In this document: positions 1 to 64,000 of the stretch, piece by piece
Layout of the letters: each line of letters begins with the position of its first letter
How positions within the stretch are numbered: the stretch's first letter is position 1
Notes under the pieces: model-generated
The model's database searches: none
The model's input: the letters and a program-made list of their open reading frames with translations, nothing else
What the model was told of the DNA's origin: nothing
Position numbers and translations under genes: made by a program
Assembly: GCF_007859865.1 (NCBI RefSeq)
Contig: NZ_SJPI01000002.1
Location: forward strand, 124,001 to 188,000
DNA from: Rubripirellula amarantea
GTDB taxonomy: Bacteria; Planctomycetota; Planctomycetia; Pirellulales; Pirellulaceae
Direction of reading: 5' to 3'
DNA length: 64,000 nucleotides

Positions 1-3000
1 TGCCTTCGCGACTTGCAAGTCGAGTTGACCCCCAGCGGTCACGGCGAATCGGAACGTCAACTCGGGGACATCGGAAACCTTGGCTCCACCGGAATACACT
101 GCACGATCGTCGAAGAAAAATCCGTTCAGCAAATCGGCGGCCCGATTGGTTTCGGCGTACTGCCGAATCCCAGAGGTGTCGTAGCCAAACGCAAAGTCAA
201 TCGCCGTACTGAATTGTCCTCCGATAGCCAGACTGAAAACGGGGAAGACCGGAATCGAAACGCTGAAGTCGAACGAGGCTTCCAGTCGAGGTGCTTGGAA
301 TTTCAGCAAGTCGACATCGTTGCCAAACAGCAAGCCAATCGCCGAGGTCGGATCCTGAAGCAGCGGGATACTGAACTTACCCGGCGTCGTCATCAATTCG
401 CCACCTGATGTGTATTGAGGTGCTTCTTGCGGAATATTTCGCAAGTAGTCACGCATCTCTGCGACATCTTCACCGACGGTGTCTAAAAAATCATCGAAGT
501 TCGTTTGACCACCCATTGGCACTGGAACCAGCGCACCGAATTCATCGAGCGTCGTGTCAAAATTTCCAAGCGGCAAAATGATTGTCTCGGCGTTGGTCGG
601 GATGTCGATCAACGTGACAATGTTCTGGACCGCTTCGACGAACTGCCCTACTGATTCACCGCCCTGACCGAAAACTCCGATCAAGTCCGTGAATGTAGTT
701 GGACCAATCAAATCGCTAATGCCGGGAATTGGCGTCGTGAGCTTATCGAGCACCGGACGAATTGGGTCCAAGAAGTCGTTGACCGGACCGAGCACCGGAG
801 CAAGGACATTGCTCACGAACGAACCAAGATCGAGTCCAACGTTCGTTAGCGTCACACCGGGCGTCGTGAGAGAATCAAAAACACTTGCCAGTGATCCGGT
901 TGCGGGATCAAAATTCAAATGTAGGTCGGCAACCAACGACGGAATGCCATCGATCGAAGTATTGATCCCGGTGTGAATGCGCGTATGCAGGCTGCCCACA
1001 AACTCGCTGGTCACGGACACACTGTTGAGTGCCGTTCCGAGGCTGGACAAGGTGTAACGGCCAGCGGGAAAATCGAGTCCGAATCCACCGCGAATAGCGT
1101 TGATGGCTTCCGTGTTAGGATCGTCGGAGTCGATTCGAGCCGCTTGTCTTTGCGCAAGCGTCAGTTCAGCCGCGTCAATGGTCGCGATTTGAACTTGCAA
1201 CGGACCTAGGTTCGCTTCGCCAACGAGGTCATCGACGCCGGCATAGAAATCAACTGCAATCTCGGTACCGGTGCCGAACTCTAAGAAGGGGCCTTGGGTT
1301 CGATTAAAGCCCACGACCAAATCCAACCCGTAGCCGGCGCTGATCATCGCATCGCCATCGAGTTCCAAGCCAAGAACGCTTCCACCAACATCCAAGTCAA
1401 TCGGCGTCGACAAGCTCAAGCCGTCGCGGCCGATATTGATCGCGTAGGCAATCTCGTCGTCGGAGTCGATGGTGATGCCAACGTCGGCCAAAGTGATCGC
1501 GCCGTCGTTGTTAAGGTCACGCAATACTCCCAAGCCATTTCCGTTTTCCCCAGGACCGAGGGTATTGAACAGAATGCTTTGCCCTACCGTTGAAACGGCC
1601 TCTTCGAAGGTCGCACCACGAAGTTCATCCGCCAGCGGCGCGACGAAGGATTCAACGAAACTGACCGCATCGGCGAGACCTTCGCCAATAAGCGGCATCG
1701 GAATCCCAAGGACTTCGTCGCCCAGGTAATCATCAATCAAACCAAACAGGCCCTGCAAACCCTCCGCCAAAGCGATCAATCCGTCGCCCAAGGAAACGTT
1801 CGATACCGCACCTTGGACATCTGGCACCGCGATCACATTTGGCCGGGTTCCGGAATAATCCCCGATCGTGGTTCCGGGTGGTGAAAGCACCAAGAAATCG
1901 AACTCGGACAAGTCGTTCCAGCGAACTTGCAGCGGCTCGGTTTGACCTAGAAACGTAAGTGGCAAGTCCACACCGAGACTGGCGTTCGCAGGATTAAAGT
2001 CAAACTCAAAGTCGCTAGCCGTCAGTTCCGTTAAGCTCTTACGACCACCCTGCCACGTGCCTCGCGACTTGACGCCGATGGTTGCCGGTGTGTTGTCTTC
2101 AGTACTGCCATCGAAATTCAAACCGTCCTGATCGAGGACAATTCGCCCAGGACCCACTTCGACACCAATCGAAAGCACCGACGTTGTGAATGCAATGTCA
2201 TCGGCTGCGATGCGAGTGCCTGCCGTCAATCCGCTGGTGTCAAAGACTACGACGGCGTCATCGAAGGTGCCCAAGGCAATGTCATCAAGGTCCAAGCCTA
2301 AGTGAGCGCTTAATGTTGCGTCAGCGAACACGCTAACATTGCCGCTGGTCGAAAAGTCAACTAAGCCTTCAAGCTGGGACAAGTTCAGGTCTGCCAAGTC
2401 CAGATTGAACGAGGCCATGGTGTTGTTGGTGATGTTGAGGTCCAAGTCTGCTCGCAGAATGTGTTCGTCTAAATCGTACGTCAGCGAGAACTGCTCGGGC
2501 AGCAAACCGAGCAACGATTCGATCTCAACTTCCAAAGTATTAAGCGAAGCATTCGGATCGGTCGTGATCCGATCGACAAGGTCAGCAACATAGTCCACCG
2601 TATCGAGGACTTCGCCCAGCGATGTGTTGACCAGTGGCAGTTGACGGTCGAGCAAACCTTCGCCACTGATCCGTTCGACCAAGTCCACCACTTTGCGGAT
2701 CAGGTTCGTGATATCTTCAACCGACAACTGGCCAAACTGAATTAAGTTTTCAAAGTTAGCCGTGGTGAACGATAGGTTCTCTGGTTGCAGTCGCAGTGCG
2801 GGCTGCGAAGTAATGATGTTTTCCCAAACAAAATCAATTCGCGGAATCTCGTTTGGATTGGTTGGAATATCGTTCAGGCCCGCCAAGTCCACGACCAACT
2901 CTGTTCCGAACTGCAAGTCGGCGTCGATGTCGACGTCCAGGTACTCATGCGGATTGGTGATCGAGCGAGCCAAGTCCTTTAGCGTGAGATAGTCCTGGCC

Positions 3001-6000
3001 GGCTGGCGGACGAATGGTCACGTCGATCGTTGCGGATCCGTTTGCGTTCCCGTTTTGCAGTCCCGCCGATACCAATTCACCGATCCGAGCTTCGGCGTTC
3101 AAGTTCGTCGCACTGAACCCGATTCCGGCGTGAAAGACCGGTGGCTCGGTCAGCTTGATTCGAGTTCGGTCGGTCACATCCTTTTCCGCCAGGCTAAGCG
3201 TTGGTCCGACAATCTTCCCGCCGCCGCTTTGATCTATTCCCGCCAACCCGAGCGTCACACCGATCAATCCGGTGGTGGCGTCGCTCGGATCCGCAGTAAC
3301 ACTAAACGTTGCGTCACCGGTAGCTTGGGTCAAATCCGTCATCACGAACTGCAACCGCGTTTCACCAATCACGTTCTCGCTAGTGCGCAACGACGTCAGC
3401 AAAATAACCTCGCCCTCATCGTTTCGAACTGTGAACAATGACGCCAGTTCGGATAGCGACATCGAGGGCGCAATCTTCGCTCTCAATTCGCCACTCGTTC
3501 CGTCCCGAAGCGTGTAGTTGACGCCGTAGTTGACGGCCGTGGGCAGTAGTGCAGACAAACCTTTCGACTGCAGATACTCGCCCACCGTGGTCGACGGATC
3601 GAGGTTGCCAGCCAACGGGCTCACTAGCAGCGGCGCGCTCTTCACTTCGGCGTTACGGTCCAAATCGATCAGCGAATCAAACCAAGCATTCATCAACGGT
3701 TGACGTAGGTTGGCGTAGATCGTGAACGGTTCTTGGCGATAACCCACCGGAGTTAAGTCTGACATGATGAACCGGCCATTCTCGAACCGGGTCTGCAAAT
3801 GCTCTTCGATGCCATCGCCTCGGAACTGCATCTCGTCAAGCACGTCTTGAATGGTCGACGTCGCGGTGAACTGCGGAAGATTAATCGTCGTTGCAACACC
3901 GTTCCCGAAAAAGATAAAGACCTCATCGGAAAGCACCGACTCGTCGTTCTGCAATAACGGCGAATTCTCACCGACGATCGCGCCGAGCGTCGTGCCGCTC
4001 TGCCAATGCGTGGTCGATAGCGACGGAGAAAGCAGATGGTTAGGATTATCGAAATCGTGCAAGAATTGGCCGTCGAAATTGATGAAGTTCATCGCGCGGA
4101 AAAAGATTCCGCCTTCCGCATCAGCAAGCTCGAACTCATCGTCGCCCGTAGGAACGGTGAGGTCTTCAAGTAAGAGTTGGTCACCCACTAGCGACGCACG
4201 CAGCACTAAGTTTCCGTCGTCGTCGGTTAGCGAGAGTCGATCTAAAAGTTCACCCCAAGTGATCTCGTCCGTGATTTCGCCTGTGGATATCGGAAGTTCG
4301 TCTCCGTTTCGCAATTTCACAGTCGCGTTGCTGGTCATGTCCTCGCGGACCAGCAATTGACGACGCATCGTGTTCATCACTAGCGAATCGGTGTTAATGG
4401 GAGGCAGACCTTTTTCCGGCAGCGGCGACACCAGCGGACTACCAACCAACTTAGCCTCACCCCCAACGCCGCTCGAATAGACGGAACCGATTGGAACGAG
4501 GCTACCCAGCCAAGCCGGTCCAACTAAACCGAGATGTTCGATTTCCATGACGCCGGTCTCGTTGCCTAAATAGGTGACAACAATGCGTTCATCGACGACT
4601 TCGGCTCGAGTAAGCTGAACTCCATCGCGGCGAATAGTAAGTTGTTCCAGTAGATTGCCCAACGAATGCCAACGAGGCGCGCTAACGTATGCTCCGCCGC
4701 CAATATCATCACCGGGAAGTCGGATGATGAGGTTGCTTGATGCCTCTTCCAAAAACGGACTGTTGTCGCCTAAAAATTCCGATAATGGAGCGTCTGCACC
4801 AAATAGCAGCGGGCTTCGTGTGACTAGTCCGGCTTCGATGACATTGGGGTCACTCTCGACACTTCCCAGCCCGAGCGCAAAGAGTGGGCCGTCAAACGTG
4901 GATGCGCTTAGCGTACCGGTTCCACCTGAGTAATCGTGGAATGTGAAACCACTGCCGTTGAACTTCAACTCGGCCAGTGGATCGCCGTTCGCTTTGAAGA
5001 AGCGATTTTGGCGTACCACGTCGGCGATCGTCGAGAAGTCAGGAAAGCCAGAAAGCAGATCCAAGACCTGACCGTTCCGCAACGTTACTTGTGCTTGCTG
5101 TTCCAAGTTCGAATCCGCGCCCTCGCGACGCAGTAAATCACCCACGTTAGTCCATGTGGGAGTTTCCTGGGCGAGATCAACGTAGATGCTTGGCCGTTCC
5201 AACGGTTCGAGTTGTTGGCCTTCGAGTCCCGAGAGTGATCGTCCGATGATCCGCTGGTCCTGATCCGTATCTACCTGCCCAACTACACCATTGATTGGGT
5301 CACCGAACAAGATGCTGTAGATTCCGATGTTGGGACTGACGTCGGAAATGCTCATGGTGGCGACGGAGGGCAGCGGAACGTCACCGTTGGTCAAGCTTTG
5401 ATCGACCAACACGAGTCGATCACTGCGGTCATCGATATCGGCCGCTAGCACAATTTGGTTCTGATCAACATCATCGTTGACGAACAGCGTCCCGATGATT
5501 TCACCGATGGTCGTATCCGCATTCAGGATGCCCGACGACACGGTTACCACGTCACCGCTGGCCAGTTGGACCGATGCAATGGATTCTTGCCCAAGCAACG
5601 ATTCGTAGGCGGTGCCGGAAAGCAATCGGCCAAGCGTTGTTGTGCGATCAACGGGGGCTTGTTCGTCGTAAGGCAGGTCACGGAATATCTGATCCGCTAC
5701 CAATTCATGGGCCGACCCAGTCGTCGATGCGGTTCCAATGGGCACTAAGCCCCCGATCTCGCGAAGCAAGCCGAGCCCAGAGTCTTTCCACGAGATCGAA
5801 AATGGATTGTCGTCGACGGCAGTTGAGAGATCGCGAAACACCAATGTGCCTCGCCGTTGCTCAATCGCTAAGTTGTCAACGGCGGCGGCGATGTCATGGA
5901 GGTCGCCGATGGTGGCGCCTTCAAGAGAACCCAAGTTGATTTCCTGTTGAGTGCCATCGCGGAAACGAAAGACCAGCGTTTCTAGGGGCGCCGATGTGTC

Positions 6001-9000
6001 AACACTGCCGTCGACAAAGTTACTAAGCGGAACGTCGTTGTCGCCAAGGCTGTATCCATACGACAGTGGTTGGCTACGTAGTTGTCCATCAAAGTCGCGA
6101 TCGGTATCCAACAAGCTTGAAAAAAGCGGCTGACGTTCGGTTTGGTACAGCGTGGTTTCACTTGGTGACTGAAGCTGGTAACCGAGATCCTGCAGAATGC
6201 CAAGGGTCAAAGGCGTGAACGATGACGGTTGTCGGTTTGAAGCGTCCAGTTCCGGCAACAATGTTTCACCGGTTCCCGCGTAAGCATTGGCGTCGACATG
6301 GATAAGCGAAGCAGATGCATCAAAGCCAGCGGGGTTGTGAATTGAAATGCGGTCTTCGGATAGTGGATTTGCGGCACGAGCATAGGCTCCCGAAAACTCG
6401 ATCGCGTCGCCTTGTGAAATCAAGCTTTGGCGTTGAGCATCGTTCAGGTCGTTTAGAGACTCGTCCGAACCACTGGGTTGAAGCAACCAATCGTAAGCAA
6501 ATGGTCGATCAGGAAATCGCAAATTACCTTGCGCCTCGATTCCCGAAATCACACCGAGTCCATGAAGAACCTCATGCAGCAGCACGCTGAAGTATCGATC
6601 GCCGCTTACGGTCTCGCTACCATCAATGCTGTAGTCATAATCGGATAACGAAACATCGGTGTTCAAATACACTTCAATGTCCGCAAGGGTGCGTGTTCGG
6701 TCGATCAGGTCCAATTGTTTGGCAAGGACCGGCGGGTAAACCGTTTGCGAAACATTCGCGTCGACCGGGTAGTGGTCTTCGGGTCGGGCCGCCGCAAGAA
6801 GATCTGCATTGGCGGTGAGTTCGGGAACAGCGGAGCCAGGATTTGGGTTGCCGGTTTCGCCTATGAACTTGAAATGCTGAAGTGAAATCCGCCATGTCTC
6901 ACCCGGGTACGAGGCCGCGAAAGTGGACTCGAGATAAGACTCAAGGCGTTCCAAGAACCATTGACGCACATCACCCACGGTTTGTTGGTTTGCTGGTATC
7001 TCGGGGCTGCGTAATTCCGGTGGAAAGATCGCGGTATCAAAAAAGCCGTAAGCTCCGCTGTCGAATAGCGTGATCTCGACGTCAACCGAACCGAAGTCTT
7101 GCGTCGGTGCCGACGTGTAGTCGCGGATCACAAAACGATTGCCTTCGTCAAAGCCGACGATGTCTGATCCATCGACTTCGTTGGCGGCAAAGCCGTAGGG
7201 AACCAATTCAAGTTCCATCACCAATTCGCCATCGCGTACCACTCGTCCTCGCTGAAGCCAGTCGCCCAACGTGGTGTGGGATTCGATGATTCCCATGTTG
7301 GCCGAAACGACGGATCCATCTTTGAGTTGAACTTGCAAGACCTGCTCGGTGCCAGCAAGGTGCGCTAGCCCTAAGCGTTCGAGCAGATCGATCACGGGCG
7401 TCCACAAGCGAGCGTTTTCCCCTGAGTTTTGCGCAAGGTCGCTCAATTCGATCGTATCTTTGGTGACATCAACGACCTCGCTAGCCTTGGCATTGTTGGA
7501 AAGGTCGATCTGCAACTGCAATCCGAAAGAAAGGTCTCGCGTTACTTCAAGTCGATTGTCATCAAGCGAATCGCCGGGCGTAGCCTGAATGGACCCGATC
7601 GGCGAATCACTGGCTCCGGCAATCAATGACAGGTTCGCCTGACTAACGATAGGGTCGGCAGCGCGAAAAAAGTCAAGCGACAAAGTCAGTAGTTGCGATT
7701 GTGGGTCATACGAAAACGCATCGCCTTGATTCGAATCGCTGACACCCGGAATAAGATCGATCATCTCTTGGATCGAATTGAAAGCCGGCAAGCCGTTGCC
7801 GTCCTTTAAGAACTGCAGCACCCCGCCGCTAAAGCCTTCCGCTAGTCCGAAAGCTTGGCCGAGCGTTAGATCCTCACTCAGCGGTAAAGGAAAGTTTAGC
7901 AAATCACCTTCTTGCCATGCCCCGAAAACACTGCCGAGCTGGTCGAGCGACGACAGGATGCTCGATGAATCGATCGTGTGAAAACCCAACAGCGATTCAG
8001 CGGTGTAATCAGCGTCGTTGGGAATTTCTAGGTTGACCTCAGGAAAGACCAGATCCAGCGGATTGGAATCCATCAACACAAAAGTCGGCAGCAAGCCGTC
8101 GGTTTCAAAACCAGCTAGGTCGAAGTCGAAGGGCAACCGAACATTCAATCCATCGCCGATGATCTCGAAATCTACGTCGTCAAGCAGCGATCCAAGAGAC
8201 AGCTCTTGCAGCGATTCCAAGGACACCGTTCCTCCGAGCAAGCTGCTGGTTTGAATTCGAAGTCCCAGATCCAAATCGAATGAGCCACCTGTTACACCAC
8301 CGGAAAGGAAACCCACGTTTGCAGCGAAGTCGATCGGAATACTTGCGGCTCGAGAAAGGTTGAGCTGCAGGTCGGGAATCGCGATCGAAAAGTTATCGGC
8401 CTCATCTCGAATGACATCGAAGTCGAAGTTTTCGAGCGACAGGTCAAATGGCAAGTCGAGCGATAGGGCGTCGCCCGGAATGGTGGAAAGCAAACTATCA
8501 CCGGCTGAGGTGATTGGGTCCAACAGGGCAGCAAGCGAACTTTCAAATTGCCTTTGCGGATCAAAGTTCAACTTCACGCCAATTTGGCCATTGGCCAGAT
8601 TGGTTGCTGGACTCAAAAAATCAAACTGGGCGATCAACTGAGCCGCCGACGCGGTGGGGTTGGAATCTAAGTAGTCTTCAAGCGGTTCGACCACTTCATT
8701 TTCGAATCGATCAGCGAGCTGAAACAACGATTGGATCGACTCCGTGTCGATGACGGTCGCACCGGCAATCGAATCGGGAATCAACGATCCAAGATAGGGT
8801 ATCTCAGCGGCAAACGCTGGTGCGCTGTTCACCGCACTGATCACGCGTGAAATTTCGGCGACCGCATCGCGCAAGCCGTTGGCGAAGGAGGCCGCTGCAT
8901 CGGTCGCGGCGGCGCCGAAACGCTCCGCTTGATCAACAACGTCTTCACCTTCGGCAAGAGTTTGGATGGTCAAGCCAGACGCTTGACTTTGCACCGAAAC

Positions 9001-9174
9001 GTCTGCCTGCAGCATTGTGATGTCGCCGGCGAGCATTTGACGCGGCTCGAGCAATTCGGCAAACGCTCTACGTCGCAACCCAGACGCGGACTTCGCAAAG
9101 CAAGTGCGGTCGTTCTCTTGTTTGATGCGGGATAGATAGCGGTGGCTACGAGACCGAAGAGGAATGGTCGTCAT
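1..9174 (-). CDS. Giant LEPR-motif surface protein with embedded metzincin-like metalloprotease segment (3' end outside window)
   Basis: Reading on the minus strand from ATG 9174, I found no stop in the stretches I translated down to base 1, so at least 3058 residues are encoded and the C-terminus is missing. The basic N-terminus leads into the planctomycete motif LEPRQMLAGD (about residues 41-50). Most of the protein is beta-rich modules with recurring short patterns (for example 'TTxGExL', 'LDLADLNL'). At residues 867-874 there is HEVLHGLG, preceded by an N-terminal flank (LADIEVYLN..) and followed by IHVDANAY (His959) and TLGILQDLGY. That order resembles HExxHGLG-type metzincin-like peptidases, in which His867, Glu868 and His871 would be zinc ligands and base; the classical third ligand at +10 is Ser, so His959 may serve. 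Near residue 2550 an EF-hand-like loop (DLNNDGAITLADVG) is visible. Probably a secreted or surface structural protein with possible proteolytic activity; substrate unknown. Confidence 0.85.
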   Translation of the reverse strand, partial: MTTIPLRSRSHRYLSRIKQENDRTCFAKSASGLRRRAFAELLEPRQMLAGDITMLQADVSVQSQASGLTIQTLAEGEDVVDQAERFGAAATDAAASFANGLRDAVAEISRVISAVNSAPAFAAEIPYLGSLIPDSIAGATVIDTESIQSLFQLADRFENEVVEPLEDYLDSNPTASAAQLIAQFDFLSPATNLANGQIGVKLNFDPQRQFESSLAALLDPITSAGDSLLSTIPGDALSLDLPFDLSLENFDFDVIRDEADNFSIAIPDLQLNLSRAASIPIDFAANVGFLSGGVTGGSFDLDLGLRIQTSSLLGGTVSLESLQELSLGSLLDDVDFEIIGDGLNVRLPFDFDLAGFETDGLLPTFVLMDSNPLDLVFPEVNLEIPNDADYTAESLLGFHTIDSSSILSSLDQLGSVFGAWQEGDLLNFPLPLSEDLTLGQAFGLAEGFSGGVLQFLKDGNGLPAFNSIQEMIDLIPGVSDSNQGDAFSYDPQSQLLTLSLDFFRAADPIVSQANLSLIAGASDSPIGSIQATPGDSLDDNRLEVTRDLSFGLQLQIDLSNNAKASEVVDVTKDTIELSDLAQNSGENARLWTPVIDLLERLGLAHLAGTEQVLQVQLKDGSVVSANMGIIESHTTLGDWLQRGRVVRDGELVMELELVPYGFAANEVDGSDIVGFDEGNRFVIRDYTSAPTQDFGSVDVEITLFDSGAYGFFDTAIFPPELRSPEIPANQQTVGDVRQWFLERLESYLESTFAASYPGETWRISLQHFKFIGETGNPNPGSAVPELTANADLLAAARPEDHYPVDANVSQTVYPPVLAKQLDLIDRTRTLADIEVYLNTDVSLSDYDYSIDGSETVSGDRYFSVLLHEVLHGLGVISGIEAQGNLRFPDRPFAYDWLLQPSGSDESLNDLNDAQRQSLISQGDAIEFSGAYARAANPLSEDRISIHNPAGFDASASLIHVDANAYAGTGETLLPELDASNRQPSSFTPLTLGILQDLGYQLQSPSETTLYQTERQPLFSSLLDTDRDFDGQLRSQPLSYGYSLGDNDVPLSNFVDGSVDTSAPLETLVFRFRDGTQQEINLGSLEGATIGDLHDIAAAVDNLAIEQRRGTLVFRDLSTAVDDNPFSISWKDSGLGLLREIGGLVPIGTASTTGSAHELVADQIFRDLPYDEQAPVDRTTTLGRLLSGTAYESLLGQESIASVQLASGDVVTVSSGILNADTTIGEIIGTLFVNDDVDQNQIVLAADIDDRSDRLVLVDQSLTNGDVPLPSVATMSISDVSPNIGIYSILFGDPINGVVGQVDTDQDQRIIGRSLSGLEGQQLEPLERPSIYVDLAQETPTWTNVGDLLRREGADSNLEQQAQVTLRNGQVLDLLSGFPDFSTIADVVRQNRFFKANGDPLAELKFNGSGFTFHDYSGGTGTLSASTFDGPLFALGLGSVESDPNVIEAGLVTRSPLLFGADAPLSEFLGDNSPFLEEASSNLIIRLPGDDIGGGAYVSAPRWHSLGNLLEQLTIRRDGVQLTRAEVVDERIVVTYLGNETGVMEIEHLGLVGPAWLGSLVPIGSVYSSGVGGEAKLVGSPLVSPLPEKGLPPINTDSLVMNTMRRQLLVREDMTSNATVKLRNGDELPISTGEITDEITWGELLDRLSLTDDDGNLVLRASLVGDQLLLEDLTVPTGDDEFELADAEGGIFFRAMNFINFDGQFLHDFDNPNHLLSPSLSTTHWQSGTTLGAIVGENSPLLQNDESVLSDEVFIFFGNGVATTINLPQFTATSTIQDVLDEMQFRGDGIEEHLQTRFENGRFIMSDLTPVGYRQEPFTIYANLRQPLMNAWFDSLIDLDRNAEVKSAPLLVSPLAGNLDPSTTVGEYLQSKGLSALLPTAVNYGVNYTLRDGTSGELRAKIAPSMSLSELASLFTVRNDEGEVILLTSLRTSENVIGETRLQFVMTDLTQATGDATFSVTADPSDATTGLIGVTLGLAGIDQSGGGKIVGPTLSLAEKDVTDRTRIKLTEPPVFHAGIGFSATNLNAEARIGELVSAGLQNGNANGSATIDVTIRPPAGQDYLTLKDLARSITNPHEYLDVDIDADLQFGTELVVDLAGLNDIPTNPNEIPRIDFVWENIITSQPALRLQPENLSFTTANFENLIQFGQLSVEDITNLIRKVVDLVERISGEGLLDRQLPLVNTSLGEVLDTVDYVADLVDRITTDPNASLNTLEVEIESLLGLLPEQFSLTYDLDEHILRADLDLNITNNTMASFNLDLADLNLSQLEGLVDFSTSGNVSVFADATLSAHLGLDLDDIALGTFDDAVVVFDTSGLTAGTRIAADDIAFTTSVLSIGVEVGPGRIVLDQDGLNFDGSTEDNTPATIGVKSRGTWQGGRKSLTELTASDFEFDFNPANASLGVDLPLTFLGQTEPLQVRWNDLSEFDFLVLSPPGTTIGDYSGTRPNVIAVPDVQGAVSNVSLGDGLIALAEGLQGLFGLIDDYLGDEVLGIPMPLIGEGLADAVSFVESFVAPLADELRGATFEEAVSTVGQSILFNTLGPGENGNGLGVLRDLNNDGAITLADVGITIDSDDEIAYAINIGRDGLSLSTPIDLDVGGSVLGLELDGDAMISAGYGLDLVVGFNRTQGPFLEFGTGTEIAVDFYAGVDDLVGEANLGPLQVQIATIDAAELTLAQRQAARIDSDDPNTEAINAIRGGFGLDFPAGRYTLSSLGTALNSVSVTSEFVGSLHTRIHTGINTSIDGIPSLVADLHLNFDPATGSLASVFDSLTTPGVTLTNVGLDLGSFVSNVLAPVLGPVNDFLDPIRPVLDKLTTPIPGISDLIGPTTFTDLIGVFGQGGESVGQFVEAVQNIVTLIDIPTNAETIILPLGNFDTTLDEFGALVPVPMGGQTNFDDFLDTVGEDVAEMRDYLRNIPQEAPQYTSGGELMTTPGKFSIPLLQDPTSAIGLLFGNDVDLLKFQAPRLEASFDFSVSIPVFPVFSLAIGGQFSTAIDFAFGYDTSGIRQYAETNRAADLLNGFFFDDRAVYSGGAKVSDVPELTFRFAVTAGGQLDLQVAKA

Positions 9175-9775
9175 GGCAGGACCTGTTGCGTGCGAACTCG
9201 AAATCGAGCTGCAATGACAACGAAAGCAAGACTCGAGAACGCAGATGGGGCGGCATAGTGAGCGGGTAAATTCTGCGTCTCCTTCGGTCGAGGGAGAGCA
9301 CTGTCCCTACCTTAAGTCATCACACCGCTCCCCTCAACGAAACTCTCGGTGGATAAAGGGTTTATCGCTGATTGAATGCGACCATTGGAAACGCACTGCG
9401 CTGAAAATGGGGTACGCATGGGCATGTGCATGCATGTGCAGTACAGACGCATGCGTTCAGAGAGCAGATCGGGAACTCGATTGAGTCACCAAGTTGCGCA
9501 TCGACAATGAATCTCGATCCTCACTGGCGTAAGAAACGGTCCGTCGAGCGCTGATAGCTGGCAAGCGTTAAGCACCAACGCGCCCTATAGAATTGTCACA
9601 AAGACGGGCTGGGCAGCTCGTTGTGTTTACACGACCACCGAACCAAAGCGATTAGGTTGTGATCGCCGCGAGAGCAGGCTTCCAATCAATAGCTTGCGAA
9701 CGTTAGCTCCCGAACGTTTGCTTGCGAACGTTAGCTCCCGAGCGTTTGCTTCCGAGCGATGGCGAAGCGGCAGCT
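9175..9775. other. 600-bp intergenic region upstream of the giant gene
   Basis: No credible gene is seen; the short reading frames have no recognisable protein character. It must hold the promoter and leader of the giant gene starting at 9174. Its right end carries a 28-bp tandem repeat (9692-9758). A GCATG-rich stretch lies at about 9415-9455. I could not identify a convincing terminator for the response-regulator gene. Confidence 0.6.
9692..9758. repeat. 28-bp tandem repeat, about 2.4 copies
   Basis: Units at 9692-9719 and 9720-9747 differ at one base, and a partial third unit follows from 9748. Each unit contains two AACGTT- or AGCGTT-centred half-palindromes. It lies about 20 bp beyond the stop of the response-regulator gene. 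Function unknown; it may simply be a microsatellite-like expansion. Confidence 0.85.
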
Positions 9776-10192
9776 TTACTTCAGCTTGGGCAGTTCCGCG
9801 CCCTGGCTGTATGATTTCAGAACGCCAATCAAGTGTGATAGTTGAGGCTTGGTAAAGTAGCCGGCAACGTTTTTCTCGTACGCTCGCTCGACGTCACGAG
9901 CATGAGACGACGTGGTCAGGACGAAGACCGTGGTGGACCGGAGCGTGTCATCATTGCGAAGCCGTTCCAGAAACTCGTGCCCATTGACCCCAGGCATGTT
10001 CAGGTCGAGAAACACAATCAGAGGATGCTCTTTAGCGATCGACAACTCATTGTGAAGCATCGACAGAGCGGACTTTCCGTCAACGGCCCGCTCGAGCCGA
10101 ACCGGAACGTCGCTCTTCTTGAATGCCCGATTCACCATTTCAGCGTCGAGGTCATCATCTTCGACTAGGAGTACTGTGAACATGTTAGGCAC
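9776..10192 (-). CDS. Single-domain response regulator (CheY/Rcp1-like)
   Basis: The 138-residue protein is one receiver domain with no output domain. The acidic pocket is EDDD at residues 11-14, the phospho-acceptor is Asp63 in FLDLNMPG, the conserved Thr is at 93-94 (VLTTSS), and Lys115 lies in YFTKP. Rcp1-type stand-alone regulators of this shape usually receive phosphate from a cognate histidine kinase and act by protein-protein contact. The kinase gene directly upstream on the same strand (10437-12455, 244 bp away) is the obvious partner. Output is unknown: with no DNA-binding domain it cannot act directly as a transcription factor. Confidence 0.93.
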   Translation of the reverse strand: MPNMFTVLLVEDDDLDAEMVNRAFKKSDVPVRLERAVDGKSALSMLHNELSIAKEHPLIVFLDLNMPGVNGHEFLERLRNDDTLRSTTVFVLTTSSHARDVERAYEKNVAGYFTKPQLSHLIGVLKSYSQGAELPKLK

Positions 10193-10436
10193 TTGAATGC
10201 TCGCTTGAAGATTGCTGGATCAACCACTTAAACCTATCGTTTTATCGGCCAACCAACAACGAAGCGGTATCATAAAACTTCGCAATTATCCAATGAAAGT
10301 CGATCATTTTGCCGTTTAATGCCGTTTAACGGCTATTGGTGCCGTGGATGGAGCGGCCATTTGCCGGAAACCGCAGTTTGAAAACTCAGGGGAAGTCTCT
10401 AGTTCATGGCTGCGTAAATAGCGCGGATCTATCGTT

Positions 10437-12455
10437 TCAACTGGGCGTCTGAACCCGGTTCCATTGAAACGAGAACACCGAGCCTTTGCCTTCTTCGGAC
10501 GTTAGCTTCAGGTTGGATCCGTACTTGGCTATCAGTTTCTTAACAATCGCAAGCCCCATTCCGCTTCCACCTTCGACATCCGTTGCAACGCGTTGGTACA
10601 TCTCGAAAACGCGGTTAAGGTGTTCCGGTGCAATGCCGCGCCCGTTGTCGGACACTTGAATGAGGATGCTGGTGTCACCGACGTTCTCGGCACTGACGGT
10701 GATGCGACCCGAGGATCCTTTGTCGTTGTACTTGACGCCATTGGTGATCAGGTTGAGCAGCACTTGGGTCAGGGGCGTTTTCATTGTCGTGAATTCCAAA
10801 GACCGTTGTGGCAGTTCGATGGAGAACCCTTTGGGAAGGTCAATCATCGACACGATCGAACTAACGATATCGTTGATGTCGACGGTTTCGGGCGCCAGAT
10901 TCATTCGTCCCGCACGCGAATATTGAAGCAGATCATCGAGCAAGTTTTCCATCTTGGTCGCGCGTTCATTCATTTGGATCAAGTGTGCCTTCGATCCCTC
11001 GGGCAACAGGTCTTCGCAATCCTCTTGAATCCAACTTGCCAAATGCTTGATGCCTCGCAATGGAGAGCGAAGGTCATGCGATGCGACGTACGCGAAGTTA
11101 TCAAGTTCGAGGTTGGTTTCTTCCAACGCCGAAGCCTTGGCGGCAAGCTCTTGGGTCATCTTCTCGGACATCAGCAGCAGTTGCTTGGTCACTTGGTTCT
11201 TGTCGCTGAAGACTTGAGCAGCCTGAGCTAACTTTCCAATCTCGTCTTTGCGATTAAGCAAAGGAATCTCGCTGACCGAATCGCCCTGGCCAAGCTGACG
11301 AAACGTCTCGGTGATTCGAAAGATGGGATTCACGATCAGGTACGTCAACTGCATTGCCATCAAGATCGCGAAAGCGGCCGCCGCGACCGATGCGAGCATC
11401 GCGTAGATACGAGATCGTCTCGCTAGTTCAGCCATTGATTGTCGATTGATCACGCGTTGGTCTTCTGAATAATCCTTCAAGCGTTTGGATCGATAGACAA
11501 ACTCGGATATCTCGCCTGCCATCACGACGTTGGAATAGAACATGTATCCCCGAGTCGCCTGAACGGCGCGAGATCCAAGACGCCGAAATTCGTTCAGCTC
11601 TCGTTCAAGCTTGTCAAGCGTCGCGTTCACTCGTGTGGTTGGGCCGTCATTTGCGTTCTCGGCTTCGTCGTTGTTCACGGCGTCGTCAAAGTCAGCGTCG
11701 TCAAGAGTTTCATCGAAGGTGCTTTCCGATAAAGCGACATCGTCTTGAATGAGTTGGCGGATCGTGGCGAGTGCTTGTCGCGATTCTCTGATTGACTGAA
11801 GTCCGAGTGTGAAGTCGACCGAATCTGGTTCCGTGAAATACTGCTGGAAGAGTTGGCGAGAGTTCGACTGAGACTTGACCAAGCGAAGGTAGGCTTTGAA
11901 CAAGTCCTCGCGATCGTCGGCAAGGATGGCGGATTCGAGTTGCTGCAAAGACTCGGTGACGTCGAAATCCTGTTTCGGCAGTTCAACCTTGATGAGCCTG
12001 GTCCGCAGTTCTCGCTCTGTCGACGCAAGATCTAGCCGTTGAGCAAAGATCGCAAGCGACTCGTTCATCGCTTGTAGCGTCGCTTGCATTTGTTCGTCTT
12101 GGGAAAGTTTCAACGCCGACGCAATTTGGTTCTTCAGTTGAACATGCAGTTGCTTAGCGCGAGAAAGCTGAGACATGGCTCCGGTTTGCAGATACTTTTC
12201 GGCCCTCGTCTTCAATTCCTCGACGTCCCGATCCATGCTCGCGATCTCGACCAATTGAACCTCGGATTGCTCGTACGACTGAAACTGCTCGAGTAACTTG
12301 GACTGTCCCCACCATCCAATCAACGTGCTTAGCAAACAGAGGGCCACAAGAACCGACACCGTCAAGTAAATGCGGTTTCGCAAAGACGGCGTCGGCAGCA
12401 GCGTGGGGGCGGTGGGGAGCTGCGAATCTATCGTCGCAGGGTTTTCAAGAGGCAT
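10437..12455 (-). CDS. Membrane-bound sensor histidine kinase with large periplasmic helical domain
   Basis: 672 residues. TM1 is at about 27-50, a roughly 300-residue, mostly helical, Gln/Glu/Leu-rich periplasmic region follows, then TM2 at about 350-375 and a HAMP-like linker at 375-425. The cytoplasmic part has a HisKA domain with phospho-acceptor His460 (ASHDLRSPLR) and a HATPase with N (NLITNGVKYND), G1 (VSDNGRGI) and G2 (GSGMGLAI) boxes. The subtype with NFAYVASHDLRSPL commonly pairs with Rcp1-like regulators, as found just downstream. The helical periplasmic domain between two membrane helices, together with a binding-protein gene 62 bp upstream, is reminiscent of TorS/TorT-type sensing; this is inference from layout, not from sequence identity. 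An acidic insert (residues 245-268) interrupts the periplasmic domain. Confidence 0.93.
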   Translation of the reverse strand: MPLENPATIDSQLPTAPTLLPTPSLRNRIYLTVSVLVALCLLSTLIGWWGQSKLLEQFQSYEQSEVQLVEIASMDRDVEELKTRAEKYLQTGAMSQLSRAKQLHVQLKNQIASALKLSQDEQMQATLQAMNESLAIFAQRLDLASTERELRTRLIKVELPKQDFDVTESLQQLESAILADDREDLFKAYLRLVKSQSNSRQLFQQYFTEPDSVDFTLGLQSIRESRQALATIRQLIQDDVALSESTFDETLDDADFDDAVNNDEAENANDGPTTRVNATLDKLERELNEFRRLGSRAVQATRGYMFYSNVVMAGEISEFVYRSKRLKDYSEDQRVINRQSMAELARRSRIYAMLASVAAAAFAILMAMQLTYLIVNPIFRITETFRQLGQGDSVSEIPLLNRKDEIGKLAQAAQVFSDKNQVTKQLLLMSEKMTQELAAKASALEETNLELDNFAYVASHDLRSPLRGIKHLASWIQEDCEDLLPEGSKAHLIQMNERATKMENLLDDLLQYSRAGRMNLAPETVDINDIVSSIVSMIDLPKGFSIELPQRSLEFTTMKTPLTQVLLNLITNGVKYNDKGSSGRITVSAENVGDTSILIQVSDNGRGIAPEHLNRVFEMYQRVATDVEGGSGMGLAIVKKLIAKYGSNLKLTSEEGKGSVFSFQWNRVQTPS

Positions 12456-12517
12456 CGTGATTCTATTTCGAAGGGTGAGGCAGGTTGAAAGGTGGCATCA
12501 GGCCGATCGGGTTGTTC

Positions 12518-13900
12518 CTACCCTGAAAGAAACTCGTTCCAGCGAGTCAGGCTGTACTCGTAAGTTGGCATCACCGTGTTCCAAACTGCGATGTTGCTGA
12601 ACCTGCGCTCGTAGGATCCGCCGTCCCTTGAAGCGCCTTTGTTGACGACAACCTTTCCTTGAGTCCCCAACAAATCAGTTCGTGCCGGTTTGCCTTCGTA
12701 CCAATAATCCCATTCATCCGCCGTCAATTCTTTTCGCGAACGCTGCGGATTGGAAATGTAGTAGCCTTGTTTCGCGATGAAGGCACCCGGCCACCCTGAA
12801 AGCCACCAATTCATGTACTCGTACGCCGCATCTTTGACGTCACCCTGGGCCGCAACTGATAGACACATCACGCCATGCCATGCGCGGTAGCCTTCGACCG
12901 GCGACGCGTACACGCAGTCAACTCCTTGGGCTTTAAGGTCAAACACGGCTGGCGAGAACATGCTTTCCACGACCGATTCACCGCTCTTCATCAATTCGAC
13001 CGACGCTGGAACGCTGCTCCAGATGCCCCGGAAGTGACCCCGACGACGGTAGGTCATCAGGATGTCGAAAAGTTCATCAAGTTTGGACCGGCTGATATTG
13101 CCGATGTCATCAAACTCAATCAAACCTTTGGCTTGGGCTGCTAGGGCGAGATCAAACAAGCCGATCGTGGGCGCGTTCACGATCGCGACCTTCCCTTGGT
13201 GTTGTTCATCCAACAACCAACTCCAGCTTTCGGTTTCATAGGGAATCCCACGCGGAATCTTTCCCGCGTCGTATCCGAATGAATCCACATTGTGAACGTA
13301 CGGCAGAAAGCTGACTTTCGATGTTTCGTTTCCTCCCAAGGCTCCATCGGGCTGAACGAACAACAAACGATTGGGTGCATCACCTGCGCCAATCTTGGCA
13401 TTGGGAGTTAAGCGCCCGGTGGTGGTCAATTGGTTGATCTCGGACCAGTACCGTAGACGCTTCGTTTCAATCGGTTGAATGGCACCCACTTGCCACAGCA
13501 CCCGCATGCTGTTGGACCATTGCTCGTAAAGGTCGAATGATTCCGGTCGCGTCGAAGCACGGTGCAATACCTCAGCACTCCCGCCCGGCGAAAACTGCAA
13601 CTCGATACCGAGATCCGCTTCGGCTCGTTTGCGCAGGTCCTCCTGGAGAGTCACGTGGGTCCCCAATACTCGCACGACGCGGCGCTTCTTGCTCAGGATT
13701 GTTGGTCCCTGAGTCGGTTCTGGTTTCGCCTTCGGCTTAGAATCCGTCGCATGTTTGTCTTGAGCCGAGGTGGCTGAACCCCTGGCGAGGGTCGTCGCTA
13801 ACGCCAAGCATCGAGCTGTATGATTCAACATCGATCGACGACTGAGTTTCGACGAAGGCGTCGTGGCCGAATGAAAACGGCGTGGGGTCGGTAGCGTCAT
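12518..13900 (-). CDS. Spermidine/putrescine (PotD)-type extracellular substrate-binding protein, orphan
   Basis: The frame is open from 13975, but I place the start at ATG 13900 (MTLPTPRRF), which has an AGGA-type site about 10 bases upstream; this gives 460 residues. The N-terminus carries a twin-arginine-like leader (SRRSMLNH followed by a hydrophobic stretch and an Ala-rich end). The body has the signature of family-1 periplasmic binding proteins of the PotD group: an RVLGTHVT first strand, a FDLYEQW segment, NVDSFGYD, and WSWLLDEQHQGKVAIVN. No ABC permease or ATPase gene is adjacent; instead a histidine kinase and a response regulator follow on the same strand. That context suggests a ligand-sensing role rather than uptake. 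Ligand unknown; a polyamine is a guess from family only. Confidence 0.85.
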   Translation of the reverse strand: MTLPTPRRFHSATTPSSKLSRRSMLNHTARCLALATTLARGSATSAQDKHATDSKPKAKPEPTQGPTILSKKRRVVRVLGTHVTLQEDLRKRAEADLGIELQFSPGGSAEVLHRASTRPESFDLYEQWSNSMRVLWQVGAIQPIETKRLRYWSEINQLTTTGRLTPNAKIGAGDAPNRLLFVQPDGALGGNETSKVSFLPYVHNVDSFGYDAGKIPRGIPYETESWSWLLDEQHQGKVAIVNAPTIGLFDLALAAQAKGLIEFDDIGNISRSKLDELFDILMTYRRRGHFRGIWSSVPASVELMKSGESVVESMFSPAVFDLKAQGVDCVYASPVEGYRAWHGVMCLSVAAQGDVKDAAYEYMNWWLSGWPGAFIAKQGYYISNPQRSRKELTADEWDYWYEGKPARTDLLGTQGKVVVNKGASRDGGSYERRFSNIAVWNTVMPTYEYSLTRWNEFLSG

Positions 13901-14084
13901 GCTGCTGAAATCCTGAGTGCATCGTAGAAAGAGGATCGGGATTATCCGCGATCGAGCCTCCTGAGTCACCATCATTCGTAACCACCGAGTCCAGTGACGC
14001 TTTTGCCAAGGAATGTCGGCCCAAATGCGGATATCCGAAATAGTTCACAAAAAGTTCTGATTCGGTGACAGACTCAATCGTCCT

Positions 14085-15452
14085 GTGTGTGAAGTGAGTA
14101 TCCCTTTTGCACATTCGATACGGAGCCTAGTGGTGGAAACTCGTACTCAATTCCTCATCAACTCGCGAGAACATCAATCCATTTCGGGGCGCAACTGGGG
14201 CGTTTGGGGATTGGCACTGCTGGTTTGGCTTGGTGGCAATGGAGTCAAGACTCGAGCGGCAGGCATGGTTTCAGTGCATGGGGTGGTGACCGACGAATCT
14301 GGTGAACCCGTATCCGACGCTACGGTGGTTGCGATTCAAAAGACATGGCCGCGTGGTCGCTTTCAAATGAATACTTTGAGCACTCGAACCAACGAGAAAG
14401 GCGCGTTTCGTTTCGATGATTTCGCGACTCGCGGTCGGCCATACGAGTTCTTGTTAACGGCGATGCCAGATAGGCACTGCATGGTGAGTGAATACCGTGG
14501 TGATCGAAACGGCAAGTCACAGCCTGCGGTTAAGCTACGAGTCACTCCTTCAGAACCAACTCGGATCACGCTCACCGATACGAAAGGTGTGCCGTTGCCT
14601 CACGCCAAGGTCATTCCGCTCACTCGCATCACGGCCGACGGTTCTGAGCACAAGACTTATCCCATTGAAATGAAAGATGTGGGAATCACCGCCAACCATT
14701 CCGGAGTAGCCGAACTGCACGCGTTCTTGCCAGGCGAAAAGGGTAAGTTGATGGTTGAGTACCACGGGAACATCAGCGAGCACGCGATCAACATCCCCTC
14801 GGACCAACGGCTAGAAGTTGCGATCGAAGCAGTCGAAGGACGAGTGATGGAGGGGGCGACCGACAAGGACGTGGTGGATTCGAATGCACCGTCGCTAGGT
14901 CGTGTGGTAAGTTCGTCAGGCCAACCAATCGCTGGTGCAAACGTGTTGCTTGTCTTGAAGACTTGGCCGGACGGTCGATTCCGTCAGCAGGTCTTGCAAA
15001 CAGAGTCAGGTCGCGATGGGAACTTCGCATTGTCGAAGATGCCAGGACAGGCCGACAAGAAAGCTCTATTGGTGACGATCTTGAAGCAGGGGTATGAAAT
15101 GACCAGTGAGTATCGCACCTTTGGCAAAGGCGAGGCGATCGACTCATTCGAATTTACGCTCGAGAATGCGTTGCGAGCGAAGTTTCGCTTTGTCGATAAA
15201 CATGGCGAATCGCTTGGCAAGACGCGTGTCTTTATCGCTCGCAGAAAAACGCCTGATAAAGAACACATGATCTACGCTCAAAGCGGTGCTGACGCCACCT
15301 TTACGACCGACGACTTAGGGAACATTGACCTTGCTTTCTTTCAAGTTGGCGACGTGGTGCGATTCATCGTTCAGGTCGACGGTAAACCCATCGAAGCCAC
15401 GGCGACCATCACGGCGGAACCAACCCAACGAGTGGTTGTGTCGGAATCCTAA
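14085..15452 (+). CDS. Secreted protein with two carboxypeptidase-regulatory-like domains
   Basis: 455 residues from GTG 14085; GTG 14130 or 14133 would place the hydrophobic stretch GVWGLALLVWLGG closer to the N-terminus and may be the true start. After the signal-like segment come two related beta-sandwich domains, each beginning GxVxxxxGxPxxxAxV (GVVTDESGEPVSDATV and GRVVSSSGQPIAGANV) and each containing TWPxGRF and a later SEYR. This internal duplication is typical of carboxypeptidase-D regulatory-like folds common in planctomycete secreted proteins. No catalytic domain is attached. It is convergent with the sulfotransferase gene (20 bp between stops) and divergent from the binding-protein gene. 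Role unknown; probably exported carbohydrate- or protein-binding scaffolding. Confidence 0.8.
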   Translation: MCEVSIPFAHSIRSLVVETRTQFLINSREHQSISGRNWGVWGLALLVWLGGNGVKTRAAGMVSVHGVVTDESGEPVSDATVVAIQKTWPRGRFQMNTLSTRTNEKGAFRFDDFATRGRPYEFLLTAMPDRHCMVSEYRGDRNGKSQPAVKLRVTPSEPTRITLTDTKGVPLPHAKVIPLTRITADGSEHKTYPIEMKDVGITANHSGVAELHAFLPGEKGKLMVEYHGNISEHAINIPSDQRLEVAIEAVEGRVMEGATDKDVVDSNAPSLGRVVSSSGQPIAGANVLLVLKTWPDGRFRQQVLQTESGRDGNFALSKMPGQADKKALLVTILKQGYEMTSEYRTFGKGEAIDSFEFTLENALRAKFRFVDKHGESLGKTRVFIARRKTPDKEHMIYAQSGADATFTTDDLGNIDLAFFQVGDVVRFIVQVDGKPIEATATITAEPTQRVVVSES

Positions 15453-15472
15453 TTGCCGCCTTTCGACGATTG

Positions 15473-16219
15473 CTACTCTAGCGGCGCACCGAATTGGCCA
15501 GCGCCAAACAAGCGATTGATTTCGGCCAAGTTCGGGAGCAGGCGGTAAGTTTCGGTCGAATTGACCTTGTTAGAATCGTGGTCCAATTTCGCAGCGACCT
15601 TTTCAATGTAAGCGTTGCTCAAGTCATTCCCGACCACCGAACGAACCAACTCCAACGTGATCTCGAGTCGTTGGGAAATCGAAACGTTTTCGCCGAACAG
15701 GTCTTCGTACACGATTCGCCTGCATTGGTGCCCGGTTTCGTGTTGAGCCAAAAAAGCATTGGTTTGGGCAATCGCCGTACCCTGAGTATCGAGGTACTCG
15801 GCAATCCGATTGAGGTCGAGCGGTTCTAGTGGTTGGTCCTGCATACGCGGCGCACCACGGCGATGCCATTGCAGAGTCTGTTCGGCGATCAAGGAAGAAG
15901 CGACCGCCTGCAATTGATTTCGCCTGACCATAAAGAACTTGGTTGGGAAGAAAGCGAACACTTCCAAGTCTTGTTTTAGCGTCAGTTGCCCCAGCAGGTG
16001 CTTTACACCATTGGACGTCTCTTTCAAGTCTTGCAGGATGTCAGGCAATTGCTGACCAGCATTCAAGTCAGCCAGGAAATCATATCCCCATCCATCGGAC
16101 CCTCGTGTAGGGTTGAATGGTTCGTTGAGTACAGAGAGCCTTGGGTGAAGGTCGAAGATATCTCGGATCGCCGTGCTGCCCGATCTGGGATGTGCAAGAA
16201 GGACCAAGCTAACATTCAT
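15473..16219 (-). CDS. Sulfotransferase-family protein
   Basis: 248 residues starting at ATG 16219. The N-terminus contains the 5'-phosphosulfate-binding loop (HPRSGSTAI, residues 10-18), and a 3'-phosphate-binding-like segment (MVRRNQLQAVASSLIAEQ) lies around residue 97. FNPTRGSDGWG and the C-terminal region fit the Stf0/NodH-like bacterial PAPS-dependent sulfotransferases. It would transfer sulfate from PAPS to a carbohydrate or lipid acceptor that cannot be deduced. Sulfated polymers are prominent in the biology of marine planctomycetes (family knowledge). The gene starts 6 bp after the end of the decayed kinase gene on the same strand, so it may have been co-transcribed with it. Confidence 0.85.
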   Translation of the reverse strand: MNVSLVLLAHPRSGSTAIRDIFDLHPRLSVLNEPFNPTRGSDGWGYDFLADLNAGQQLPDILQDLKETSNGVKHLLGQLTLKQDLEVFAFFPTKFFMVRRNQLQAVASSLIAEQTLQWHRRGAPRMQDQPLEPLDLNRIAEYLDTQGTAIAQTNAFLAQHETGHQCRRIVYEDLFGENVSISQRLEITLELVRSVVGNDLSNAYIEKVAAKLDHDSNKVNSTETYRLLPNLAEINRLFGAGQFGAPLE

Positions 16220-16225
16220 GCGAAC

Positions 16226-16860
16226 TCACAAACCATTTTCGACAAACTGCTCAAACGCTTTCGAGCCGCGAATGGGATCAAGGTCAGGGTCCAACCGCAA
16301 GTCCGATTGCCGATAGAAGCCAGCCCGCTTGGCGCCACGCAACGCCTCCACCGCTTCGTCGATCATTTGTTGCCGCAACTTTTCGTTTTCGTTTCTACCG
16401 GACGCATCGAGGGCTCCCGCGATTTGTGCATAGCCGCAAGCCAAGTGGTACAAGAACGTGGAGTCGCCAGAGATGTTCTCGCGAGCGGATTGAGCCAACT
16501 CGACGGCTTCGTCAATTTCGCCAATCCGCGAAAGTGTCGTGATCAACGCGATTTGACGCGTCGTGTTGTCCGGTTCGGTCGCAAGCAACTCACGCCTTAT
16601 CTGAGTTACTTCAGCAAACAAATTCATCGCTCGCTCACGTTGTCCTTGTACATCTTGTCCTTGCACGTCGTTCTCTTGCTTGTCGCGTCCTTGCTCAAGC
16701 AATGTGATCGCGTAGGCGTACAGTACTCGGTCGAGCGACTCCCTAAACGACAATTGATCGGGCTCTTTTTCGACGACCGCTAATCATATGGTACAGCATT
16801 GCGCCCAATCCGTAGACATCTGCCTGAGGCCCGATGTACCAGTAGCCTATTCAGGTACCA
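16226..16860 (-). pseudogene. Decayed Ser/Thr protein kinase-TPR gene (fragment)
   Basis: Two pieces of one planctomycete-type kinase gene are visible. The upstream piece (about 16771-16840) reads IGPQADVYGLGAMLYHMISG, which matches kinase subdomain IX. It follows an in-frame stop (16851-16853) and runs into a second stop at 16743. The downstream piece, in another frame (16226-16753, 175 codons), reads as a TPR tail ending LRLDPDLDPIRGSKAFEQF, a common ending for TPR kinases of Pirellulaceae. The N-lobe, HRD and DFG motifs and most of the TPR region are absent. Frameshift, stops and deletion together indicate a pseudogene rather than a sequencing error. The 175-codon frame might still be translated. 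Confidence 0.75.
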
Positions 16861-17170
16861 TGAGCGTGGGAGGCATCTCATTCGCGGCGAGTATTGGAAT
16901 ACACGATCACTCCCACGAACGAGGACGTCGCGGGCGACTACGAACCCAGTTTTCAAGCGTCCGCGTTGAAGAAACAATCCGAGTAGCTTCTTAAAAATGC
17001 TCGATGCTTGGCGGCTATTAGGAATAACACACAGTGCGTAGCGGATGGCTCTAGTATCAGACCAGTCGTGTTCAGCACCACTAAAATCTTAAGCTTCAAC
17101 TGGAAACACTGTGTTGCGCGAAAGCGATGGCGAAGTCGGTCGCAATCGCTTTTCTTGCACGCTTGTATCA
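16861..17170. other. Intergenic stretch, no gene recognised
   Basis: About 310 bp lies between the pseudogene and the end of the triple-DUF4465 gene. It may contain further unrecognisable kinase-gene debris at its left end. I saw no clear terminator or small gene. Confidence 0.4.
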
Positions 17171-20100
17171 TCAGAACAGCGTGTCCTCATTCCATTCGGA
17201 CTCGGAAGTTTCGGTGGGATCCGTCTTGTCGTCGTTCAACTCGGGCCACTGCGAAAACGCGAGATCGATGTGCTCTGTTTCGGCCGGTGGTTGCTGGCGA
17301 GCGATCTCGTTGATGATCTGAAGAGCATCGAGGGCGGTGGCGTGGTTGTCACCGTTGACGTCGTAGTAGCGATCGTCAAAATCGTCCAGGCTGGTGATCT
17401 CGGAAAGTTCGGATGTGTTTTGTCGAGCGATTCGATTGATGACCTGCAGGGCATCGAGCGAGGTGATGTCTCCGCTACGATTGGTGTCAAAGCGGTTGGC
17501 GGCGTTTTGCCATGGCGTGCCTGACACGATTTGAATGACATACTCGCCCGCTTGAATGACCTGCCGAAACTCATCGTCGACCATGATCGGTGGTTGAGAA
17601 GCGATTTCGCCTTCGATGGCGAAGGATGCTGTTGTCGATTTGCGAACGACGAGCACGCCTTCTGGGTCAACGAGTTGATCGAGGTGTTGCACATCGAGTC
17701 GGATCGACGACTCGCCGCCGAGCACAAAAGCTTCGAAACCGATAATGCTTTCGCCGACAAGGGACGTGATGTCAATCGCAAGGTTCGCGTCAATTTCCAG
17801 AGTGTCGTACCCTTCGCCTCCGTCGAGTAAGACAAAGTTAGGTGTTCGCAACGTCACCCAGTCATCACCGCCTGCGGTTCGCACGTTGATCGTGCCCGTT
17901 GTATCCGGCAAGCCTTCCACTACGAACGTTTGGGAAGAATCGCTGGTGGTGACATCAAGTCCATCGGCGAGCAGTTCTTGTTGAATTACCACGTCCAAAT
18001 CAACATCGCTCACCGTCACGTGGGTTTCGTTCGCGGCAATCACCAGCGAACTGGGTTGGTAGTCTTCCACCACCACGTCAATGCTGGTTCCAATCCCATC
18101 AAACAACGCCGCGGTATCAGCGTCGCTTGCCGTCAACAAAATCGTAAACGTTTCGGATGGCTCGGCGATCAAATCGATGGGCGACTGTAGCGTGACGGTT
18201 TGAGCGGTATTCCAGTCTTCAGGTGTGAACGTCAATTCGGTTGGCATCACCATTAGCTCATCGCTATCAGAGCTAACCGCGATCGTAACATTGCCCAAGG
18301 GCTGAGCCGACAAACGAACGTCAAACGATCCCGCCTCGATGGCCTCGGAAAACGTCAGCAGTCCTTCACCGGCAATGCTGACAACGATCGCAGGAACCTC
18401 ATCGTCATTGATGGTCATGCCGATCGTCGATGAAAGTGTTTCGTCATTAATGACCTCGATGGTGACATTCCGGTTTCCATCGGCGATCTGGTTGTCGCTT
18501 ACCGCGACATCGACCAACACAGACGAACTTCCCGTCGGGATCACGATTTCTTCTGGAAGCGTGATATCGGCGTTGTCAGCGCTAAGGGTCAAATTTAACG
18601 GTTGCGCGAGCGTTTCGTAGTTGTGATGAACCAGCAGCGAGGTGGCGGCAGATTCACTCACCACGTCATTGACCAGGGTTAGCGTCAGAGTGGGGGCATC
18701 ATCGTCTTCCACAGTCAGCGATCCCGAAGCCGAGAAGAACCCTTCAGCAGACGCAGTAAACTCAACTATCTTATCGCCGTCCACCCAAGAGTCATCAACC
18801 ACAGGGATAGGGAACGAGACGCTTGTTTCGCCGGCCGGAATGACCACTCGCGTCGGCAGAGTAACTTCGGTTTCGTCGCCGCCACCAATCATGACTTCCA
18901 ATGCATCGGTGGTATCCGAATTGCGACGAGTGACGGTGGCCATCGGAGCGAGGCTGTCCGAGGCCTGCGTCAAGATTACGTTGTCGATGGCAAAGTAGGC
19001 TGGCGTGTTCATCCCAAATTGCCCCACGTCCGATGACATCAACGAGAACGTCAACGACCGAGCGCCCACCAATTCCGATACGTCCACGGTGGTCCACTGG
19101 TCCACGATGTAATCAAGCGATTGATCGTCGAACCGAAAGTCGGCCAAGTAGAAGTCGATTGCGCCAACGGATTCTCCCAGCGCATTGGTGCCTGCGATGG
19201 TGAGCCGGAAAAAGTCAGGATTGTCTCCACTTTCGCCGCCGAATTGCTTTGCGAAAGCATCACCAAACTGCATGGACAATGCTGCGTAGGTTGCGTTGGT
19301 GATGTCAAGAGACGCGAATGACTGCGAGGGATCTGTCAACGTTAACGTAGGAGGCGTAGTGCCGAACGTGTTGGCAACGGCATAGGTCGCCGACGCCAGG
19401 GCGCCGGAACCTGTGATCGCGCTGTGTTGATTGGTAAACCCAGCGGTTTGCGAATCAGTCACATTGGAAATTGCGAATCCGCTCCACGATCCAAAGTCTG
19501 TGTTGTAGTCGTTGTCCAACATGACCCCGCCTGCGTCAAAGCCGCCCGCCAGATCAGAACCATTGTTGAATGACTCTGCGGCGATGTGAGATCCGAGTTC
19601 CTCGAAGTCAACGGTTGTGCGAGCGCCTGCTTCGCTAACGACGGATTCGGTCAACTGGACTTCAAGGGCCGGGCGTAACGTATCGTCGTCGTTGACAACA
19701 AGAACCACTTCGTCCGAAAGTTCACCGCTGACCGCCGTAATTGTCAACGTCCGGTCGTCTTCGATTTCGTCATTGTCGATCAACGAGATGTCGAACGAAA
19801 CCGTGCGCAGCCCGGCCGGGATTGTCACCGTAGTGGGAACCGTGGCGACGGTTGAGTCGGATGATCCAAGCGTCACCTCAAGTGGCGAAGTCAAATCATC
19901 GTCGTTCCGGTGAAGCACTGCGGAAAGGCTGCCGGTATCTTCGAACGCTTCAAGTGCGGATAGCGTTAGCGAAAGCGATGGTGCGTCGGCATCCGCGACC
20001 GTAAGTTCAGTCGTTGTTCCCACGTATCCATCGGCATCGATCGAAAGAGTAACCGATTGCAATCCGTCGACGATGAGGTCGGGGGTGATGCTAATTGGAA

Positions 20101-22753
20101 CTTCGATCGAGTTTTGGCCCGCCGGTATCGTGACAATCGTCGGCGTAGAAAATTCCGAACCATCTGTTTTTGTAACCGTTACATCCAGCGGGCTGGCAAC
20201 ATTCGTCGTTTCGCGAGTGATCGTGAAGGTCGGCAACGCCGTCATGCCCACGGTGCGAACGTTGTCCGCAGCAAAGTATGCTGGCGTATTCATTCCATAC
20301 TGGCCGACATCGGAAGACTCCAAGCCAAAATGAAGCTCAATCGCTGTACCGATCGACGTCAAGTCGACCGTTTGCCATACGTCAAGAATAAAGTCCTGGG
20401 AACCGTCATCAAACCGGAAGTCAGCCAAGCTGACGTCGATCGTTCCCACTAACGTATCAGCGGAATCGAATCCTGTGATGGTTAGCGTCAAGAAGTCAGG
20501 GTCTGATCCGTCGGCTCCGCCAAACTTCTTCGCGAAGCCATCGCCATCTCGCATCGACAAGGCCGCGTAGACTGAGTTGGTGATGTCAATCGAAGTGAAA
20601 GCCGTCGTAGTGGCGGGGTCACGCTCAATGGTGGCCGCAAATCCGCCAGGGTACGAATTGCCCATCAGGTAGGTTGCCGAATCGCCCGCCCCACTGCCCG
20701 TGATGGCCGCGTATTGATTGGTGTAACCAGCGGTTGTGATATCGGTCACATTGGAAACCGCCCAACCTGACCAACTGCCGAACGTTGGGTCAAACGAATT
20801 GCTAAACGAAAGTTCGCCACTGGTAAAACCATCGGGGTCGTTCGCTTGATTGAGGTACGAATCGGGCGCAAGTCCGCGACCAATGTCTTCTAACGTCGCG
20901 GTAGGTGGCGCGTCAGATTCCGTCAACTGCGCCGAGTCAATGCTAATCGATAGAGCGAAATCATCATTGACAATCGAAAGAGTAATCGAGGCATCAGCAA
21001 ACCCGGGGGCGGTCGCCGAGATCAAGACGTCGAGGTCATCGCTCAGGATAGCGTTGTCGATCACTGCCACGGGAACGTCGACAAATGAGTCGCCCACGGC
21101 AATCGTGACTTGATCCGGAATGCTGATCGCACCCGACACATCTGTCGCTAGCGAAATGACAAGTTCACTAGACGTATCCGAGTCCGCGCGCGAAAGCCGC
21201 AGCATTGTCGCCGCATCGCCACCGTTCTCTTGGACCTCGCCGTCGGCAAGTCCGATTGGCAGTACCGGCTTCGACAATGTGATATCGTCGATTGCAAAGT
21301 AGGTTGGCGTATTGATTCCAAACGCACCTACATCGGTGGACTCAATCGAAAACTGCAATGACGAAGCGTCTGCAACCGCACTCAGGTCGACCGTGGTCCA
21401 CTGATCGACGATGTAGTCCAATGAGTTATCATCGAATCGGTAGTCCGCTAGGTAGAAGTCGACGGTGCCAATCGAATTGTTGTCGGAATCAAACCCATTG
21501 ATGGTCAGTAACAGGTAGTCCGGATCATCGCCGCTGGTCCCACCAAACTTCTTGGCGAACATATCACCGTCGCGCATCGACAAAGCTGCGTAGGTGGTGT
21601 TGGTGATCGCGAGTGATTCAAAACTGCGATCGTCGTCGACATCACGTGTAATCGTAGGCGGTGCGTAGAAGTTGCCCGACGGAACAAACCCAACGCCATA
21701 GGTCGGGCTTTCTTCGGCACCAGTTCCCGTTATGGACGAATGCTGATTGGCAAACCCGGCGGTGGTATTGTCGGTCGCGTTGGAATAGGCAAACCCATTC
21801 CACGAACCGAAGTCTTGCGAGTAGGTGTTGTTGAGCGTCAGTGTTTCGGCGGTGAATGATCCGATCACAACCGCGTCACCAAATTCACCGGTCGATGGAT
21901 TTCCGTTGGCAGTAGGTCCGTTGAAGAAGCTGTTGGTGGGAAGACTCGCGCCAAGAGTTTCGAAGTCGACAACATCACGAGCCATAGCGTACTGGTGAAT
22001 AACAGCGACGGCATCAAGGTCAAAGCCGGCCGAGCCAGTTCCTGGGAACGGATCGTAGATTGGGTTGCCGCTGGTATCGGTTGATGATCCATCGCCAACG
22101 ATATCGACGATTCGAACGTACGTGACTTTGTCGAGCCCCAAATCGGCCAGGTCAAACCCCACGCCAAAACCGCCGCGGTATTTTCCCGCTAGGCCGTTGA
22201 TGTCGGTAGGGTCAAGGCTTCCGAAGGCCTCAACCGGGGCCGGCGTTAGCGATTCGTTGTCAAAGCGAACGAAATTAATTCCGTCGGTGCTGACTTCGAC
22301 AAAGGCGAGTTCAAGAAACGTGTCACTGAAACTGTTTTCAAATACTGCGAAGTCGTTTCCGATGCCGTCACGAATAGGATCGTCAAACGTGAGCGTGATC
22401 TCACCGCCATCGCCAAGTGTGACGGTGTCAGGAATGGGGCTGTCGTCGCCTTCGAGCGGGTCGCTCGGTCCCGTTGCGTTCTCGGGGGTTTGAAAGTCTT
22501 CGCTGACGTTTGATCCTGGGGTGTAATTGGCGACCCCGGTTGCCCAGGCGGCGATCAGGTTACTGCCCGCGTTGATCGCTTCGGAACCCACTTGCCCGGC
22601 CGCGGGCGCATAGGGACCTGCCAGCAAATTCCGAGTTTCAAGTAGCTCGGTGATTAGTCGCCGTCGTTGAATTGGTCGTCGTGATTTTTGTAGTTTAGAA
22701 ATTCGGTTCAAGGTTGTAGATCCGGAAGAGATTCGTTGCCGTTGCGTGTGCAA
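17171..22753 (-). CDS. Giant surface protein with three DUF4465 domains, Calx-beta-like modules and C-terminal dockerin
   Basis: 1860 residues. The basic N-terminus leads to [10 protein letters not shown] (about 38-47). A first beta-rich domain (about 50-255; [16 protein letters not shown]) resembles the N-terminal domain of PEP-CTERM-associated cell-surface proteins. Three DUF4465-like domains follow (about 262-490, 620-830, 1050-1257), each with DFGSWxGxAxSNxTD, NQxxxITGxGA, YAALSMxxGDxFAKxFGG and YFAxDN/DI. Between and after them are Calx-beta-like modules (VPxxVxIPxGxxSVxVxVxVxDN). A C-terminal dockerin pair (about 1748-1822) has [18 protein letters not shown] and [18 protein letters not shown]. 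The start overlaps the DUF1559 gene by 46 bp, indicating an operon, or the true start is slightly downstream. The transcript appears to be controlled by the cobalamin riboswitch at 23688-23917. I recall reports of DUF4465-type surface proteins binding vitamin B12 in Bacteroidetes; with the riboswitch this suggests cobalamin capture. Confidence 0.9.
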
Positions 22754-23541
22754 AGAGCGGCAAGGAGTTCAAGGTCGATGGAATCATTAAGGAAGGTGAC
22801 CGATCCGTCGGCGAATAAAGCTTGCACTCCTTGCGGGTGAAAGCTCCGCATGTCGTTTTCAAAGTCAGGGGCTTGGTTGATTGGGAAGGCTTGGTCGAAC
22901 AAGTTCCACGCATTGATCCACTGGCCGTCACGAAAGGCGGCATCTTCGGACACTGCAATCGTGCGAGAAGTTCCGTCGGTAATGTCCCGAAAACGAAGTG
23001 CCAGTTCATGAACGAAAAATCCTCTCGGCGGATCATTGACGGCCGTGACACGTTCCCCATAAATGCCGCCGTAGTCGGTCGCTCCGCGTCCTTGGCTGCG
23101 TCCATCGCCACTGGTGCGAGCCGATGACGGTGTGCTTGGACACAAAAACGTTTCAATCACTTGCGATGCCGCGTCCGCGTTGACAGCGTCGTCGAAGGGA
23201 ACGTTGAAGTCGATCATTTGGTAGGCACCCGGTTCTTCAATGAACGGCAAGATCATCGCCGACCAAGCGAATTGCTTTCCGTTGGGGACGGTGGGCCGCA
23301 CTTCTAATCCACCGGGTGGGAACCGTTTAAACGCGGCGTGGTAGTTGTGGATTCCAATCCCGATTTGATGCAGGTTGTTTTGACACTGCATCTTCCGAGC
23401 CGCCTCGCGAGTCGCCTGCACTGCTGGCAATAGCAGTCCAACGAGAGTTCCGATGATGGCAATCACCACCAGCAACTCAATAAGCGTGAAGCCGCCTGCG
23501 CATTGAGGGCGTGATTCGAAGCTGGCTGATCGGGACACCAA
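22708..23541 (-). CDS. DUF1559 pseudopilin-like protein
   Basis: About 277 residues. A type IV prepilin-like N-terminus ([16 protein letters not shown] followed by [18 protein letters not shown]) indicates processing by a prepilin peptidase after Gly and a membrane-spanning helix. The C-terminal half carries the DUF1559 signature H-x9-DG ([12 protein letters not shown]). The start is uncertain: TTG 23541 or GTG 23538, with no ATG suitably placed upstream of the leader. DUF1559 proteins are heavily expanded in planctomycetes and of unknown exact role, perhaps as pseudopilins or cell-envelope fibres. This one lies between a cobalamin riboswitch and the triple-DUF4465 gene, which it overlaps by 46 bp, so the two are probably co-regulated by B12. 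Confidence 0.93.
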
Positions 23542-23687
23542 CGTTTCGATCCGGCGAAGAAGGGAAGGAATCTTCAGTGGTTACGGTTGCAGAAAGCAAG
23601 TCGAGATCTCTGCATTCGGGCAGCGACTGATTTCCAACGACACGTGTTCGACACGGACCTCACCCTAGAAGGTCACCTCGCGTCCGA

Positions 23688-23917
23688 TCAGTGGTAGGTC
23701 TTCTGACTCGCGTCGTTCCCCATGCTTCGCCTTCTCGCCGAGATAAATCTCTGCAATGGCTATCAGAATGAAGTCAGGGCGGTAACAATTTACTCGTCAC
23801 CACAACGCACACAGCGGCCGGGCCGTCTCGGAATCTCACCGAAGTTCCCTGTTCCTGGACGGGTTTTCATGAACGCGCCCAGCACCAAGAATCGTTCGTC
23901 GCAAAGGTAACCACCGA
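23688..23917 (-). promoter_or_regulatory. Cobalamin (B12) riboswitch
   Basis: Read on the minus strand, the order of conserved elements is complete. P1 5' strand TCGGTGGT (23917-23910) pairs with ACCACTGA (23695-23688, one G-U). GGTGC is at 23886-23882. The core AACAGGGAAC..CGGTGAGATTCCG..GGCCCGGCCGCTGTG follows. GCCATTG and GAGAAGGC come next, and the B12 box GAGTCAGAAGACCTACC is at 23709-23693. These match the known consensus (GGTGC, AATAGGGAA, GCCACTG, GGGAAGGC, AGTCAGGAGACCTGCC). It lies about 146 nt upstream of the DUF1559 start. A short hairpin (CGTGTCGAACACG) lies downstream but has no U-tract, so the off-switch mechanism is unclear. Confidence 0.93.
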
Positions 23918-23925
23918 CCTGTGAA

Positions 23926-24921
23926 GTGTCAAAGGGCAAGCTTCAAAGAACAGGGGCAGGCCGCTGGTCTTGGCCTGCAAACCACCGAAAACGTCGATCT
24001 TCAGCGAGCAATCCCCCCGTAAATGCGACTGGTCCTTTGAACGACGGATACAGCTACTCAATCCAAATTCCTTCCCGTGCCCGAGGCCAATCGGTCCTCT
24101 CGTTCTTAGCCGACCGTTTTGATCATTCGACGGCCGTCCAGTGGCGAGAACGAATTGAGCAAGGTGAGGTAACGGTCAACGAAAACGTTGCTCGGGTTGA
24201 TACAGAGTGTCGACCCGGCGACCGGTTGGTGTGGAACCGTCCGGGGTGGATCGAGGCGGATGTACCGCTTCGCTATTCCATCGAGTTTGAAGACGATCGT
24301 TTGCTGGTCGTCGACAAACCCAGTGGCCTTCCGACGCTACCCGGCGGTGGGTTCCTTGATCACACGTTGTTGAATCTCGTGCGAAAGGATTTTCCTAGTG
24401 CCAGTCCCTTGCATCGACTCGGACGCTGCACGTCGGGTCTCGTGATGATGGCTCTTGATTCCATGACTGCAACAACGCTTTCGAACGACTGGCCGAACGT
24501 GCTAAAGCAATACTCGGCCTTGGCCAGTGGCGTTGCAGCCGAGGACATCTACGACATCCAGACTCCGATTGGTCCCGTCGATCATCCGCGACTCGGCAAG
24601 GTCCACGCCGCGAACGATTCCGGCAAGCCATCGCGTAGCGTCGCCCGCGTCGTTGAACGCTACGAGTCAACAACTCTGTTTGAGGTTGACCTTCACACCG
24701 GTCGTCCTCATCAAATTCGAATTCATCTCGCCTCCATCGGCCATCGGTTGGTCGGCGATCCGCTATACGACACCGGTGGAATCCCTCGAGCCATCAATCC
24801 CGGCTTGCCGGGAGACGGCGGGTATTTCTTACGCGCGCAATCCTTGACGTTCACTCACCCCATCAGTGGATCGGTCGTGACGGTTGCCGCTGGACGAGAG
24901 GGTTGGCAGGAACATGGATGA
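23926..24921 (+). CDS. RluA-family pseudouridine synthase with substituted catalytic motif
   Basis: 331 residues if GTG 23926 is used. TTG 24037 (295 residues) is more plausible, because the longer form would leave no room for the promoter of the divergent riboswitch transcript. An S4-like N-terminal segment (residues about 54-105, QSVLSFLADRF..RIEQGEVTVNE) precedes the catalytic core: VDKPSGLPTLPGG, HRLGRCTSG (163-171), TGRPHQIRIHLASIGHRLVGDPLY. In the family the motif is HRLDxxTSG with the Asp as catalytic nucleophile; here Gly166 takes that place. I recall an 'HRLGRGTSG' subfamily existing elsewhere, so this may be a lineage variant rather than damage. It would isomerise uridine in rRNA or tRNA if active. 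Confidence 0.9.
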   Translation: MSKGKLQRTGAGRWSWPANHRKRRSSASNPPVNATGPLNDGYSYSIQIPSRARGQSVLSFLADRFDHSTAVQWRERIEQGEVTVNENVARVDTECRPGDRLVWNRPGWIEADVPLRYSIEFEDDRLLVVDKPSGLPTLPGGGFLDHTLLNLVRKDFPSASPLHRLGRCTSGLVMMALDSMTATTLSNDWPNVLKQYSALASGVAAEDIYDIQTPIGPVDHPRLGKVHAANDSGKPSRSVARVVERYESTTLFEVDLHTGRPHQIRIHLASIGHRLVGDPLYDTGGIPRAINPGLPGDGGYFLRAQSLTFTHPISGSVVTVAAGREGWQEHG

Positions 24922-25035
24922 TTGAAAAACTGAGTTTTCAAAATGAACTGCAAGAGATCTGTGCGAGCCATGTGACGTGCGGTTCTTGAGTGCCTAACGG
25001 CACGAGATGTCGTAAGTCCGCACCGAGCACCGGCG

Positions 25036-25482
25036 TCAACCCAGTTCGTCTTGCAGTTTCGTAGCATCGAGGATGCCGAGTTTTGCGTACATACTCGTAT
25101 AGTCCACAACGTTGTGGCACTGAAAGACAAGATCGTCTTTGAGCCGTCCGTGAACACCCACTTCAATCACAACGTCTTTGCCAGTGTCGCGGTGGACGCC
25201 TTGCAGTTCCATCACCAGCGAAAACGATTCATCGCGGATCAACATGAAGCTTGTCTCGGCGTGGCAATGTTCAACGCGAGCGTGCAGAGACTGATAGGCG
25301 GCTTGAACTTGATCCACACCTTCCAAGACAACCGGGGCCATGCCCGTAACGACACATTCGGGGTGAAAGTAATCTGAAACGCAAACCGATGATCGAGATT
25401 CCCAACCGTTCTTGATCCATCGGAACAGGAACGCGCGGTAAATGAGCTCCCTCGGACTTAAAGACTCTTCATCGGGTTGCAT
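25036..25482 (-). CDS. SnoaL/NTF2-like protein
   Basis: 148 residues from ATG 25482. The pattern of an N-terminal helix pair (ELIYRAFLFRWIKNGW), the FHPECVVTG strand, a central helix (QVQAAYQSLHARV) and three antiparallel strands ending CHNVVDYTSMYAKLG suggests the NTF2-like cone fold of SnoaL-type proteins. No catalytic residues can be assigned. Such proteins act as small isomerases, cyclases or ligand-binding domains, or stress-related proteins; no function can be fixed here. It is convergent with the pseudouridine synthase and divergent from the giant protein gene at 26160. Confidence 0.7.
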   Translation of the reverse strand: MQPDEESLSPRELIYRAFLFRWIKNGWESRSSVCVSDYFHPECVVTGMAPVVLEGVDQVQAAYQSLHARVEHCHAETSFMLIRDESFSLVMELQGVHRDTGKDVVIEVGVHGRLKDDLVFQCHNVVDYTSMYAKLGILDATKLQDELG

Positions 25483-26159
25483 TGCATCGTTCTTTGTTCA
25501 GGTCCAACAGATGGCAAAGTGGTTCGATCGTAGATCGGTGAAGCAGTCCGGTTCATGACGCGGTACAAGCTACTCCGGAAAAGCGTTGAAGTGCATTTTA
25601 GCTAATCAAGCGACACGATGTGGCGAACTAAGCGAATTCATCGAACCAAGCCCGTGTACTCGCTCGCTTGACCTTCGCGTGATCGCAATCGGTCTTCGTG
25701 AACGCCGCTCGTTCATGCCAGTCCATATCACGATGCCAGTCAATCGAACGGCCCAGCATGTTTGTGCACCATGCCTGTCCGTCATACCTGTCCAACATGT
25801 TTCTCCAGCAGGAAAAATGAGTCGTACCGAGGTTCGTCGGTTCAACCGTTCGGGCTGTGATTGGTATCCGTTTTCATTCTTTCGTTGTGCGTTGATGCCT
25901 TTTGAATTTCATTCGGAGTTCCTGCTATGGCCAGTGACATCAGGTTGGTCCAAGGATGTGCGTCGAGGACCCGCCCTCGGCCAGATCAGCCATCCATCTA
26001 AGGACTGTCCAAGTTCATTCGGACCAAACCCTTCTCCTGGGGTCGGTAATGAGTCGATCTATGGTAACTTGGGGGGCAGAGGCTCAATACGCCAGGGAAT
26101 CAGAGGTTGCCCCATGGACGGCTTATTTCAATTCGAACCCACCTGCATCGGCTTTTGCC
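25483..26159. other. Intergenic region upstream of giant dockerin protein
   Basis: About 680 bp lies between divergent genes. The frame of the giant protein stays open back to 25956, and ATG 26049 is another possible start. The open frame at 25586-26332 overlaps the giant gene in another frame and has no protein-like features. The sequence presumably contains two divergent promoters; none is clear enough to mark. Confidence 0.4.
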
Positions 26160-29100
26160 ATGAAAACTTGGCTCCCCTTTTCATCCAAACTCGCTTGTCA
26201 GGCTTCCGAGGGCGACCCCACACGTCGCGGTATCCAGCGGGCGGCAAGGAGGCGTGGGAGCAAAATAAGGTCAACCGGAAAACGATCTCTTCGATACGAG
26301 CAACTCGATCGTCGCGAGTTACTCGCGGGTGATCTTCAGAATCCCGGCAATCCGCTGGATGTGAATAACGACCTGACGATTTCCGCGTTGGACGCGTTGA
26401 ACATTATCAATCAGATCGCCAGGATCACCGCCAGCAACGATGGGGAACAATCGAGCGTCAATGCAGAAGAAACCGAACCGCCACGCGACTTCTATTTTGA
26501 TGTCACCGGATCCGACGGAGTAACCGCGCGAGACGCTCTGCAACTCATCAATGCGATTGGTCGAAACAGTACACAAGTCACTTTTCGTTTAGCTAACGAC
26601 ACCGACCCAGATCAATCTGGTGTTCGCGATGAAAAGACGTTTGACCTTGGCATCGAAGGCAAGATCAATTTTGCTGGCAGCGATGATTCGGTCTACATCG
26701 GCGTGGAACAGGACGGCGAGTTGACCTGGATTGATCTGTCACCCAACGTGGATTCCACAGGTTACTTCAAGCTCAGCGATCGACAGATGCGTGCGATGCT
26801 AAAAGACGTGGTGGGGCCTGGTGATGTGACACTTTTCTTCAGCTCGCTGGGGGCCGATCACGACCATGAGAATCGAAAACAACAGGACATTGAAATCGAA
26901 ATCCTGGTGGCGCCACCGCAACCTGGGTTGGTAGAAACACAGCTTGCCGAAGATAGCATGGTCGTGCTCGATATCTCGTCCCAGATTTATGATCCCGATA
27001 GCGACCTGGAATCGCTGGTGATCACGATCGTTCATCAGCCCGAGTTTGGGACGCTTAGCGTGGACGGCAAACAATATCTTTATGATCCACAGGAAGACTT
27101 TTTTGGAACCGACTTCGTCATCTACGAAGTGAGCGACGGCGAAAATAGCAGCGGTCTGGTCACGTTGACACTCAATATCGAATCGGTCAACGACGTTCCC
27201 GTAATCACGTCGTCGTTCGACGATCAAACGCTTTTGCTCAACGAGCGAGCAATCGAACTACCCATCACAGTGTTCGATCTCGAAGACACTGATTCGCTGC
27301 AATATGTTGGCTTTGCGACCGTTGCGAATCATCTTCATGAGATTCGTTCCACTTATGGACTCAGGTACGGTAGTGACGAACTCTTCAACTTAACAGGCCT
27401 GAACGAAAAGTGGTTTTTTGGTGACAACGGCACGTCTTTCTTTCTGTTGCCCGACGGCGAGTTGATTGAGTGGTTGGGCGAGGATGCAACAGCAAGTCGC
27501 ACCGAGCAGTTAATTGCCGTGCTTGATAGTAGCATCTACGACGAACCACTACGGCTTGGTGAAGCAGAACCACAAATTCTTGCACCCGCGACCGTGTCGG
27601 TCACTCAGGACACAGTGACGGTGATCCCAGAAGAAGGACTCGTGGGAGAGGTCTTGATCAACATCGCGGTCGCCGATTCCAGCGATAGCGTGGTGAGTCA
27701 ATTCAAGTTGACGGTGGAAGACACCCGCGATGACAACCAATTGCAGATCGACCGCGTTGTTGCCCTGATCGACGAGGCCGAGGCTCTCGACTTAGAAACC
27801 ACCCCGGCATTCTTGGCCTCGGTGGCTGAACAACTAGACGAGTTTGAACCTCACCTTCGTGGTCAACTCACCGAAATGCTTTCGACTATTTTGTTCGACT
27901 ATGAGCAAACGGTGAAACGTCAGCTTGCATCTGAGGACTGGCTGCTATCGAACAAACGCTCGACTCAGCGAAAGATGGAAGTTGCCGCTTGGGTACAGGA
28001 CCAGCTTGCGACTCTGAAGACCAACTACCAAGCCGCGTTGGCGACCTACAGCGATTCGCTGTTAGCTGACAATCCTTTGGAATCCGCTCCGCCTTTGTTC
28101 GTGCTGGGCAATGACTATAGCGATCCGATCGAAACCAAGGTCGGCGACACTTTGGTCTTGGACTTCCGAACCATTCATCCCGTGGACGTCGGGGCATTTT
28201 ATGTGTTGGAAGGATTTGACAGCGACGAGCACGGCTATTTGGAATTCAGTGTGCAGACAGGGGCGTTTGCGTGGTACGTGCCAGAACAAGCGATTGGCAC
28301 TCATGAGTTCACCATCCGAGCCAGAGGCCTTAGCGAAGGGAACGATTCGTCGTTCAGCTTCACCGTCAATGTGTCAGCCGACCAATCAAGCTTACAGTTG
28401 TTAACGGCTTCACCATCCGCCATCTCGGATCTTGGAACCGATGAGGTGACGTTAACCGCTCGCGGTGCTTGGCACCCGGAATATGAAATTTCCGAAGTTC
28501 TGTTCTATCAAGATACCGACGGCGACGGACAGTTAATCAAAGGTATCGATCGTTACCTCGGTGAAGACGAGAACGGCGACGATGGATGGACATGGACTGG
28601 CACACCCATCGCGGAAAAAAACAGCGATGACGTCACTTTCTTCGCAATATCGCGAGCCTATACGTTTTCGGCAGCTATCGAAAGCCAAGCGGTATCAGCG
28701 ACGATTGACGTGATTTCTGTACCGCGTTTGACGGCGTCAGTCTTAGTGCCCAGTGGTGATCCTGTTCATCAGCAAGAAGTCGAAAAGGACGATGTTCCAC
28801 AACCCGATCACATTGTTCGCTATGACAACGGCGACTCGGCGGTAGCGACTTCCATTTTTGCTGGTGAAGACGCGGGAGTTTACGTCACTCGATACAGCGA
28901 CGCAGGACTCGATGGTCGAGGCGAAGCGAAGGGTGATCCGGTGCTTGTTGTTCCCGGAAGCCCGTGGAAGTACGAACTCAAGGGTGACGCAGATGGCAAT
29001 TTGATTGTTCTCGCAAGCGACGTTAGTGGAATCGACGACACTACGGGACCCAACCTCTGGATGTTCCGACTGGGGCCGGACGACGAAGCTATCGGCGATC

Positions 29101-32100
29101 CCGTTTTGATCGCCGGTGATGGATCCGACGGCTACACGTTCACTGCCGCGATGAATGAGAATGGCGATGGAGTGATCGCTTGGAAAGAAACCTATCTTGC
29201 CGAACCCGTGTTTGTGCAGACCTTTACTCAGGCGGGTGCAGAACTTGGCGAAGTTCGGCAATTTGATTTCAACGGCGGCTTTCACGATGGTTCGGAATGG
29301 GATTCATCCGCGATCAATAGCAACGGTGACTATGTCGTCGCTTGGGAAAACTTGGCTGCCATCGGAAACGTAGATGACGCCGAGTCAATGCAAATCGTTC
29401 AGCACGGAATTTATTCTTGGTTCGCTGCAATCAATGAAGAAGGATGGATGGTGTTGGCCAATCGTTCGATGCAGGTCTTGGATCCTCTGGGCCGATTGGT
29501 TGGCGAGTCGGTTCAGATCCATCCGGAAGATGCGAGGCACTATTCACACAACGTTACGTTCGCCAGTTTGGACACGCTGCAAGTTGAGTACTTCGATTCT
29601 GACTCAAACGCGAATCAAGAAAGTTTTTATACGCAAGCTTTCAATCTGCAAGTCCAGCCTTTGTTGCGTCCCGTCGAAGTTGATGTGAGCTCACTAGCGG
29701 ACCAGACGCCTACCGTGGGAGGCTCCATCGAGGTGATTGCCACGGTTGCCAACGATGATTCTGAGCCCTCTCAACCGCTGACGCTCGCATACTACCTTAG
29801 CCATGATGACGTGATCGACAACCGTGATCGTTTGTTAGGTTCCCTTGCGAGCGATCAACAGATCCAAGGTGGGCAAAGTATTGACTTTCAGACATCGTTG
29901 ACCTTACCACCGCAACAAGATCCTTTCTGGAACCGAGGTAGCACCGAGTTGCGATTGCTTGTCCAGGTTGTCGGCGGCACCGGTCAAGGCATCGCACTCC
30001 TTCCATTGGTTGACGTCAAATTCAGCGAGTTGATGGCGGTTCGATTGCAGGAACTCGATGCCGTGAAAGCCATAGAACCGCCGGAATTGATTTCGCGTAT
30101 TGATCCGCTTCACACTGTCGATGGCTTTATTGATCCACAGCCTGTGCAAGATCAGTTGTACGGTGGCGGCGGGTTTAGCGGCGAACTCGCCGATGCGGTG
30201 AATATGTTTCAACTTCTCGGGTACCAGTATTTGGCGGGCATCGAGATGATCGCGGAGCGAGCGCCGTATACCATGCGTGCCGAAATTCGTGAATTAGGTC
30301 TGGACGTTTCCGGAGGCTTGAAGCGATTTGCGACCGAACAGTTTGAAAAGCAACAGTGGGAACAGAGCCAAATTGAGGCAGCGGAAGCAGTACGGGATAG
30401 CAAGATCGAAGGATTCGATTTGGATCGCGACAATAAGATTAGCGAAGCCCGCGCTTTAGGTAGAAAGCTCGAAGCCGATGCCGTCGCAAAGATCGCGGCG
30501 CTTCGCGATTCGCAAGCCAAACGTGAGCTTGAAAAAGAAGCTCAATGGAATCGAGAAAAGGTCAAACTTGAGTCTAGCGTTAGCGCTCTCAATGAATCTG
30601 AAGAGAACATCGAACGAATCAGCGAAGACGTCAATCGGGTGGAATTTTACGGATGGGGCGGGGTCGTGGAGTTTGTCACGGGCGGTGGCGAAAACATAGT
30701 GAGTTGCGCTAGCGATCCGGCTGCCTGTCGCGATCAGGTTGTCAAAGAGGCTCGCGGCTTCTTCGACCGGTTGAGCAGGCACTATCAAGAGTTGTACATC
30801 AAGACCAAGAATCAACTTGAAGATAAAATATCGAATCTTGAATCGAACATTCGAAGAGTATCCGCGATCGTCCAGGCTGAAATTAACGGACAAATTGGAA
30901 CGATGAAAGTTCGTCTTGGCCAAATCCAAGACGACTTCATTGAATTGCGAGACAATGCGAACGACGAGTTTGTCAAGCTCGAAGCAAAAGCGAAATCGGC
31001 CTACACTGATAAGGTCAACGAGGTTAAGGATGCGAGTGAAGGCCTTGTGCAGTTCACTCAGTCAAAGGCGGAAAGCATTCTTGAAGATGGGCTCGAACAC
31101 GTTGATGCCAGAATCGAAGCGATGAGCTCGCCGGAAGGCATAATCGAAGTGCTCGCGAATGATCTTCAGACGCTCGATCAAAACAATCCGTTAGGGTCGG
31201 TCCAAGAGATCGCGGATTCGATCGAAATGGCGGCTGGTTACGCGACCGACGTCCTAAGCGACGTCAAGGAACAACTTGAACCTGCCGTTGACTCCGTCAA
31301 GCAAGCCGGCGGTGAATTCGCCGATTGGGCAAAGGATACCGGCGGCGAGGTTTCACAATTGGTCAAAGACAATCTGCTTTCAGTCTTTGATCAAGAATTG
31401 ATTGCTTACAAGGTTGAAACTGGATTCGATCTGACACTCAATCTAGTGAATGGTTCTCTGTTCGTTGATGCCAACATCGCGCCCGGCGTCGACTACGACA
31501 GTCGCAAGCTATTCGATTTGCTACAGGGTGATATCTCCTTCCCAGATCTGGATCCCATCGAAGTAATCACGAACGTCCTCGGCGTTGAGCTGTTGGTAAC
31601 CAACAACTACGACGACATTCGTGACGATCAGCACAGTGCGTTCGGGGCAACCAACGTCTATTTTGCGTCGGAGCGCTTCGTCGAATACTTCGGTGGCGAA
31701 ACGATGCTCGGCGATGCAGCCGAATTGGTGGCAACTTTCGGTGGGTCGGCGAAGGACGCGTTGAAAGATTTCGCCAACCACCTGCGAATGGAATTGAACG
31801 ACCTCTTCAGTTGGCTTAAGCAAAAAGGGGAAGCCCAATGGGAAGCAATCGTGCCGGGAATCATCAAAGCGTTGCTAACTCAGCAGCCGTTTGAATCGCC
31901 GCACTTGGAACTGAAATGGACTCCGGTGACCTACCGATATGAACTTGATCTTACCAGTGCGGGTGGCAAACTCGGCGACTTAAATCCTCTCGCGCAATTG
32001 TCGTCCGATGAAGTCTTGGACACTCCCTACGTCAAGTCGTTGATTGATGGCTTGGACCTGAATGTTGATTCCCCTCATGCGGCCTTCACTTTGGTTTGGA

Positions 32101-32612
32101 AGATCCCAGAAGGGGAAGACATCCCAACGCTCGAGGACATGGATGCCACCATCGACGGCTACCTGGACGATTTCGACTTTGACGAGTTCTCGACTCCCAC
32201 ATTAACGGCTGAACTTGTTGACTTGGCAGTGCGAGAGCTGCGTGAACAGGGACTACCCGACTTGACGGTTGAAATCCTGGGTGAGTTGGCCAACGTGATG
32301 TTGGGCGCACGTTCCTACGAAGGTGTCATTGCGGGGCAGTTGCTTGACCGACTAGACCTTGACGTCGACTTCATTCGCAGCGAGTTCGACGACCTGCGTG
32401 ACTTTGCCAATGACAGTTTCGACCTGGACCTTCGCGACACGCCAGCCGGTGAAAGGTTAGCCTCGTTCTTCGATCGCATCACCTTCGGGAACGTCGGTAA
32501 AGCATCGCTCGATGAGTTTTCGTTCGATCTAACCACGTTCACGGTGAAAGTATCCGGAACGTTGTGCCACAAGCATTCATGGGGATCGCTCGCGGATCTC
32601 GTCAGCCTGTAG
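26160..32612 (+). CDS. Giant protein with N-terminal dockerin, cadherin-like domain and long coiled coil
   Basis: About 2150 residues from ATG 26160, chosen because it puts LDRRELLAGD at residues 49-58, like the N-terminal spacing of the other LEPR-type proteins here; ATG 26049 is an alternative. A dockerin-like pair follows at once (about 66-135: DVNNDLTISALDALNIINQIAR, then DVTGSDGVTARDALQLINAIGR), an unusual N-terminal placement. About 260-350 is cadherin/VCBS-like (FGTLSVDGKQYLYDPQEDFFGTD..YEVSDG). A long middle region of beta domains leads to a charged coiled coil at about 1390-1660 (nt 30330-31130; for example ARALGRKLEADAVAKIAALR). The C-terminal third has LDLDVDF-type repeats reminiscent of the giant protein at 1-9174. 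It stops soon after FTVKVSGTLCHKHS, without any sorting domain, so the C-terminus may be truncated. Confidence 0.88.
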   Translation: MKTWLPFSSKLACQASEGDPTRRGIQRAARRRGSKIRSTGKRSLRYEQLDRRELLAGDLQNPGNPLDVNNDLTISALDALNIINQIARITASNDGEQSSVNAEETEPPRDFYFDVTGSDGVTARDALQLINAIGRNSTQVTFRLANDTDPDQSGVRDEKTFDLGIEGKINFAGSDDSVYIGVEQDGELTWIDLSPNVDSTGYFKLSDRQMRAMLKDVVGPGDVTLFFSSLGADHDHENRKQQDIEIEILVAPPQPGLVETQLAEDSMVVLDISSQIYDPDSDLESLVITIVHQPEFGTLSVDGKQYLYDPQEDFFGTDFVIYEVSDGENSSGLVTLTLNIESVNDVPVITSSFDDQTLLLNERAIELPITVFDLEDTDSLQYVGFATVANHLHEIRSTYGLRYGSDELFNLTGLNEKWFFGDNGTSFFLLPDGELIEWLGEDATASRTEQLIAVLDSSIYDEPLRLGEAEPQILAPATVSVTQDTVTVIPEEGLVGEVLINIAVADSSDSVVSQFKLTVEDTRDDNQLQIDRVVALIDEAEALDLETTPAFLASVAEQLDEFEPHLRGQLTEMLSTILFDYEQTVKRQLASEDWLLSNKRSTQRKMEVAAWVQDQLATLKTNYQAALATYSDSLLADNPLESAPPLFVLGNDYSDPIETKVGDTLVLDFRTIHPVDVGAFYVLEGFDSDEHGYLEFSVQTGAFAWYVPEQAIGTHEFTIRARGLSEGNDSSFSFTVNVSADQSSLQLLTASPSAISDLGTDEVTLTARGAWHPEYEISEVLFYQDTDGDGQLIKGIDRYLGEDENGDDGWTWTGTPIAEKNSDDVTFFAISRAYTFSAAIESQAVSATIDVISVPRLTASVLVPSGDPVHQQEVEKDDVPQPDHIVRYDNGDSAVATSIFAGEDAGVYVTRYSDAGLDGRGEAKGDPVLVVPGSPWKYELKGDADGNLIVLASDVSGIDDTTGPNLWMFRLGPDDEAIGDPVLIAGDGSDGYTFTAAMNENGDGVIAWKETYLAEPVFVQTFTQAGAELGEVRQFDFNGGFHDGSEWDSSAINSNGDYVVAWENLAAIGNVDDAESMQIVQHGIYSWFAAINEEGWMVLANRSMQVLDPLGRLVGESVQIHPEDARHYSHNVTFASLDTLQVEYFDSDSNANQESFYTQAFNLQVQPLLRPVEVDVSSLADQTPTVGGSIEVIATVANDDSEPSQPLTLAYYLSHDDVIDNRDRLLGSLASDQQIQGGQSIDFQTSLTLPPQQDPFWNRGSTELRLLVQVVGGTGQGIALLPLVDVKFSELMAVRLQELDAVKAIEPPELISRIDPLHTVDGFIDPQPVQDQLYGGGGFSGELADAVNMFQLLGYQYLAGIEMIAERAPYTMRAEIRELGLDVSGGLKRFATEQFEKQQWEQSQIEAAEAVRDSKIEGFDLDRDNKISEARALGRKLEADAVAKIAALRDSQAKRELEKEAQWNREKVKLESSVSALNESEENIERISEDVNRVEFYGWGGVVEFVTGGGENIVSCASDPAACRDQVVKEARGFFDRLSRHYQELYIKTKNQLEDKISNLESNIRRVSAIVQAEINGQIGTMKVRLGQIQDDFIELRDNANDEFVKLEAKAKSAYTDKVNEVKDASEGLVQFTQSKAESILEDGLEHVDARIEAMSSPEGIIEVLANDLQTLDQNNPLGSVQEIADSIEMAAGYATDVLSDVKEQLEPAVDSVKQAGGEFADWAKDTGGEVSQLVKDNLLSVFDQELIAYKVETGFDLTLNLVNGSLFVDANIAPGVDYDSRKLFDLLQGDISFPDLDPIEVITNVLGVELLVTNNYDDIRDDQHSAFGATNVYFASERFVEYFGGETMLGDAAELVATFGGSAKDALKDFANHLRMELNDLFSWLKQKGEAQWEAIVPGIIKALLTQQPFESPHLELKWTPVTYRYELDLTSAGGKLGDLNPLAQLSSDEVLDTPYVKSLIDGLDLNVDSPHAAFTLVWKIPEGEDIPTLEDMDATIDGYLDDFDFDEFSTPTLTAELVDLAVRELREQGLPDLTVEILGELANVMLGARSYEGVIAGQLLDRLDLDVDFIRSEFDDLRDFANDSFDLDLRDTPAGERLASFFDRITFGNVGKASLDEFSFDLTTFTVKVSGTLCHKHSWGSLADLVSL

Positions 32613-32643
32613 ACTGGATGTCGGCCAAATCGGCTCTACGAAA

Positions 32644-32685
32644 ATGAATGCAACGACGTACGGTACATGAATGCAACGACGTACG
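32644..32685. repeat. 19-bp direct repeat (period 23)
   Basis: ATGAATGCAACGACGTACG occurs at 32644-32662 and again at 32667-32685 with a 4-nt spacer, in the 83-bp gap between two convergent giant genes. The unit ends in the CGTACG palindrome. The origin could be local slippage or a remnant of a rearrangement. Confidence 0.9.
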
Positions 32686-32695
32686 ATTGGCCCGA

Positions 32696-35600
32696 CTAGC
32701 GTCCTAAACCAAGGGGGCGAGTGGCTTTTTGGTGTTCGCCGAGCAGTGATTGCTGGACGGTGGGACGATAGGTGGCGGTGAACTCGTGCGATTGATCGTA
32801 GAAGGTCCATGGTTCAAGCGAAGCGTAGTCATTATTCAGGCTGTCCATCCCGAGGTATCCGTACACGTCGCCTCTCGCATCGAACGCTCCGCTGGATCCT
32901 GGTAGTTCGGTGAACTCGATGCGGGCGTGGTCTTGGCTTCCCAGGTGATGGAACTGCATCATCCAGTTTCCGCCGACATCAGCCATTGAAAGTTCTTCGC
33001 CAATCAAACGTCCGGCTGAATCATAAACCCGTCCGAAGATTTGGGTGCCCGGACGAGCTGATCCACTAAAGATAGGCTCCGGTGCAAGTCGCGATATTTG
33101 GTGAGTCAACATTCCTCGGCTGCGGTAATCGTCGGGGTTTACCGAGGCCCGGTTGTTGAACGGATTCGAAGAGTCTTCGCGGAAATCCTGTTCGAGTCCC
33201 TTTTGTCCCTGGCTGGGATCGTTGAACGCATCGAAGGTGAAGAACGTCAGAGGTTGCGGCGTCGGATCGTCCCAACTACCGGTATCGCCCGCAGCACCCG
33301 GGTTAGATCCCGTCGCAACTGCTCCGCTATCGGACAGATCATAGATCCGTCCAATCAAACTATTGGAATCGTCCCGCAGCGGATTACCGTTTTCATCTAG
33401 TGGATTGCCGCTGGTGGTGGCTTGATTGATCACCGTGACCTCCGTTTGTCCGTTCTCGGGCACGACTTCTACGACAATACGTAGTGTTAGTGATTCACCA
33501 GGCTTGAAGAATCCGTCGGTGCCGTCGAAGATGGCTTGTGAGGTGTCCGACGCATATCCAGCGTTCAACGTTGGTGTCGCCGTCGCGGTTGAACCAACGA
33601 TCACAGGCGTCGCAACAATGCGGCCAAAATTGGCACCGTACTCAGTTGCGATGTCGTCGAAAAGTTCGATGTCATTGAGGTCGACGGTTCCGATGTTTTC
33701 TAGGTTCAGCTCAATCGTCAACTCAAAGGTCAATCCCTTTTGATTTACGTTGACGATTCGCTTCGCAAGCCCAATGTCAGGAATGGAAATCGGCGTAGGG
33801 TCGTCGGCACCAGCGGTATCACCCGGTTCGCCGACATTGTTCACCGACGGATCGGGTCCACTGTCGCTGAAGTCTTGAACAACTGCGGTCGGATTCGATG
33901 GGTCACTGCCGGTGATCACAGCTTGGTTGTTTAAGTAGCCCGATTCGTCGCCGGCGTCAGGGTTGATGGTGACGTCAAAGGTTACGGTGAATGAGTCTCC
34001 GGGACGCAGCGAACCACCGCTAAGCATATTGAGCGTCGTGTCGTCCATCCATGCAGCGTTCGCGGTCGGGGCGGTGCCAGTGACACCAGTTGCCACAACC
34101 GCCAAGTTTTCAACAGAAACGAATTTGTCACCGAAGTGAGTTGCGATATCGTCACGAAGGTTCAAGTTGGTTAGGTCAGTAGCACCTAAGTTTTCGATCA
34201 TCAACACGGTCGGAACAGTGAAGACACCTGTGGGATTTCCGTCGAGATCAACCGCTTCGCTATAGTCACCGTGATCCTTGGCAATTCCGATCGCGGGAAC
34301 AAGCGTTGGATCATCGAATCCGCCTGTATCACCGGGGTTGCCCGGGTTATTACCTGCCGGATCAGTGCCCGTATCAGAAAGGTCGCTGACCGTACCGTTG
34401 ATCCCTACCACACCCGGTTGAACGTCCCAGTCACCCGAGGCGGTGACTTGATTGTTCGACGATGCACTCAACGCGTCGATGTCGACTTCCACAGTAAAAC
34501 GTATTTTGAATTCCTCGCCTGGGCGTAGTGTTCCGCTGACGCCGTCAAACATATCAACGGCGGCGTTGCCATCCCAAGTCGATAGTGTTGGATCGGTCGA
34601 CGCCGTGGAATCGAACAACACTGGGTTCGAGATGACACCTTTGAACGCAGTTCCAAACTGAGCGTCAAGATCTTCTAATAGTGACAGATCAAATAGGTCA
34701 ACCGTGCCTAAGTTGCGAACCACTAGTTCGTACGTGAGGTCTCGGTTGCCCGCGGTCGTCGAGGCCACGGAACTAACCAAACGTTTGGCGACGCCGATTT
34801 CGGGAATGACAACAGGTGTCGGATCATCGCTGCCCGTTGAATCGCCCGGTTCGTTCAGGTTGTTCGAGTTAGCGTTCGCACCGCTGTCGGACAAGTCCGT
34901 CGTGATGATCGGGTTGCTCCCTGAATCGAGCAAGGGGTTTCCGTTTTCATCGAGTCCACGACCGGACACCGTCGCTTGATTGGTCACTTCTTGTGATAGT
35001 CCGTCGATCCCGTCTGGATCGACAATCACGTTGAAGTTCAAGATGAACGAGTCTCCGGCGTCTAGACTCGCCCCGGTAGCGTCGATCATCGAAGCCGTTG
35101 TGTCGGTTTCCCAACCTGGGTTGACGACCGGGAAAGTGCCGGTGCCGATTGCTGCGGTCAGCGTTAGCGATCCTGCCTCGATGCCGACAAAGGCGTTCCC
35201 AAATTGAGCCGCAATGCTATCGACGACACTAAGCTGGTCTAAAGTCACCGTGCCTATATTTTCGACGTACAATCGAAAGCCAACGGTATAGTTGTGCGAA
35301 ATGGAGTCCTGTACCGCTCCCGTTTGAATCTTCGCGATCGATACATCGGGAATGTAGATTGGGGTCGAGTCGTCTTCCGAACCCGTGTCACCCGGGGCGC
35401 CCGGGTTGGTCGTCGTTGCACTCGCACCGGAATCACTGTCGTCGGTTACTGCCAAGGGTGTGCCAGGTACGGTACTGATGTCGATTCCACCAGCGGTAGC
35501 CGTATTGTCGATCGTGAAAGAGGTCCCCGAGGCATCGGGATCAAGCGTGACGGTGTAGGTGACTGTATAGGATTCACCGGCAGCGAAGAACTCACTGGTG

Positions 35601-38600
35601 TTGGTTGGATCCAACATGTCCAACGATGTGTCAGTCGCCCAAAGCGGATTTACCGTGGGCGCTATTCCGGTGGCGATGGCGGTCGCGTCGACGACGGGTG
35701 TCGTCACGGATACGTAGGCCGACCCAAACTGACTGGCCAAGTTGTCCAACAGCGTGAGTTGGTCTAGCTGAACGCTGCCAGTGTTGATAACGGTCAATTC
35801 GAATGAAACGTCCCAGTGGTCGCCATTGGCTACGACATTCGTAACGTTCTTGAGTGACTGAATGTCAGCAATCTGATCTAAGTCGGGCTCAGTGTTGTTG
35901 GTCAACACAGGATCGATGCCGTTGAAGAGGTCATCGGTGACATTCGACGTTAATACGATCGGTTGATTGTTTCCGTTTAGGATTTCCACCACGTCGGCAG
36001 TGATGTTCAACGTCACTTCTTCGCCTACGTTCATCACTGCCAGTGCAGGTGTGGTCGTAGAGTTCCAGGTAACGGTACCCGCTGTGGCGTCGACGATTCC
36101 ACCCGTCGTTGCAGCAACGTTTTCAAGGATGTCGTTCGGAAAAGCGACCGTCACGACAGCATTGTTGCCGCGCAAAGTTCCATCATTGCGAACGGTAACG
36201 GTGTAGTTGAAAGATTGGCCTGTGACAACATTATCGTTGCCGTCATCGATCACGATATTGTAGTCCGGGGTGGCGTGATAGCCGAAATTCGTGGTGGTGT
36301 TGGAAGTGTCAATTGGAAGCGTCACCACCGTTGTGTTATCGACCGTGGAATCGACATTGTACGTTGGGTTGGCCCCCATTTGATCCGGCAAGTCGGTGGA
36401 GTTAACAACGATGGTGTAGTCACCGGCAATCAAATGATTGAAGGAATACAGCCCGTTGGAATCGGTGGTCGTGGTGATGGTGTAGTCAACTGTGGTGTCA
36501 CCGTTGACATCAATGGACAAGGTCACGTCGACCCCACTCATACCCCGATCGTTTTCAATCGCGTTGTAGACGCCGCCGTCACCGACGTAGTCAAAGAAAA
36601 CTCGTTCAGCAATGCTGCTATTGCCGCGATAGCCAAAGTCCACGTCCGACTTGTCCTGGCCAGCCGTTAGCGAAAACACGGTGACGTGATCAAGGGTGCC
36701 GTCGGGGTCCGCAGTGGGTGAAGTACCTGCAATCGGAGTGACGGTGACTCGATAGGTGGACGCGGGCAAGTTGACGAACTCGTAAAGACCGTCGGCGTCG
36801 GTGGTTGTGTTGAGTGTGTAGTCGTAGGAGCCATCGCCATCGATGTCGACTTCTAGCTGCACCGGTACATTCGGAAGCCCCGCTTCCGTCGCTGCATCAA
36901 ACACACCATTGTTGTTGGCGTCCCAGAAAACCAGATCCGCTACTCGAGCAGTTCCCGTGTATCCGAAGTCCTGGTCACGATCAGTTTCGATCGAACCTAA
37001 GACAATGGTAGATACGTGAGCGGTTCCCGTGCCGTCACCATCGGTCGTCGGGTTCGCGGCGATGCTTCCGGGAAGTGAGGCGGGGGTGACGGTGATTGCA
37101 TAAGTGCCCGCTACCAAGTTTTCGAAAAGATACTCGCCGTCGGAATCGGTCTGGACCGTTTGGGTATAGTCGATGGTCGAGTCACCATCGAAGTCAATGG
37201 TTAGCGTCACATCGACGTTTTCGATTCCTTGGTCCACGCCGGCATCGAAAACGTTATTGTTGTTGACATCCCAGAACACCAAGTCGCCTAGCGTGGATTG
37301 GCCATAGTAGCCGTACGTTTGGTCAAGTTTGTCCTGACCTGCCGTTAGCGTCACAACGCTAGAGTGATCCAATGTTGAATCGGGGTCATCACTTTGGATC
37401 GTGTCGGTAAGCGGCGTGACGGTCAATGTATAGGTGCCCGCCAGCAAGTTCTCGAAAAGATAGTGACCCGTGTTGTCCGTGGTGGTGTTGAGTGTGTGGT
37501 CGGGTGTTCCGTCACTGTTGAAGTCAATTTCAAGCTGCACGGGTACGTTGAAAAGACCCGCTTCGCCAGCATCCTGGGCACCGTTTCGGTTGATGTCCCA
37601 GTAGATTGTGTCGCCAATACTGCCGGTTCCAATGACGCCGAAGTCTTGCGTCAGGTCATTCGTGCCAGAGATCGTGAACGTTGATGCCGCATCACCGCCA
37701 GCACTGCCATCGTGGTCCGTGGTTGGCGTGCCACCGTTGGGCGTGACGATGGTAATGGTGTGAGTGCCGTCGGGAACTTTATCGAACGAGTATTGGCCGG
37801 ATTGGTCCGTCGTGGTGGAGGCGGTGTAGTCGGCGATAGTGTCCCCATCGATGTCGATTGCGATTTGCACAACAACACCGATGATACCGGGCTCGTCACC
37901 GTCTTGAGTTCCATCGCCGTCAATGTCGAAGAATACCGTGTCACCAACCGTGCGATTTCCTGTGAACCCGAAGTCCAAAGTGTTGTTGGTCGCACCATCG
38001 GCAAGTGATACGTTGACTAACCCTGAATGAGACTCGGCGCCGGAGGTTGCCGTTAAACCTCCTGGCAAATCAGTGTCGGACGTGTCGACGTTGATGCGGA
38101 AGTCGCCACCGGGCATGCGGGCGAAAGAGTAGATTCCGTTGGTTCCCGTTACTTTCGAAAATTGCAGATCGTCATCGTTTCCGAAGACATTGTCGACGCC
38201 CGCATAAACAAGGTTCACGGTGATATTCTCGAAGCCGGGTTCGCCAGCGTCTTGAAGTCCGTCACCATCGCCATCAAAGAATACTCGATCACCGATGGTG
38301 CCAGTTCCCGTGAAGCCGTAATCGACATCGAAGCGGTCGGTTCCACTAATAACGATATGGGAAGTGCCGTCGACCGCGACACTTGAATCATCCGTTTCGC
38401 TCGTCGCAATTGTCCCCGATGGAACACCGCCGTTGACGACGACGCGGTAGTTGCCGTTGAACTGCTCGGTGAATTGGTAGGACCCGCTTGCATTGGTGGT
38501 CGTGTTGGAAACCACTTCGTTCCCATTAGTGAAGTCACCGTCGCCACCATCGTAGATCAACTCAACCGTGACGCCGCCAATGCCCTGTTCATCTCCGTCT

Positions 38601-41600
38601 TGAACGCCATCACCGTTTTCGTCGAACCAAATGTAGTTGCCGATATCGAACAGTGCCTCGCCGAAGTTCTGATCGCTAATTCCGGTGGTGGGCAGGTTGA
38701 CGCTGATCGTATCCGACGACGTACTTGTATAGCGATTGGGATGGATTTCTTTAACAACGTAGTCGCCCGCAGCCAAATCGATGAACTCGTAGTTTCCACT
38801 GCTATCCGTGGTTGTGAAATCTAGCAGAGTAGTTCCATCGGATGCGAATAATTCAATTCGCACGCTGTCTACACCTACGGATTCACCGACTTGTCGAGTC
38901 CCATCTCGGTTGTCATCGACGAACACAGTGCCTGAGATGGTGGCACCCTGTTCGCCAAAGTTGTATTCCGTACCAGCGGCGTTTTCGTTGACATTGATGC
39001 TGCTAATCACATTAGAAACGGTGATGTCCCCATTGGCGAGGCTTCCATCACTGTGAATGCCGTCGGTCCAATCCGCGGGCTGAGTCTCGGTCAACGTGTA
39101 GCCGCTACCGTCGCTAGGCCGTAGGTTCGTGAAGCGATATTGTCCGCTGACGTCGGTGTCCACGAAGGTATTGATCGTGTTGCCGCGATCATCGGTTCCA
39201 GTAAGCGTGACCCGAACTCCTTGAATTCCGTGTTCGCCTGCTTCCCGATTCCCATCGTTGTCCAGATCGTTGTAGACGTAGCCTTCCAGCGTGCTAGGGC
39301 GAAGCTCGCCAAAATTGTTTTCGGTTCCGCTGGTGTCCGACGTGATCACAATCTGGCTTAGCGCATCGTTTGCGAGCGTACCGCCTTGGGTGCCCACTGC
39401 GTCCGTGCCGTCGAGATAACCCGATGGCTGAGCAACTTGAGTGATCGTGTATCCCGCTGCGTTACTGGGGCGCAGATTGGCGAATTGGTAGAACCCACCG
39501 CTGGCAGTTGTTTCGGTTCGGTTGACGGCGTTGCCCAGATCGTCGGTTCCTGTCAAGCGAATTTGAATCCCATCGATTCCTGATTCGCCAGATCGTATGC
39601 CGTCGTTGTTGACATCGTTGTAGACGTAGCCAGATACCACTGAATCGACGAGTTCACCAAAGCGATAGTCGGTACCGGTTTGCCCAGCGGTGACGTTGAT
39701 ACTGGTGATGGTGTCGTTCGAGCTCGCGTCGCCGGTTCCCAGCGAACCATCGCGATCTTTCCCATCGGCGTAGTCACGACCTGATGGTGCGGTGAAGGTT
39801 GGTTGAGTTTGGGTGATGGTGTATTCGCCAGGCCGAAGATTATCAAACGAGAATAGTCCGCCGCCTGATGTCGTGGTAACCACGTTGGTGATGGCGCCTT
39901 GGTCATCGGTGCCCGATAGAGTCACGGTGACGCCGTCGATGCCGACTTCACCCGCTTGCTTGGTTGCGTCGTTGTTCGCGTCATGCCAAACCAGACCTGA
40001 TAGTTCGACTTCTTCAAGTTCGCCGAAGTTGTTGCCCGTCGAATCCGTTTCCGCAGAGGTGACCAGCGATATCGCGCTGATTTGGTCGTTGATCGTGGTG
40101 ACGCCACCTGCCGAGCCAGCCGTGTCGAGTCCATCGAGATAGGTTTTTCCATTGGCCGCTAAAGTGGGCACGGTTGTTTCGGTGACGGTGTAGGTTCCTG
40201 GGTGCAAATCGGCAAAAAGGTAACCGCCCGTTGCTTGGCCACCGGTGCCGGTGGTGAATGTTCGGCTAACGGAACGCCCGAGATGATCGGTCCCCGTCAA
40301 CGTCACAAGGACTCCATCAATGCCGGTTTCCAACCCGTCGAAAACACCGTCGTTGTCGGCATCAAAGTAGACGTTGCCAGCGATCGTATTCTCGCGAACG
40401 TGGAAGGTGTCGGTATCGACATCGCTGTTGTCGCCGTCGGCATCCGTTTCAGTTCGTTCACCGGTTTCGGTTCCTGCAAGGGTCGACGCGTCGGTAATCG
40501 TTGCCGTATTGGTGACGTCTTGTCCGAGCACAACGTTGTCGTGGATGTTGACGGTGAAGGTCATGGTCACGCTAGCGCCCGCGGCGATCGTTCCGCCGCT
40601 ATACGTCACGGTGCCAGACGAGTTGACTGCGGCAAAATCCGCTGGGTACTCGGTTCCCGAAGACCCCAACGCGACCGTTGAGACATCGTAGATCGCGGAA
40701 TCCAGAATGTCGCGAATCACCACGTCGTAAGCGTTGCCTTCGCCGGAATTGGTGACGGTTAAGGTGACGGTAATGGTGTCGCGTGCATTGACATTGTCTA
40801 AGTCGATAGCCTTGGTGATCTGAAGGTTTGACTCGACGACATCAACATCAACGGTGTTGCTCGCCAGCGGCCCCACTGCGTCGCCCGTGACGTCAATGCT
40901 CGCACCATTGGACAGCGTTGTTTGACCAACCCCGTAACCAACATTGGCAGCGTTGTCGGTCACGGTCGCGGTGATGAACACAACGAAAGAGTTATTGTTG
41001 TCCACATTGTCATTCACGACCGTGATTCCACCGAACGTGAGTGTCACGTCCTCACCATCGGTTGAACCACCGGTTTGAGATTCCGCGGGAAGGGTTCCGT
41101 TGAAGTCGTTAGTCAACAACCCTCCCGATGAAGCCGCGGTGGTCACAATCGAGTGCGAGGTATAGATCAATCCAGTAGGCAATAGATCGACAACGGAAAG
41201 GCCAGGAGTGTTTCCTTCGGGCAAGGTCACAAGCATGGCGTAGGTGACCTGCTCGCCGATTGTGACATCCGTTCCGGTCGTTTCGGTTTGGTTTGTCGAG
41301 ACAAGCGATTTGACAAGCCCCGGTGGGTTCACCATGAACGTTATCGCGTCGCCGCCCACATAGTCATGGGTATCGTCCGATGCGTTGGTGCCGTCTCGCT
41401 CATCGCTGGCCGCGTTATGCGTGCTGCGGTCGGAAATGTCACCGTCCAGACTTGTCCAAGTGACTTGCGGAGCATTGCTAAATGAAGCATTGGGGCTGAC
41501 CGTCGATGGAATCGTTCCTGTGATCCCAATGGTAATCGTGCGGGATGCTTGAGATGCCAGCATGTCTAAGTCCACGCCGCCGTTGAGTTGCAACGAATAA

Positions 41601-44600
41601 CCCGTTGCGTCGTCACCCGAGAGAGTGAAGTCGGACGCGGTGATGGTTCCCAGAGAATCCGTGACGGTAAAGTTCACGCCATTCAACGCAGACGCCGTAC
41701 CATTCTTAGGAATCACATCTAGGAAACCAAGGTCGAATGCATCGTAGCCGCTGCTGTTTTGCAGAACGATTGAATAGGCAACCGCGTCGCCAGCATCGCC
41801 ATTGGTTTGGCCGACATTTCCATCAATCGAAATCGTTTGCGATAGCGATATGGCGGGTTCGCGGACAACGACGTCGACCGCGTCGTCCGTCACGTTGTTG
41901 GTTGCGCTGCCGCCCCAGGTGTAGGTGGCAACGTTATCCAGGGAACTCGAAGCTTGGTTGGTTGAAACATTCGTGACCACTGCTTCATACCGCAATGTGA
42001 TCGTTCCGCCGTTCCCATCGGATGTGTCACTGTCGACGATATCGCCGTAGTTCCACGTGATAAGTGACCCATCGGTGGATACCGTAGGCGTCGGTGTGAA
42101 CTCACTTGTGATACCGGAATCCGTTTGGCTAATCATTCTGACAAATGAGAGCCCCGCATCGAGTTGATCAGTTATGACCGACGATGGCGTGCTAGCTTCC
42201 GGCAGTGAAACAACGATCTCGTAGACGACGAGCTCACCAACGACGACGTCGGTCAAACCGTTATACGAGTCATCGATCTCGCTGCTGATGAGCGTTTTGT
42301 CGATATCCCAGGTGACATCGACATTGAACGATGCCGGCGAAGCATCGTCAGCGAAGTAGTCATTGGGCTGGCCCGATGGAGTGCTGCCATCTCTCATTCC
42401 GCTCAACGCACCGGATGAGGTGGCGTACGTCGTGGACGCCGATTCACCGCTTCCGCCCGTGGAAAGGCCGTTGAGTGAAGTCAGGTCGCTGCCGGTATTG
42501 TTGCCTCCGGTTCCATCATCAGTACCAAAGTTGCCTGACAAACTGGTCCAAGTCACAGAGGCTTGGTTGACCAAGTCTTCATCAGGAGTCACCGTGCCGT
42601 CAACGGTCACCGAATACTGGATTTCTACATCGGTACCTTCGTCTAAGTCGCCAAAGTCAAACGTGATTTGGTTGCCAACCTGGTTGATGGTCGGGTAAGC
42701 GGCATCACCCGAGGTTACAACGACGCCACCCACCGTGATGGAAGTGAACGAACCGAAGGTTGTTTTCGCGGCCAAGTCATTCGTCAAAACCACGTTGAAA
42801 GCGTCTGCGCGGTTTGACCCCGTCGCAACTGCAAAGTCGATGGTGTAGTTGATGGTATCACCAGCATCGCCGGTGGAGACATCCGCCGCGACGTTGGGAT
42901 CGCTGATCAATGGTTCGACGATTCGTACGACCGGACGATCACCCTGGGGAAGGTCGTACTGGATTTGCGTACCCGAATAGACCGAGAAGTCATTTCGCCG
43001 AGTGTCAGAGGTGTCGTTTTGGGCGCTAGTACTGTTGTTATCAACAAGGACATTGAATTCAACGATCACGTATTCCGCGTTGGCATCGTTATCAGAATTC
43101 GTGATGTCACCAAGCTTAAAGTAAACATCGGTGCCGGTCGCATAGTTGTCGTCGTGCGTTGAATTGTTTCGTGAGGTCGCATCGTCTGGGAGCGAGAATG
43201 TTGGAGTGAACGACGGATTCGTCGTTTGGATGCTGACATCGGTGAGGGTGCTTGACGTAATCCCCGTGTCCGAAACAAAGGCGACTGTCGCGGTGCCATC
43301 GTCAAGGTACGTCAATCCGCTGGGCAAGACGTCAAAGATGGACATTCCGAGCAGCGAGCCCTGAGGGATTTCAACCTCGACTCGATACCGAATGATCTCG
43401 CCAATGGTGACCTCTTCGGTTCCCCCGTTTTCGGCGGTGTGCGATTCACTGGTTCCGACAATGGTCTTGGTGCCTGAGAAATTGCGAAGGTCTGCTTCCG
43501 CTGTGTCGATTAGCCCAGCGGCATGGTTCTGTCCACCTTCCTTGCTGGCGTAATGAACGATCTCGGCTGTATTGGTGAGTGTGCTGTTGATCGTCGCAGT
43601 GTCTAAGACCTCGGCGTCATACACGACGACTAAAATGTTTCGTCCACTGGTGGCATCGCTGCCGTCGATTGATCCCGCATCCGCACCGCTGCTGTCGGGA
43701 GTTGGCCCAGGATCATCGATGATGATTCCGTCCCCGAACAGGCCTGGATTACCAGCGTTGGCATCGGTGAAAGTATGAGACGCGCCGGTGCCATCGACGA
43801 CCTGCAATGTTCCAGCAACAAACGACATCCCGGGCGGTAGCAAGTCTTGTATCGTGACGTCGTGCGCTCCACGGTAGCTGCTTCCCTCATTTTCGATCAC
43901 GATGGCAAATCGTACTCGGTCACCGGCTTCAAGGTTCGACACATTGGCGTCAACATTGGTGGCGTCCAGGCCATTGCTATTAAGGGTTCCGCTGAATGGC
44001 GATCCCAGGGAACCCACCCCGGCAAACGTCACCGGGCCGGTGGGGGCATCAAAAGAGCTGTCACCCTGGTCCGTCGCAACGATTCCTTTGGTAATGTTCA
44101 AGATCGGTTGAGTCATCTCGACTTGAACGATTCGATCGATGACGTTGGGGGAAACTTGAGTCGTCCCCTCTTCCACTCGCACTTGGTTGGTCAAGAACAA
44201 TCCGTCGGCAGTCGGCAAGTCACTTGCCGTAACGCTAACGAAGAGTTCGATGTTGCTGGGCATTGAACTGGGGTCGTCGTAGTCGCCAAAGTTCAACGAG
44301 ATCGAGTTAGCTCCGGCGTCCACCGATATTGTTGGAACTATATTCGAAGATGTCGGGTTGGAATTGTAGAACGAGTCATTGTCGCCGAACTCGATCACAC
44401 CTGAAGCGGGAGCGGTGCTGTCAAACGAACCGCCAACGTTGAACGTCCAACCATAGGTTCCACCGGCATTGTCCACGCCATCGGCGTCATGGTCAGTAAC
44501 ATCGAAAATGGGAAGCGGCAAGAAGTCCGTGATCCGTAGGTCTTCAAAGTCGGAACTCGGTAGGGTGTAGTTGATACGGTAGGTCACGACGTCACCGGCA

Positions 44601-47521
44601 ACTAGAATCACCTTGCCATTGGAACCGGTCGGAAGAGTCGTACTGCCATTGACCGCGTAAACCGTCTTTTCCAACGTGCCCCCGATGAGCGTGATGCTCG
44701 CACTGCTTTCGTCGCTCTCGGATCCTAGCACGCGTTGGAGCGTCGCAAACCCATCGCCGAGGTCGTCGTCTTCCGCGTTTTCACGGACCGTGCCGCTGAT
44801 CGCTAGGCTCGTGTTGGTAATGACATCGCCTTGGTCAACACTACGGTCATTGGACGCAAACGTATCGCTATAGTCTTCTTGGATAACGGTCCGGAACTTA
44901 ATTTGGCCGTAAGCCGCACCGCCGTTGACCGCCCCATTGGTCAATCCGCCCTGCAGGATCCCGTCGGCAGCACCGTTGTCAATCAATGCTTGAGAAAGGT
45001 CGAAGGTCAGCGTGGTCGAACCGTCGCTACCGTCGGGAGTTACGCCGTCTTCATCGTCGGCGTTGCCAGGAATGGAATCGGGATCGTCATCGGTTCGGTC
45101 GATTTGGGTTTCGTCAACGACTAGTGTTTCACCGCCATCGGGGTCCGTGGATTGACGAACGGTAAACGTGTTCGTAACGGTTCCATTCATATCGGTGATG
45201 GAGAATGTGACCGGCGATGAAAAGTCGAATCGCTGACCGTCTTGAAACGTGTCGGTGACAAGAAGATCACCGAACGTGAAGTAGTCCGAGATCTGAAAGT
45301 TCAGCGTGTATTCAATCGTGTCGCCGGGGGTCGCGCCGGCGGTCCCGGTGTCGGTGATGATGACCGCAGATTTCTGAATCGCGATAGCTTTGTCGTCCAG
45401 AACGTGTTCGTCGCCCACGGGGTCGGACACGGCGTTGTCGGTGCCACCGGAGTCACGACCATCAATTGGATTCCAATCACCTACCGCTTTGACATTGTTG
45501 TGTGACCGAGAATCGGGCGAACTGGTCGTATCATCTTCGCCATTGATTGGGATCACTCGATCACCGTTGGCGTCGAATTCTGCCACATAAAAACTAATCG
45601 TTACCACCACATCCGACGATGTTGTGCCACCCACCACGGCGTCGGTTAGCGTTACCACCAATTCTTGGTTGTTACCGGGTTGGGTCAGCGACGCCAGGTT
45701 GTCACTGTAGGTGGCGGGAGACCCGCCGACGGTCACGCTGTCGACGCTAGTTACCACGATGTTGTTGGGCAACATGTCGATGATGTCCAAGTTGCTGACG
45801 GTTTGCCCGTCGGCGACGTCTACGACGATTGAATAGGTACGAGAGAAACTTTCGCCCGTTGCCGTTTCGCTCTCGGGCCCGCTGTAAGTTTTGCTGACCG
45901 ACATCAATGTCGGCGTAACGTCCATCGTGTCGGACCACTGGGTGCTTGGCGATTCACCGGTCACATCGATACCGTTATCGTCAACGAGAACGGCATCTGC
46001 ATCGGGATTGTCGATTGGATCTTCGCCGAAGCGGAATCCGCTTCTCGCTTGAACGGTCATCGGGGTGCTCAAGTCGGCAAGATCACTGACCGAGGCTGAC
46101 ACCGCGATCGCCGCCGCGGGTTGTCCGGGCGAGAAGGATCCGAAAGGCAGTTCCAGAACTACAAGCACGTCACCAGTTCGACCAAAAAGATTCACTGGTA
46201 CTGCGGTGGCACTGCCTTGGTTGACGTTGAGCGAGTCGACTATCCCAGTCGTTGTTGCAACGATGTTTGTGTTGTCAACGCTGATTTGACTGACGTCAGT
46301 TCGCGACAAGCTGCCGATGAACTCCACCAAGACGTGCCCGTTAGCCAAGGAACCCGTGACGGAGATATTCGAGCCGCTCAACGACGACAGTGCCGCCAGT
46401 TCACTAGCAATCGTGGCAGCGTCCGCATCGTAGGCGAGATCACTAGTTGTTTGGCCATTGTACGTGAGGGTAAACGTTCCACCGGTGACATCGCCATTGA
46501 TTACGATGGCTTGAGTCTCGTTAACCGGTTGCACGTTGTATGGGTGCGACACGATTCCGTATCCGCCGCCCAAGTCGCCGAAGGTCATTTGCGTGGCGTT
46601 GACACTGGTGCCGAGGTACGTCGCACCATTGAAGGTGATTCCGTCGTCACCATCCTCACCGGACGTTGGCATCAGCAAGTCGATAAAGGGACCGTAGCCG
46701 ACATCCAAGCCAGTGTTTTGGTATTCAACGATGAAGGTAAAGTCTTCACCGATCGGAACATTTGATGCGCCGGTCGCGAAACTAACGCCCGGTCCGGCCG
46801 CTAGCACTTCGGCGTAACTGTTCTGAAACGACTCGCTCACGGCGACATCGGTATCAACGTTTCCGACGTGGTATTCCAGGTGCCAGTCGCCATCTTGATT
46901 GGCGGACCCCGTGCCGTCATCACTGGCGGCAACTTGTTGTTGCGTTAACGCGGCCAAGCTTTCGACCAGTTCTTGGCCCGTTGCATTTCCCGCCACATCG
47001 CATCCGTAAAGAAGAATGTCGCCGGAGTCCTTAATCGCATCGCCCCATGCCGAGATCGCACCGGCATTGGCGGTCAACGAATGATCGTTGATCCAGGTAT
47101 GACCGAGCTTGAATGCACCTTCTTCGCCGTGCGAAACAAGGTGCAAGGCATCAAGGTTATCCCGTTGGCCGAGAACTTCTGTCAATCGCGCAATACCGTC
47201 CTCGTCAGCCTCAATGACAATCACTTCAAAGGTTCGTGACTCATCTTGGTTGCCAAGCAGATCTGCGACGAGCGATTGGTAGTTCTCTACGCTCGCATCC
47301 ACGATCACAAGTTCACGGGTTGCCTCTTGGTCCAGCTCTTCAACACTTGCGGATGTCGTTTCGTCCGATGCCGCTACGATGGCCACTTCGGGTTCGGAAT
47401 CCTGCGCTGCGGTATCATCAACTGTCGTAACTTCGGCCTCGGGAGCAGCGTCAAATAGGACGCGTGGTTCGAGGTGTTGCCAAAGGCGATTGCGAAGGAA
47501 ACTTTGAGAGGTGCGATTCAT
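32696..47521 (-). CDS. 4941-residue DUF4347 / SdrD-like repeat giant adhesin, probable export substrate
   Basis: The N-terminus QHLEPRVLFDAA (15-26) is the LEPR-type motif. DUF4347 follows (about 70-235), with His131 (LVSHGEEG) and Cys174 (LLYGCDVAG), a caspase/CHAT-like dyad. About 250-2370 holds many DUF11-like beta repeats (VxYTIxxxxxxGN, VTITxTVTD). About 2375-3730 has 12 SdrD/Cna-B-like domains opening with xGxVxxDxNxDG and ending YxFxNLxPGxYxIT; their DxDxDG loops suggest calcium binding. A linker follows, then five related domains (about 3870-4790; for example IPDVSIAKIQTG and IPEIGVAKRLVS). The C-terminal 150 residues have a separate composition. A separate transcript is likely, since a terminator lies between this gene and the upstream TolC gene. 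Its position directly after a secretion-type operon suggests it is the cargo. Role: surface adhesin or fibre; the function of DUF4347 is unproven. Confidence 0.92.
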   Translation of the reverse strand: MNRTSQSFLRNRLWQHLEPRVLFDAAPEAEVTTVDDTAAQDSEPEVAIVAASDETTSASVEELDQEATRELVIVDASVENYQSLVADLLGNQDESRTFEVIVIEADEDGIARLTEVLGQRDNLDALHLVSHGEEGAFKLGHTWINDHSLTANAGAISAWGDAIKDSGDILLYGCDVAGNATGQELVESLAALTQQQVAASDDGTGSANQDGDWHLEYHVGNVDTDVAVSESFQNSYAEVLAAGPGVSFATGASNVPIGEDFTFIVEYQNTGLDVGYGPFIDLLMPTSGEDGDDGITFNGATYLGTSVNATQMTFGDLGGGYGIVSHPYNVQPVNETQAIVINGDVTGGTFTLTYNGQTTSDLAYDADAATIASELAALSSLSGSNISVTGSLANGHVLVEFIGSLSRTDVSQISVDNTNIVATTTGIVDSLNVNQGSATAVPVNLFGRTGDVLVVLELPFGSFSPGQPAAAIAVSASVSDLADLSTPMTVQARSGFRFGEDPIDNPDADAVLVDDNGIDVTGESPSTQWSDTMDVTPTLMSVSKTYSGPESETATGESFSRTYSIVVDVADGQTVSNLDIIDMLPNNIVVTSVDSVTVGGSPATYSDNLASLTQPGNNQELVVTLTDAVVGGTTSSDVVVTISFYVAEFDANGDRVIPINGEDDTTSSPDSRSHNNVKAVGDWNPIDGRDSGGTDNAVSDPVGDEHVLDDKAIAIQKSAVIITDTGTAGATPGDTIEYTLNFQISDYFTFGDLLVTDTFQDGQRFDFSSPVTFSITDMNGTVTNTFTVRQSTDPDGGETLVVDETQIDRTDDDPDSIPGNADDEDGVTPDGSDGSTTLTFDLSQALIDNGAADGILQGGLTNGAVNGGAAYGQIKFRTVIQEDYSDTFASNDRSVDQGDVITNTSLAISGTVRENAEDDDLGDGFATLQRVLGSESDESSASITLIGGTLEKTVYAVNGSTTLPTGSNGKVILVAGDVVTYRINYTLPSSDFEDLRITDFLPLPIFDVTDHDADGVDNAGGTYGWTFNVGGSFDSTAPASGVIEFGDNDSFYNSNPTSSNIVPTISVDAGANSISLNFGDYDDPSSMPSNIELFVSVTASDLPTADGLFLTNQVRVEEGTTQVSPNVIDRIVQVEMTQPILNITKGIVATDQGDSSFDAPTGPVTFAGVGSLGSPFSGTLNSNGLDATNVDANVSNLEAGDRVRFAIVIENEGSSYRGAHDVTIQDLLPPGMSFVAGTLQVVDGTGASHTFTDANAGNPGLFGDGIIIDDPGPTPDSSGADAGSIDGSDATSGRNILVVVYDAEVLDTATINSTLTNTAEIVHYASKEGGQNHAAGLIDTAEADLRNFSGTKTIVGTSESHTAENGGTEEVTIGEIIRYRVEVEIPQGSLLGMSIFDVLPSGLTYLDDGTATVAFVSDTGITSSTLTDVSIQTTNPSFTPTFSLPDDATSRNNSTHDDNYATGTDVYFKLGDITNSDNDANAEYVIVEFNVLVDNNSTSAQNDTSDTRRNDFSVYSGTQIQYDLPQGDRPVVRIVEPLISDPNVAADVSTGDAGDTINYTIDFAVATGSNRADAFNVVLTNDLAAKTTFGSFTSITVGGVVVTSGDAAYPTINQVGNQITFDFGDLDEGTDVEIQYSVTVDGTVTPDEDLVNQASVTWTSLSGNFGTDDGTGGNNTGSDLTSLNGLSTGGSGESASTTYATSSGALSGMRDGSTPSGQPNDYFADDASPASFNVDVTWDIDKTLISSEIDDSYNGLTDVVVGELVVYEIVVSLPEASTPSSVITDQLDAGLSFVRMISQTDSGITSEFTPTPTVSTDGSLITWNYGDIVDSDTSDGNGGTITLRYEAVVTNVSTNQASSSLDNVATYTWGGSATNNVTDDAVDVVVREPAISLSQTISIDGNVGQTNGDAGDAVAYSIVLQNSSGYDAFDLGFLDVIPKNGTASALNGVNFTVTDSLGTITASDFTLSGDDATGYSLQLNGGVDLDMLASQASRTITIGITGTIPSTVSPNASFSNAPQVTWTSLDGDISDRSTHNAASDERDGTNASDDTHDYVGGDAITFMVNPPGLVKSLVSTNQTETTGTDVTIGEQVTYAMLVTLPEGNTPGLSVVDLLPTGLIYTSHSIVTTAASSGGLLTNDFNGTLPAESQTGGSTDGEDVTLTFGGITVVNDNVDNNNSFVVFITATVTDNAANVGYGVGQTTLSNGASIDVTGDAVGPLASNTVDVDVVESNLQITKAIDLDNVNARDTITVTLTVTNSGEGNAYDVVIRDILDSAIYDVSTVALGSSGTEYPADFAAVNSSGTVTYSGGTIAAGASVTMTFTVNIHDNVVLGQDVTNTATITDASTLAGTETGERTETDADGDNSDVDTDTFHVRENTIAGNVYFDADNDGVFDGLETGIDGVLVTLTGTDHLGRSVSRTFTTGTGGQATGGYLFADLHPGTYTVTETTVPTLAANGKTYLDGLDTAGSAGGVTTINDQISAISLVTSAETDSTGNNFGELEEVELSGLVWHDANNDATKQAGEVGIDGVTVTLSGTDDQGAITNVVTTTSGGGLFSFDNLRPGEYTITQTQPTFTAPSGRDYADGKDRDGSLGTGDASSNDTITSINVTAGQTGTDYRFGELVDSVVSGYVYNDVNNDGIRSGESGIDGIQIRLTGTDDLGNAVNRTETTASGGFYQFANLRPSNAAGYTITQVAQPSGYLDGTDAVGTQGGTLANDALSQIVITSDTSGTENNFGELRPSTLEGYVYNDLDNDGNREAGEHGIQGVRVTLTGTDDRGNTINTFVDTDVSGQYRFTNLRPSDGSGYTLTETQPADWTDGIHSDGSLANGDITVSNVISSINVNENAAGTEYNFGEQGATISGTVFVDDNRDGTRQVGESVGVDSVRIELFASDGTTLLDFTTTDSSGNYEFIDLAAGDYVVKEIHPNRYTSTSSDTISVNLPTTGISDQNFGEALFDIGNYIWFDENGDGVQDGDEQGIGGVTVELIYDGGDGDFTNGNEVVSNTTTNASGSYQFTEQFNGNYRVVVNGGVPSGTIATSETDDSSVAVDGTSHIVISGTDRFDVDYGFTGTGTIGDRVFFDGDGDGLQDAGEPGFENITVNLVYAGVDNVFGNDDDLQFSKVTGTNGIYSFARMPGGDFRINVDTSDTDLPGGLTATSGAESHSGLVNVSLADGATNNTLDFGFTGNRTVGDTVFFDIDGDGTQDGDEPGIIGVVVQIAIDIDGDTIADYTASTTTDQSGQYSFDKVPDGTHTITIVTPNGGTPTTDHDGSAGGDAASTFTISGTNDLTQDFGVIGTGSIGDTIYWDINRNGAQDAGEAGLFNVPVQLEIDFNSDGTPDHTLNTTTDNTGHYLFENLLAGTYTLTVTPLTDTIQSDDPDSTLDHSSVVTLTAGQDKLDQTYGYYGQSTLGDLVFWDVNNNNVFDAGVDQGIENVDVTLTIDFDGDSTIDYTQTVQTDSDGEYLFENLVAGTYAITVTPASLPGSIAANPTTDGDGTGTAHVSTIVLGSIETDRDQDFGYTGTARVADLVFWDANNNGVFDAATEAGLPNVPVQLEVDIDGDGSYDYTLNTTTDADGLYEFVNLPASTYRVTVTPIAGTSPTADPDGTLDHVTVFSLTAGQDKSDVDFGYRGNSSIAERVFFDYVGDGGVYNAIENDRGMSGVDVTLSIDVNGDTTVDYTITTTTDSNGLYSFNHLIAGDYTIVVNSTDLPDQMGANPTYNVDSTVDNTTVVTLPIDTSNTTTNFGYHATPDYNIVIDDGNDNVVTGQSFNYTVTVRNDGTLRGNNAVVTVAFPNDILENVAATTGGIVDATAGTVTWNSTTTPALAVMNVGEEVTLNITADVVEILNGNNQPIVLTSNVTDDLFNGIDPVLTNNTEPDLDQIADIQSLKNVTNVVANGDHWDVSFELTVINTGSVQLDQLTLLDNLASQFGSAYVSVTTPVVDATAIATGIAPTVNPLWATDTSLDMLDPTNTSEFFAAGESYTVTYTVTLDPDASGTSFTIDNTATAGGIDISTVPGTPLAVTDDSDSGASATTTNPGAPGDTGSEDDSTPIYIPDVSIAKIQTGAVQDSISHNYTVGFRLYVENIGTVTLDQLSVVDSIAAQFGNAFVGIEAGSLTLTAAIGTGTFPVVNPGWETDTTASMIDATGASLDAGDSFILNFNVIVDPDGIDGLSQEVTNQATVSGRGLDENGNPLLDSGSNPIITTDLSDSGANANSNNLNEPGDSTGSDDPTPVVIPEIGVAKRLVSSVASTTAGNRDLTYELVVRNLGTVDLFDLSLLEDLDAQFGTAFKGVISNPVLFDSTASTDPTLSTWDGNAAVDMFDGVSGTLRPGEEFKIRFTVEVDIDALSASSNNQVTASGDWDVQPGVVGINGTVSDLSDTGTDPAGNNPGNPGDTGGFDDPTLVPAIGIAKDHGDYSEAVDLDGNPTGVFTVPTVLMIENLGATDLTNLNLRDDIATHFGDKFVSVENLAVVATGVTGTAPTANAAWMDDTTLNMLSGGSLRPGDSFTVTFDVTINPDAGDESGYLNNQAVITGSDPSNPTAVVQDFSDSGPDPSVNNVGEPGDTAGADDPTPISIPDIGLAKRIVNVNQKGLTFELTIELNLENIGTVDLNDIELFDDIATEYGANFGRIVATPVIVGSTATATPTLNAGYASDTSQAIFDGTDGFFKPGESLTLRIVVEVVPENGQTEVTVINQATTSGNPLDENGNPLRDDSNSLIGRIYDLSDSGAVATGSNPGAAGDTGSWDDPTPQPLTFFTFDAFNDPSQGQKGLEQDFREDSSNPFNNRASVNPDDYRSRGMLTHQISRLAPEPIFSGSARPGTQIFGRVYDSAGRLIGEELSMADVGGNWMMQFHHLGSQDHARIEFTELPGSSGAFDARGDVYGYLGMDSLNNDYASLEPWTFYDQSHEFTATYRPTVQQSLLGEHQKATRPLGLGR
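33240..35900 (-). repeat. Five tandem related domains in the giant adhesin (C-terminal part)
   Basis: Minus-strand translation shows five copies, each near 180 residues, starting with variants of IPDIGLAKR, containing a VENIGTVDLxxLxLxDDIAxxFG segment and ending in SGAxAxxxNPGxPGDTGSxDDPTP. The similarity between copies is high, indicating expansion by duplication. Confidence 0.8.
36400..40400 (-). repeat. Twelve SdrD/Cna-B-like domains in tandem in the giant adhesin
   Basis: Twelve openings of the form xGxxVFxDxxxDGxxDxGE are visible, including AGNVYFDADNDG, SGYVYNDVNNDG, IGNYIWFDENGDG, IGDTIYWDINRNG and VADLVFWDANNNG. Each domain is about 105-115 residues. Asp-rich loops suggest calcium-stabilised rods, as in SdrD-type adhesins (family knowledge). 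Confidence 0.85.
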
Positions 47522-47855
47522 GGTGCAGCGTTACGCTCGGGGAAGCGTGTGGGGAAGGTGCGTGAATGCAAGCCACAGGCAAGCGGAGATGATCAGACAA
47601 GGTGCACCGATGGCGGTGACCTTAGTATCTGTATCAGCACATCATGCGAGCCAAGTGTCCACTAACCGTCGCAATAGTCAGTCTTTGCCAGGCTGCTTAT
47701 CGAGTCGCGAGAACATGAAGGATTCGTCGCGTCGTAGCGAATAGTTCAACGCATGCGGAAGTCAGTCCTTTGGCGGTTGTCAGGCGCGAGACGCCGCAAC
47801 GATTGGCAATCGCATGGCATGGGTTGATTCACGGATACGACCGCTTGACCCTACG
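47522..47855. other. Leader and promoter region of the giant adhesin gene
   Basis: The 334 bp between the terminator at 47856-47887 and the start of the giant adhesin contain no recognisable gene. The small open frames there are not protein-like. It must contain the promoter and leader of the adhesin transcript, but I see no clear sigma-70-type boxes. Confidence 0.5.
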
Positions 47856-47887
47856 AAAAAAGCCGACGTGCTAGGTAGCACGTCGGC
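47856..47887 (-). terminator. Rho-independent terminator after the TolC-family gene
   Basis: The perfect inverted repeat GCCGACGTGC-TAGGTA-GCACGTCGGC (47862-47887, 10-bp stem, 6-nt loop) is followed on the minus strand by six T (47861-47856). It begins about 27 bp after the TolC-family stop codon and separates that gene from the giant adhesin transcript. Confidence 0.93.
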
Positions 47888-47913
47888 GTTGAGTAGTCAG
47901 CCAATGACTTGGT

Positions 47914-49875
47914 CTATAGCTCTTCAACCAAAGGGACTTCCATCAGCCCTGGCGATTCGTAGTGATAGAAATCTACCTCGTTTGGATTATCAACCGGTGA
48001 TTGCGAAGGATGGTACTCTTGCGATTGGTGAGTCCCCGTTTCCAACATGCCAAAGCTTGCCAACGATTCGTCGTTGTTCTTCACAAGGATATTTCTTGGG
48101 AGTCCGCATTCGCAGATCTTTGCGATGTCGACACGCTCGCTCTGCAACAATAGCCCCGTAACGCGTTTGAGGTTCACGAGGGATAGGTTGTAGGTCAACT
48201 GGGCGGTCAAGTATTCGAATTCTGAACTCGCGAGTTGGTTCTGCGCGATCAGCAGATTTTCAAGCGACAGAGCTTTGTCGGTTTGGTCGCCCGGGAGTTG
48301 ATCCCAACGCGCCGTCATCGCATCAAGCTGAGCAGAACGAGCTCGCATGGCCGTCTGTTTTGTGGAAAGTTCCGTCATCGACGTCTGCAGTTCACGAACG
48401 CCCACGGCAACTTCGTGACGGATCGTCTGCAACGTGGTTTCGTACTGGTTGCTGACCTGTCGTAATTCTAGCTTTCGACGTCGCAAGCGTGCTTCGGCGG
48501 CTCGATTGCCTACGGGAAATTCATACTGCAGCCCAATTCCATAGCTAGGCGTTCCCACCGTAAATTGATTCTCAAATGCTTCAATGGAATCGCCTTGACC
48601 GGCCAAACCCGAAACGTAGGTTTGAGTGACCAAGTTCAAGACGGGCATCAATTCGTTCTTGGACATGCTCAAGCGGATGCCGCCTGCTTTGATCTGCTTG
48701 AGCGCCTGCATGATCTCAGGACGATTTTGCAACGCGATCGCAACCGATTCGTCGAGGTCCACGGAACTTGATGCAAACGACGGTGCATCGGTCGGAAGCA
48801 ATTCCACATCGGCATAAGCAGGATTATTCACCAGCGAACGCAATCGGGACTGGGCATTGCGGACCGCGGCTTGAGCACGCACAAGATCGCTGTAGCGTTC
48901 GGCGATCGCGGCTTCGGCACTGACAAGTTGTGAAGTGTTAGCGTCCAGTTCACGACGCGCCGCAAGCCGGTCGTAAATGGCTTTTCCGCGAAGATAGGAA
49001 TTGGTCTTTTGATACAACGCGGCTCGTTCGAGATACAGCGCCCAGTACGAACGAGCGACTTCGAGCAAGTGCGATTCGAGTTGTCGTCGAAACTCGTCGC
49101 CCGCCACTTCGTGGTCAATCTTGGCCAAACAGATCAAGCTGTCGTTGTACCGTCGTCCGCGCCCACGCATCAGCGGTTGGGTAAAGCCTAGGACTAGTCT
49201 CGCGGTGCCTTGCGGATCGGGAACGAAGAATTGCGAGTTGTTGTCCTGGAAACCAAATTGTTGCGATGCATCGAGCGTACCACCGGTATGGGTTCGCTTG
49301 CGAAGTCCAGCGCGGCCCGTCCAGCGATGGTCATTGAAGCGGTCGACACCAGCACCCGCGGTGAGCGCATTTCCAATCGGTTCGCTGACGTCATCCCAGC
49401 GTGTATCGAGATATTGGTGCCAGTCGAACGAAGCGGCTGCTTCGATGACCGCCGTCTCGCGAATCAAAGGAAGGTCACTGAAGACTTGCACCTGCGTGCT
49501 ATATTCGAGCGTCGCTAGAAGAGCGTCTTCCAACGTCAGCGGCAGTGGTTCTAGTTCGGCATTGAGTGGTTGCGAAACGTAAGACGTCCACCATCCCGAA
49601 TCGAATTCGACATTGACGTCGTTGAGCGGGCTTTGTTTCAGTTCTGCATGTGCCCGCTGCATCGCTGCCAAATCATGAGTCTGATCCGACGCGTACGATG
49701 GGGAAGTCATCGCAGCAAGACTTGTGAGGCAGCCGAGTAACAGTCTTTGAGCTAAGCGTCGTGACTTTGAGGATTTGCGATGAACGATAGGGCTATGAAG
49801 GTGAGTGCTTGGGGGGAGCAAGGCACCAATCCATTGGTGAGAGGACACTGAATGTTTGGATACACCAAAACACAT
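47914..49875 (-). CDS. TolC-family outer-membrane efflux/secretion channel
   Basis: 653 residues. A signal-like segment (RRLAQRLLLGCLTSLAAM) is followed by paired helical repeats typical of TolC: LPLTLEDALLATLEYS, and later DLDESVAIALQNRPEIMQALKQIKAG. Beta-barrel-like segments include TARLVLGFTQPLMRGRGRRYND and a second barrel part GTPSYGIGLQYEFPVGNRAAEARLRR. The protein would form a trimeric channel from the outer membrane into the periplasm that docks on HlyD-type adaptors. It is last in the SecA-like / adaptor / M50-HlyD run and ends in a strong terminator. It is longer than E. coli TolC because of N- and C-terminal extensions; a C-terminal tail (residues about 600-653) is acidic and not part of the fold. 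Confidence 0.92.
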   Translation of the reverse strand: MCFGVSKHSVSSHQWIGALLPPSTHLHSPIVHRKSSKSRRLAQRLLLGCLTSLAAMTSPSYASDQTHDLAAMQRAHAELKQSPLNDVNVEFDSGWWTSYVSQPLNAELEPLPLTLEDALLATLEYSTQVQVFSDLPLIRETAVIEAAASFDWHQYLDTRWDDVSEPIGNALTAGAGVDRFNDHRWTGRAGLRKRTHTGGTLDASQQFGFQDNNSQFFVPDPQGTARLVLGFTQPLMRGRGRRYNDSLICLAKIDHEVAGDEFRRQLESHLLEVARSYWALYLERAALYQKTNSYLRGKAIYDRLAARRELDANTSQLVSAEAAIAERYSDLVRAQAAVRNAQSRLRSLVNNPAYADVELLPTDAPSFASSSVDLDESVAIALQNRPEIMQALKQIKAGGIRLSMSKNELMPVLNLVTQTYVSGLAGQGDSIEAFENQFTVGTPSYGIGLQYEFPVGNRAAEARLRRRKLELRQVSNQYETTLQTIRHEVAVGVRELQTSMTELSTKQTAMRARSAQLDAMTARWDQLPGDQTDKALSLENLLIAQNQLASSEFEYLTAQLTYNLSLVNLKRVTGLLLQSERVDIAKICECGLPRNILVKNNDESLASFGMLETGTHQSQEYHPSQSPVDNPNEVDFYHYESPGLMEVPLVEEL

Positions 49876-49974
49876 ATAGTGTCATCTTCGTGTCTGAGCA
49901 CGTTACCTACCCACTGAACCTAAAGCCCCTGTTGCAACCATCACATTTCGGACGACGCAGAATATACGTTCGCA

Positions 49975-52176
49975 TCAGCGAAACGTTTTAGTGGCGTTAC
50001 GGCCGGATACTCGATGCCACTGATACATTTGGTCCAGCAGCGTTGCACCCAAGCGCCTTCGATCTAATGCAAACCGCACATTCCCCCGTTGCCCACTTTT
50101 CAGCGCGCCCGAGGTGGTCATGCTCAAATTGAGCATGGCTTCGGCACTAACGCGTGGGTCGACCAGTTTATAACGTTGGTGAACGTCTTGAGCCTGCGGA
50201 TTGGAGTACACGGCAAGCGGTCCGCCCAGCGAACTTGCGAGTGCCAGGTGCGTTAAATCTCGCGTTGCACGTGGGCTGAGTCGTTCGAACGTGATCTCGT
50301 CAATGATACGCCCCTGACCTTCGACCCAAACGTCGGCCGAGAACCGATCGTGATGTCGAAGGGTCACTGCATCATCCTGTCCGATCATGGCAACCAGCTT
50401 CATTCGAGTTGGATCCGCGATCACGAACAAACGCTTTCCTTCGGTAACAAGAGTTCCAATCTGTTCGACTAGATCCGAGTGAATCACCGCGCCATCAACA
50501 TCAGATTGAACGACCAAGCCGGCCAATCGAACCGTCAAGTCGTTCTTGCGTGAAGTCAGAGCGTTTTCATTCGCTCGCTCAATTTCTAACTCTACCAGCA
50601 TCTGATCGCGGCGAAGCACTCGCTGACGCTGCCGCGATTGCGAGATTTCGGTAGTCAAACGCTGCAGGTCGAACTCAAGTTCTTGGTTCTCTAGTCTCGC
50701 GAGCACTTGGCCCGCACGAACCGACTGACCAGGTTCAACGAGTATCTCACGAACAAAGCCGCGAACACTCGAGCGGATCTCGGTGGGGGCTTCGTGCGCG
50801 ACGACCATCGGAGCAATGACGCGTCGTTGATACGGAATCATCAGTACCGAAAATACTATGATTGCCAATGCACCGGTGACCCAACCAAAGTGTCGTCGAT
50901 TGATGCGCATTGGATCGTTCCAGTGAGTAATGAGTCGTAGGAGAGGCTTGCCAATCCAAAATGCGATCGCCAGCGCCGCCAGTAGCACGCCGGCGCCCCA
51001 AAACATTTGAGACGCAGCGATGGCAAGCGAAACGCAAATGAGTATCCGCCATGCGAATGCGGCGAGTCCGTAGAAGGCCACGATCATCACACGGCCTTCG
51101 GGCCAAGTCGGTCGAGCGACGGTCGCGCCGAGCCAGTATTTCTGGCGCATGAATGACAACCAGCGATTCGCGTTGGTTGACAAATTGGGCAGTTCAAGGT
51201 AGTCCGAGAGCATGTAGTAGCCATCGAAACGCATCAGTGGATTCAAGTTGAATACCAGCGTTGTGATCGTGGCGGTAACGATCAGGTTTCGCGCGTGCAT
51301 CTGAACGACCGGATCGCCGGAGTAGATCCAAACCCAGATCGCAATGCTTGCTAGGAACGCTTCGACCATCATGCCGGCGGCGGCGACGCCGATGCGATGC
51401 CACTTGTTGCGAAAGCCCCACGAGCTGCTGACCTCCACGTAGGGGAGCGGCATCATCAACACGAACATCACGCCGGCTTGGCCAACACTTCCGCCCAACC
51501 ATCGGCACGCGACGGCATGACCGAACTCGTGAACTCCTTTGACGATCAACCACGTCACAACAAGCCAGATCCAGTTGTTGCTGGCGAACACATTGCCGGT
51601 GCTGGCCCAAAAGGTCTTGTAGTTCCCGACCACTGCAACCAAAGTCGCCGACATCCACAGCATGAATACGGCAACGACATAACGATTGGCGAGGTACCGT
51701 TTCGCGAACCTTACGACGGGCGAAACGATGAATCCAGGATTTCCCAACGGTAGTTTTTGGAACATCGGGTTGATGGCACCAGCCAGTTGCTGATCGCGCA
51801 GGCTTCTTGCGCCGTCACTCACTCGCATCCCTGATCGAGAAGCACGTGTGTGAGCCAATCCTGCCTCGACGATCCATCCGCAAAGCGAAACGGCGTCCTG
51901 TTCGTCCAAAGCATCGAGCCCGTGTTTGGCTGCGGTAGTTGCCAATGCCTCGGCGACCGTCGTTCGTCCGTCAAGCAGAGAAACGAACGTGTATTCCGCT
52001 ACGCCGACGCGCGAGAATCGGCCCGAGGTCGGATCTTCGATCAAGAAACTCGGAACGTCGTGATGCATATGGCGAGTAATCCGCAAATCGTTTCGAACTT
52101 GCGGACACAACGACATCACCTCGACCGTGATCGGGTCGGATGCAAGTGGAGCGGTAGGTTGGTTTACGTGATTCAC
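49975..52176 (-). CDS. PqqD-like / M50 metallopeptidase / HlyD adaptor fusion (membrane)
   Basis: 733 residues. The N-terminal 110 residues look PqqD-like (FLIEDPTSGRFSRVGVAEYTF..LLDGRTTVAEAL). A multispan membrane region follows with the site-2-protease motif HEFGHA (His216, Glu217, His220) and the second motif NLNPLMRFDGYY (Asn312, Asp318). After further membrane segments (to about 440) comes an HlyD-type barrel-sandwich and coiled-coil domain (about 455-640: IRSSVRGFVREILVEPGQSV.. then SDVDGAVIHSDLVE). This architecture is used in peptide export systems, where an M50-HlyD fusion sits with HlyD and TolC partners. It starts 13 bp after the GAF-HlyD gene and ends 99 bp before the TolC-family gene. 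Likely role: processing and/or guiding exported protein across the envelope; inferred. Confidence 0.9.
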   Translation of the reverse strand: MNHVNQPTAPLASDPITVEVMSLCPQVRNDLRITRHMHHDVPSFLIEDPTSGRFSRVGVAEYTFVSLLDGRTTVAEALATTAAKHGLDALDEQDAVSLCGWIVEAGLAHTRASRSGMRVSDGARSLRDQQLAGAINPMFQKLPLGNPGFIVSPVVRFAKRYLANRYVVAVFMLWMSATLVAVVGNYKTFWASTGNVFASNNWIWLVVTWLIVKGVHEFGHAVACRWLGGSVGQAGVMFVLMMPLPYVEVSSSWGFRNKWHRIGVAAAGMMVEAFLASIAIWVWIYSGDPVVQMHARNLIVTATITTLVFNLNPLMRFDGYYMLSDYLELPNLSTNANRWLSFMRQKYWLGATVARPTWPEGRVMIVAFYGLAAFAWRILICVSLAIAASQMFWGAGVLLAALAIAFWIGKPLLRLITHWNDPMRINRRHFGWVTGALAIIVFSVLMIPYQRRVIAPMVVAHEAPTEIRSSVRGFVREILVEPGQSVRAGQVLARLENQELEFDLQRLTTEISQSRQRQRVLRRDQMLVELEIERANENALTSRKNDLTVRLAGLVVQSDVDGAVIHSDLVEQIGTLVTEGKRLFVIADPTRMKLVAMIGQDDAVTLRHHDRFSADVWVEGQGRIIDEITFERLSPRATRDLTHLALASSLGGPLAVYSNPQAQDVHQRYKLVDPRVSAEAMLNLSMTTSGALKSGQRGNVRFALDRRRLGATLLDQMYQWHRVSGRNATKTFR

Positions 52177-52189
52177 AACGACTTCGGTT

Positions 52190-53665
52190 TTACCAGGGCA
52201 CTCTCATGCAAACCTGTTCCCAGGCGCGGTGCAGCGCGATCCAACCGATCGCATGCTTGTCGCCCTGGATCTTTGCGTGACCTTTCATGCCGGGCCGCAG
52301 GCGGCCGTCGCGGTTCGCGAGTAAACACTCAGCGACGAAAACATTCTGGTCGTCCCGTACTTCACTTTGCGGACGGATCTTCGAGATGGTTGCGGTAAAG
52401 GTTTCGTTGCCAAATCCCGCGAACATCATTTCGACGTTGGTACCTTCTGCGATATGCGAAACGTCGTCGCTCGATACGCTCAGTTCAATTCGCAATTCCT
52501 CTAAGGGTGCAATTTCATAGAGCACCTGTCCCTGATCGACCGGGAAGTTTTCGCGACGGTCCATGCTTCCCGACAAAACGATGCCCGCGATCGGTGCGGT
52601 CAAGGTCAGGTTGCTTTCACGGTGACGCAGCAGATCAATTTGCGATTGTAGTCGTTGCATTTCCAATTCGGCTTGCATCGCTTCGGTTGTTTTGTGAGCC
52701 GCTAGGTGAGCATCATGTTGCTTTGCTGCTCGCCGTTGTTGGGCGATTAATCCAGCTAACTCCCAACGAACTTCGCGGCCGTCCATCGATGCGACAGGTT
52801 GATTGACCTCGACCACGTCACCCGGTTCGACCTTAGTTTGTTCCAGTAGACCGTCATGCGGCGCCACACAGAACCTGCGTTGAACCGGTTCGATAATCGA
52901 TGGTGCCGCGACTTGATAGGTGACCGGAATCCAGGCTGCGGCGATCACGCCAGCGATGCAAGCCCCGTTAACGGTTCGCTTCGCGACCGAGGCCGAGCGA
53001 AACCAGCGAATGGCTTTAGTGAAACGTGTGCCTTCGGCTCGCTCGCAAGCAGAGAGCACGTCGGCCAGCGGCGATGAGGACGCCGAAAGGAAGTCAATCA
53101 CGCGAGGATTGCTCGCGAGTTGCCCGCGTGAAGCAATCACCATCAAGCTGCCCACCGTGGTTTGCGACTTGGTGATCAGCGGCGTGGATACGACCTCGCG
53201 ATCGCGTCCGGCGACTTGTTGATGGCTTAGCATCGAATCGTTGTCTTGGCTCGGCGATGGACAAACGCCGATCGTTTCGCGAGTGATCGCTTCGTCGAGA
53301 CACGATTGGTAGAGCCGAACTTCTTCCGAATGTTTGTCCTGGTGAACGGTTCCGGAAATCGAAGCCACGTTCTGAGTTGCCCGCGATCCACTCCAACCCA
53401 ACACGACGCGAACGACGCCCAGGTGAGTTTGCAATTGGGATGTGAGTTCGTGGCATGCGGTCGAGAAACGATCGGTCGATGCGAGCGACTGCATCAATTC
53501 AACCAGCCAACCCGTGTTTTGGACTTGGCCTGATGCTTCGGCCAAACGCATCCTCAATTGCATCGTCGCGTCATCGGATGACGATGGATTGGGATGCGGC
53601 GGATGGACTTGGCGATGCGGAACCGCCTTGGCTGTGATCTTGGTGGTGTTGGGGTTGGACTTCAT
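52190..53665 (-). CDS. GAF-like / HlyD-type membrane adaptor
   Basis: The start is ATG 53665, which overlaps the stop of the upstream adaptor gene as ATGA, giving 491 residues and translational coupling. Residues about 35-205 look like a cytoplasmic GAF-like domain (WLVELMQSLASTDRFSTACHELTSQL..GVVRVVLGW, ending VGSLMVIASRG). One membrane helix lies at about 231-251 (NGACIAGVIAAAWIPVTYQV). The periplasmic HlyD-type part has the barrel-sandwich strand FCVAPHDGLLEQTKVEPGDVV, a coiled-coil hairpin and the return strand TLTAPIAGIVLSGSMDRREN. A cytosolic sensor fused to a periplasmic adaptor is unusual for type I secretion; it could link a signal to pump assembly. Ligand unknown. Confidence 0.85.
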   Translation of the reverse strand: MKSNPNTTKITAKAVPHRQVHPPHPNPSSSDDATMQLRMRLAEASGQVQNTGWLVELMQSLASTDRFSTACHELTSQLQTHLGVVRVVLGWSGSRATQNVASISGTVHQDKHSEEVRLYQSCLDEAITRETIGVCPSPSQDNDSMLSHQQVAGRDREVVSTPLITKSQTTVGSLMVIASRGQLASNPRVIDFLSASSSPLADVLSACERAEGTRFTKAIRWFRSASVAKRTVNGACIAGVIAAAWIPVTYQVAAPSIIEPVQRRFCVAPHDGLLEQTKVEPGDVVEVNQPVASMDGREVRWELAGLIAQQRRAAKQHDAHLAAHKTTEAMQAELEMQRLQSQIDLLRHRESNLTLTAPIAGIVLSGSMDRRENFPVDQGQVLYEIAPLEELRIELSVSSDDVSHIAEGTNVEMMFAGFGNETFTATISKIRPQSEVRDDQNVFVAECLLANRDGRLRPGMKGHAKIQGDKHAIGWIALHRAWEQVCMRVPW

Positions 53666-54522
53666 CGTCGTGTGCTCCCACCTTGATAACTTGGAACATG
53701 CGAAAGCTGAGTACGCGGGGAATCGAATCGGCAACGCAGTCCGCTGCGAATCTTGTGTTGCGGATTTTCGATCAAGACATCCATCCGCACACGGCCGCTG
53801 TCGGCCTGGGTTACCGCAGCGACGTATTCGACCTTCCCTCGCAGACGGCGTTCGCCAGCGCCGTTGGTCCGTTCCATCATCACGTCAACCGTTTCGCCCG
53901 CTTCGTACAAATCAGCCACTTCGGTAGAAACAAAGAAGGTGCAGCGAAGTTGGTCGAGTACCACGACCGTGGCAACGTGAGGATGACTGGAGGAAACATA
54001 CTCGCCCGCTTCACACAGGACATCAATCACCAGCCCATTGACTTGTCCGCGAACGAGGCGTTGTTCGAGTTGACCATCAATCTGCTTCACCTTCAGCATC
54101 GCGAGTTTTTGCTTTTCGAGGGCAGCGTCGTGATTGAGCGCTGCGATGTCGGCGTCGGCGGTTGCTCGCTTGGCCTCTTCGGGACTGACGGCTCCTTTTC
54201 CGAGCAGCTCGAGAACCTGTTCGCGACGGTTCTGCTTTATGTCACGCTCAATGGCTAAGCTCTCGATCTGGGTGGTGCTTTCAGCCTCTTGCACGGCAAT
54301 CAAACGGGAAGCCTCAAGGACGATCGAGTCCAACCGCAGAATTACCGAATCGGCCTGAACGCGATCACCTCGTTTGACGAACACGTCTGCAACGCGGCCT
54401 GATTCGGACGCCGAAAGCTCGATCGTTTGCACCGGTTCGGTGAACGCTTCGAACGACTCGGCAAGCGATGTCGACGTCGATGTCGCCGCGATCAATATCA
54501 AGAGGGTGAAGGTGAATTTCAT
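53662..54522 (-). CDS. Secreted HlyD/RND-type periplasmic adaptor
   Basis: I choose ATG 54522 (MKFTFTLLILIAATSTSTS), 5 nt after the SecA-like stop. The frame opens earlier (54570), but that would overlap the SecA-like gene by 43 bp without a signal peptide. 286 residues. After the signal peptide come the first barrel-sandwich half (VQTIELSASESGRVADVFVKRGDRVQ), a helical hairpin (roughly 55-140), the second half (GQVNGLVIDVLCEAGEYV) and a beta-barrel (LRCTFFVSTEVADLYEAGETVDV). This is the fold of a membrane-fusion protein bridging the inner-membrane components to a TolC channel. Its stop overlaps the next start, so it is translationally coupled to the GAF-HlyD gene. Confidence 0.88.
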   Translation of the reverse strand: MKFTFTLLILIAATSTSTSLAESFEAFTEPVQTIELSASESGRVADVFVKRGDRVQADSVILRLDSIVLEASRLIAVQEAESTTQIESLAIERDIKQNRREQVLELLGKGAVSPEEAKRATADADIAALNHDAALEKQKLAMLKVKQIDGQLEQRLVRGQVNGLVIDVLCEAGEYVSSSHPHVATVVVLDQLRCTFFVSTEVADLYEAGETVDVMMERTNGAGERRLRGKVEYVAAVTQADSGRVRMDVLIENPQHKIRSGLRCRFDSPRTQLSHVPSYQGGSTRR

Positions 54523-54527
54523 TGCGT

Positions 54528-56492
54528 TTAGCCTGTCTTTGCCAACGTGTTTTGAATGTTCTCGAGCCATGCATCGCGAGCCACCATCTGCCGACGCATT
54601 TCAAAACGTTTACGATCGATGTCGCGTTGCAACCCTGCGATGGCGGAATCAAGGTGTGCGGCAGTGATGCCGGTGGAAAGTTGGATCCCCGCGAGCGTCG
54701 CCGCGAGTTTCGGCTCATGGTTTTCAATCAGAGTGTCTTGGGGGCAAGCGAGGAATTGCACGCTGCCCGGGTCGCCCTGACGAGCCGCGCGACCGGCGAG
54801 TTGGCGGTCAACCCGCGGGGAATCTTGGTGCTCGGTCGCGATCACATGCAAACCGCCTGCGGCTTTGGCTTGCCCATCGACTGCGATGTCGGTACCTCGT
54901 CCGGCCATATTGGTGGCGATGGTGATGGCACCAGCTTGGCCGGCTCGCGAAACAACGTCGGCTTCGATTTCATCCTGCACACCATTGAGCAGCGTGACGG
55001 CCCGATTGAACGCACTGGCAACGGCATTGCTTTCCTTGATCGAGCGTGTGCCGATCAAAACCGGTTGGCCATTCCGAGATCGCTTCATCGCGTCGTCAAC
55101 GATGAAACGCATCTTGTCGGCATGGTTTGCGAAGTACCGAGCCGGAACGATTTGGCGTTGACTTGGTCGATGAGTGGGAATGATGTCGGTATCAAGTCCA
55201 TAGAATTCACGGAAGTCGGAAACGTTCTCGCCAGCCGTACCGGTCAGCCCGCTTAGCTTGTCGTAGTACTGGCAATAACGTTGGCGAGTGATGCGTGCTT
55301 GAGTCAGCGTTTCAATCGACGGTTCCAGTCCGGCGGCCACTTCGACGGCCTGATGCAAACCTCCTTGCCAGCGGCGTTCGTCATGAATGCGCCCCGTGTT
55401 GGCATCAACAATTTGCACTTCGCCCAATTGAACGACGTAGTCAACATCCGGTTTTAGACCGATACGCGCCTTAAGAGCGTTGTGAACCAAGACGGTCCAC
55501 GATCGAGCCATCTTTTTGCGAGGCAGATTCTCAAACGCCGTTCCAGCGAGTCGTCGGCCCGATTCGGTGAGTTCGATGATGCCACCGTTTTGGATTCGGT
55601 AGTCTTGGCCTTCGCTCAGCGACAACGCGAACTGGTCAGCGATCCGATACAAGGCGGGATCGGTTTGCGGGCCCGGGTCTTGTCCGCCAAGCACCAGCGG
55701 TGTATTCGCTTCGTCGATCAGGACACTGTCGGCTTCATCGATGATCGCGAACGCGCATGGTCGTTGAACGCTTGCCGTGGTTTGAAAATGTTGGCCTCGA
55801 ATTCGTTCGACAAAGCGATCTCCCAATCGCATCGCCTCACCTTTTCTTCGTTCAATTTGATCGCGTAAGTAATCGAACCCGAATTCGTAACCGGGACCGT
55901 AGGTGATGTCGCAGCCGTAAGCGATTCGTTTGTCGCCTGCTTCTTGTCCGGTATCGAGGTGAGCGATGGTAAGGCCCAGCAGTCGGAACGCCGGACGAGT
56001 CGTTTCATAGTCACGCCGAGACAGATAGTCATTGGTGGTAGCCACGTGCACTCCGCGACCAGCCAACGCAAACACGAAAGCCGGAATGGCGGTGATCAAC
56101 GTTTTTCCTTCGCCCGTCTGAATCTCGGCGACACGACCCTGGGCGAGTCGCCAGCCGGCGATCAGTTGCACGTCGTAGTAGGTCTTGCCCGTCACTCGCC
56201 GAACCGCTTCGGTGATCAGGGCAACTGCATCGATGATTGAGTCGTGTTTCACGTTGGCTTGCGAATCGCGCAGCCGGCAAGTCTCACTCGCTAGCATCTT
56301 GCTGGAGTGCTTTGCGAGCGATTCGGTTTGACGACGAACTGCGTCAACAAACGCTTGTTCGTTGAACCGACCGCTTCTCGGCCACGGAAAGCGAAATGAC
56401 AAGTGAGACCCAAAGTAACGAGAAATACGATTCTTCGGGTTTGATCGACTAGTGGGACGGTGCGAGGTGATTGCGATCGAACTAACCGGCAA
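54528..56492 (-). CDS. Shortened SecA-like preprotein translocase ATPase
   Basis: 654 residues against about 900 for housekeeping SecA. The motor is intact: Walker A TGEGKT (126-131), YGPGYEFGFDYLRDQ, DEAD box (252-255, then SVLIDEANTPL), the preprotein-binding-domain region, GLTGTAGENVSDF, IATNMAGRGTDI, and the arginine-finger motif DRQLAGRAARQGDPGS (562-577). After this only about 75 residues remain, so the helical-wing domain, most of the helical scaffold with its two-helix finger and the zinc-binding tail are missing. The N-terminus (about 1-45) is an Arg-rich extension. As first gene of the adaptor / M50-HlyD / TolC run, it most likely drives or recruits a specific export substrate rather than acting as general SecA. 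Whether it contacts SecYEG is unknown. Confidence 0.9.
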   Translation of the reverse strand: MPVSSIAITSHRPTSRSNPKNRISRYFGSHLSFRFPWPRSGRFNEQAFVDAVRRQTESLAKHSSKMLASETCRLRDSQANVKHDSIIDAVALITEAVRRVTGKTYYDVQLIAGWRLAQGRVAEIQTGEGKTLITAIPAFVFALAGRGVHVATTNDYLSRRDYETTRPAFRLLGLTIAHLDTGQEAGDKRIAYGCDITYGPGYEFGFDYLRDQIERRKGEAMRLGDRFVERIRGQHFQTTASVQRPCAFAIIDEADSVLIDEANTPLVLGGQDPGPQTDPALYRIADQFALSLSEGQDYRIQNGGIIELTESGRRLAGTAFENLPRKKMARSWTVLVHNALKARIGLKPDVDYVVQLGEVQIVDANTGRIHDERRWQGGLHQAVEVAAGLEPSIETLTQARITRQRYCQYYDKLSGLTGTAGENVSDFREFYGLDTDIIPTHRPSQRQIVPARYFANHADKMRFIVDDAMKRSRNGQPVLIGTRSIKESNAVASAFNRAVTLLNGVQDEIEADVVSRAGQAGAITIATNMAGRGTDIAVDGQAKAAGGLHVIATEHQDSPRVDRQLAGRAARQGDPGSVQFLACPQDTLIENHEPKLAATLAGIQLSTGITAAHLDSAIAGLQRDIDRKRFEMRRQMVARDAWLENIQNTLAKTG

Positions 56493-56819
56493 AGTCTACG
56501 GGGGGTGGGAGCGACCGCTCCTGGATTCGTTACGGTGTCCCCGTTGAGAGCCCAGCTTTGAGAACCCAGCAGCAGGAACCAGCGTGAGAAACACGCGCTA
56601 CGAACCCGACCAGCAACGCGTTTTCGAATCGCGTGATGGGAATTTGTGTCGGGACCAGCGGGCGGATCACCAAGGTCACGTCGGAATGGGGATTACAAAC
56701 CAGGTCCACCAAGAGCCGAATAAATTCCGTTCGACGGCGGGTTTCCCATTTACCGGGATCCTTCATAATGCTGGGTTTCACGCTCGACTTGACGAAAACT
56801 CGATCCGGTAGCCCCTCGC
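56493..56819. other. Divergent intergenic region between SecA-like gene and guaB
   Basis: 327 bp between divergently transcribed genes, so it should hold two promoters. An 83-codon minus-strand frame (56530-56781) shows no recognisable motif and is probably fortuitous. No clear promoter boxes or riboswitch are visible. Confidence 0.45.
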
Positions 56820-58316
56820 ATGACCCAGAACCCGTCCCACGCCAAAATCGGTCCGCTCGGAGTCACCTTTGACGACGTCCTGCTGTTGCCTCGGTACAGC
56901 GAAGTTGTCCCCAGCGAGGTTGACGTCAGTTCTCAGTTGACGGCGCGGATCAAGCTTCAAATTCCTTTGATATCATCGCCAATGGACACGGTAACCGAGT
57001 CCGACATGGCGATTGCATTGGCCAAAGAAGGGGGGATGGGCATCATCCACAAAAATCTTTCTTTGGAAGCTCAGACCGAAGAAGTGACCAAAGTGAAGCG
57101 TTCGGCCAATGGCATCATTGTCGACCCGGTCACGCTGTCGCCGGAGGTCAAAGTAGGTCGCGCCGCAGAGATGATGGACGTCGCAAACGTCTCTGGCATT
57201 CCGATTGTGCATGCGGACCAGACATTGGCTGGCATTTTGACTCGCCGAGATCTTCGCTTCCTAGAGGACCCAGACCTCCCAATTAGCGAAGTCATGACCC
57301 GTGAGAACTTAGTGACGGCTGTAGGGACTGTAACGCTTGAGGAAGCTGAGAGGATTTTAACGGGAAAAAGGGTCGAGAAACTTCTGCTGGTTGACGAAGA
57401 TAGAAAACTAACGGGACTCATTACTATCCGCGACATCGATATGATGAAGCGGTTCCCTCGAGCCTGCAAAGATTCGGGGGGGCGTTTGAGGGTCGGAGCT
57501 GCGATTGGTGTCGGCGACTTTGAACGGGCGGAAGCCCTAATCAAGCAAGGCGTTGACGTGCTGGTGGTGGATTCGGCTCACGGACACAGCAAGAACGTGA
57601 TGGAGACCGTGAAGGAAATTAAGAGCCAACGAGGTTGGGACATTGATGTCATTGCGGGAAACGTGGCCACGGCCGACGGAGCCCGGGCATTACTCGACGC
57701 CGGGGCAGACGCGATCAAGGTCGGCATTGGACCTGGATCAATCTGCACCACGCGAGTGATCAGTGGCGTCGGCGTTCCTCAGGTGTCCGCAATTTTGGAC
57801 GCTGTCGAGGTGGCGAATGAACGAGACAAACCAGTGATCGCTGACGGCGGAATTCGCTTCAGCGGTGACATCACCAAAGCGATTGCCGCGGGTGCTTCGA
57901 CCGTGATGATCGGCAGCCTATTTGCCGGTCTGGCCGAAAGCCCAGGCAAGATGATTCTTTACCAAGGACGGACGTTCAAGTCTTACCGCGGAATGGGATC
58001 AATGGGCGCGATGGTAAAAGGAAGTAGCGATCGGTACCGACAAAAGAACACCGAAGCGGGCAAGCTTGTCCCCGAAGGTGTCGAAGGTCGTGTGCCGTTC
58101 AAAGGGCCACTCAGTGATTACGTTTACCAACTTGTTGGCGGACTAAGAGCTGGGATGGGTTACATCGGAACACGGACGATCCAAGAACTCAGACGCGACG
58201 CGTTATTCACACGCGTCTCGGCTGCGACGGTGAGGGAGAACCACCCGCATGACATCGCGATCACGCAAGAAGCGCCGAACTACAGTCCTGACGCCAAGTC
58301 AGGCGATTCTGTCTAA
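56820..58316 (+). CDS. guaB: Inosine-5'-monophosphate dehydrogenase
   Basis: 498 residues from ATG 56820. The sequence reads as a complete bacterial [23 protein letters not shown] at the N-terminus, a CBS-pair insert (about 95-215, including [11 protein letters not shown] and [10 protein letters not shown]), the NAD/IMP site [12 protein letters not shown], the catalytic loop [18 protein letters not shown] with Cys309, then [19 protein letters not shown] and the flap [10 protein letters not shown]. It oxidises IMP to XMP using NAD, the committed step of guanine nucleotide synthesis. Its last 68 bp overlap the frame of the downstream gene if that gene's first ATG is used. Confidence 0.98.
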
Positions 58317-60153
58317 CCAACCCAGTTGCTCGGTGGTCTCCACCGTGCTGCGCAGGATCGTCCATGGCGGAGATCGTCGGGCGTCACTTGTTGCCGCACT
58401 GTTGCTGGGCAGTTCCGTTTCGCTGGCTCAGCAACCAATCATGCGGCCGGTGCCTCGCACCGCGGAAGTTCAACGATCTGCTGCGATCACACCCTCGCAG
58501 CGACCCGTTCAAGCGAACTTGAAGTGGCGTCGTAGTCCCAACATCGCCCCGGTTACTTCGGTCGCCCCGGTCACTACGGTCACTCCGCCCAACCAAGTTT
58601 TCGAAGAGCCATCGTTGCAGGTCGCCCAGTCGTTGCAGGTGGCGCAGTCGCAGCCTGAACTACGAAGCGTCCGTCAGCCCATGTCGCATGCTCAAATGCA
58701 TGATCCATCGCTCGCACAATCACCCGATCAAACCATCACGCCAGCCGCGTACCTTGGTCGACCTGAGCGACCAGGCAGCTTGTTGGACAACTCAATGCCG
58801 GGTGCCAGTAGTATTGCTGCGGCTCCCCAAGGCCAAGCCCGACCCTCGGATTACTTCACCGATCCGTTCGGCGACGATATTCAATCGAATCAATCCACCC
58901 AGAGCTTGAGCGCGCCTCGCACTGGAACACCGGCTCAAACTCAACCCCTCGAGCAGACCCCTGCGATGATGCCTCAGGGCGGTGAGTTGTCAATGCCAAA
59001 CGACCTGCGAGAAAAGGCTCAGTCGGCCTTGGAATTGCCCGGCAATCAATTCGAGCCACCTGCCGATTTGGACATGGGTGACGGATTGTTTGATCCGCCC
59101 GAGCTTCAACCCGTTGAAGAACCGCCACGCATGAAGCTGAAAACGCCTGACGATGGGCCTCAGTTGCGTGACCTGCTTCGCGACAACACTCCGCAAGAAA
59201 GCGATGACCTTGATGCCGAGAGCGATGATTCGTTGGACGCGTTGCCTGAACCCAACGGTGAAGCGAAGAAGCGTGAACCTCGTAGCCAAAGCGATCGAAG
59301 CGGTGATAGTGCCGACGATACCTTCGACAATCCTTTCAAGCGTCGTTCGGATGCCAACAAAGACGACATTTCTGACGCGCTCGATGCCGCGGACCGCGCT
59401 CGGTTGAACTCCGACGACTTTGACGAAGACGGCGATTTGGATAAGGACCGTGAAGAACTCACCAAGTCCAAAGGTTTGTCCTGCACTGATTTCCGTGATC
59501 AGATTCGTAAACGCACCATCGACCAAGTCTCGCTTGATATCAGCGCACCCTACCGGCCTGATGAAATCGACGAAGAACGCTATGAGAAGTTGAAAGCCAA
59601 GTTTGATGAAGCTCAAGCGATTCGCCAATGGCGAAACATCGAAGGCATGCCGCTTGCGAGCGGACGACTGCGTGACTTGGCCTACGAAAAGGCGGTCATC
59701 GAGACCGAGTATGGATCGTTGGAAACCTTGCCGATCAATGGCTTGAGCGAAGCCGATTTGGCTTACATCAACGAAAACTGGGGCTTGCCGCAAGAATGCT
59801 TACTCGAACAAGTCGCCTATGTGCCTCGTTCGTGGACGCCGGCGACGATGACGTGGAAGGCATCGAACTTGTGTCACAATCCGTTGTACTTCGAAGATGT
59901 CAACCTAGAACGCTACGGTCACACTCACGGGCCCGTGCTTGAACCCATCGTTCAGACCGCTCACTTCTTTGGCAACATCGCGGTGCTGCCTTACAAGATG
60001 GGCGTGCATGGTCCAACCGAATGTCAGTACTCGTTGGGCTACTATCGCCCTGGCAATTGTGCCCCGTGGATCAAGCCACCGGTACCACTGAGCCTGCGAG
60101 GTGCCTACTCGCAAGCCGCCGTGATGACCGGAATGTTCTGGCTCATCCCTTAG
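58249..60153 (+). CDS. Planctomycete-specific secreted protein, Pro/Gln-rich with acidic mid-region
   Basis: Up to 634 residues from ATG 58249, which lies inside guaB; GTG 58333 or 58345 would remove the overlap and leave a clear signal peptide ([20 protein letters not shown]). The first half is low-complexity (repeated LQVAQS, Pro/Gln-rich); residues about 270-410 are very acidic. The last 200 residues are a distinct folded domain with CxxxxRxxIRKR, [40 protein letters not shown] and an ending [20 protein letters not shown] recall that kind of ending in other planctomycete proteins but know no function. Probably periplasmic or envelope-associated. Five 17-bp repeats follow right after the stop. 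Confidence 0.88.
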
Positions 60154-60167
60154 TCCGATCTCATCCC

Positions 60168-60252
60168 TTAGTAAGGGACGGGGTTTAGCAAGGGACTGGG
60201 TTTAGTAAAGGACAGGGTTTAGTAAAGGACAGGGTTTAGTAAAGGACAGGGT
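60168..60252. repeat. 17-bp tandem repeat, five copies
   Basis: Units start at 60168, 60185, 60202, 60219 and 60236; the last three are identical (TTAGTAAAGGACAGGGT) and the first two differ by two or three bases. The array begins 14 bp after the stop codon of the secreted-protein gene. A preceding duplication CTCATCCCTTAGT (about 60142 and 60160) looks like the origin of the array. Confidence 0.92.
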
Positions 60253-60363
60253 TGCGGTGACAGGTTATTAAAAGAAGTGAGTGCCCACGACTGATCCAGT
60301 CGGGGCATTCAGCGGGCTGCTAAGCTAAGCCCGGCCTGCGAAGACCGAGCACTTATACCAAAC

Positions 60364-60846
60364 TCAGTCGATGTTTTCGAAGTCTTCGAAATCGTCGAGG
60401 TCATCGTCGATGCTCTCGTCTTCTTCGTCTTCATCACCGCCAGCGGTGTTCAGGCCGAATTCGGCGCTGATTTCATCGTCGATTTCGATTTCGTAGTCGT
60501 CCTCGAGTTCTTCTTCAAAGTCGTCATCGAAATCGTCGTCGAAGTCATCTTCGTCAATGTCATCGAACTCATCGACTTCTTCGTCGTCGTCGAGCCCGTC
60601 ATTGAATCCGTCACCGCGATCGGGATCGGTACCGAATCCACCGTCGTCGCTGTCGTCGTCCGAGCTATCGTCGCTGTCATCCACGTCGTCATCGCTGTCG
60701 TCGTCATCGTCGTCCGAGATCAGCAACGGTGTTGGCACGACCGGAACCGGCATGACTGGTGCCACCATGACCGGTGCTGGCATAGCGGGTGATGGCAGGA
60801 TGTCAGATGCCAAGTCAGATTCGGAGATGGGGGCAGCAACGGTCAT
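60364..60846 (-). CDS. Acidic Asp/Glu-rich low-complexity protein
   Basis: The frame is open from 61062, but ATG 60846 (MTVAAPISES) is the likely start, because the upstream residues are basic and unlike the rest. About 160 residues. After a Pro/Val/Met-rich segment (PAPVMVAPVMPVPVVPTP) almost the whole protein is Asp/Glu runs broken by Phe, Gly and Ser. No domain can be assigned. Similar acidic proteins occur in planctomycetes; calcium, nucleic-acid mimicry or chaperone roles have been suggested for such compositions generally, but nothing here tests that. It is convergent with the gene at 58249 and divergent from the lipoprotein genes. Confidence 0.7.
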   Translation of the reverse strand: MTVAAPISESDLASDILPSPAMPAPVMVAPVMPVPVVPTPLLISDDDDDDSDDDVDDSDDSSDDDSDDGGFGTDPDRGDGFNDGLDDDEEVDEFDDIDEDDFDDDFDDDFEEELEDDYEIEIDDEISAEFGLNTAGGDEDEEDESIDDDLDDFEDFENID

Positions 60847-61159
60847 AAAGCGAAAGTTCAAAGGACTTTGGAAAGATAGGAAGGCGAGGAAGCCGGGCGA
60901 AGTGCCGCTGAGTTTCTCGTTGCCGACGCAATTGTCAACGGCGGGCGTTGGGAAGCGTCGATTCTGAAAACGGTGAGTTGGGTGATGTGATCTGGTCGGA
61001 CGAGACGGCTTTTTGGTAGCTGAATCAGTGCGAGAATCACAGTCTGCCTGACGGACCCACATTTTGATAGCTCAGAGGCGGTCGACAAGGCGACAGAGGC
61101 CACTTTCAGGCTGAAAACATCAGCAAAGTTTCTAATCTGCACTCGAGCACCGATTCTCG

Positions 61160-61984
61160 ATGAAACCAACACCTTTTGGACGCTCCCACAGCGAAAATAT
61201 GATGAACCGACCAACTGAACTCGCTCATTTGGACGCTGGAGCGCTAAATGATGTTCGTCAGAGCGTCACCTGCGGCTATTTTGGCCTCGCATTGTTGGTG
61301 GTCGCTATCGCGCTCTCGAGCGGCTGTGCGTCTCGCCAATACGGGCATTTACTCGCCAGCAACGACAAAGATATGGTCGGTTCTCACGCTGCGGGAGCGG
61401 CGACCTGGAACCCACTGGTGGACGAATCGGTCGCGAAAATCCTTTCGCGGTGCCCACCACCGGTTCAAACGGTCGCCTTTGAAGGCGTTAACAACGTTCC
61501 GATGGACAACGGAGTGATTGGGTCCGCCCTAGCAACGGGACCCGCGTCGGTGTGTTTCATCGGGGTCGAGAACAAAAGTGCCGAGGAATTAGGTGACTTT
61601 AAGGACCAACTTTACGAGCAGATCGATTCTCAGATCAATTCAGCGGAAACGTTCCGAGGAATAAGCCGCCGGATGGTCGATGCGGCCTTGATCGAGACTC
61701 GAATGCGTCCTGAAGCCCTGATGCTGCCGCAAAACCGGGCCGTGTTTGCCGCTTCCCTTGGTCGCCAAGGTTCACCGGTCGACTACTTGATGTTTGCGAC
61801 GGTGACGACCGGCACGACCGACCGTAACAAGAGCACCCAGCGAGACTACACGCTGACCCTGGAAATGGTGAACCTGCACACAGGCGAGTTCCTGAAAGAG
61901 TCCGCCAAGATCCGCAAGGGTTACAGCAAGACTCGCGCGGGCAAGTGGTGGAACTTCGGTATCTTTGATCAAGCCGACGGTTGA
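61160..61984 (+). CDS. LpoB-like outer-membrane lipoprotein
   Basis: 274 residues. Signal segment FGLALLVVAIALSSGC gives a lipidated Cys56. The following domain is LpoB/YcfM-like: FIGVENKSAEELGDFKDQLYEQIDSQIN, RMVDAALIETRMRPEALML, VDYLMFATVTTG and RDYTLTLEMVNLHTGEFLKESAKIRKGYSK match the order of strands in that family. LpoB activates the peptidoglycan synthase PBP1B in Enterobacteria; whether a planctomycete homologue does the same is unknown. The gene overlaps the next lipoprotein gene by 20 bp. The pairing LpoB-like / COG3014-like also occurs in gammaproteobacteria (recalled, not checked), which supports joint function. Confidence 0.82.
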   Translation: MKPTPFGRSHSENMMNRPTELAHLDAGALNDVRQSVTCGYFGLALLVVAIALSSGCASRQYGHLLASNDKDMVGSHAAGAATWNPLVDESVAKILSRCPPPVQTVAFEGVNNVPMDNGVIGSALATGPASVCFIGVENKSAEELGDFKDQLYEQIDSQINSAETFRGISRRMVDAALIETRMRPEALMLPQNRAVFAASLGRQGSPVDYLMFATVTTGTTDRNKSTQRDYTLTLEMVNLHTGEFLKESAKIRKGYSKTRAGKWWNFGIFDQADG

Positions 61985-63347
61985 GCCCGTGATCGGTTCC
62001 GGTCGTACTCGTTTGTTATTAGCGATTGCCTTTGTGTCGCTGCTAGGTGGTTGCGCACGTTCGGTGGCCACCATTGCCGATGCAAGAATGGCGTTCGCCA
62101 GCGGTGACTTACCGACGGCCCAAGCGACCTTGGAACCCATTGCAAAAAAGCGAGGCCGCAACCGCGATGCAGCTTCGCTGGACTTGGCCATGGTGAAGCT
62201 CGCCGCCGGGGAAGTTCACTCAGCCGAACAAACGCTGCGTGAACTGCGCGATCGATTTGACCAGGCACCTAAATTGTCGTTGGCTCACGACGCGGCATCC
62301 ACGATGACTGACGACAATACCCGCGTCTTTCGTCCGGCGTCACACGAAGAAGTCATGATTCGTGCGATGTTGTCCATCTGCTCGCTCGCTCGTGATGGAA
62401 CCGATGCCGAGGCGTACGCACTGCAAGCGACCACCAAACAGGATCAGCTTCGAGTCGAGGCCGAAGCGCGGGGCATCCCGTTAGCCGCAAACCACTTCCA
62501 ACCGATCGCGCTTGCGCCGTATCTGCGCGGCGTGTTACGCGAAGCGACTCACCACGACTACGACGATGCTGCCAAGGCCTACCAACTCGTCAGTGCCGTG
62601 CAGCCTCAGTTTGCACCCGCGGGTGAAGATATCGAGCGGGCCACCACGGGCGCGCACTCTGCACCGGGGCATGGCGTGCTTTACGTCATCGCATGCGTCG
62701 GAGAAGGCCCGCGGCTCGAAGAAACCACGGCGCCGACGACTTCCGCCGCGCTATCAATTGCCTCGGTGGTGTTGAACGCTCAAACCAACCAAGGATCGGG
62801 AAACGGCGACCAAGAAAATGGTCCAGTGTTGCCCAACATTGCGCAAGTCAAGGTTCCGCGGGTGGTGGTTCCGCCAAGCAATCTTGCTGCCATCAACGTG
62901 AAAGCTAGCGGCGCAGAGTTTGGCGTCACTCAAACGCTGACCGACGTCGGGCAGCTAGCGATCTCGCAAAACGAAGCGGAAATGCCTTGGACGATCGCTC
63001 GCGCCGTCACTCGCCGAGTTGTGAAAGAAACAACCGTCGCCAAAGTAACCGATTCAATTGGTCTTGATGGCAGTTTGGGATCACTGTTTCACTTTGCCGC
63101 CGCCAGCGCATGGTCGGGTGTCGAAAAGGCGGACACGCGTTGTTGGGGGCTATTGCCTCGCGAGATTCAAGTTCTGCGTTGCGAGTTGCCCGAGGGGAAT
63201 CATCCTGTGGAACTGCAAGCGGTTAACTTTCACGGCATCGTCAGCGGCATGCCGCGAATCGAAAACGTCACGATGGTAAACGGACGCAATACTTACTTGA
63301 TCGTAATCGCACCTCGAAATGCGATTTATGTGGTCCGATCGCAGTAG
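61965..63347 (+). CDS. COG3014-like lipoprotein
   Basis: 460 residues from TTG 61965; GTG 61989 is an alternative that avoids most of the overlap. The lipobox LGGC places the lipidated Cys at residue 30. An N-terminal helical repeat region (about 35-110) resembles TPR (RMAFASGDLPTAQATLEPIAK, LRELRDRFDQAPKLS). The rest fits the COG3014 family found beside LpoB: VMIRAMLSICSLARDG, ANHFQPIALAPYLRGVLREATHHDYDDAAKAYQLV, then a long C-terminal domain ending ENVTMVNGRNTYLIVIAPR. Likely acts with the upstream LpoB-like protein at the outer membrane or periplasm; the biochemical role is unknown. Confidence 0.82.
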   Translation: MIKPTVEPVIGSGRTRLLLAIAFVSLLGGCARSVATIADARMAFASGDLPTAQATLEPIAKKRGRNRDAASLDLAMVKLAAGEVHSAEQTLRELRDRFDQAPKLSLAHDAASTMTDDNTRVFRPASHEEVMIRAMLSICSLARDGTDAEAYALQATTKQDQLRVEAEARGIPLAANHFQPIALAPYLRGVLREATHHDYDDAAKAYQLVSAVQPQFAPAGEDIERATTGAHSAPGHGVLYVIACVGEGPRLEETTAPTTSAALSIASVVLNAQTNQGSGNGDQENGPVLPNIAQVKVPRVVVPPSNLAAINVKASGAEFGVTQTLTDVGQLAISQNEAEMPWTIARAVTRRVVKETTVAKVTDSIGLDGSLGSLFHFAAASAWSGVEKADTRCWGLLPREIQVLRCELPEGNHPVELQAVNFHGIVSGMPRIENVTMVNGRNTYLIVIAPRNAIYVVRSQ

Positions 63348-63369
63348 CCGATGGCCAACCCAGTTCAGC

Positions 63370-63422
63370 GATTGTGGGCCTTCGATTGTGGGCCTTCAAT
63401 TGTGCGACTTCGAAAGTGGGCC
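63370..63422. repeat. 14-bp imperfect tandem repeat
   Basis: GATTGTGGGCCTTC occurs at 63370-63383 and 63384-63397, with diverged copies at 63398-63411 and from 63412. It lies between the ends of two convergent genes. Confidence 0.8.
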
Positions 63423-63475
63423 AGCAAAGTGCTCAATTGAGTCGAACAGCTTTGCCGCAGGGTGAGGACTTAGCC

Positions 63476-64000
63476 TTATGACCGAAGCGCTTCAAGCTTC
63501 GCCAATGCTTGCCCGCCATCGATTGCCTCGGCCGCCATCGTCACTCCTTGCGCGACATCCGAAACTTTGCCCACCAATAAAAGCGCCGTGGCGGTTCCCG
63601 CTAGCACTGTGTCACGGCATGGACTCGGTTGGCCCGCAAAGATGCTTTCGATGATAGCGGCACTTTCGGTAGGGTCGGCCGCAGCGAGGGATTGAGCATC
63701 GACCGAGGGCAGTCCGAAATCGTCAGCGGTAAAGGCGTGAGTCTTGGACTGGTCACCGCCGACTTCAATGATGTTGGCGGTACCCGCCAGCGATACCTCG
63801 TCCTGGCCATCGGAGGAATGAACGACGAATGATCGGATCGTTCCCAATTGGCTGATCGCGCTGGCGACTTTGTTTTGCGCGTCGACACTCGATGTGCCCA
63901 ACAATTGATGCGTCGCACCGGCCGGATTGCATAGCGGGCCTAGCAGATTGAACAGCGTCTTCACGCCAAGTTTGCGTCGGACGCCAACGACGTGTCGCAT
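63476..64000 (-). CDS. trpD: Anthranilate phosphoribosyltransferase, 3' part
   Basis: 175 codons ending at 63476; the 5' part lies beyond base 64000, so the Met at the window edge is internal. The segment starts MRHVVGVRRKLGVKTLFNLLGPLCNPAG, matching the conserved R-x-LG-x-RT-x-FN-x-LGPL-x-NPA block of TrpD. It continues with VVHSSDGQDEVSLAGTANIIEV (family GxDE) and the C-terminal RDTVLAGTATALLLVGK helix region. The enzyme joins PRPP and anthranilate in tryptophan biosynthesis. No other trp gene is visible here. Confidence 0.95.
   Translation of the reverse strand: MRHVVGVRRKLGVKTLFNLLGPLCNPAGATHQLLGTSSVDAQNKVASAISQLGTIRSFVVHSSDGQDEVSLAGTANIIEVGGDQSKTHAFTADDFGLPSVDAQSLAAADPTESAAIIESIFAGQPSPCRDTVLAGTATALLLVGKVSDVAQGVTMAAEAIDGGQALAKLEALRS

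Follow-up and report, generated by a model that had tools for sequence, protein, structure and literature searches.

A widespread candidate two-component receptor composed of a solute-binding protein, a helical sensor kinase and a lone receiver

PgtC-PgtB-PgtA, LuxP-LuxQ, ChvE-VirA and XylFII-LytS are systems in which a binding protein passes its signal to a kinase. In the trimethylamine N-oxide (TMAO) receptor of Escherichia coli, TorT-TorS-TorR, the kinase TorS is a hybrid that carries a receiver and an Hpt domain, and TorR is a DNA-binding regulator. TorS is described as two stacked four-helix bundles (PMC8534201). About ten sensor kinases activated by a solute-binding protein (SBP) had been characterised by 2022, according to PMC9602780. 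In the NspS-MbaA system of Vibrio cholerae and Sinorhizobium meliloti, the gene of a PotD-like protein adjoins and overlaps that of a membrane receptor, as reported in PMC9993111.

We analysed a 64,000-nucleotide stretch of the 6.9 Mb genome of Rubripirellula amarantea (hereafter, the window), in which an SBP gene, a kinase gene and a receiver gene follow one another in this order of transcription on the minus strand (Table 1). The initial annotation had read them as a binding protein, a helical sensor kinase and a lone receiver without transporter genes; all three open reading frames and their Pfam domains were confirmed, and neither the list of open reading frames nor the domains of the neighbours revealed ABC genes beside the trio in the window. 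The genes are separated by 62 nt (SBP to kinase) and 244 nt (kinase to receiver). Counted from its first ATG the SBP is 485 residues long, but its true start is uncertain, an in-frame Met-26 providing an alternative at 13900. The trio is flanked by a CarboxypepD_reg-like protein, a sulfotransferase-like protein (below the cut-off), a TPR-like frame and giant extracellular proteins; Planc_extracel signals are present in the window. Scans of the locus for promoters and terminators gave results at chance level. The only PADLOC match, of the receiver to SduA, was weak (16.9 bits) and was taken as chance, and a reading as a defence system was set aside.

Table 1. The trio in the R. amarantea window and the conserved motif of its sensor.
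Feature	Position	Strand	Basis
Solute-binding protein, SBP_bac_8, PotD/PotF superfamily, distinct clade	12518..13975	-	ORF, Pfam, profile, family alignments
Sensor histidine kinase, 672 aa	10437..12455	-	Pfam, hydropathy, H-box, AF2 model, McpS HBM match
Stand-alone CheY/Rcp1-type receiver, 138 aa	9776..10192	-	Pfam, PDB sequence search, residues
Conserved sensor motif VQATRGYMFYSNVVMAGEISE, kinase residues 298-318	11502..11564	-	65-sequence alignment, 67-sequence sensor alignment

The SBP matches SBP_bac_8 in Pfam (E 2.9e-10), and a profile of its family retrieves PotF and other polyamine binders from the PDB at E values of about 1e-8 to 1e-5, which places it in the PotD/PotF superfamily. Binding proteins of this kind ordinarily contribute to nutrient uptake. 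The protein bears a Tat-like motif, SRRSM, although its hydrophobic stretch is weak, and is likely exported through a weak Tat-like signal. By regular expression, a strict RR motif is found in 57 of the 86 family members (L019, one of the other 29, is truncated).

The kinase comprises a first transmembrane segment (about residues 24-52), an ectodomain (about 50-345), a second transmembrane segment (about 348-381), a HAMP domain (371-412), HisKA with the phospho-acceptor candidate H460, and HATPase_c; Pfam finds no fused receiver. Consistent with the large periplasmic helical domain attributed to it initially, the two hydrophobic segments flank some 300 residues that are all-helical in the AF2 model (mean pLDDT 75.9). 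Residues 62-332 of this model superimpose on the helical bimodular domain (HBM) of McpS (2yfb) with a Z score of 18.5 (rmsd 2.1 over 232 aligned residues, 12% identity); for comparison, mostly helical models that match nothing clearly reach at best a Z of about 14, according to the notes of the search tool. The ectodomain is thus predicted to form a double four-helix bundle like that of McpS. TorS chains were absent from the best 50 entries listed in this search. Between a profile of 67 sensors and E. coli TorS, hhalign gives an alignment of 338 columns, transmembrane parts among them, with a probability of 80%. Among the 25 Pfam families listed (of 28) for 65 sensors at E <= 0.01, HBM (PF16591) does not occur, although the match to its fold is strong. 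With the whole kinase model, the kinase core dominates the 50 Foldseek matches listed, and a viral fold search returned mainly viral and phage kinases at the top.

The receiver consists of Response_reg, with no output domain found in Pfam, and its phosphorylation residues are intact (E11/D12/D13, D63, TTS from 93, K115). The best solved relatives retrieved by sequence from the PDB include the phytochrome regulators RcpB (1k66, E 1.6e-16), RcpA (1k68, 2.1e-15) and Rcp1 (1jlk, 6.4e-13). Its description as an Rcp1-like regulator therefore holds: it is a stand-alone protein, close to phytochrome regulators and equipped for phosphorylation.

Is the association of SBP and kinase more than local? Within the same order, the SBP occurs in 9 of 146 genomes, the window's included, and in all eight relatives the next gene on the same strand encodes a kinase with a homologous ectodomain. 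Gene clustering of the nine stretches recovered, besides the pair, seven small clusters, each present in two loci. Across the phylum, the SBP was detected in 9 of 392 genomes, each of which also has the sensor (the window, G071 and G088 overlap the earlier sets). A scan of 84,980 species genomes returned 283 SBP relatives, from which we analysed the best 80, at 57-77% identity, with 203 lying outside this set. A sensor-domain frame overlaps the SBP gene or starts at most 400 nt after its end in 78 of these 80 loci, a count that was identical with a profile made from the window and its eight order relatives only. The two exceptions are L079, where the contig ends 556 nt further on, and L082. 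The best 80 come from Planctomycetes (with Phycisphaerae), Gamma-, Alpha- and Zetaproteobacteria, Verrucomicrobiae, Lentisphaerales, Holophagae, Hydrogenedentota, Desulfobulbaceae, Helicobacteraceae and others; since many are metagenome-assembled genomes, single taxon assignments may be wrong. Hence the family is widespread rather than a local occurrence, and the adjacency of SBP and sensor exceeds chance.

The two partners differ greatly in conservation. Across phyla, the SBPs of 67 dereplicated pairs share a mean identity of 63%, and the ectodomains only 22%, diverging around a conserved motif (Table 1). In the alignment of 65 of the 67 pairs (L015 and L020 left out), V310 and E318 of this motif are invariant, and R302 and V311 are conserved at 90% or more. 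Over the 67 pairs, the distances between SBPs correlate with those between ectodomain columns at r = 0.74, whereas none of 2000 label shuffles exceeded 0.12; the value is uncorrected for shared descent, which contributes to it. Before trimming to the ectodomain, when the sensor boundaries reached into the kinase in 17 of 67 cases, the correlation was similar (r = 0.72).

Could the SBP gene simply be a neighbour with no functional link to the kinase? Gene neighbourhood alone can mislead: a 2024 study (PMC11113362) reports that neither AgtS nor AruS is bound by the SBPs whose genes lie next to its own, and these cases are a precedent for such an arrangement. We consider it highly improbable here, given a sensor in 78 of the best 80 loci across many phyla, the correlated divergence of SBP and sensor, and gene neighbourhoods that otherwise differ largely within the order. 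The same source counts 10 of 11 characterised SBP-kinase couples as encoded together (PMC11113362); with the AgtS and AruS neighbours on the other side, the case for docking and signalling is strong yet short of proof.

The homologous sensor keeps its ectodomain and swaps its outputs. Among 65 proteins, HATPase_c is present in 60, HAMP in 57, a fused receiver in 27, Hpt in 6 and GGDEF in 3, so that kinases, hybrid kinases and diguanylate cyclases (the 3 of 65) stand on the same sensor. In the planctomycete loci L017-L020 the H-box of the kinase reads AHEINTP, which we take to be NtrB-like. Lone and fused receivers are complementary. Of 89 loci at the start, four dropped out for want of a usable kinase sequence, and 6 of the other 85 were excluded since a contig ended within 450 nt; the three GGDEF loci also stand outside the two-by-two comparison. 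A receiver lies within 450 nt of 27 of 38 kinases lacking a fused receiver, the window's included, versus 9 of 38 hybrids, and seven of these nine hybrids are similar Pseudoalteromonas loci. After dereplication, the figures are 22 of 31 versus 3 of 27 (Fisher p = 7e-5 for all loci and 4e-6 dereplicated, both uncorrected for relatedness). The lone receiver of the window is therefore most simply explained as the fused receiver in detached form, and not just the pair but the whole trio recurs as a unit, although 11 of 38 kinases lacking a fused receiver have no receiver nearby. The conservation of the unit without ABC genes, as raised in the initial annotation, is thus supported.

Searched on both strands for a cognate permease, the best 80 loci yielded no PotB-like, PotC-like or sister-permease-like frame; 57 of them extend more than 5.5 kb on both sides. 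An ATPase-like frame occurs in three of the 80, and L018, from a relative in the order, has an ABC cluster just downstream on the opposite strand. Genome-wide, we searched 17 receptor-carrying genomes with the first of the two permeases of an ABC-linked sister clade (see below): it was absent at E <= 1e-5 from 13, the window's genome among them, and present in four, three of which gave matches at 32-34% identity and E of about 1e-31. A permease encoded elsewhere and co-evolving with the SBP had been named in the initial annotation as contrary to its reading; the one sister-clade permease searched for in this connection was missing from most of these genomes and found in a minority. The window's genome has six BPD_transp_1 hits, of kinds other than the sister permease, and its best PotC-like match reaches only E 1e-3 (20.6 bits). 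It encodes no second homologue of the receptor SBP, the two other SBP_bac_8 proteins having failed to match.

These data bear on an alternative in which the SBP continues to work for an ABC importer from another locus and the kinase does no more than regulate or monitor that uptake, on the model of BctC and BctE. A dual role of this kind has precedent in BctC-BctE, as described in PMC9602780, and both the six BPD_transp_1 hits and the four genomes with a sister-type permease leave it some room. We nonetheless regard it as improbable in view of the 13 genomes without that permease, the poor PotC-like match in the window's genome, the 80 loci without PotB-, PotC- or sister-permease-like frames and the phylogenetic separation of the ABC-linked relatives. 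A transport role for the receptor SBP was set aside as improbable, no cognate permease of these types having been found beside the 80 loci nor one of the sister type in the window's genome. Together, the recurrent pairing, the separate ABC-linked clade and the lack of the sister permease in 13 of 17 genomes make an SBP and kinase operating without a transporter well supported.

The ABC-linked relatives provide a natural comparison. In the class of a Pseudoalteromonas (321 genomes, the chosen centre included), the SBP had ten matches: three of the receptor type, with E below 1e-210, six of a second type at about 1e-103 to 1e-111, and one weak partial match. All three receptor-type proteins are accompanied by the sensor and none of the six second-type proteins is; PotA- and PotB-like genes adjoin the latter in all six loci. 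This ABC-linked clade is about 36% identical to the receptor SBPs and bears a Tat-like signal in the members inspected. On plasmids, its operon reads ATPase-SBP-permease-permease in six of six regions examined, with a gene for a hydantoin or Asp/Glu racemase next after these in five (L137 is the one without). A third type, the nearest relatives of the receptor SBPs (46% identity), occurs in Rhizobiaceae, Halomonas, Paraburkholderia and Roseateles. No signal peptide is visible by eye in six of six. These genes follow a CobW-type GTPase gene (by Pfam in L105 and L107, by the annotation as GTP-binding protein in three, by eye in L106) and have an amidase nearby in all six regions, some with an allantoinase-like deacetylase; in L106 a permease that looks NCS1-like by eye lies close. 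We found no paper on this CobW/amidase operon. In a tree of the SBPs, from which L130 was left out, the receptor type forms one clade of 69 tips (support 0.86), with the signal-less type as its sister (1.0) and the racemase-operon type outside (0.68).

What does the receptor SBP bind? The initial annotation had suggested that a PotD-type protein may serve to sense a polyamine or related ligand. On the lines of NspS-MbaA, norspermidine, spermidine or a relative would be bound. The superfamily stands, as judged from the PotF profile match; the polyamine is not supported. In PotF, W37, W244 and F276 make up an aromatic box and the residues on the amine side include D39, D247, E185 and D278; the source gives conservation of these four carboxylates as at least 96% in PotF orthologues (PMC8666671). 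In the alignment of the receptor family, D39, E185, D247 and D278 are replaced by Val, Ala, Ala or Gly, and Gly, while W37, W244 and F276 correspond to Thr, Phe and Trp, so that the aromatic box is partly retained (F340, W366). R364, R450, R458, H228, N229 and D231 are invariant. The AF2 model of the SBP, made from a nine-sequence alignment, has a pLDDT of 35, and the pocket was judged from the alignment alone. As aligned, this pocket argues against a cationic diamine. Because the four amine-holding carboxylates are missing from the family, we rejected a polyamine ligand. A polyamine receptor would fit the SBP_bac_8 assignment, the relation of the profile to PotF and other polyamine binders, the partial aromatic box and the GGDEF domain that 3 of 65 homologous sensors share with MbaA; with the carboxylates and W37 gone and an identity to PotD of 18%, we judge it improbable all the same.

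A ligand of the hydantoin class, that is, a cyclic amide, a ureide or an amino-acid-like compound bound by a co-receptor, as may hold for the ABC-linked sister clade, is suggested by the racemase gene in five of six annotated sister operons and by the amidase, allantoinase-like deacetylase and NCS1-like permease genes near the cytosolic relatives. Set against this, identity to the sister clade amounts to only 36%, the two clades carry different residues around the pocket as aligned (positions 150, 153, 155, 228, 367 and 371), and no catabolic gene was found beside the SBP-kinase pair in the window. We hold such a ligand to be unlikely, if worth keeping in mind. The SBP probably reports some non-polyamine chemical from the surroundings.

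What, then, is the mechanism? We think it likely, with good confidence, that the trio is an SBP-dependent two-component receptor in which the SBP docks on the ectodomain of the kinase and signals to the lone receiver. The exported SBP would capture a small molecule in the periplasm and dock on the helical, TorS/McpS-like ectodomain; helix movement would be transmitted through HAMP to the kinase core. From there we infer both the direction and the outcome of regulation: the core would alter phosphotransfer to the lone Rcp1-type receiver, which may then act by protein contacts or in a phosphorelay. Of this picture, the pairing of the genes across phyla, the homology and fold match of the sensor, the swapping of outputs, the complementarity of lone and fused receivers and the lack of linked permease genes are observations; export, docking, a ligand other than a polyamine and the loss of a transport function are deduced from them. 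More tentatively, and with a little less than an even chance of being right, this SBP lineage could have given up transport to become a dedicated co-receptor for one conserved non-polyamine signal, reading it out through a fast-diverging TorS/McpS-like ectodomain with interchangeable outputs: a kinase with a lone receiver, a hybrid kinase, an NtrB-like kinase or a diguanylate cyclase. Under the same tentative proposal, many bacteria, largely aquatic ones, would share this signal, a small molecule that may be a cyclic amide or ureide, going by the neighbourhoods of the transport-linked and cytosolic relatives.

The receptor family provides dozens of orthologous pairs together with a natural negative control, the ABC-linked sister clade without sensor, and its SBP is much better conserved than the receptor. 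Both the ligand and the interface between SBP and sensor can thus be tested directly. Were the ligand identical in all carriers, it would represent an unrecognised signal common to very distant bacteria. We recognised no paper describing the family from titles and the beginnings of abstracts, in a literature coverage that misses most subscription papers.

How does this receptor compare with the systems already described? PgtC-PgtB-PgtA, LuxP-LuxQ, ChvE-VirA and XylFII-LytS use other SBP families, sensors or regulators, and we set them apart on general knowledge. SBPs of ABC operons annotated by NCBI as "PotD/PotF family extracellular solute-binding protein" belong to the same extended clade but are encoded with an ATPase and a permease, whereas the signal-less proteins of the CobW/amidase operons, although a sister clade of the receptor SBPs, are partnered by a CobW-type GTPase. 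The window's SBP gene instead adjoins a kinase with an extracytoplasmic domain, the arrangement of SBP-dependent sensor kinases. With TorT-TorS-TorR it appears to share a periplasmic binding protein and an all-helical sensor kinase, and the logic of TorT-TorS with an unrelated binding-protein family, as first proposed, is supported by the McpS fold match and the alignment to TorS on one side and, on the other, by the failure of the 86-member SBP alignment to match TorT (hhalign probability 0.1%, E 0.52). Unlike TorS and TorR, the window's kinase has neither fused receiver nor Hpt and its regulator has no DNA-binding domain. With NspS-MbaA it shares a PotD-like protein beside a membrane receptor, and GGDEF on 3 of 65 homologues; EAL does not occur among the 25 Pfam families listed (of 28) for the 65 sensors. 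It differs in lacking the carboxylates of PotF, the protein on which this comparison was made, and in having a histidine kinase as the partner in the window. Since the SBP is unlike TorT and lacks the polyamine-binding residues, and since its partner in the window is a kinase with no receiver fused to it, we assign the family to neither system, while in its manner of operation it appears to resemble both TorT-TorS and NspS-MbaA.

In the window, 244 nt separate the sensor kinase gene from that of the lone receiver, whereas the two genes overlap in several other loci. Because of these overlaps, the TAAACGGC motif, which by eye is repeated inside the gap (window about 10290–10350), may be regulatory. 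Short tandem-like repeats (GCTAACGTTCGCAAGC / AAACGTTCGGGA) were also seen by eye directly downstream of the receiver gene, at window about 9690–9760. A giant open frame starts about 600 nt past the receiver gene, and its sole Pfam match at E <= 1e-3 is a planctomycete extracellular signal, below its cut-off.

Only one order relative (L018) carries an ABC-type cluster just downstream of the kinase gene, the two being convergent. Among the other seven order-relative stretches, a further PotA-like match was found in L015 only. In the plasmid regions L138–L142, the binding protein (SBP) relative lies in a conserved importer operon, followed in L138 by an amidase gene; the importer's sole annotation is PotD/PotF family or extracellular solute-binding protein.

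Features around the trio and in related loci
Feature	Location	Strand
Open frame, at least 3058 aa, running off the window edge	window 1-9174	(-)
1860-aa extracellular protein: three DUF4465 stretches, dockerin type I domain	window 17171-22753	(-)
ABC-type gene cluster	L018 oriented 12399-15541	opposite to kinase
Operon GntR / ATPase-SBP-permease-permease-hydantoin (or Asp/Glu) racemase	L138-L142 about 6800-11930	
SBP-fold relatives, signal-less type	L105:7636-11633, L106:6225-10215, L107:7641-10212, L108:7603-11591, L110:7672-11641	

What is the role of the signal-less relatives? No signal peptide is visible in the five tabulated SBP-fold proteins, each directly preceded by a CobW-type GTPase and a ~100–110-aa protein (which in L105 and L106 begins MCxLCGVxGG) and each encoded close to an amidase. 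Across this group, SDRs and a deacetylase (allantoinase-like in L105) are often neighbours. The signal-less SBP-fold protein is possibly a cytosolic, metal-dependent enzyme or carrier of a heterocycle catabolic operon.
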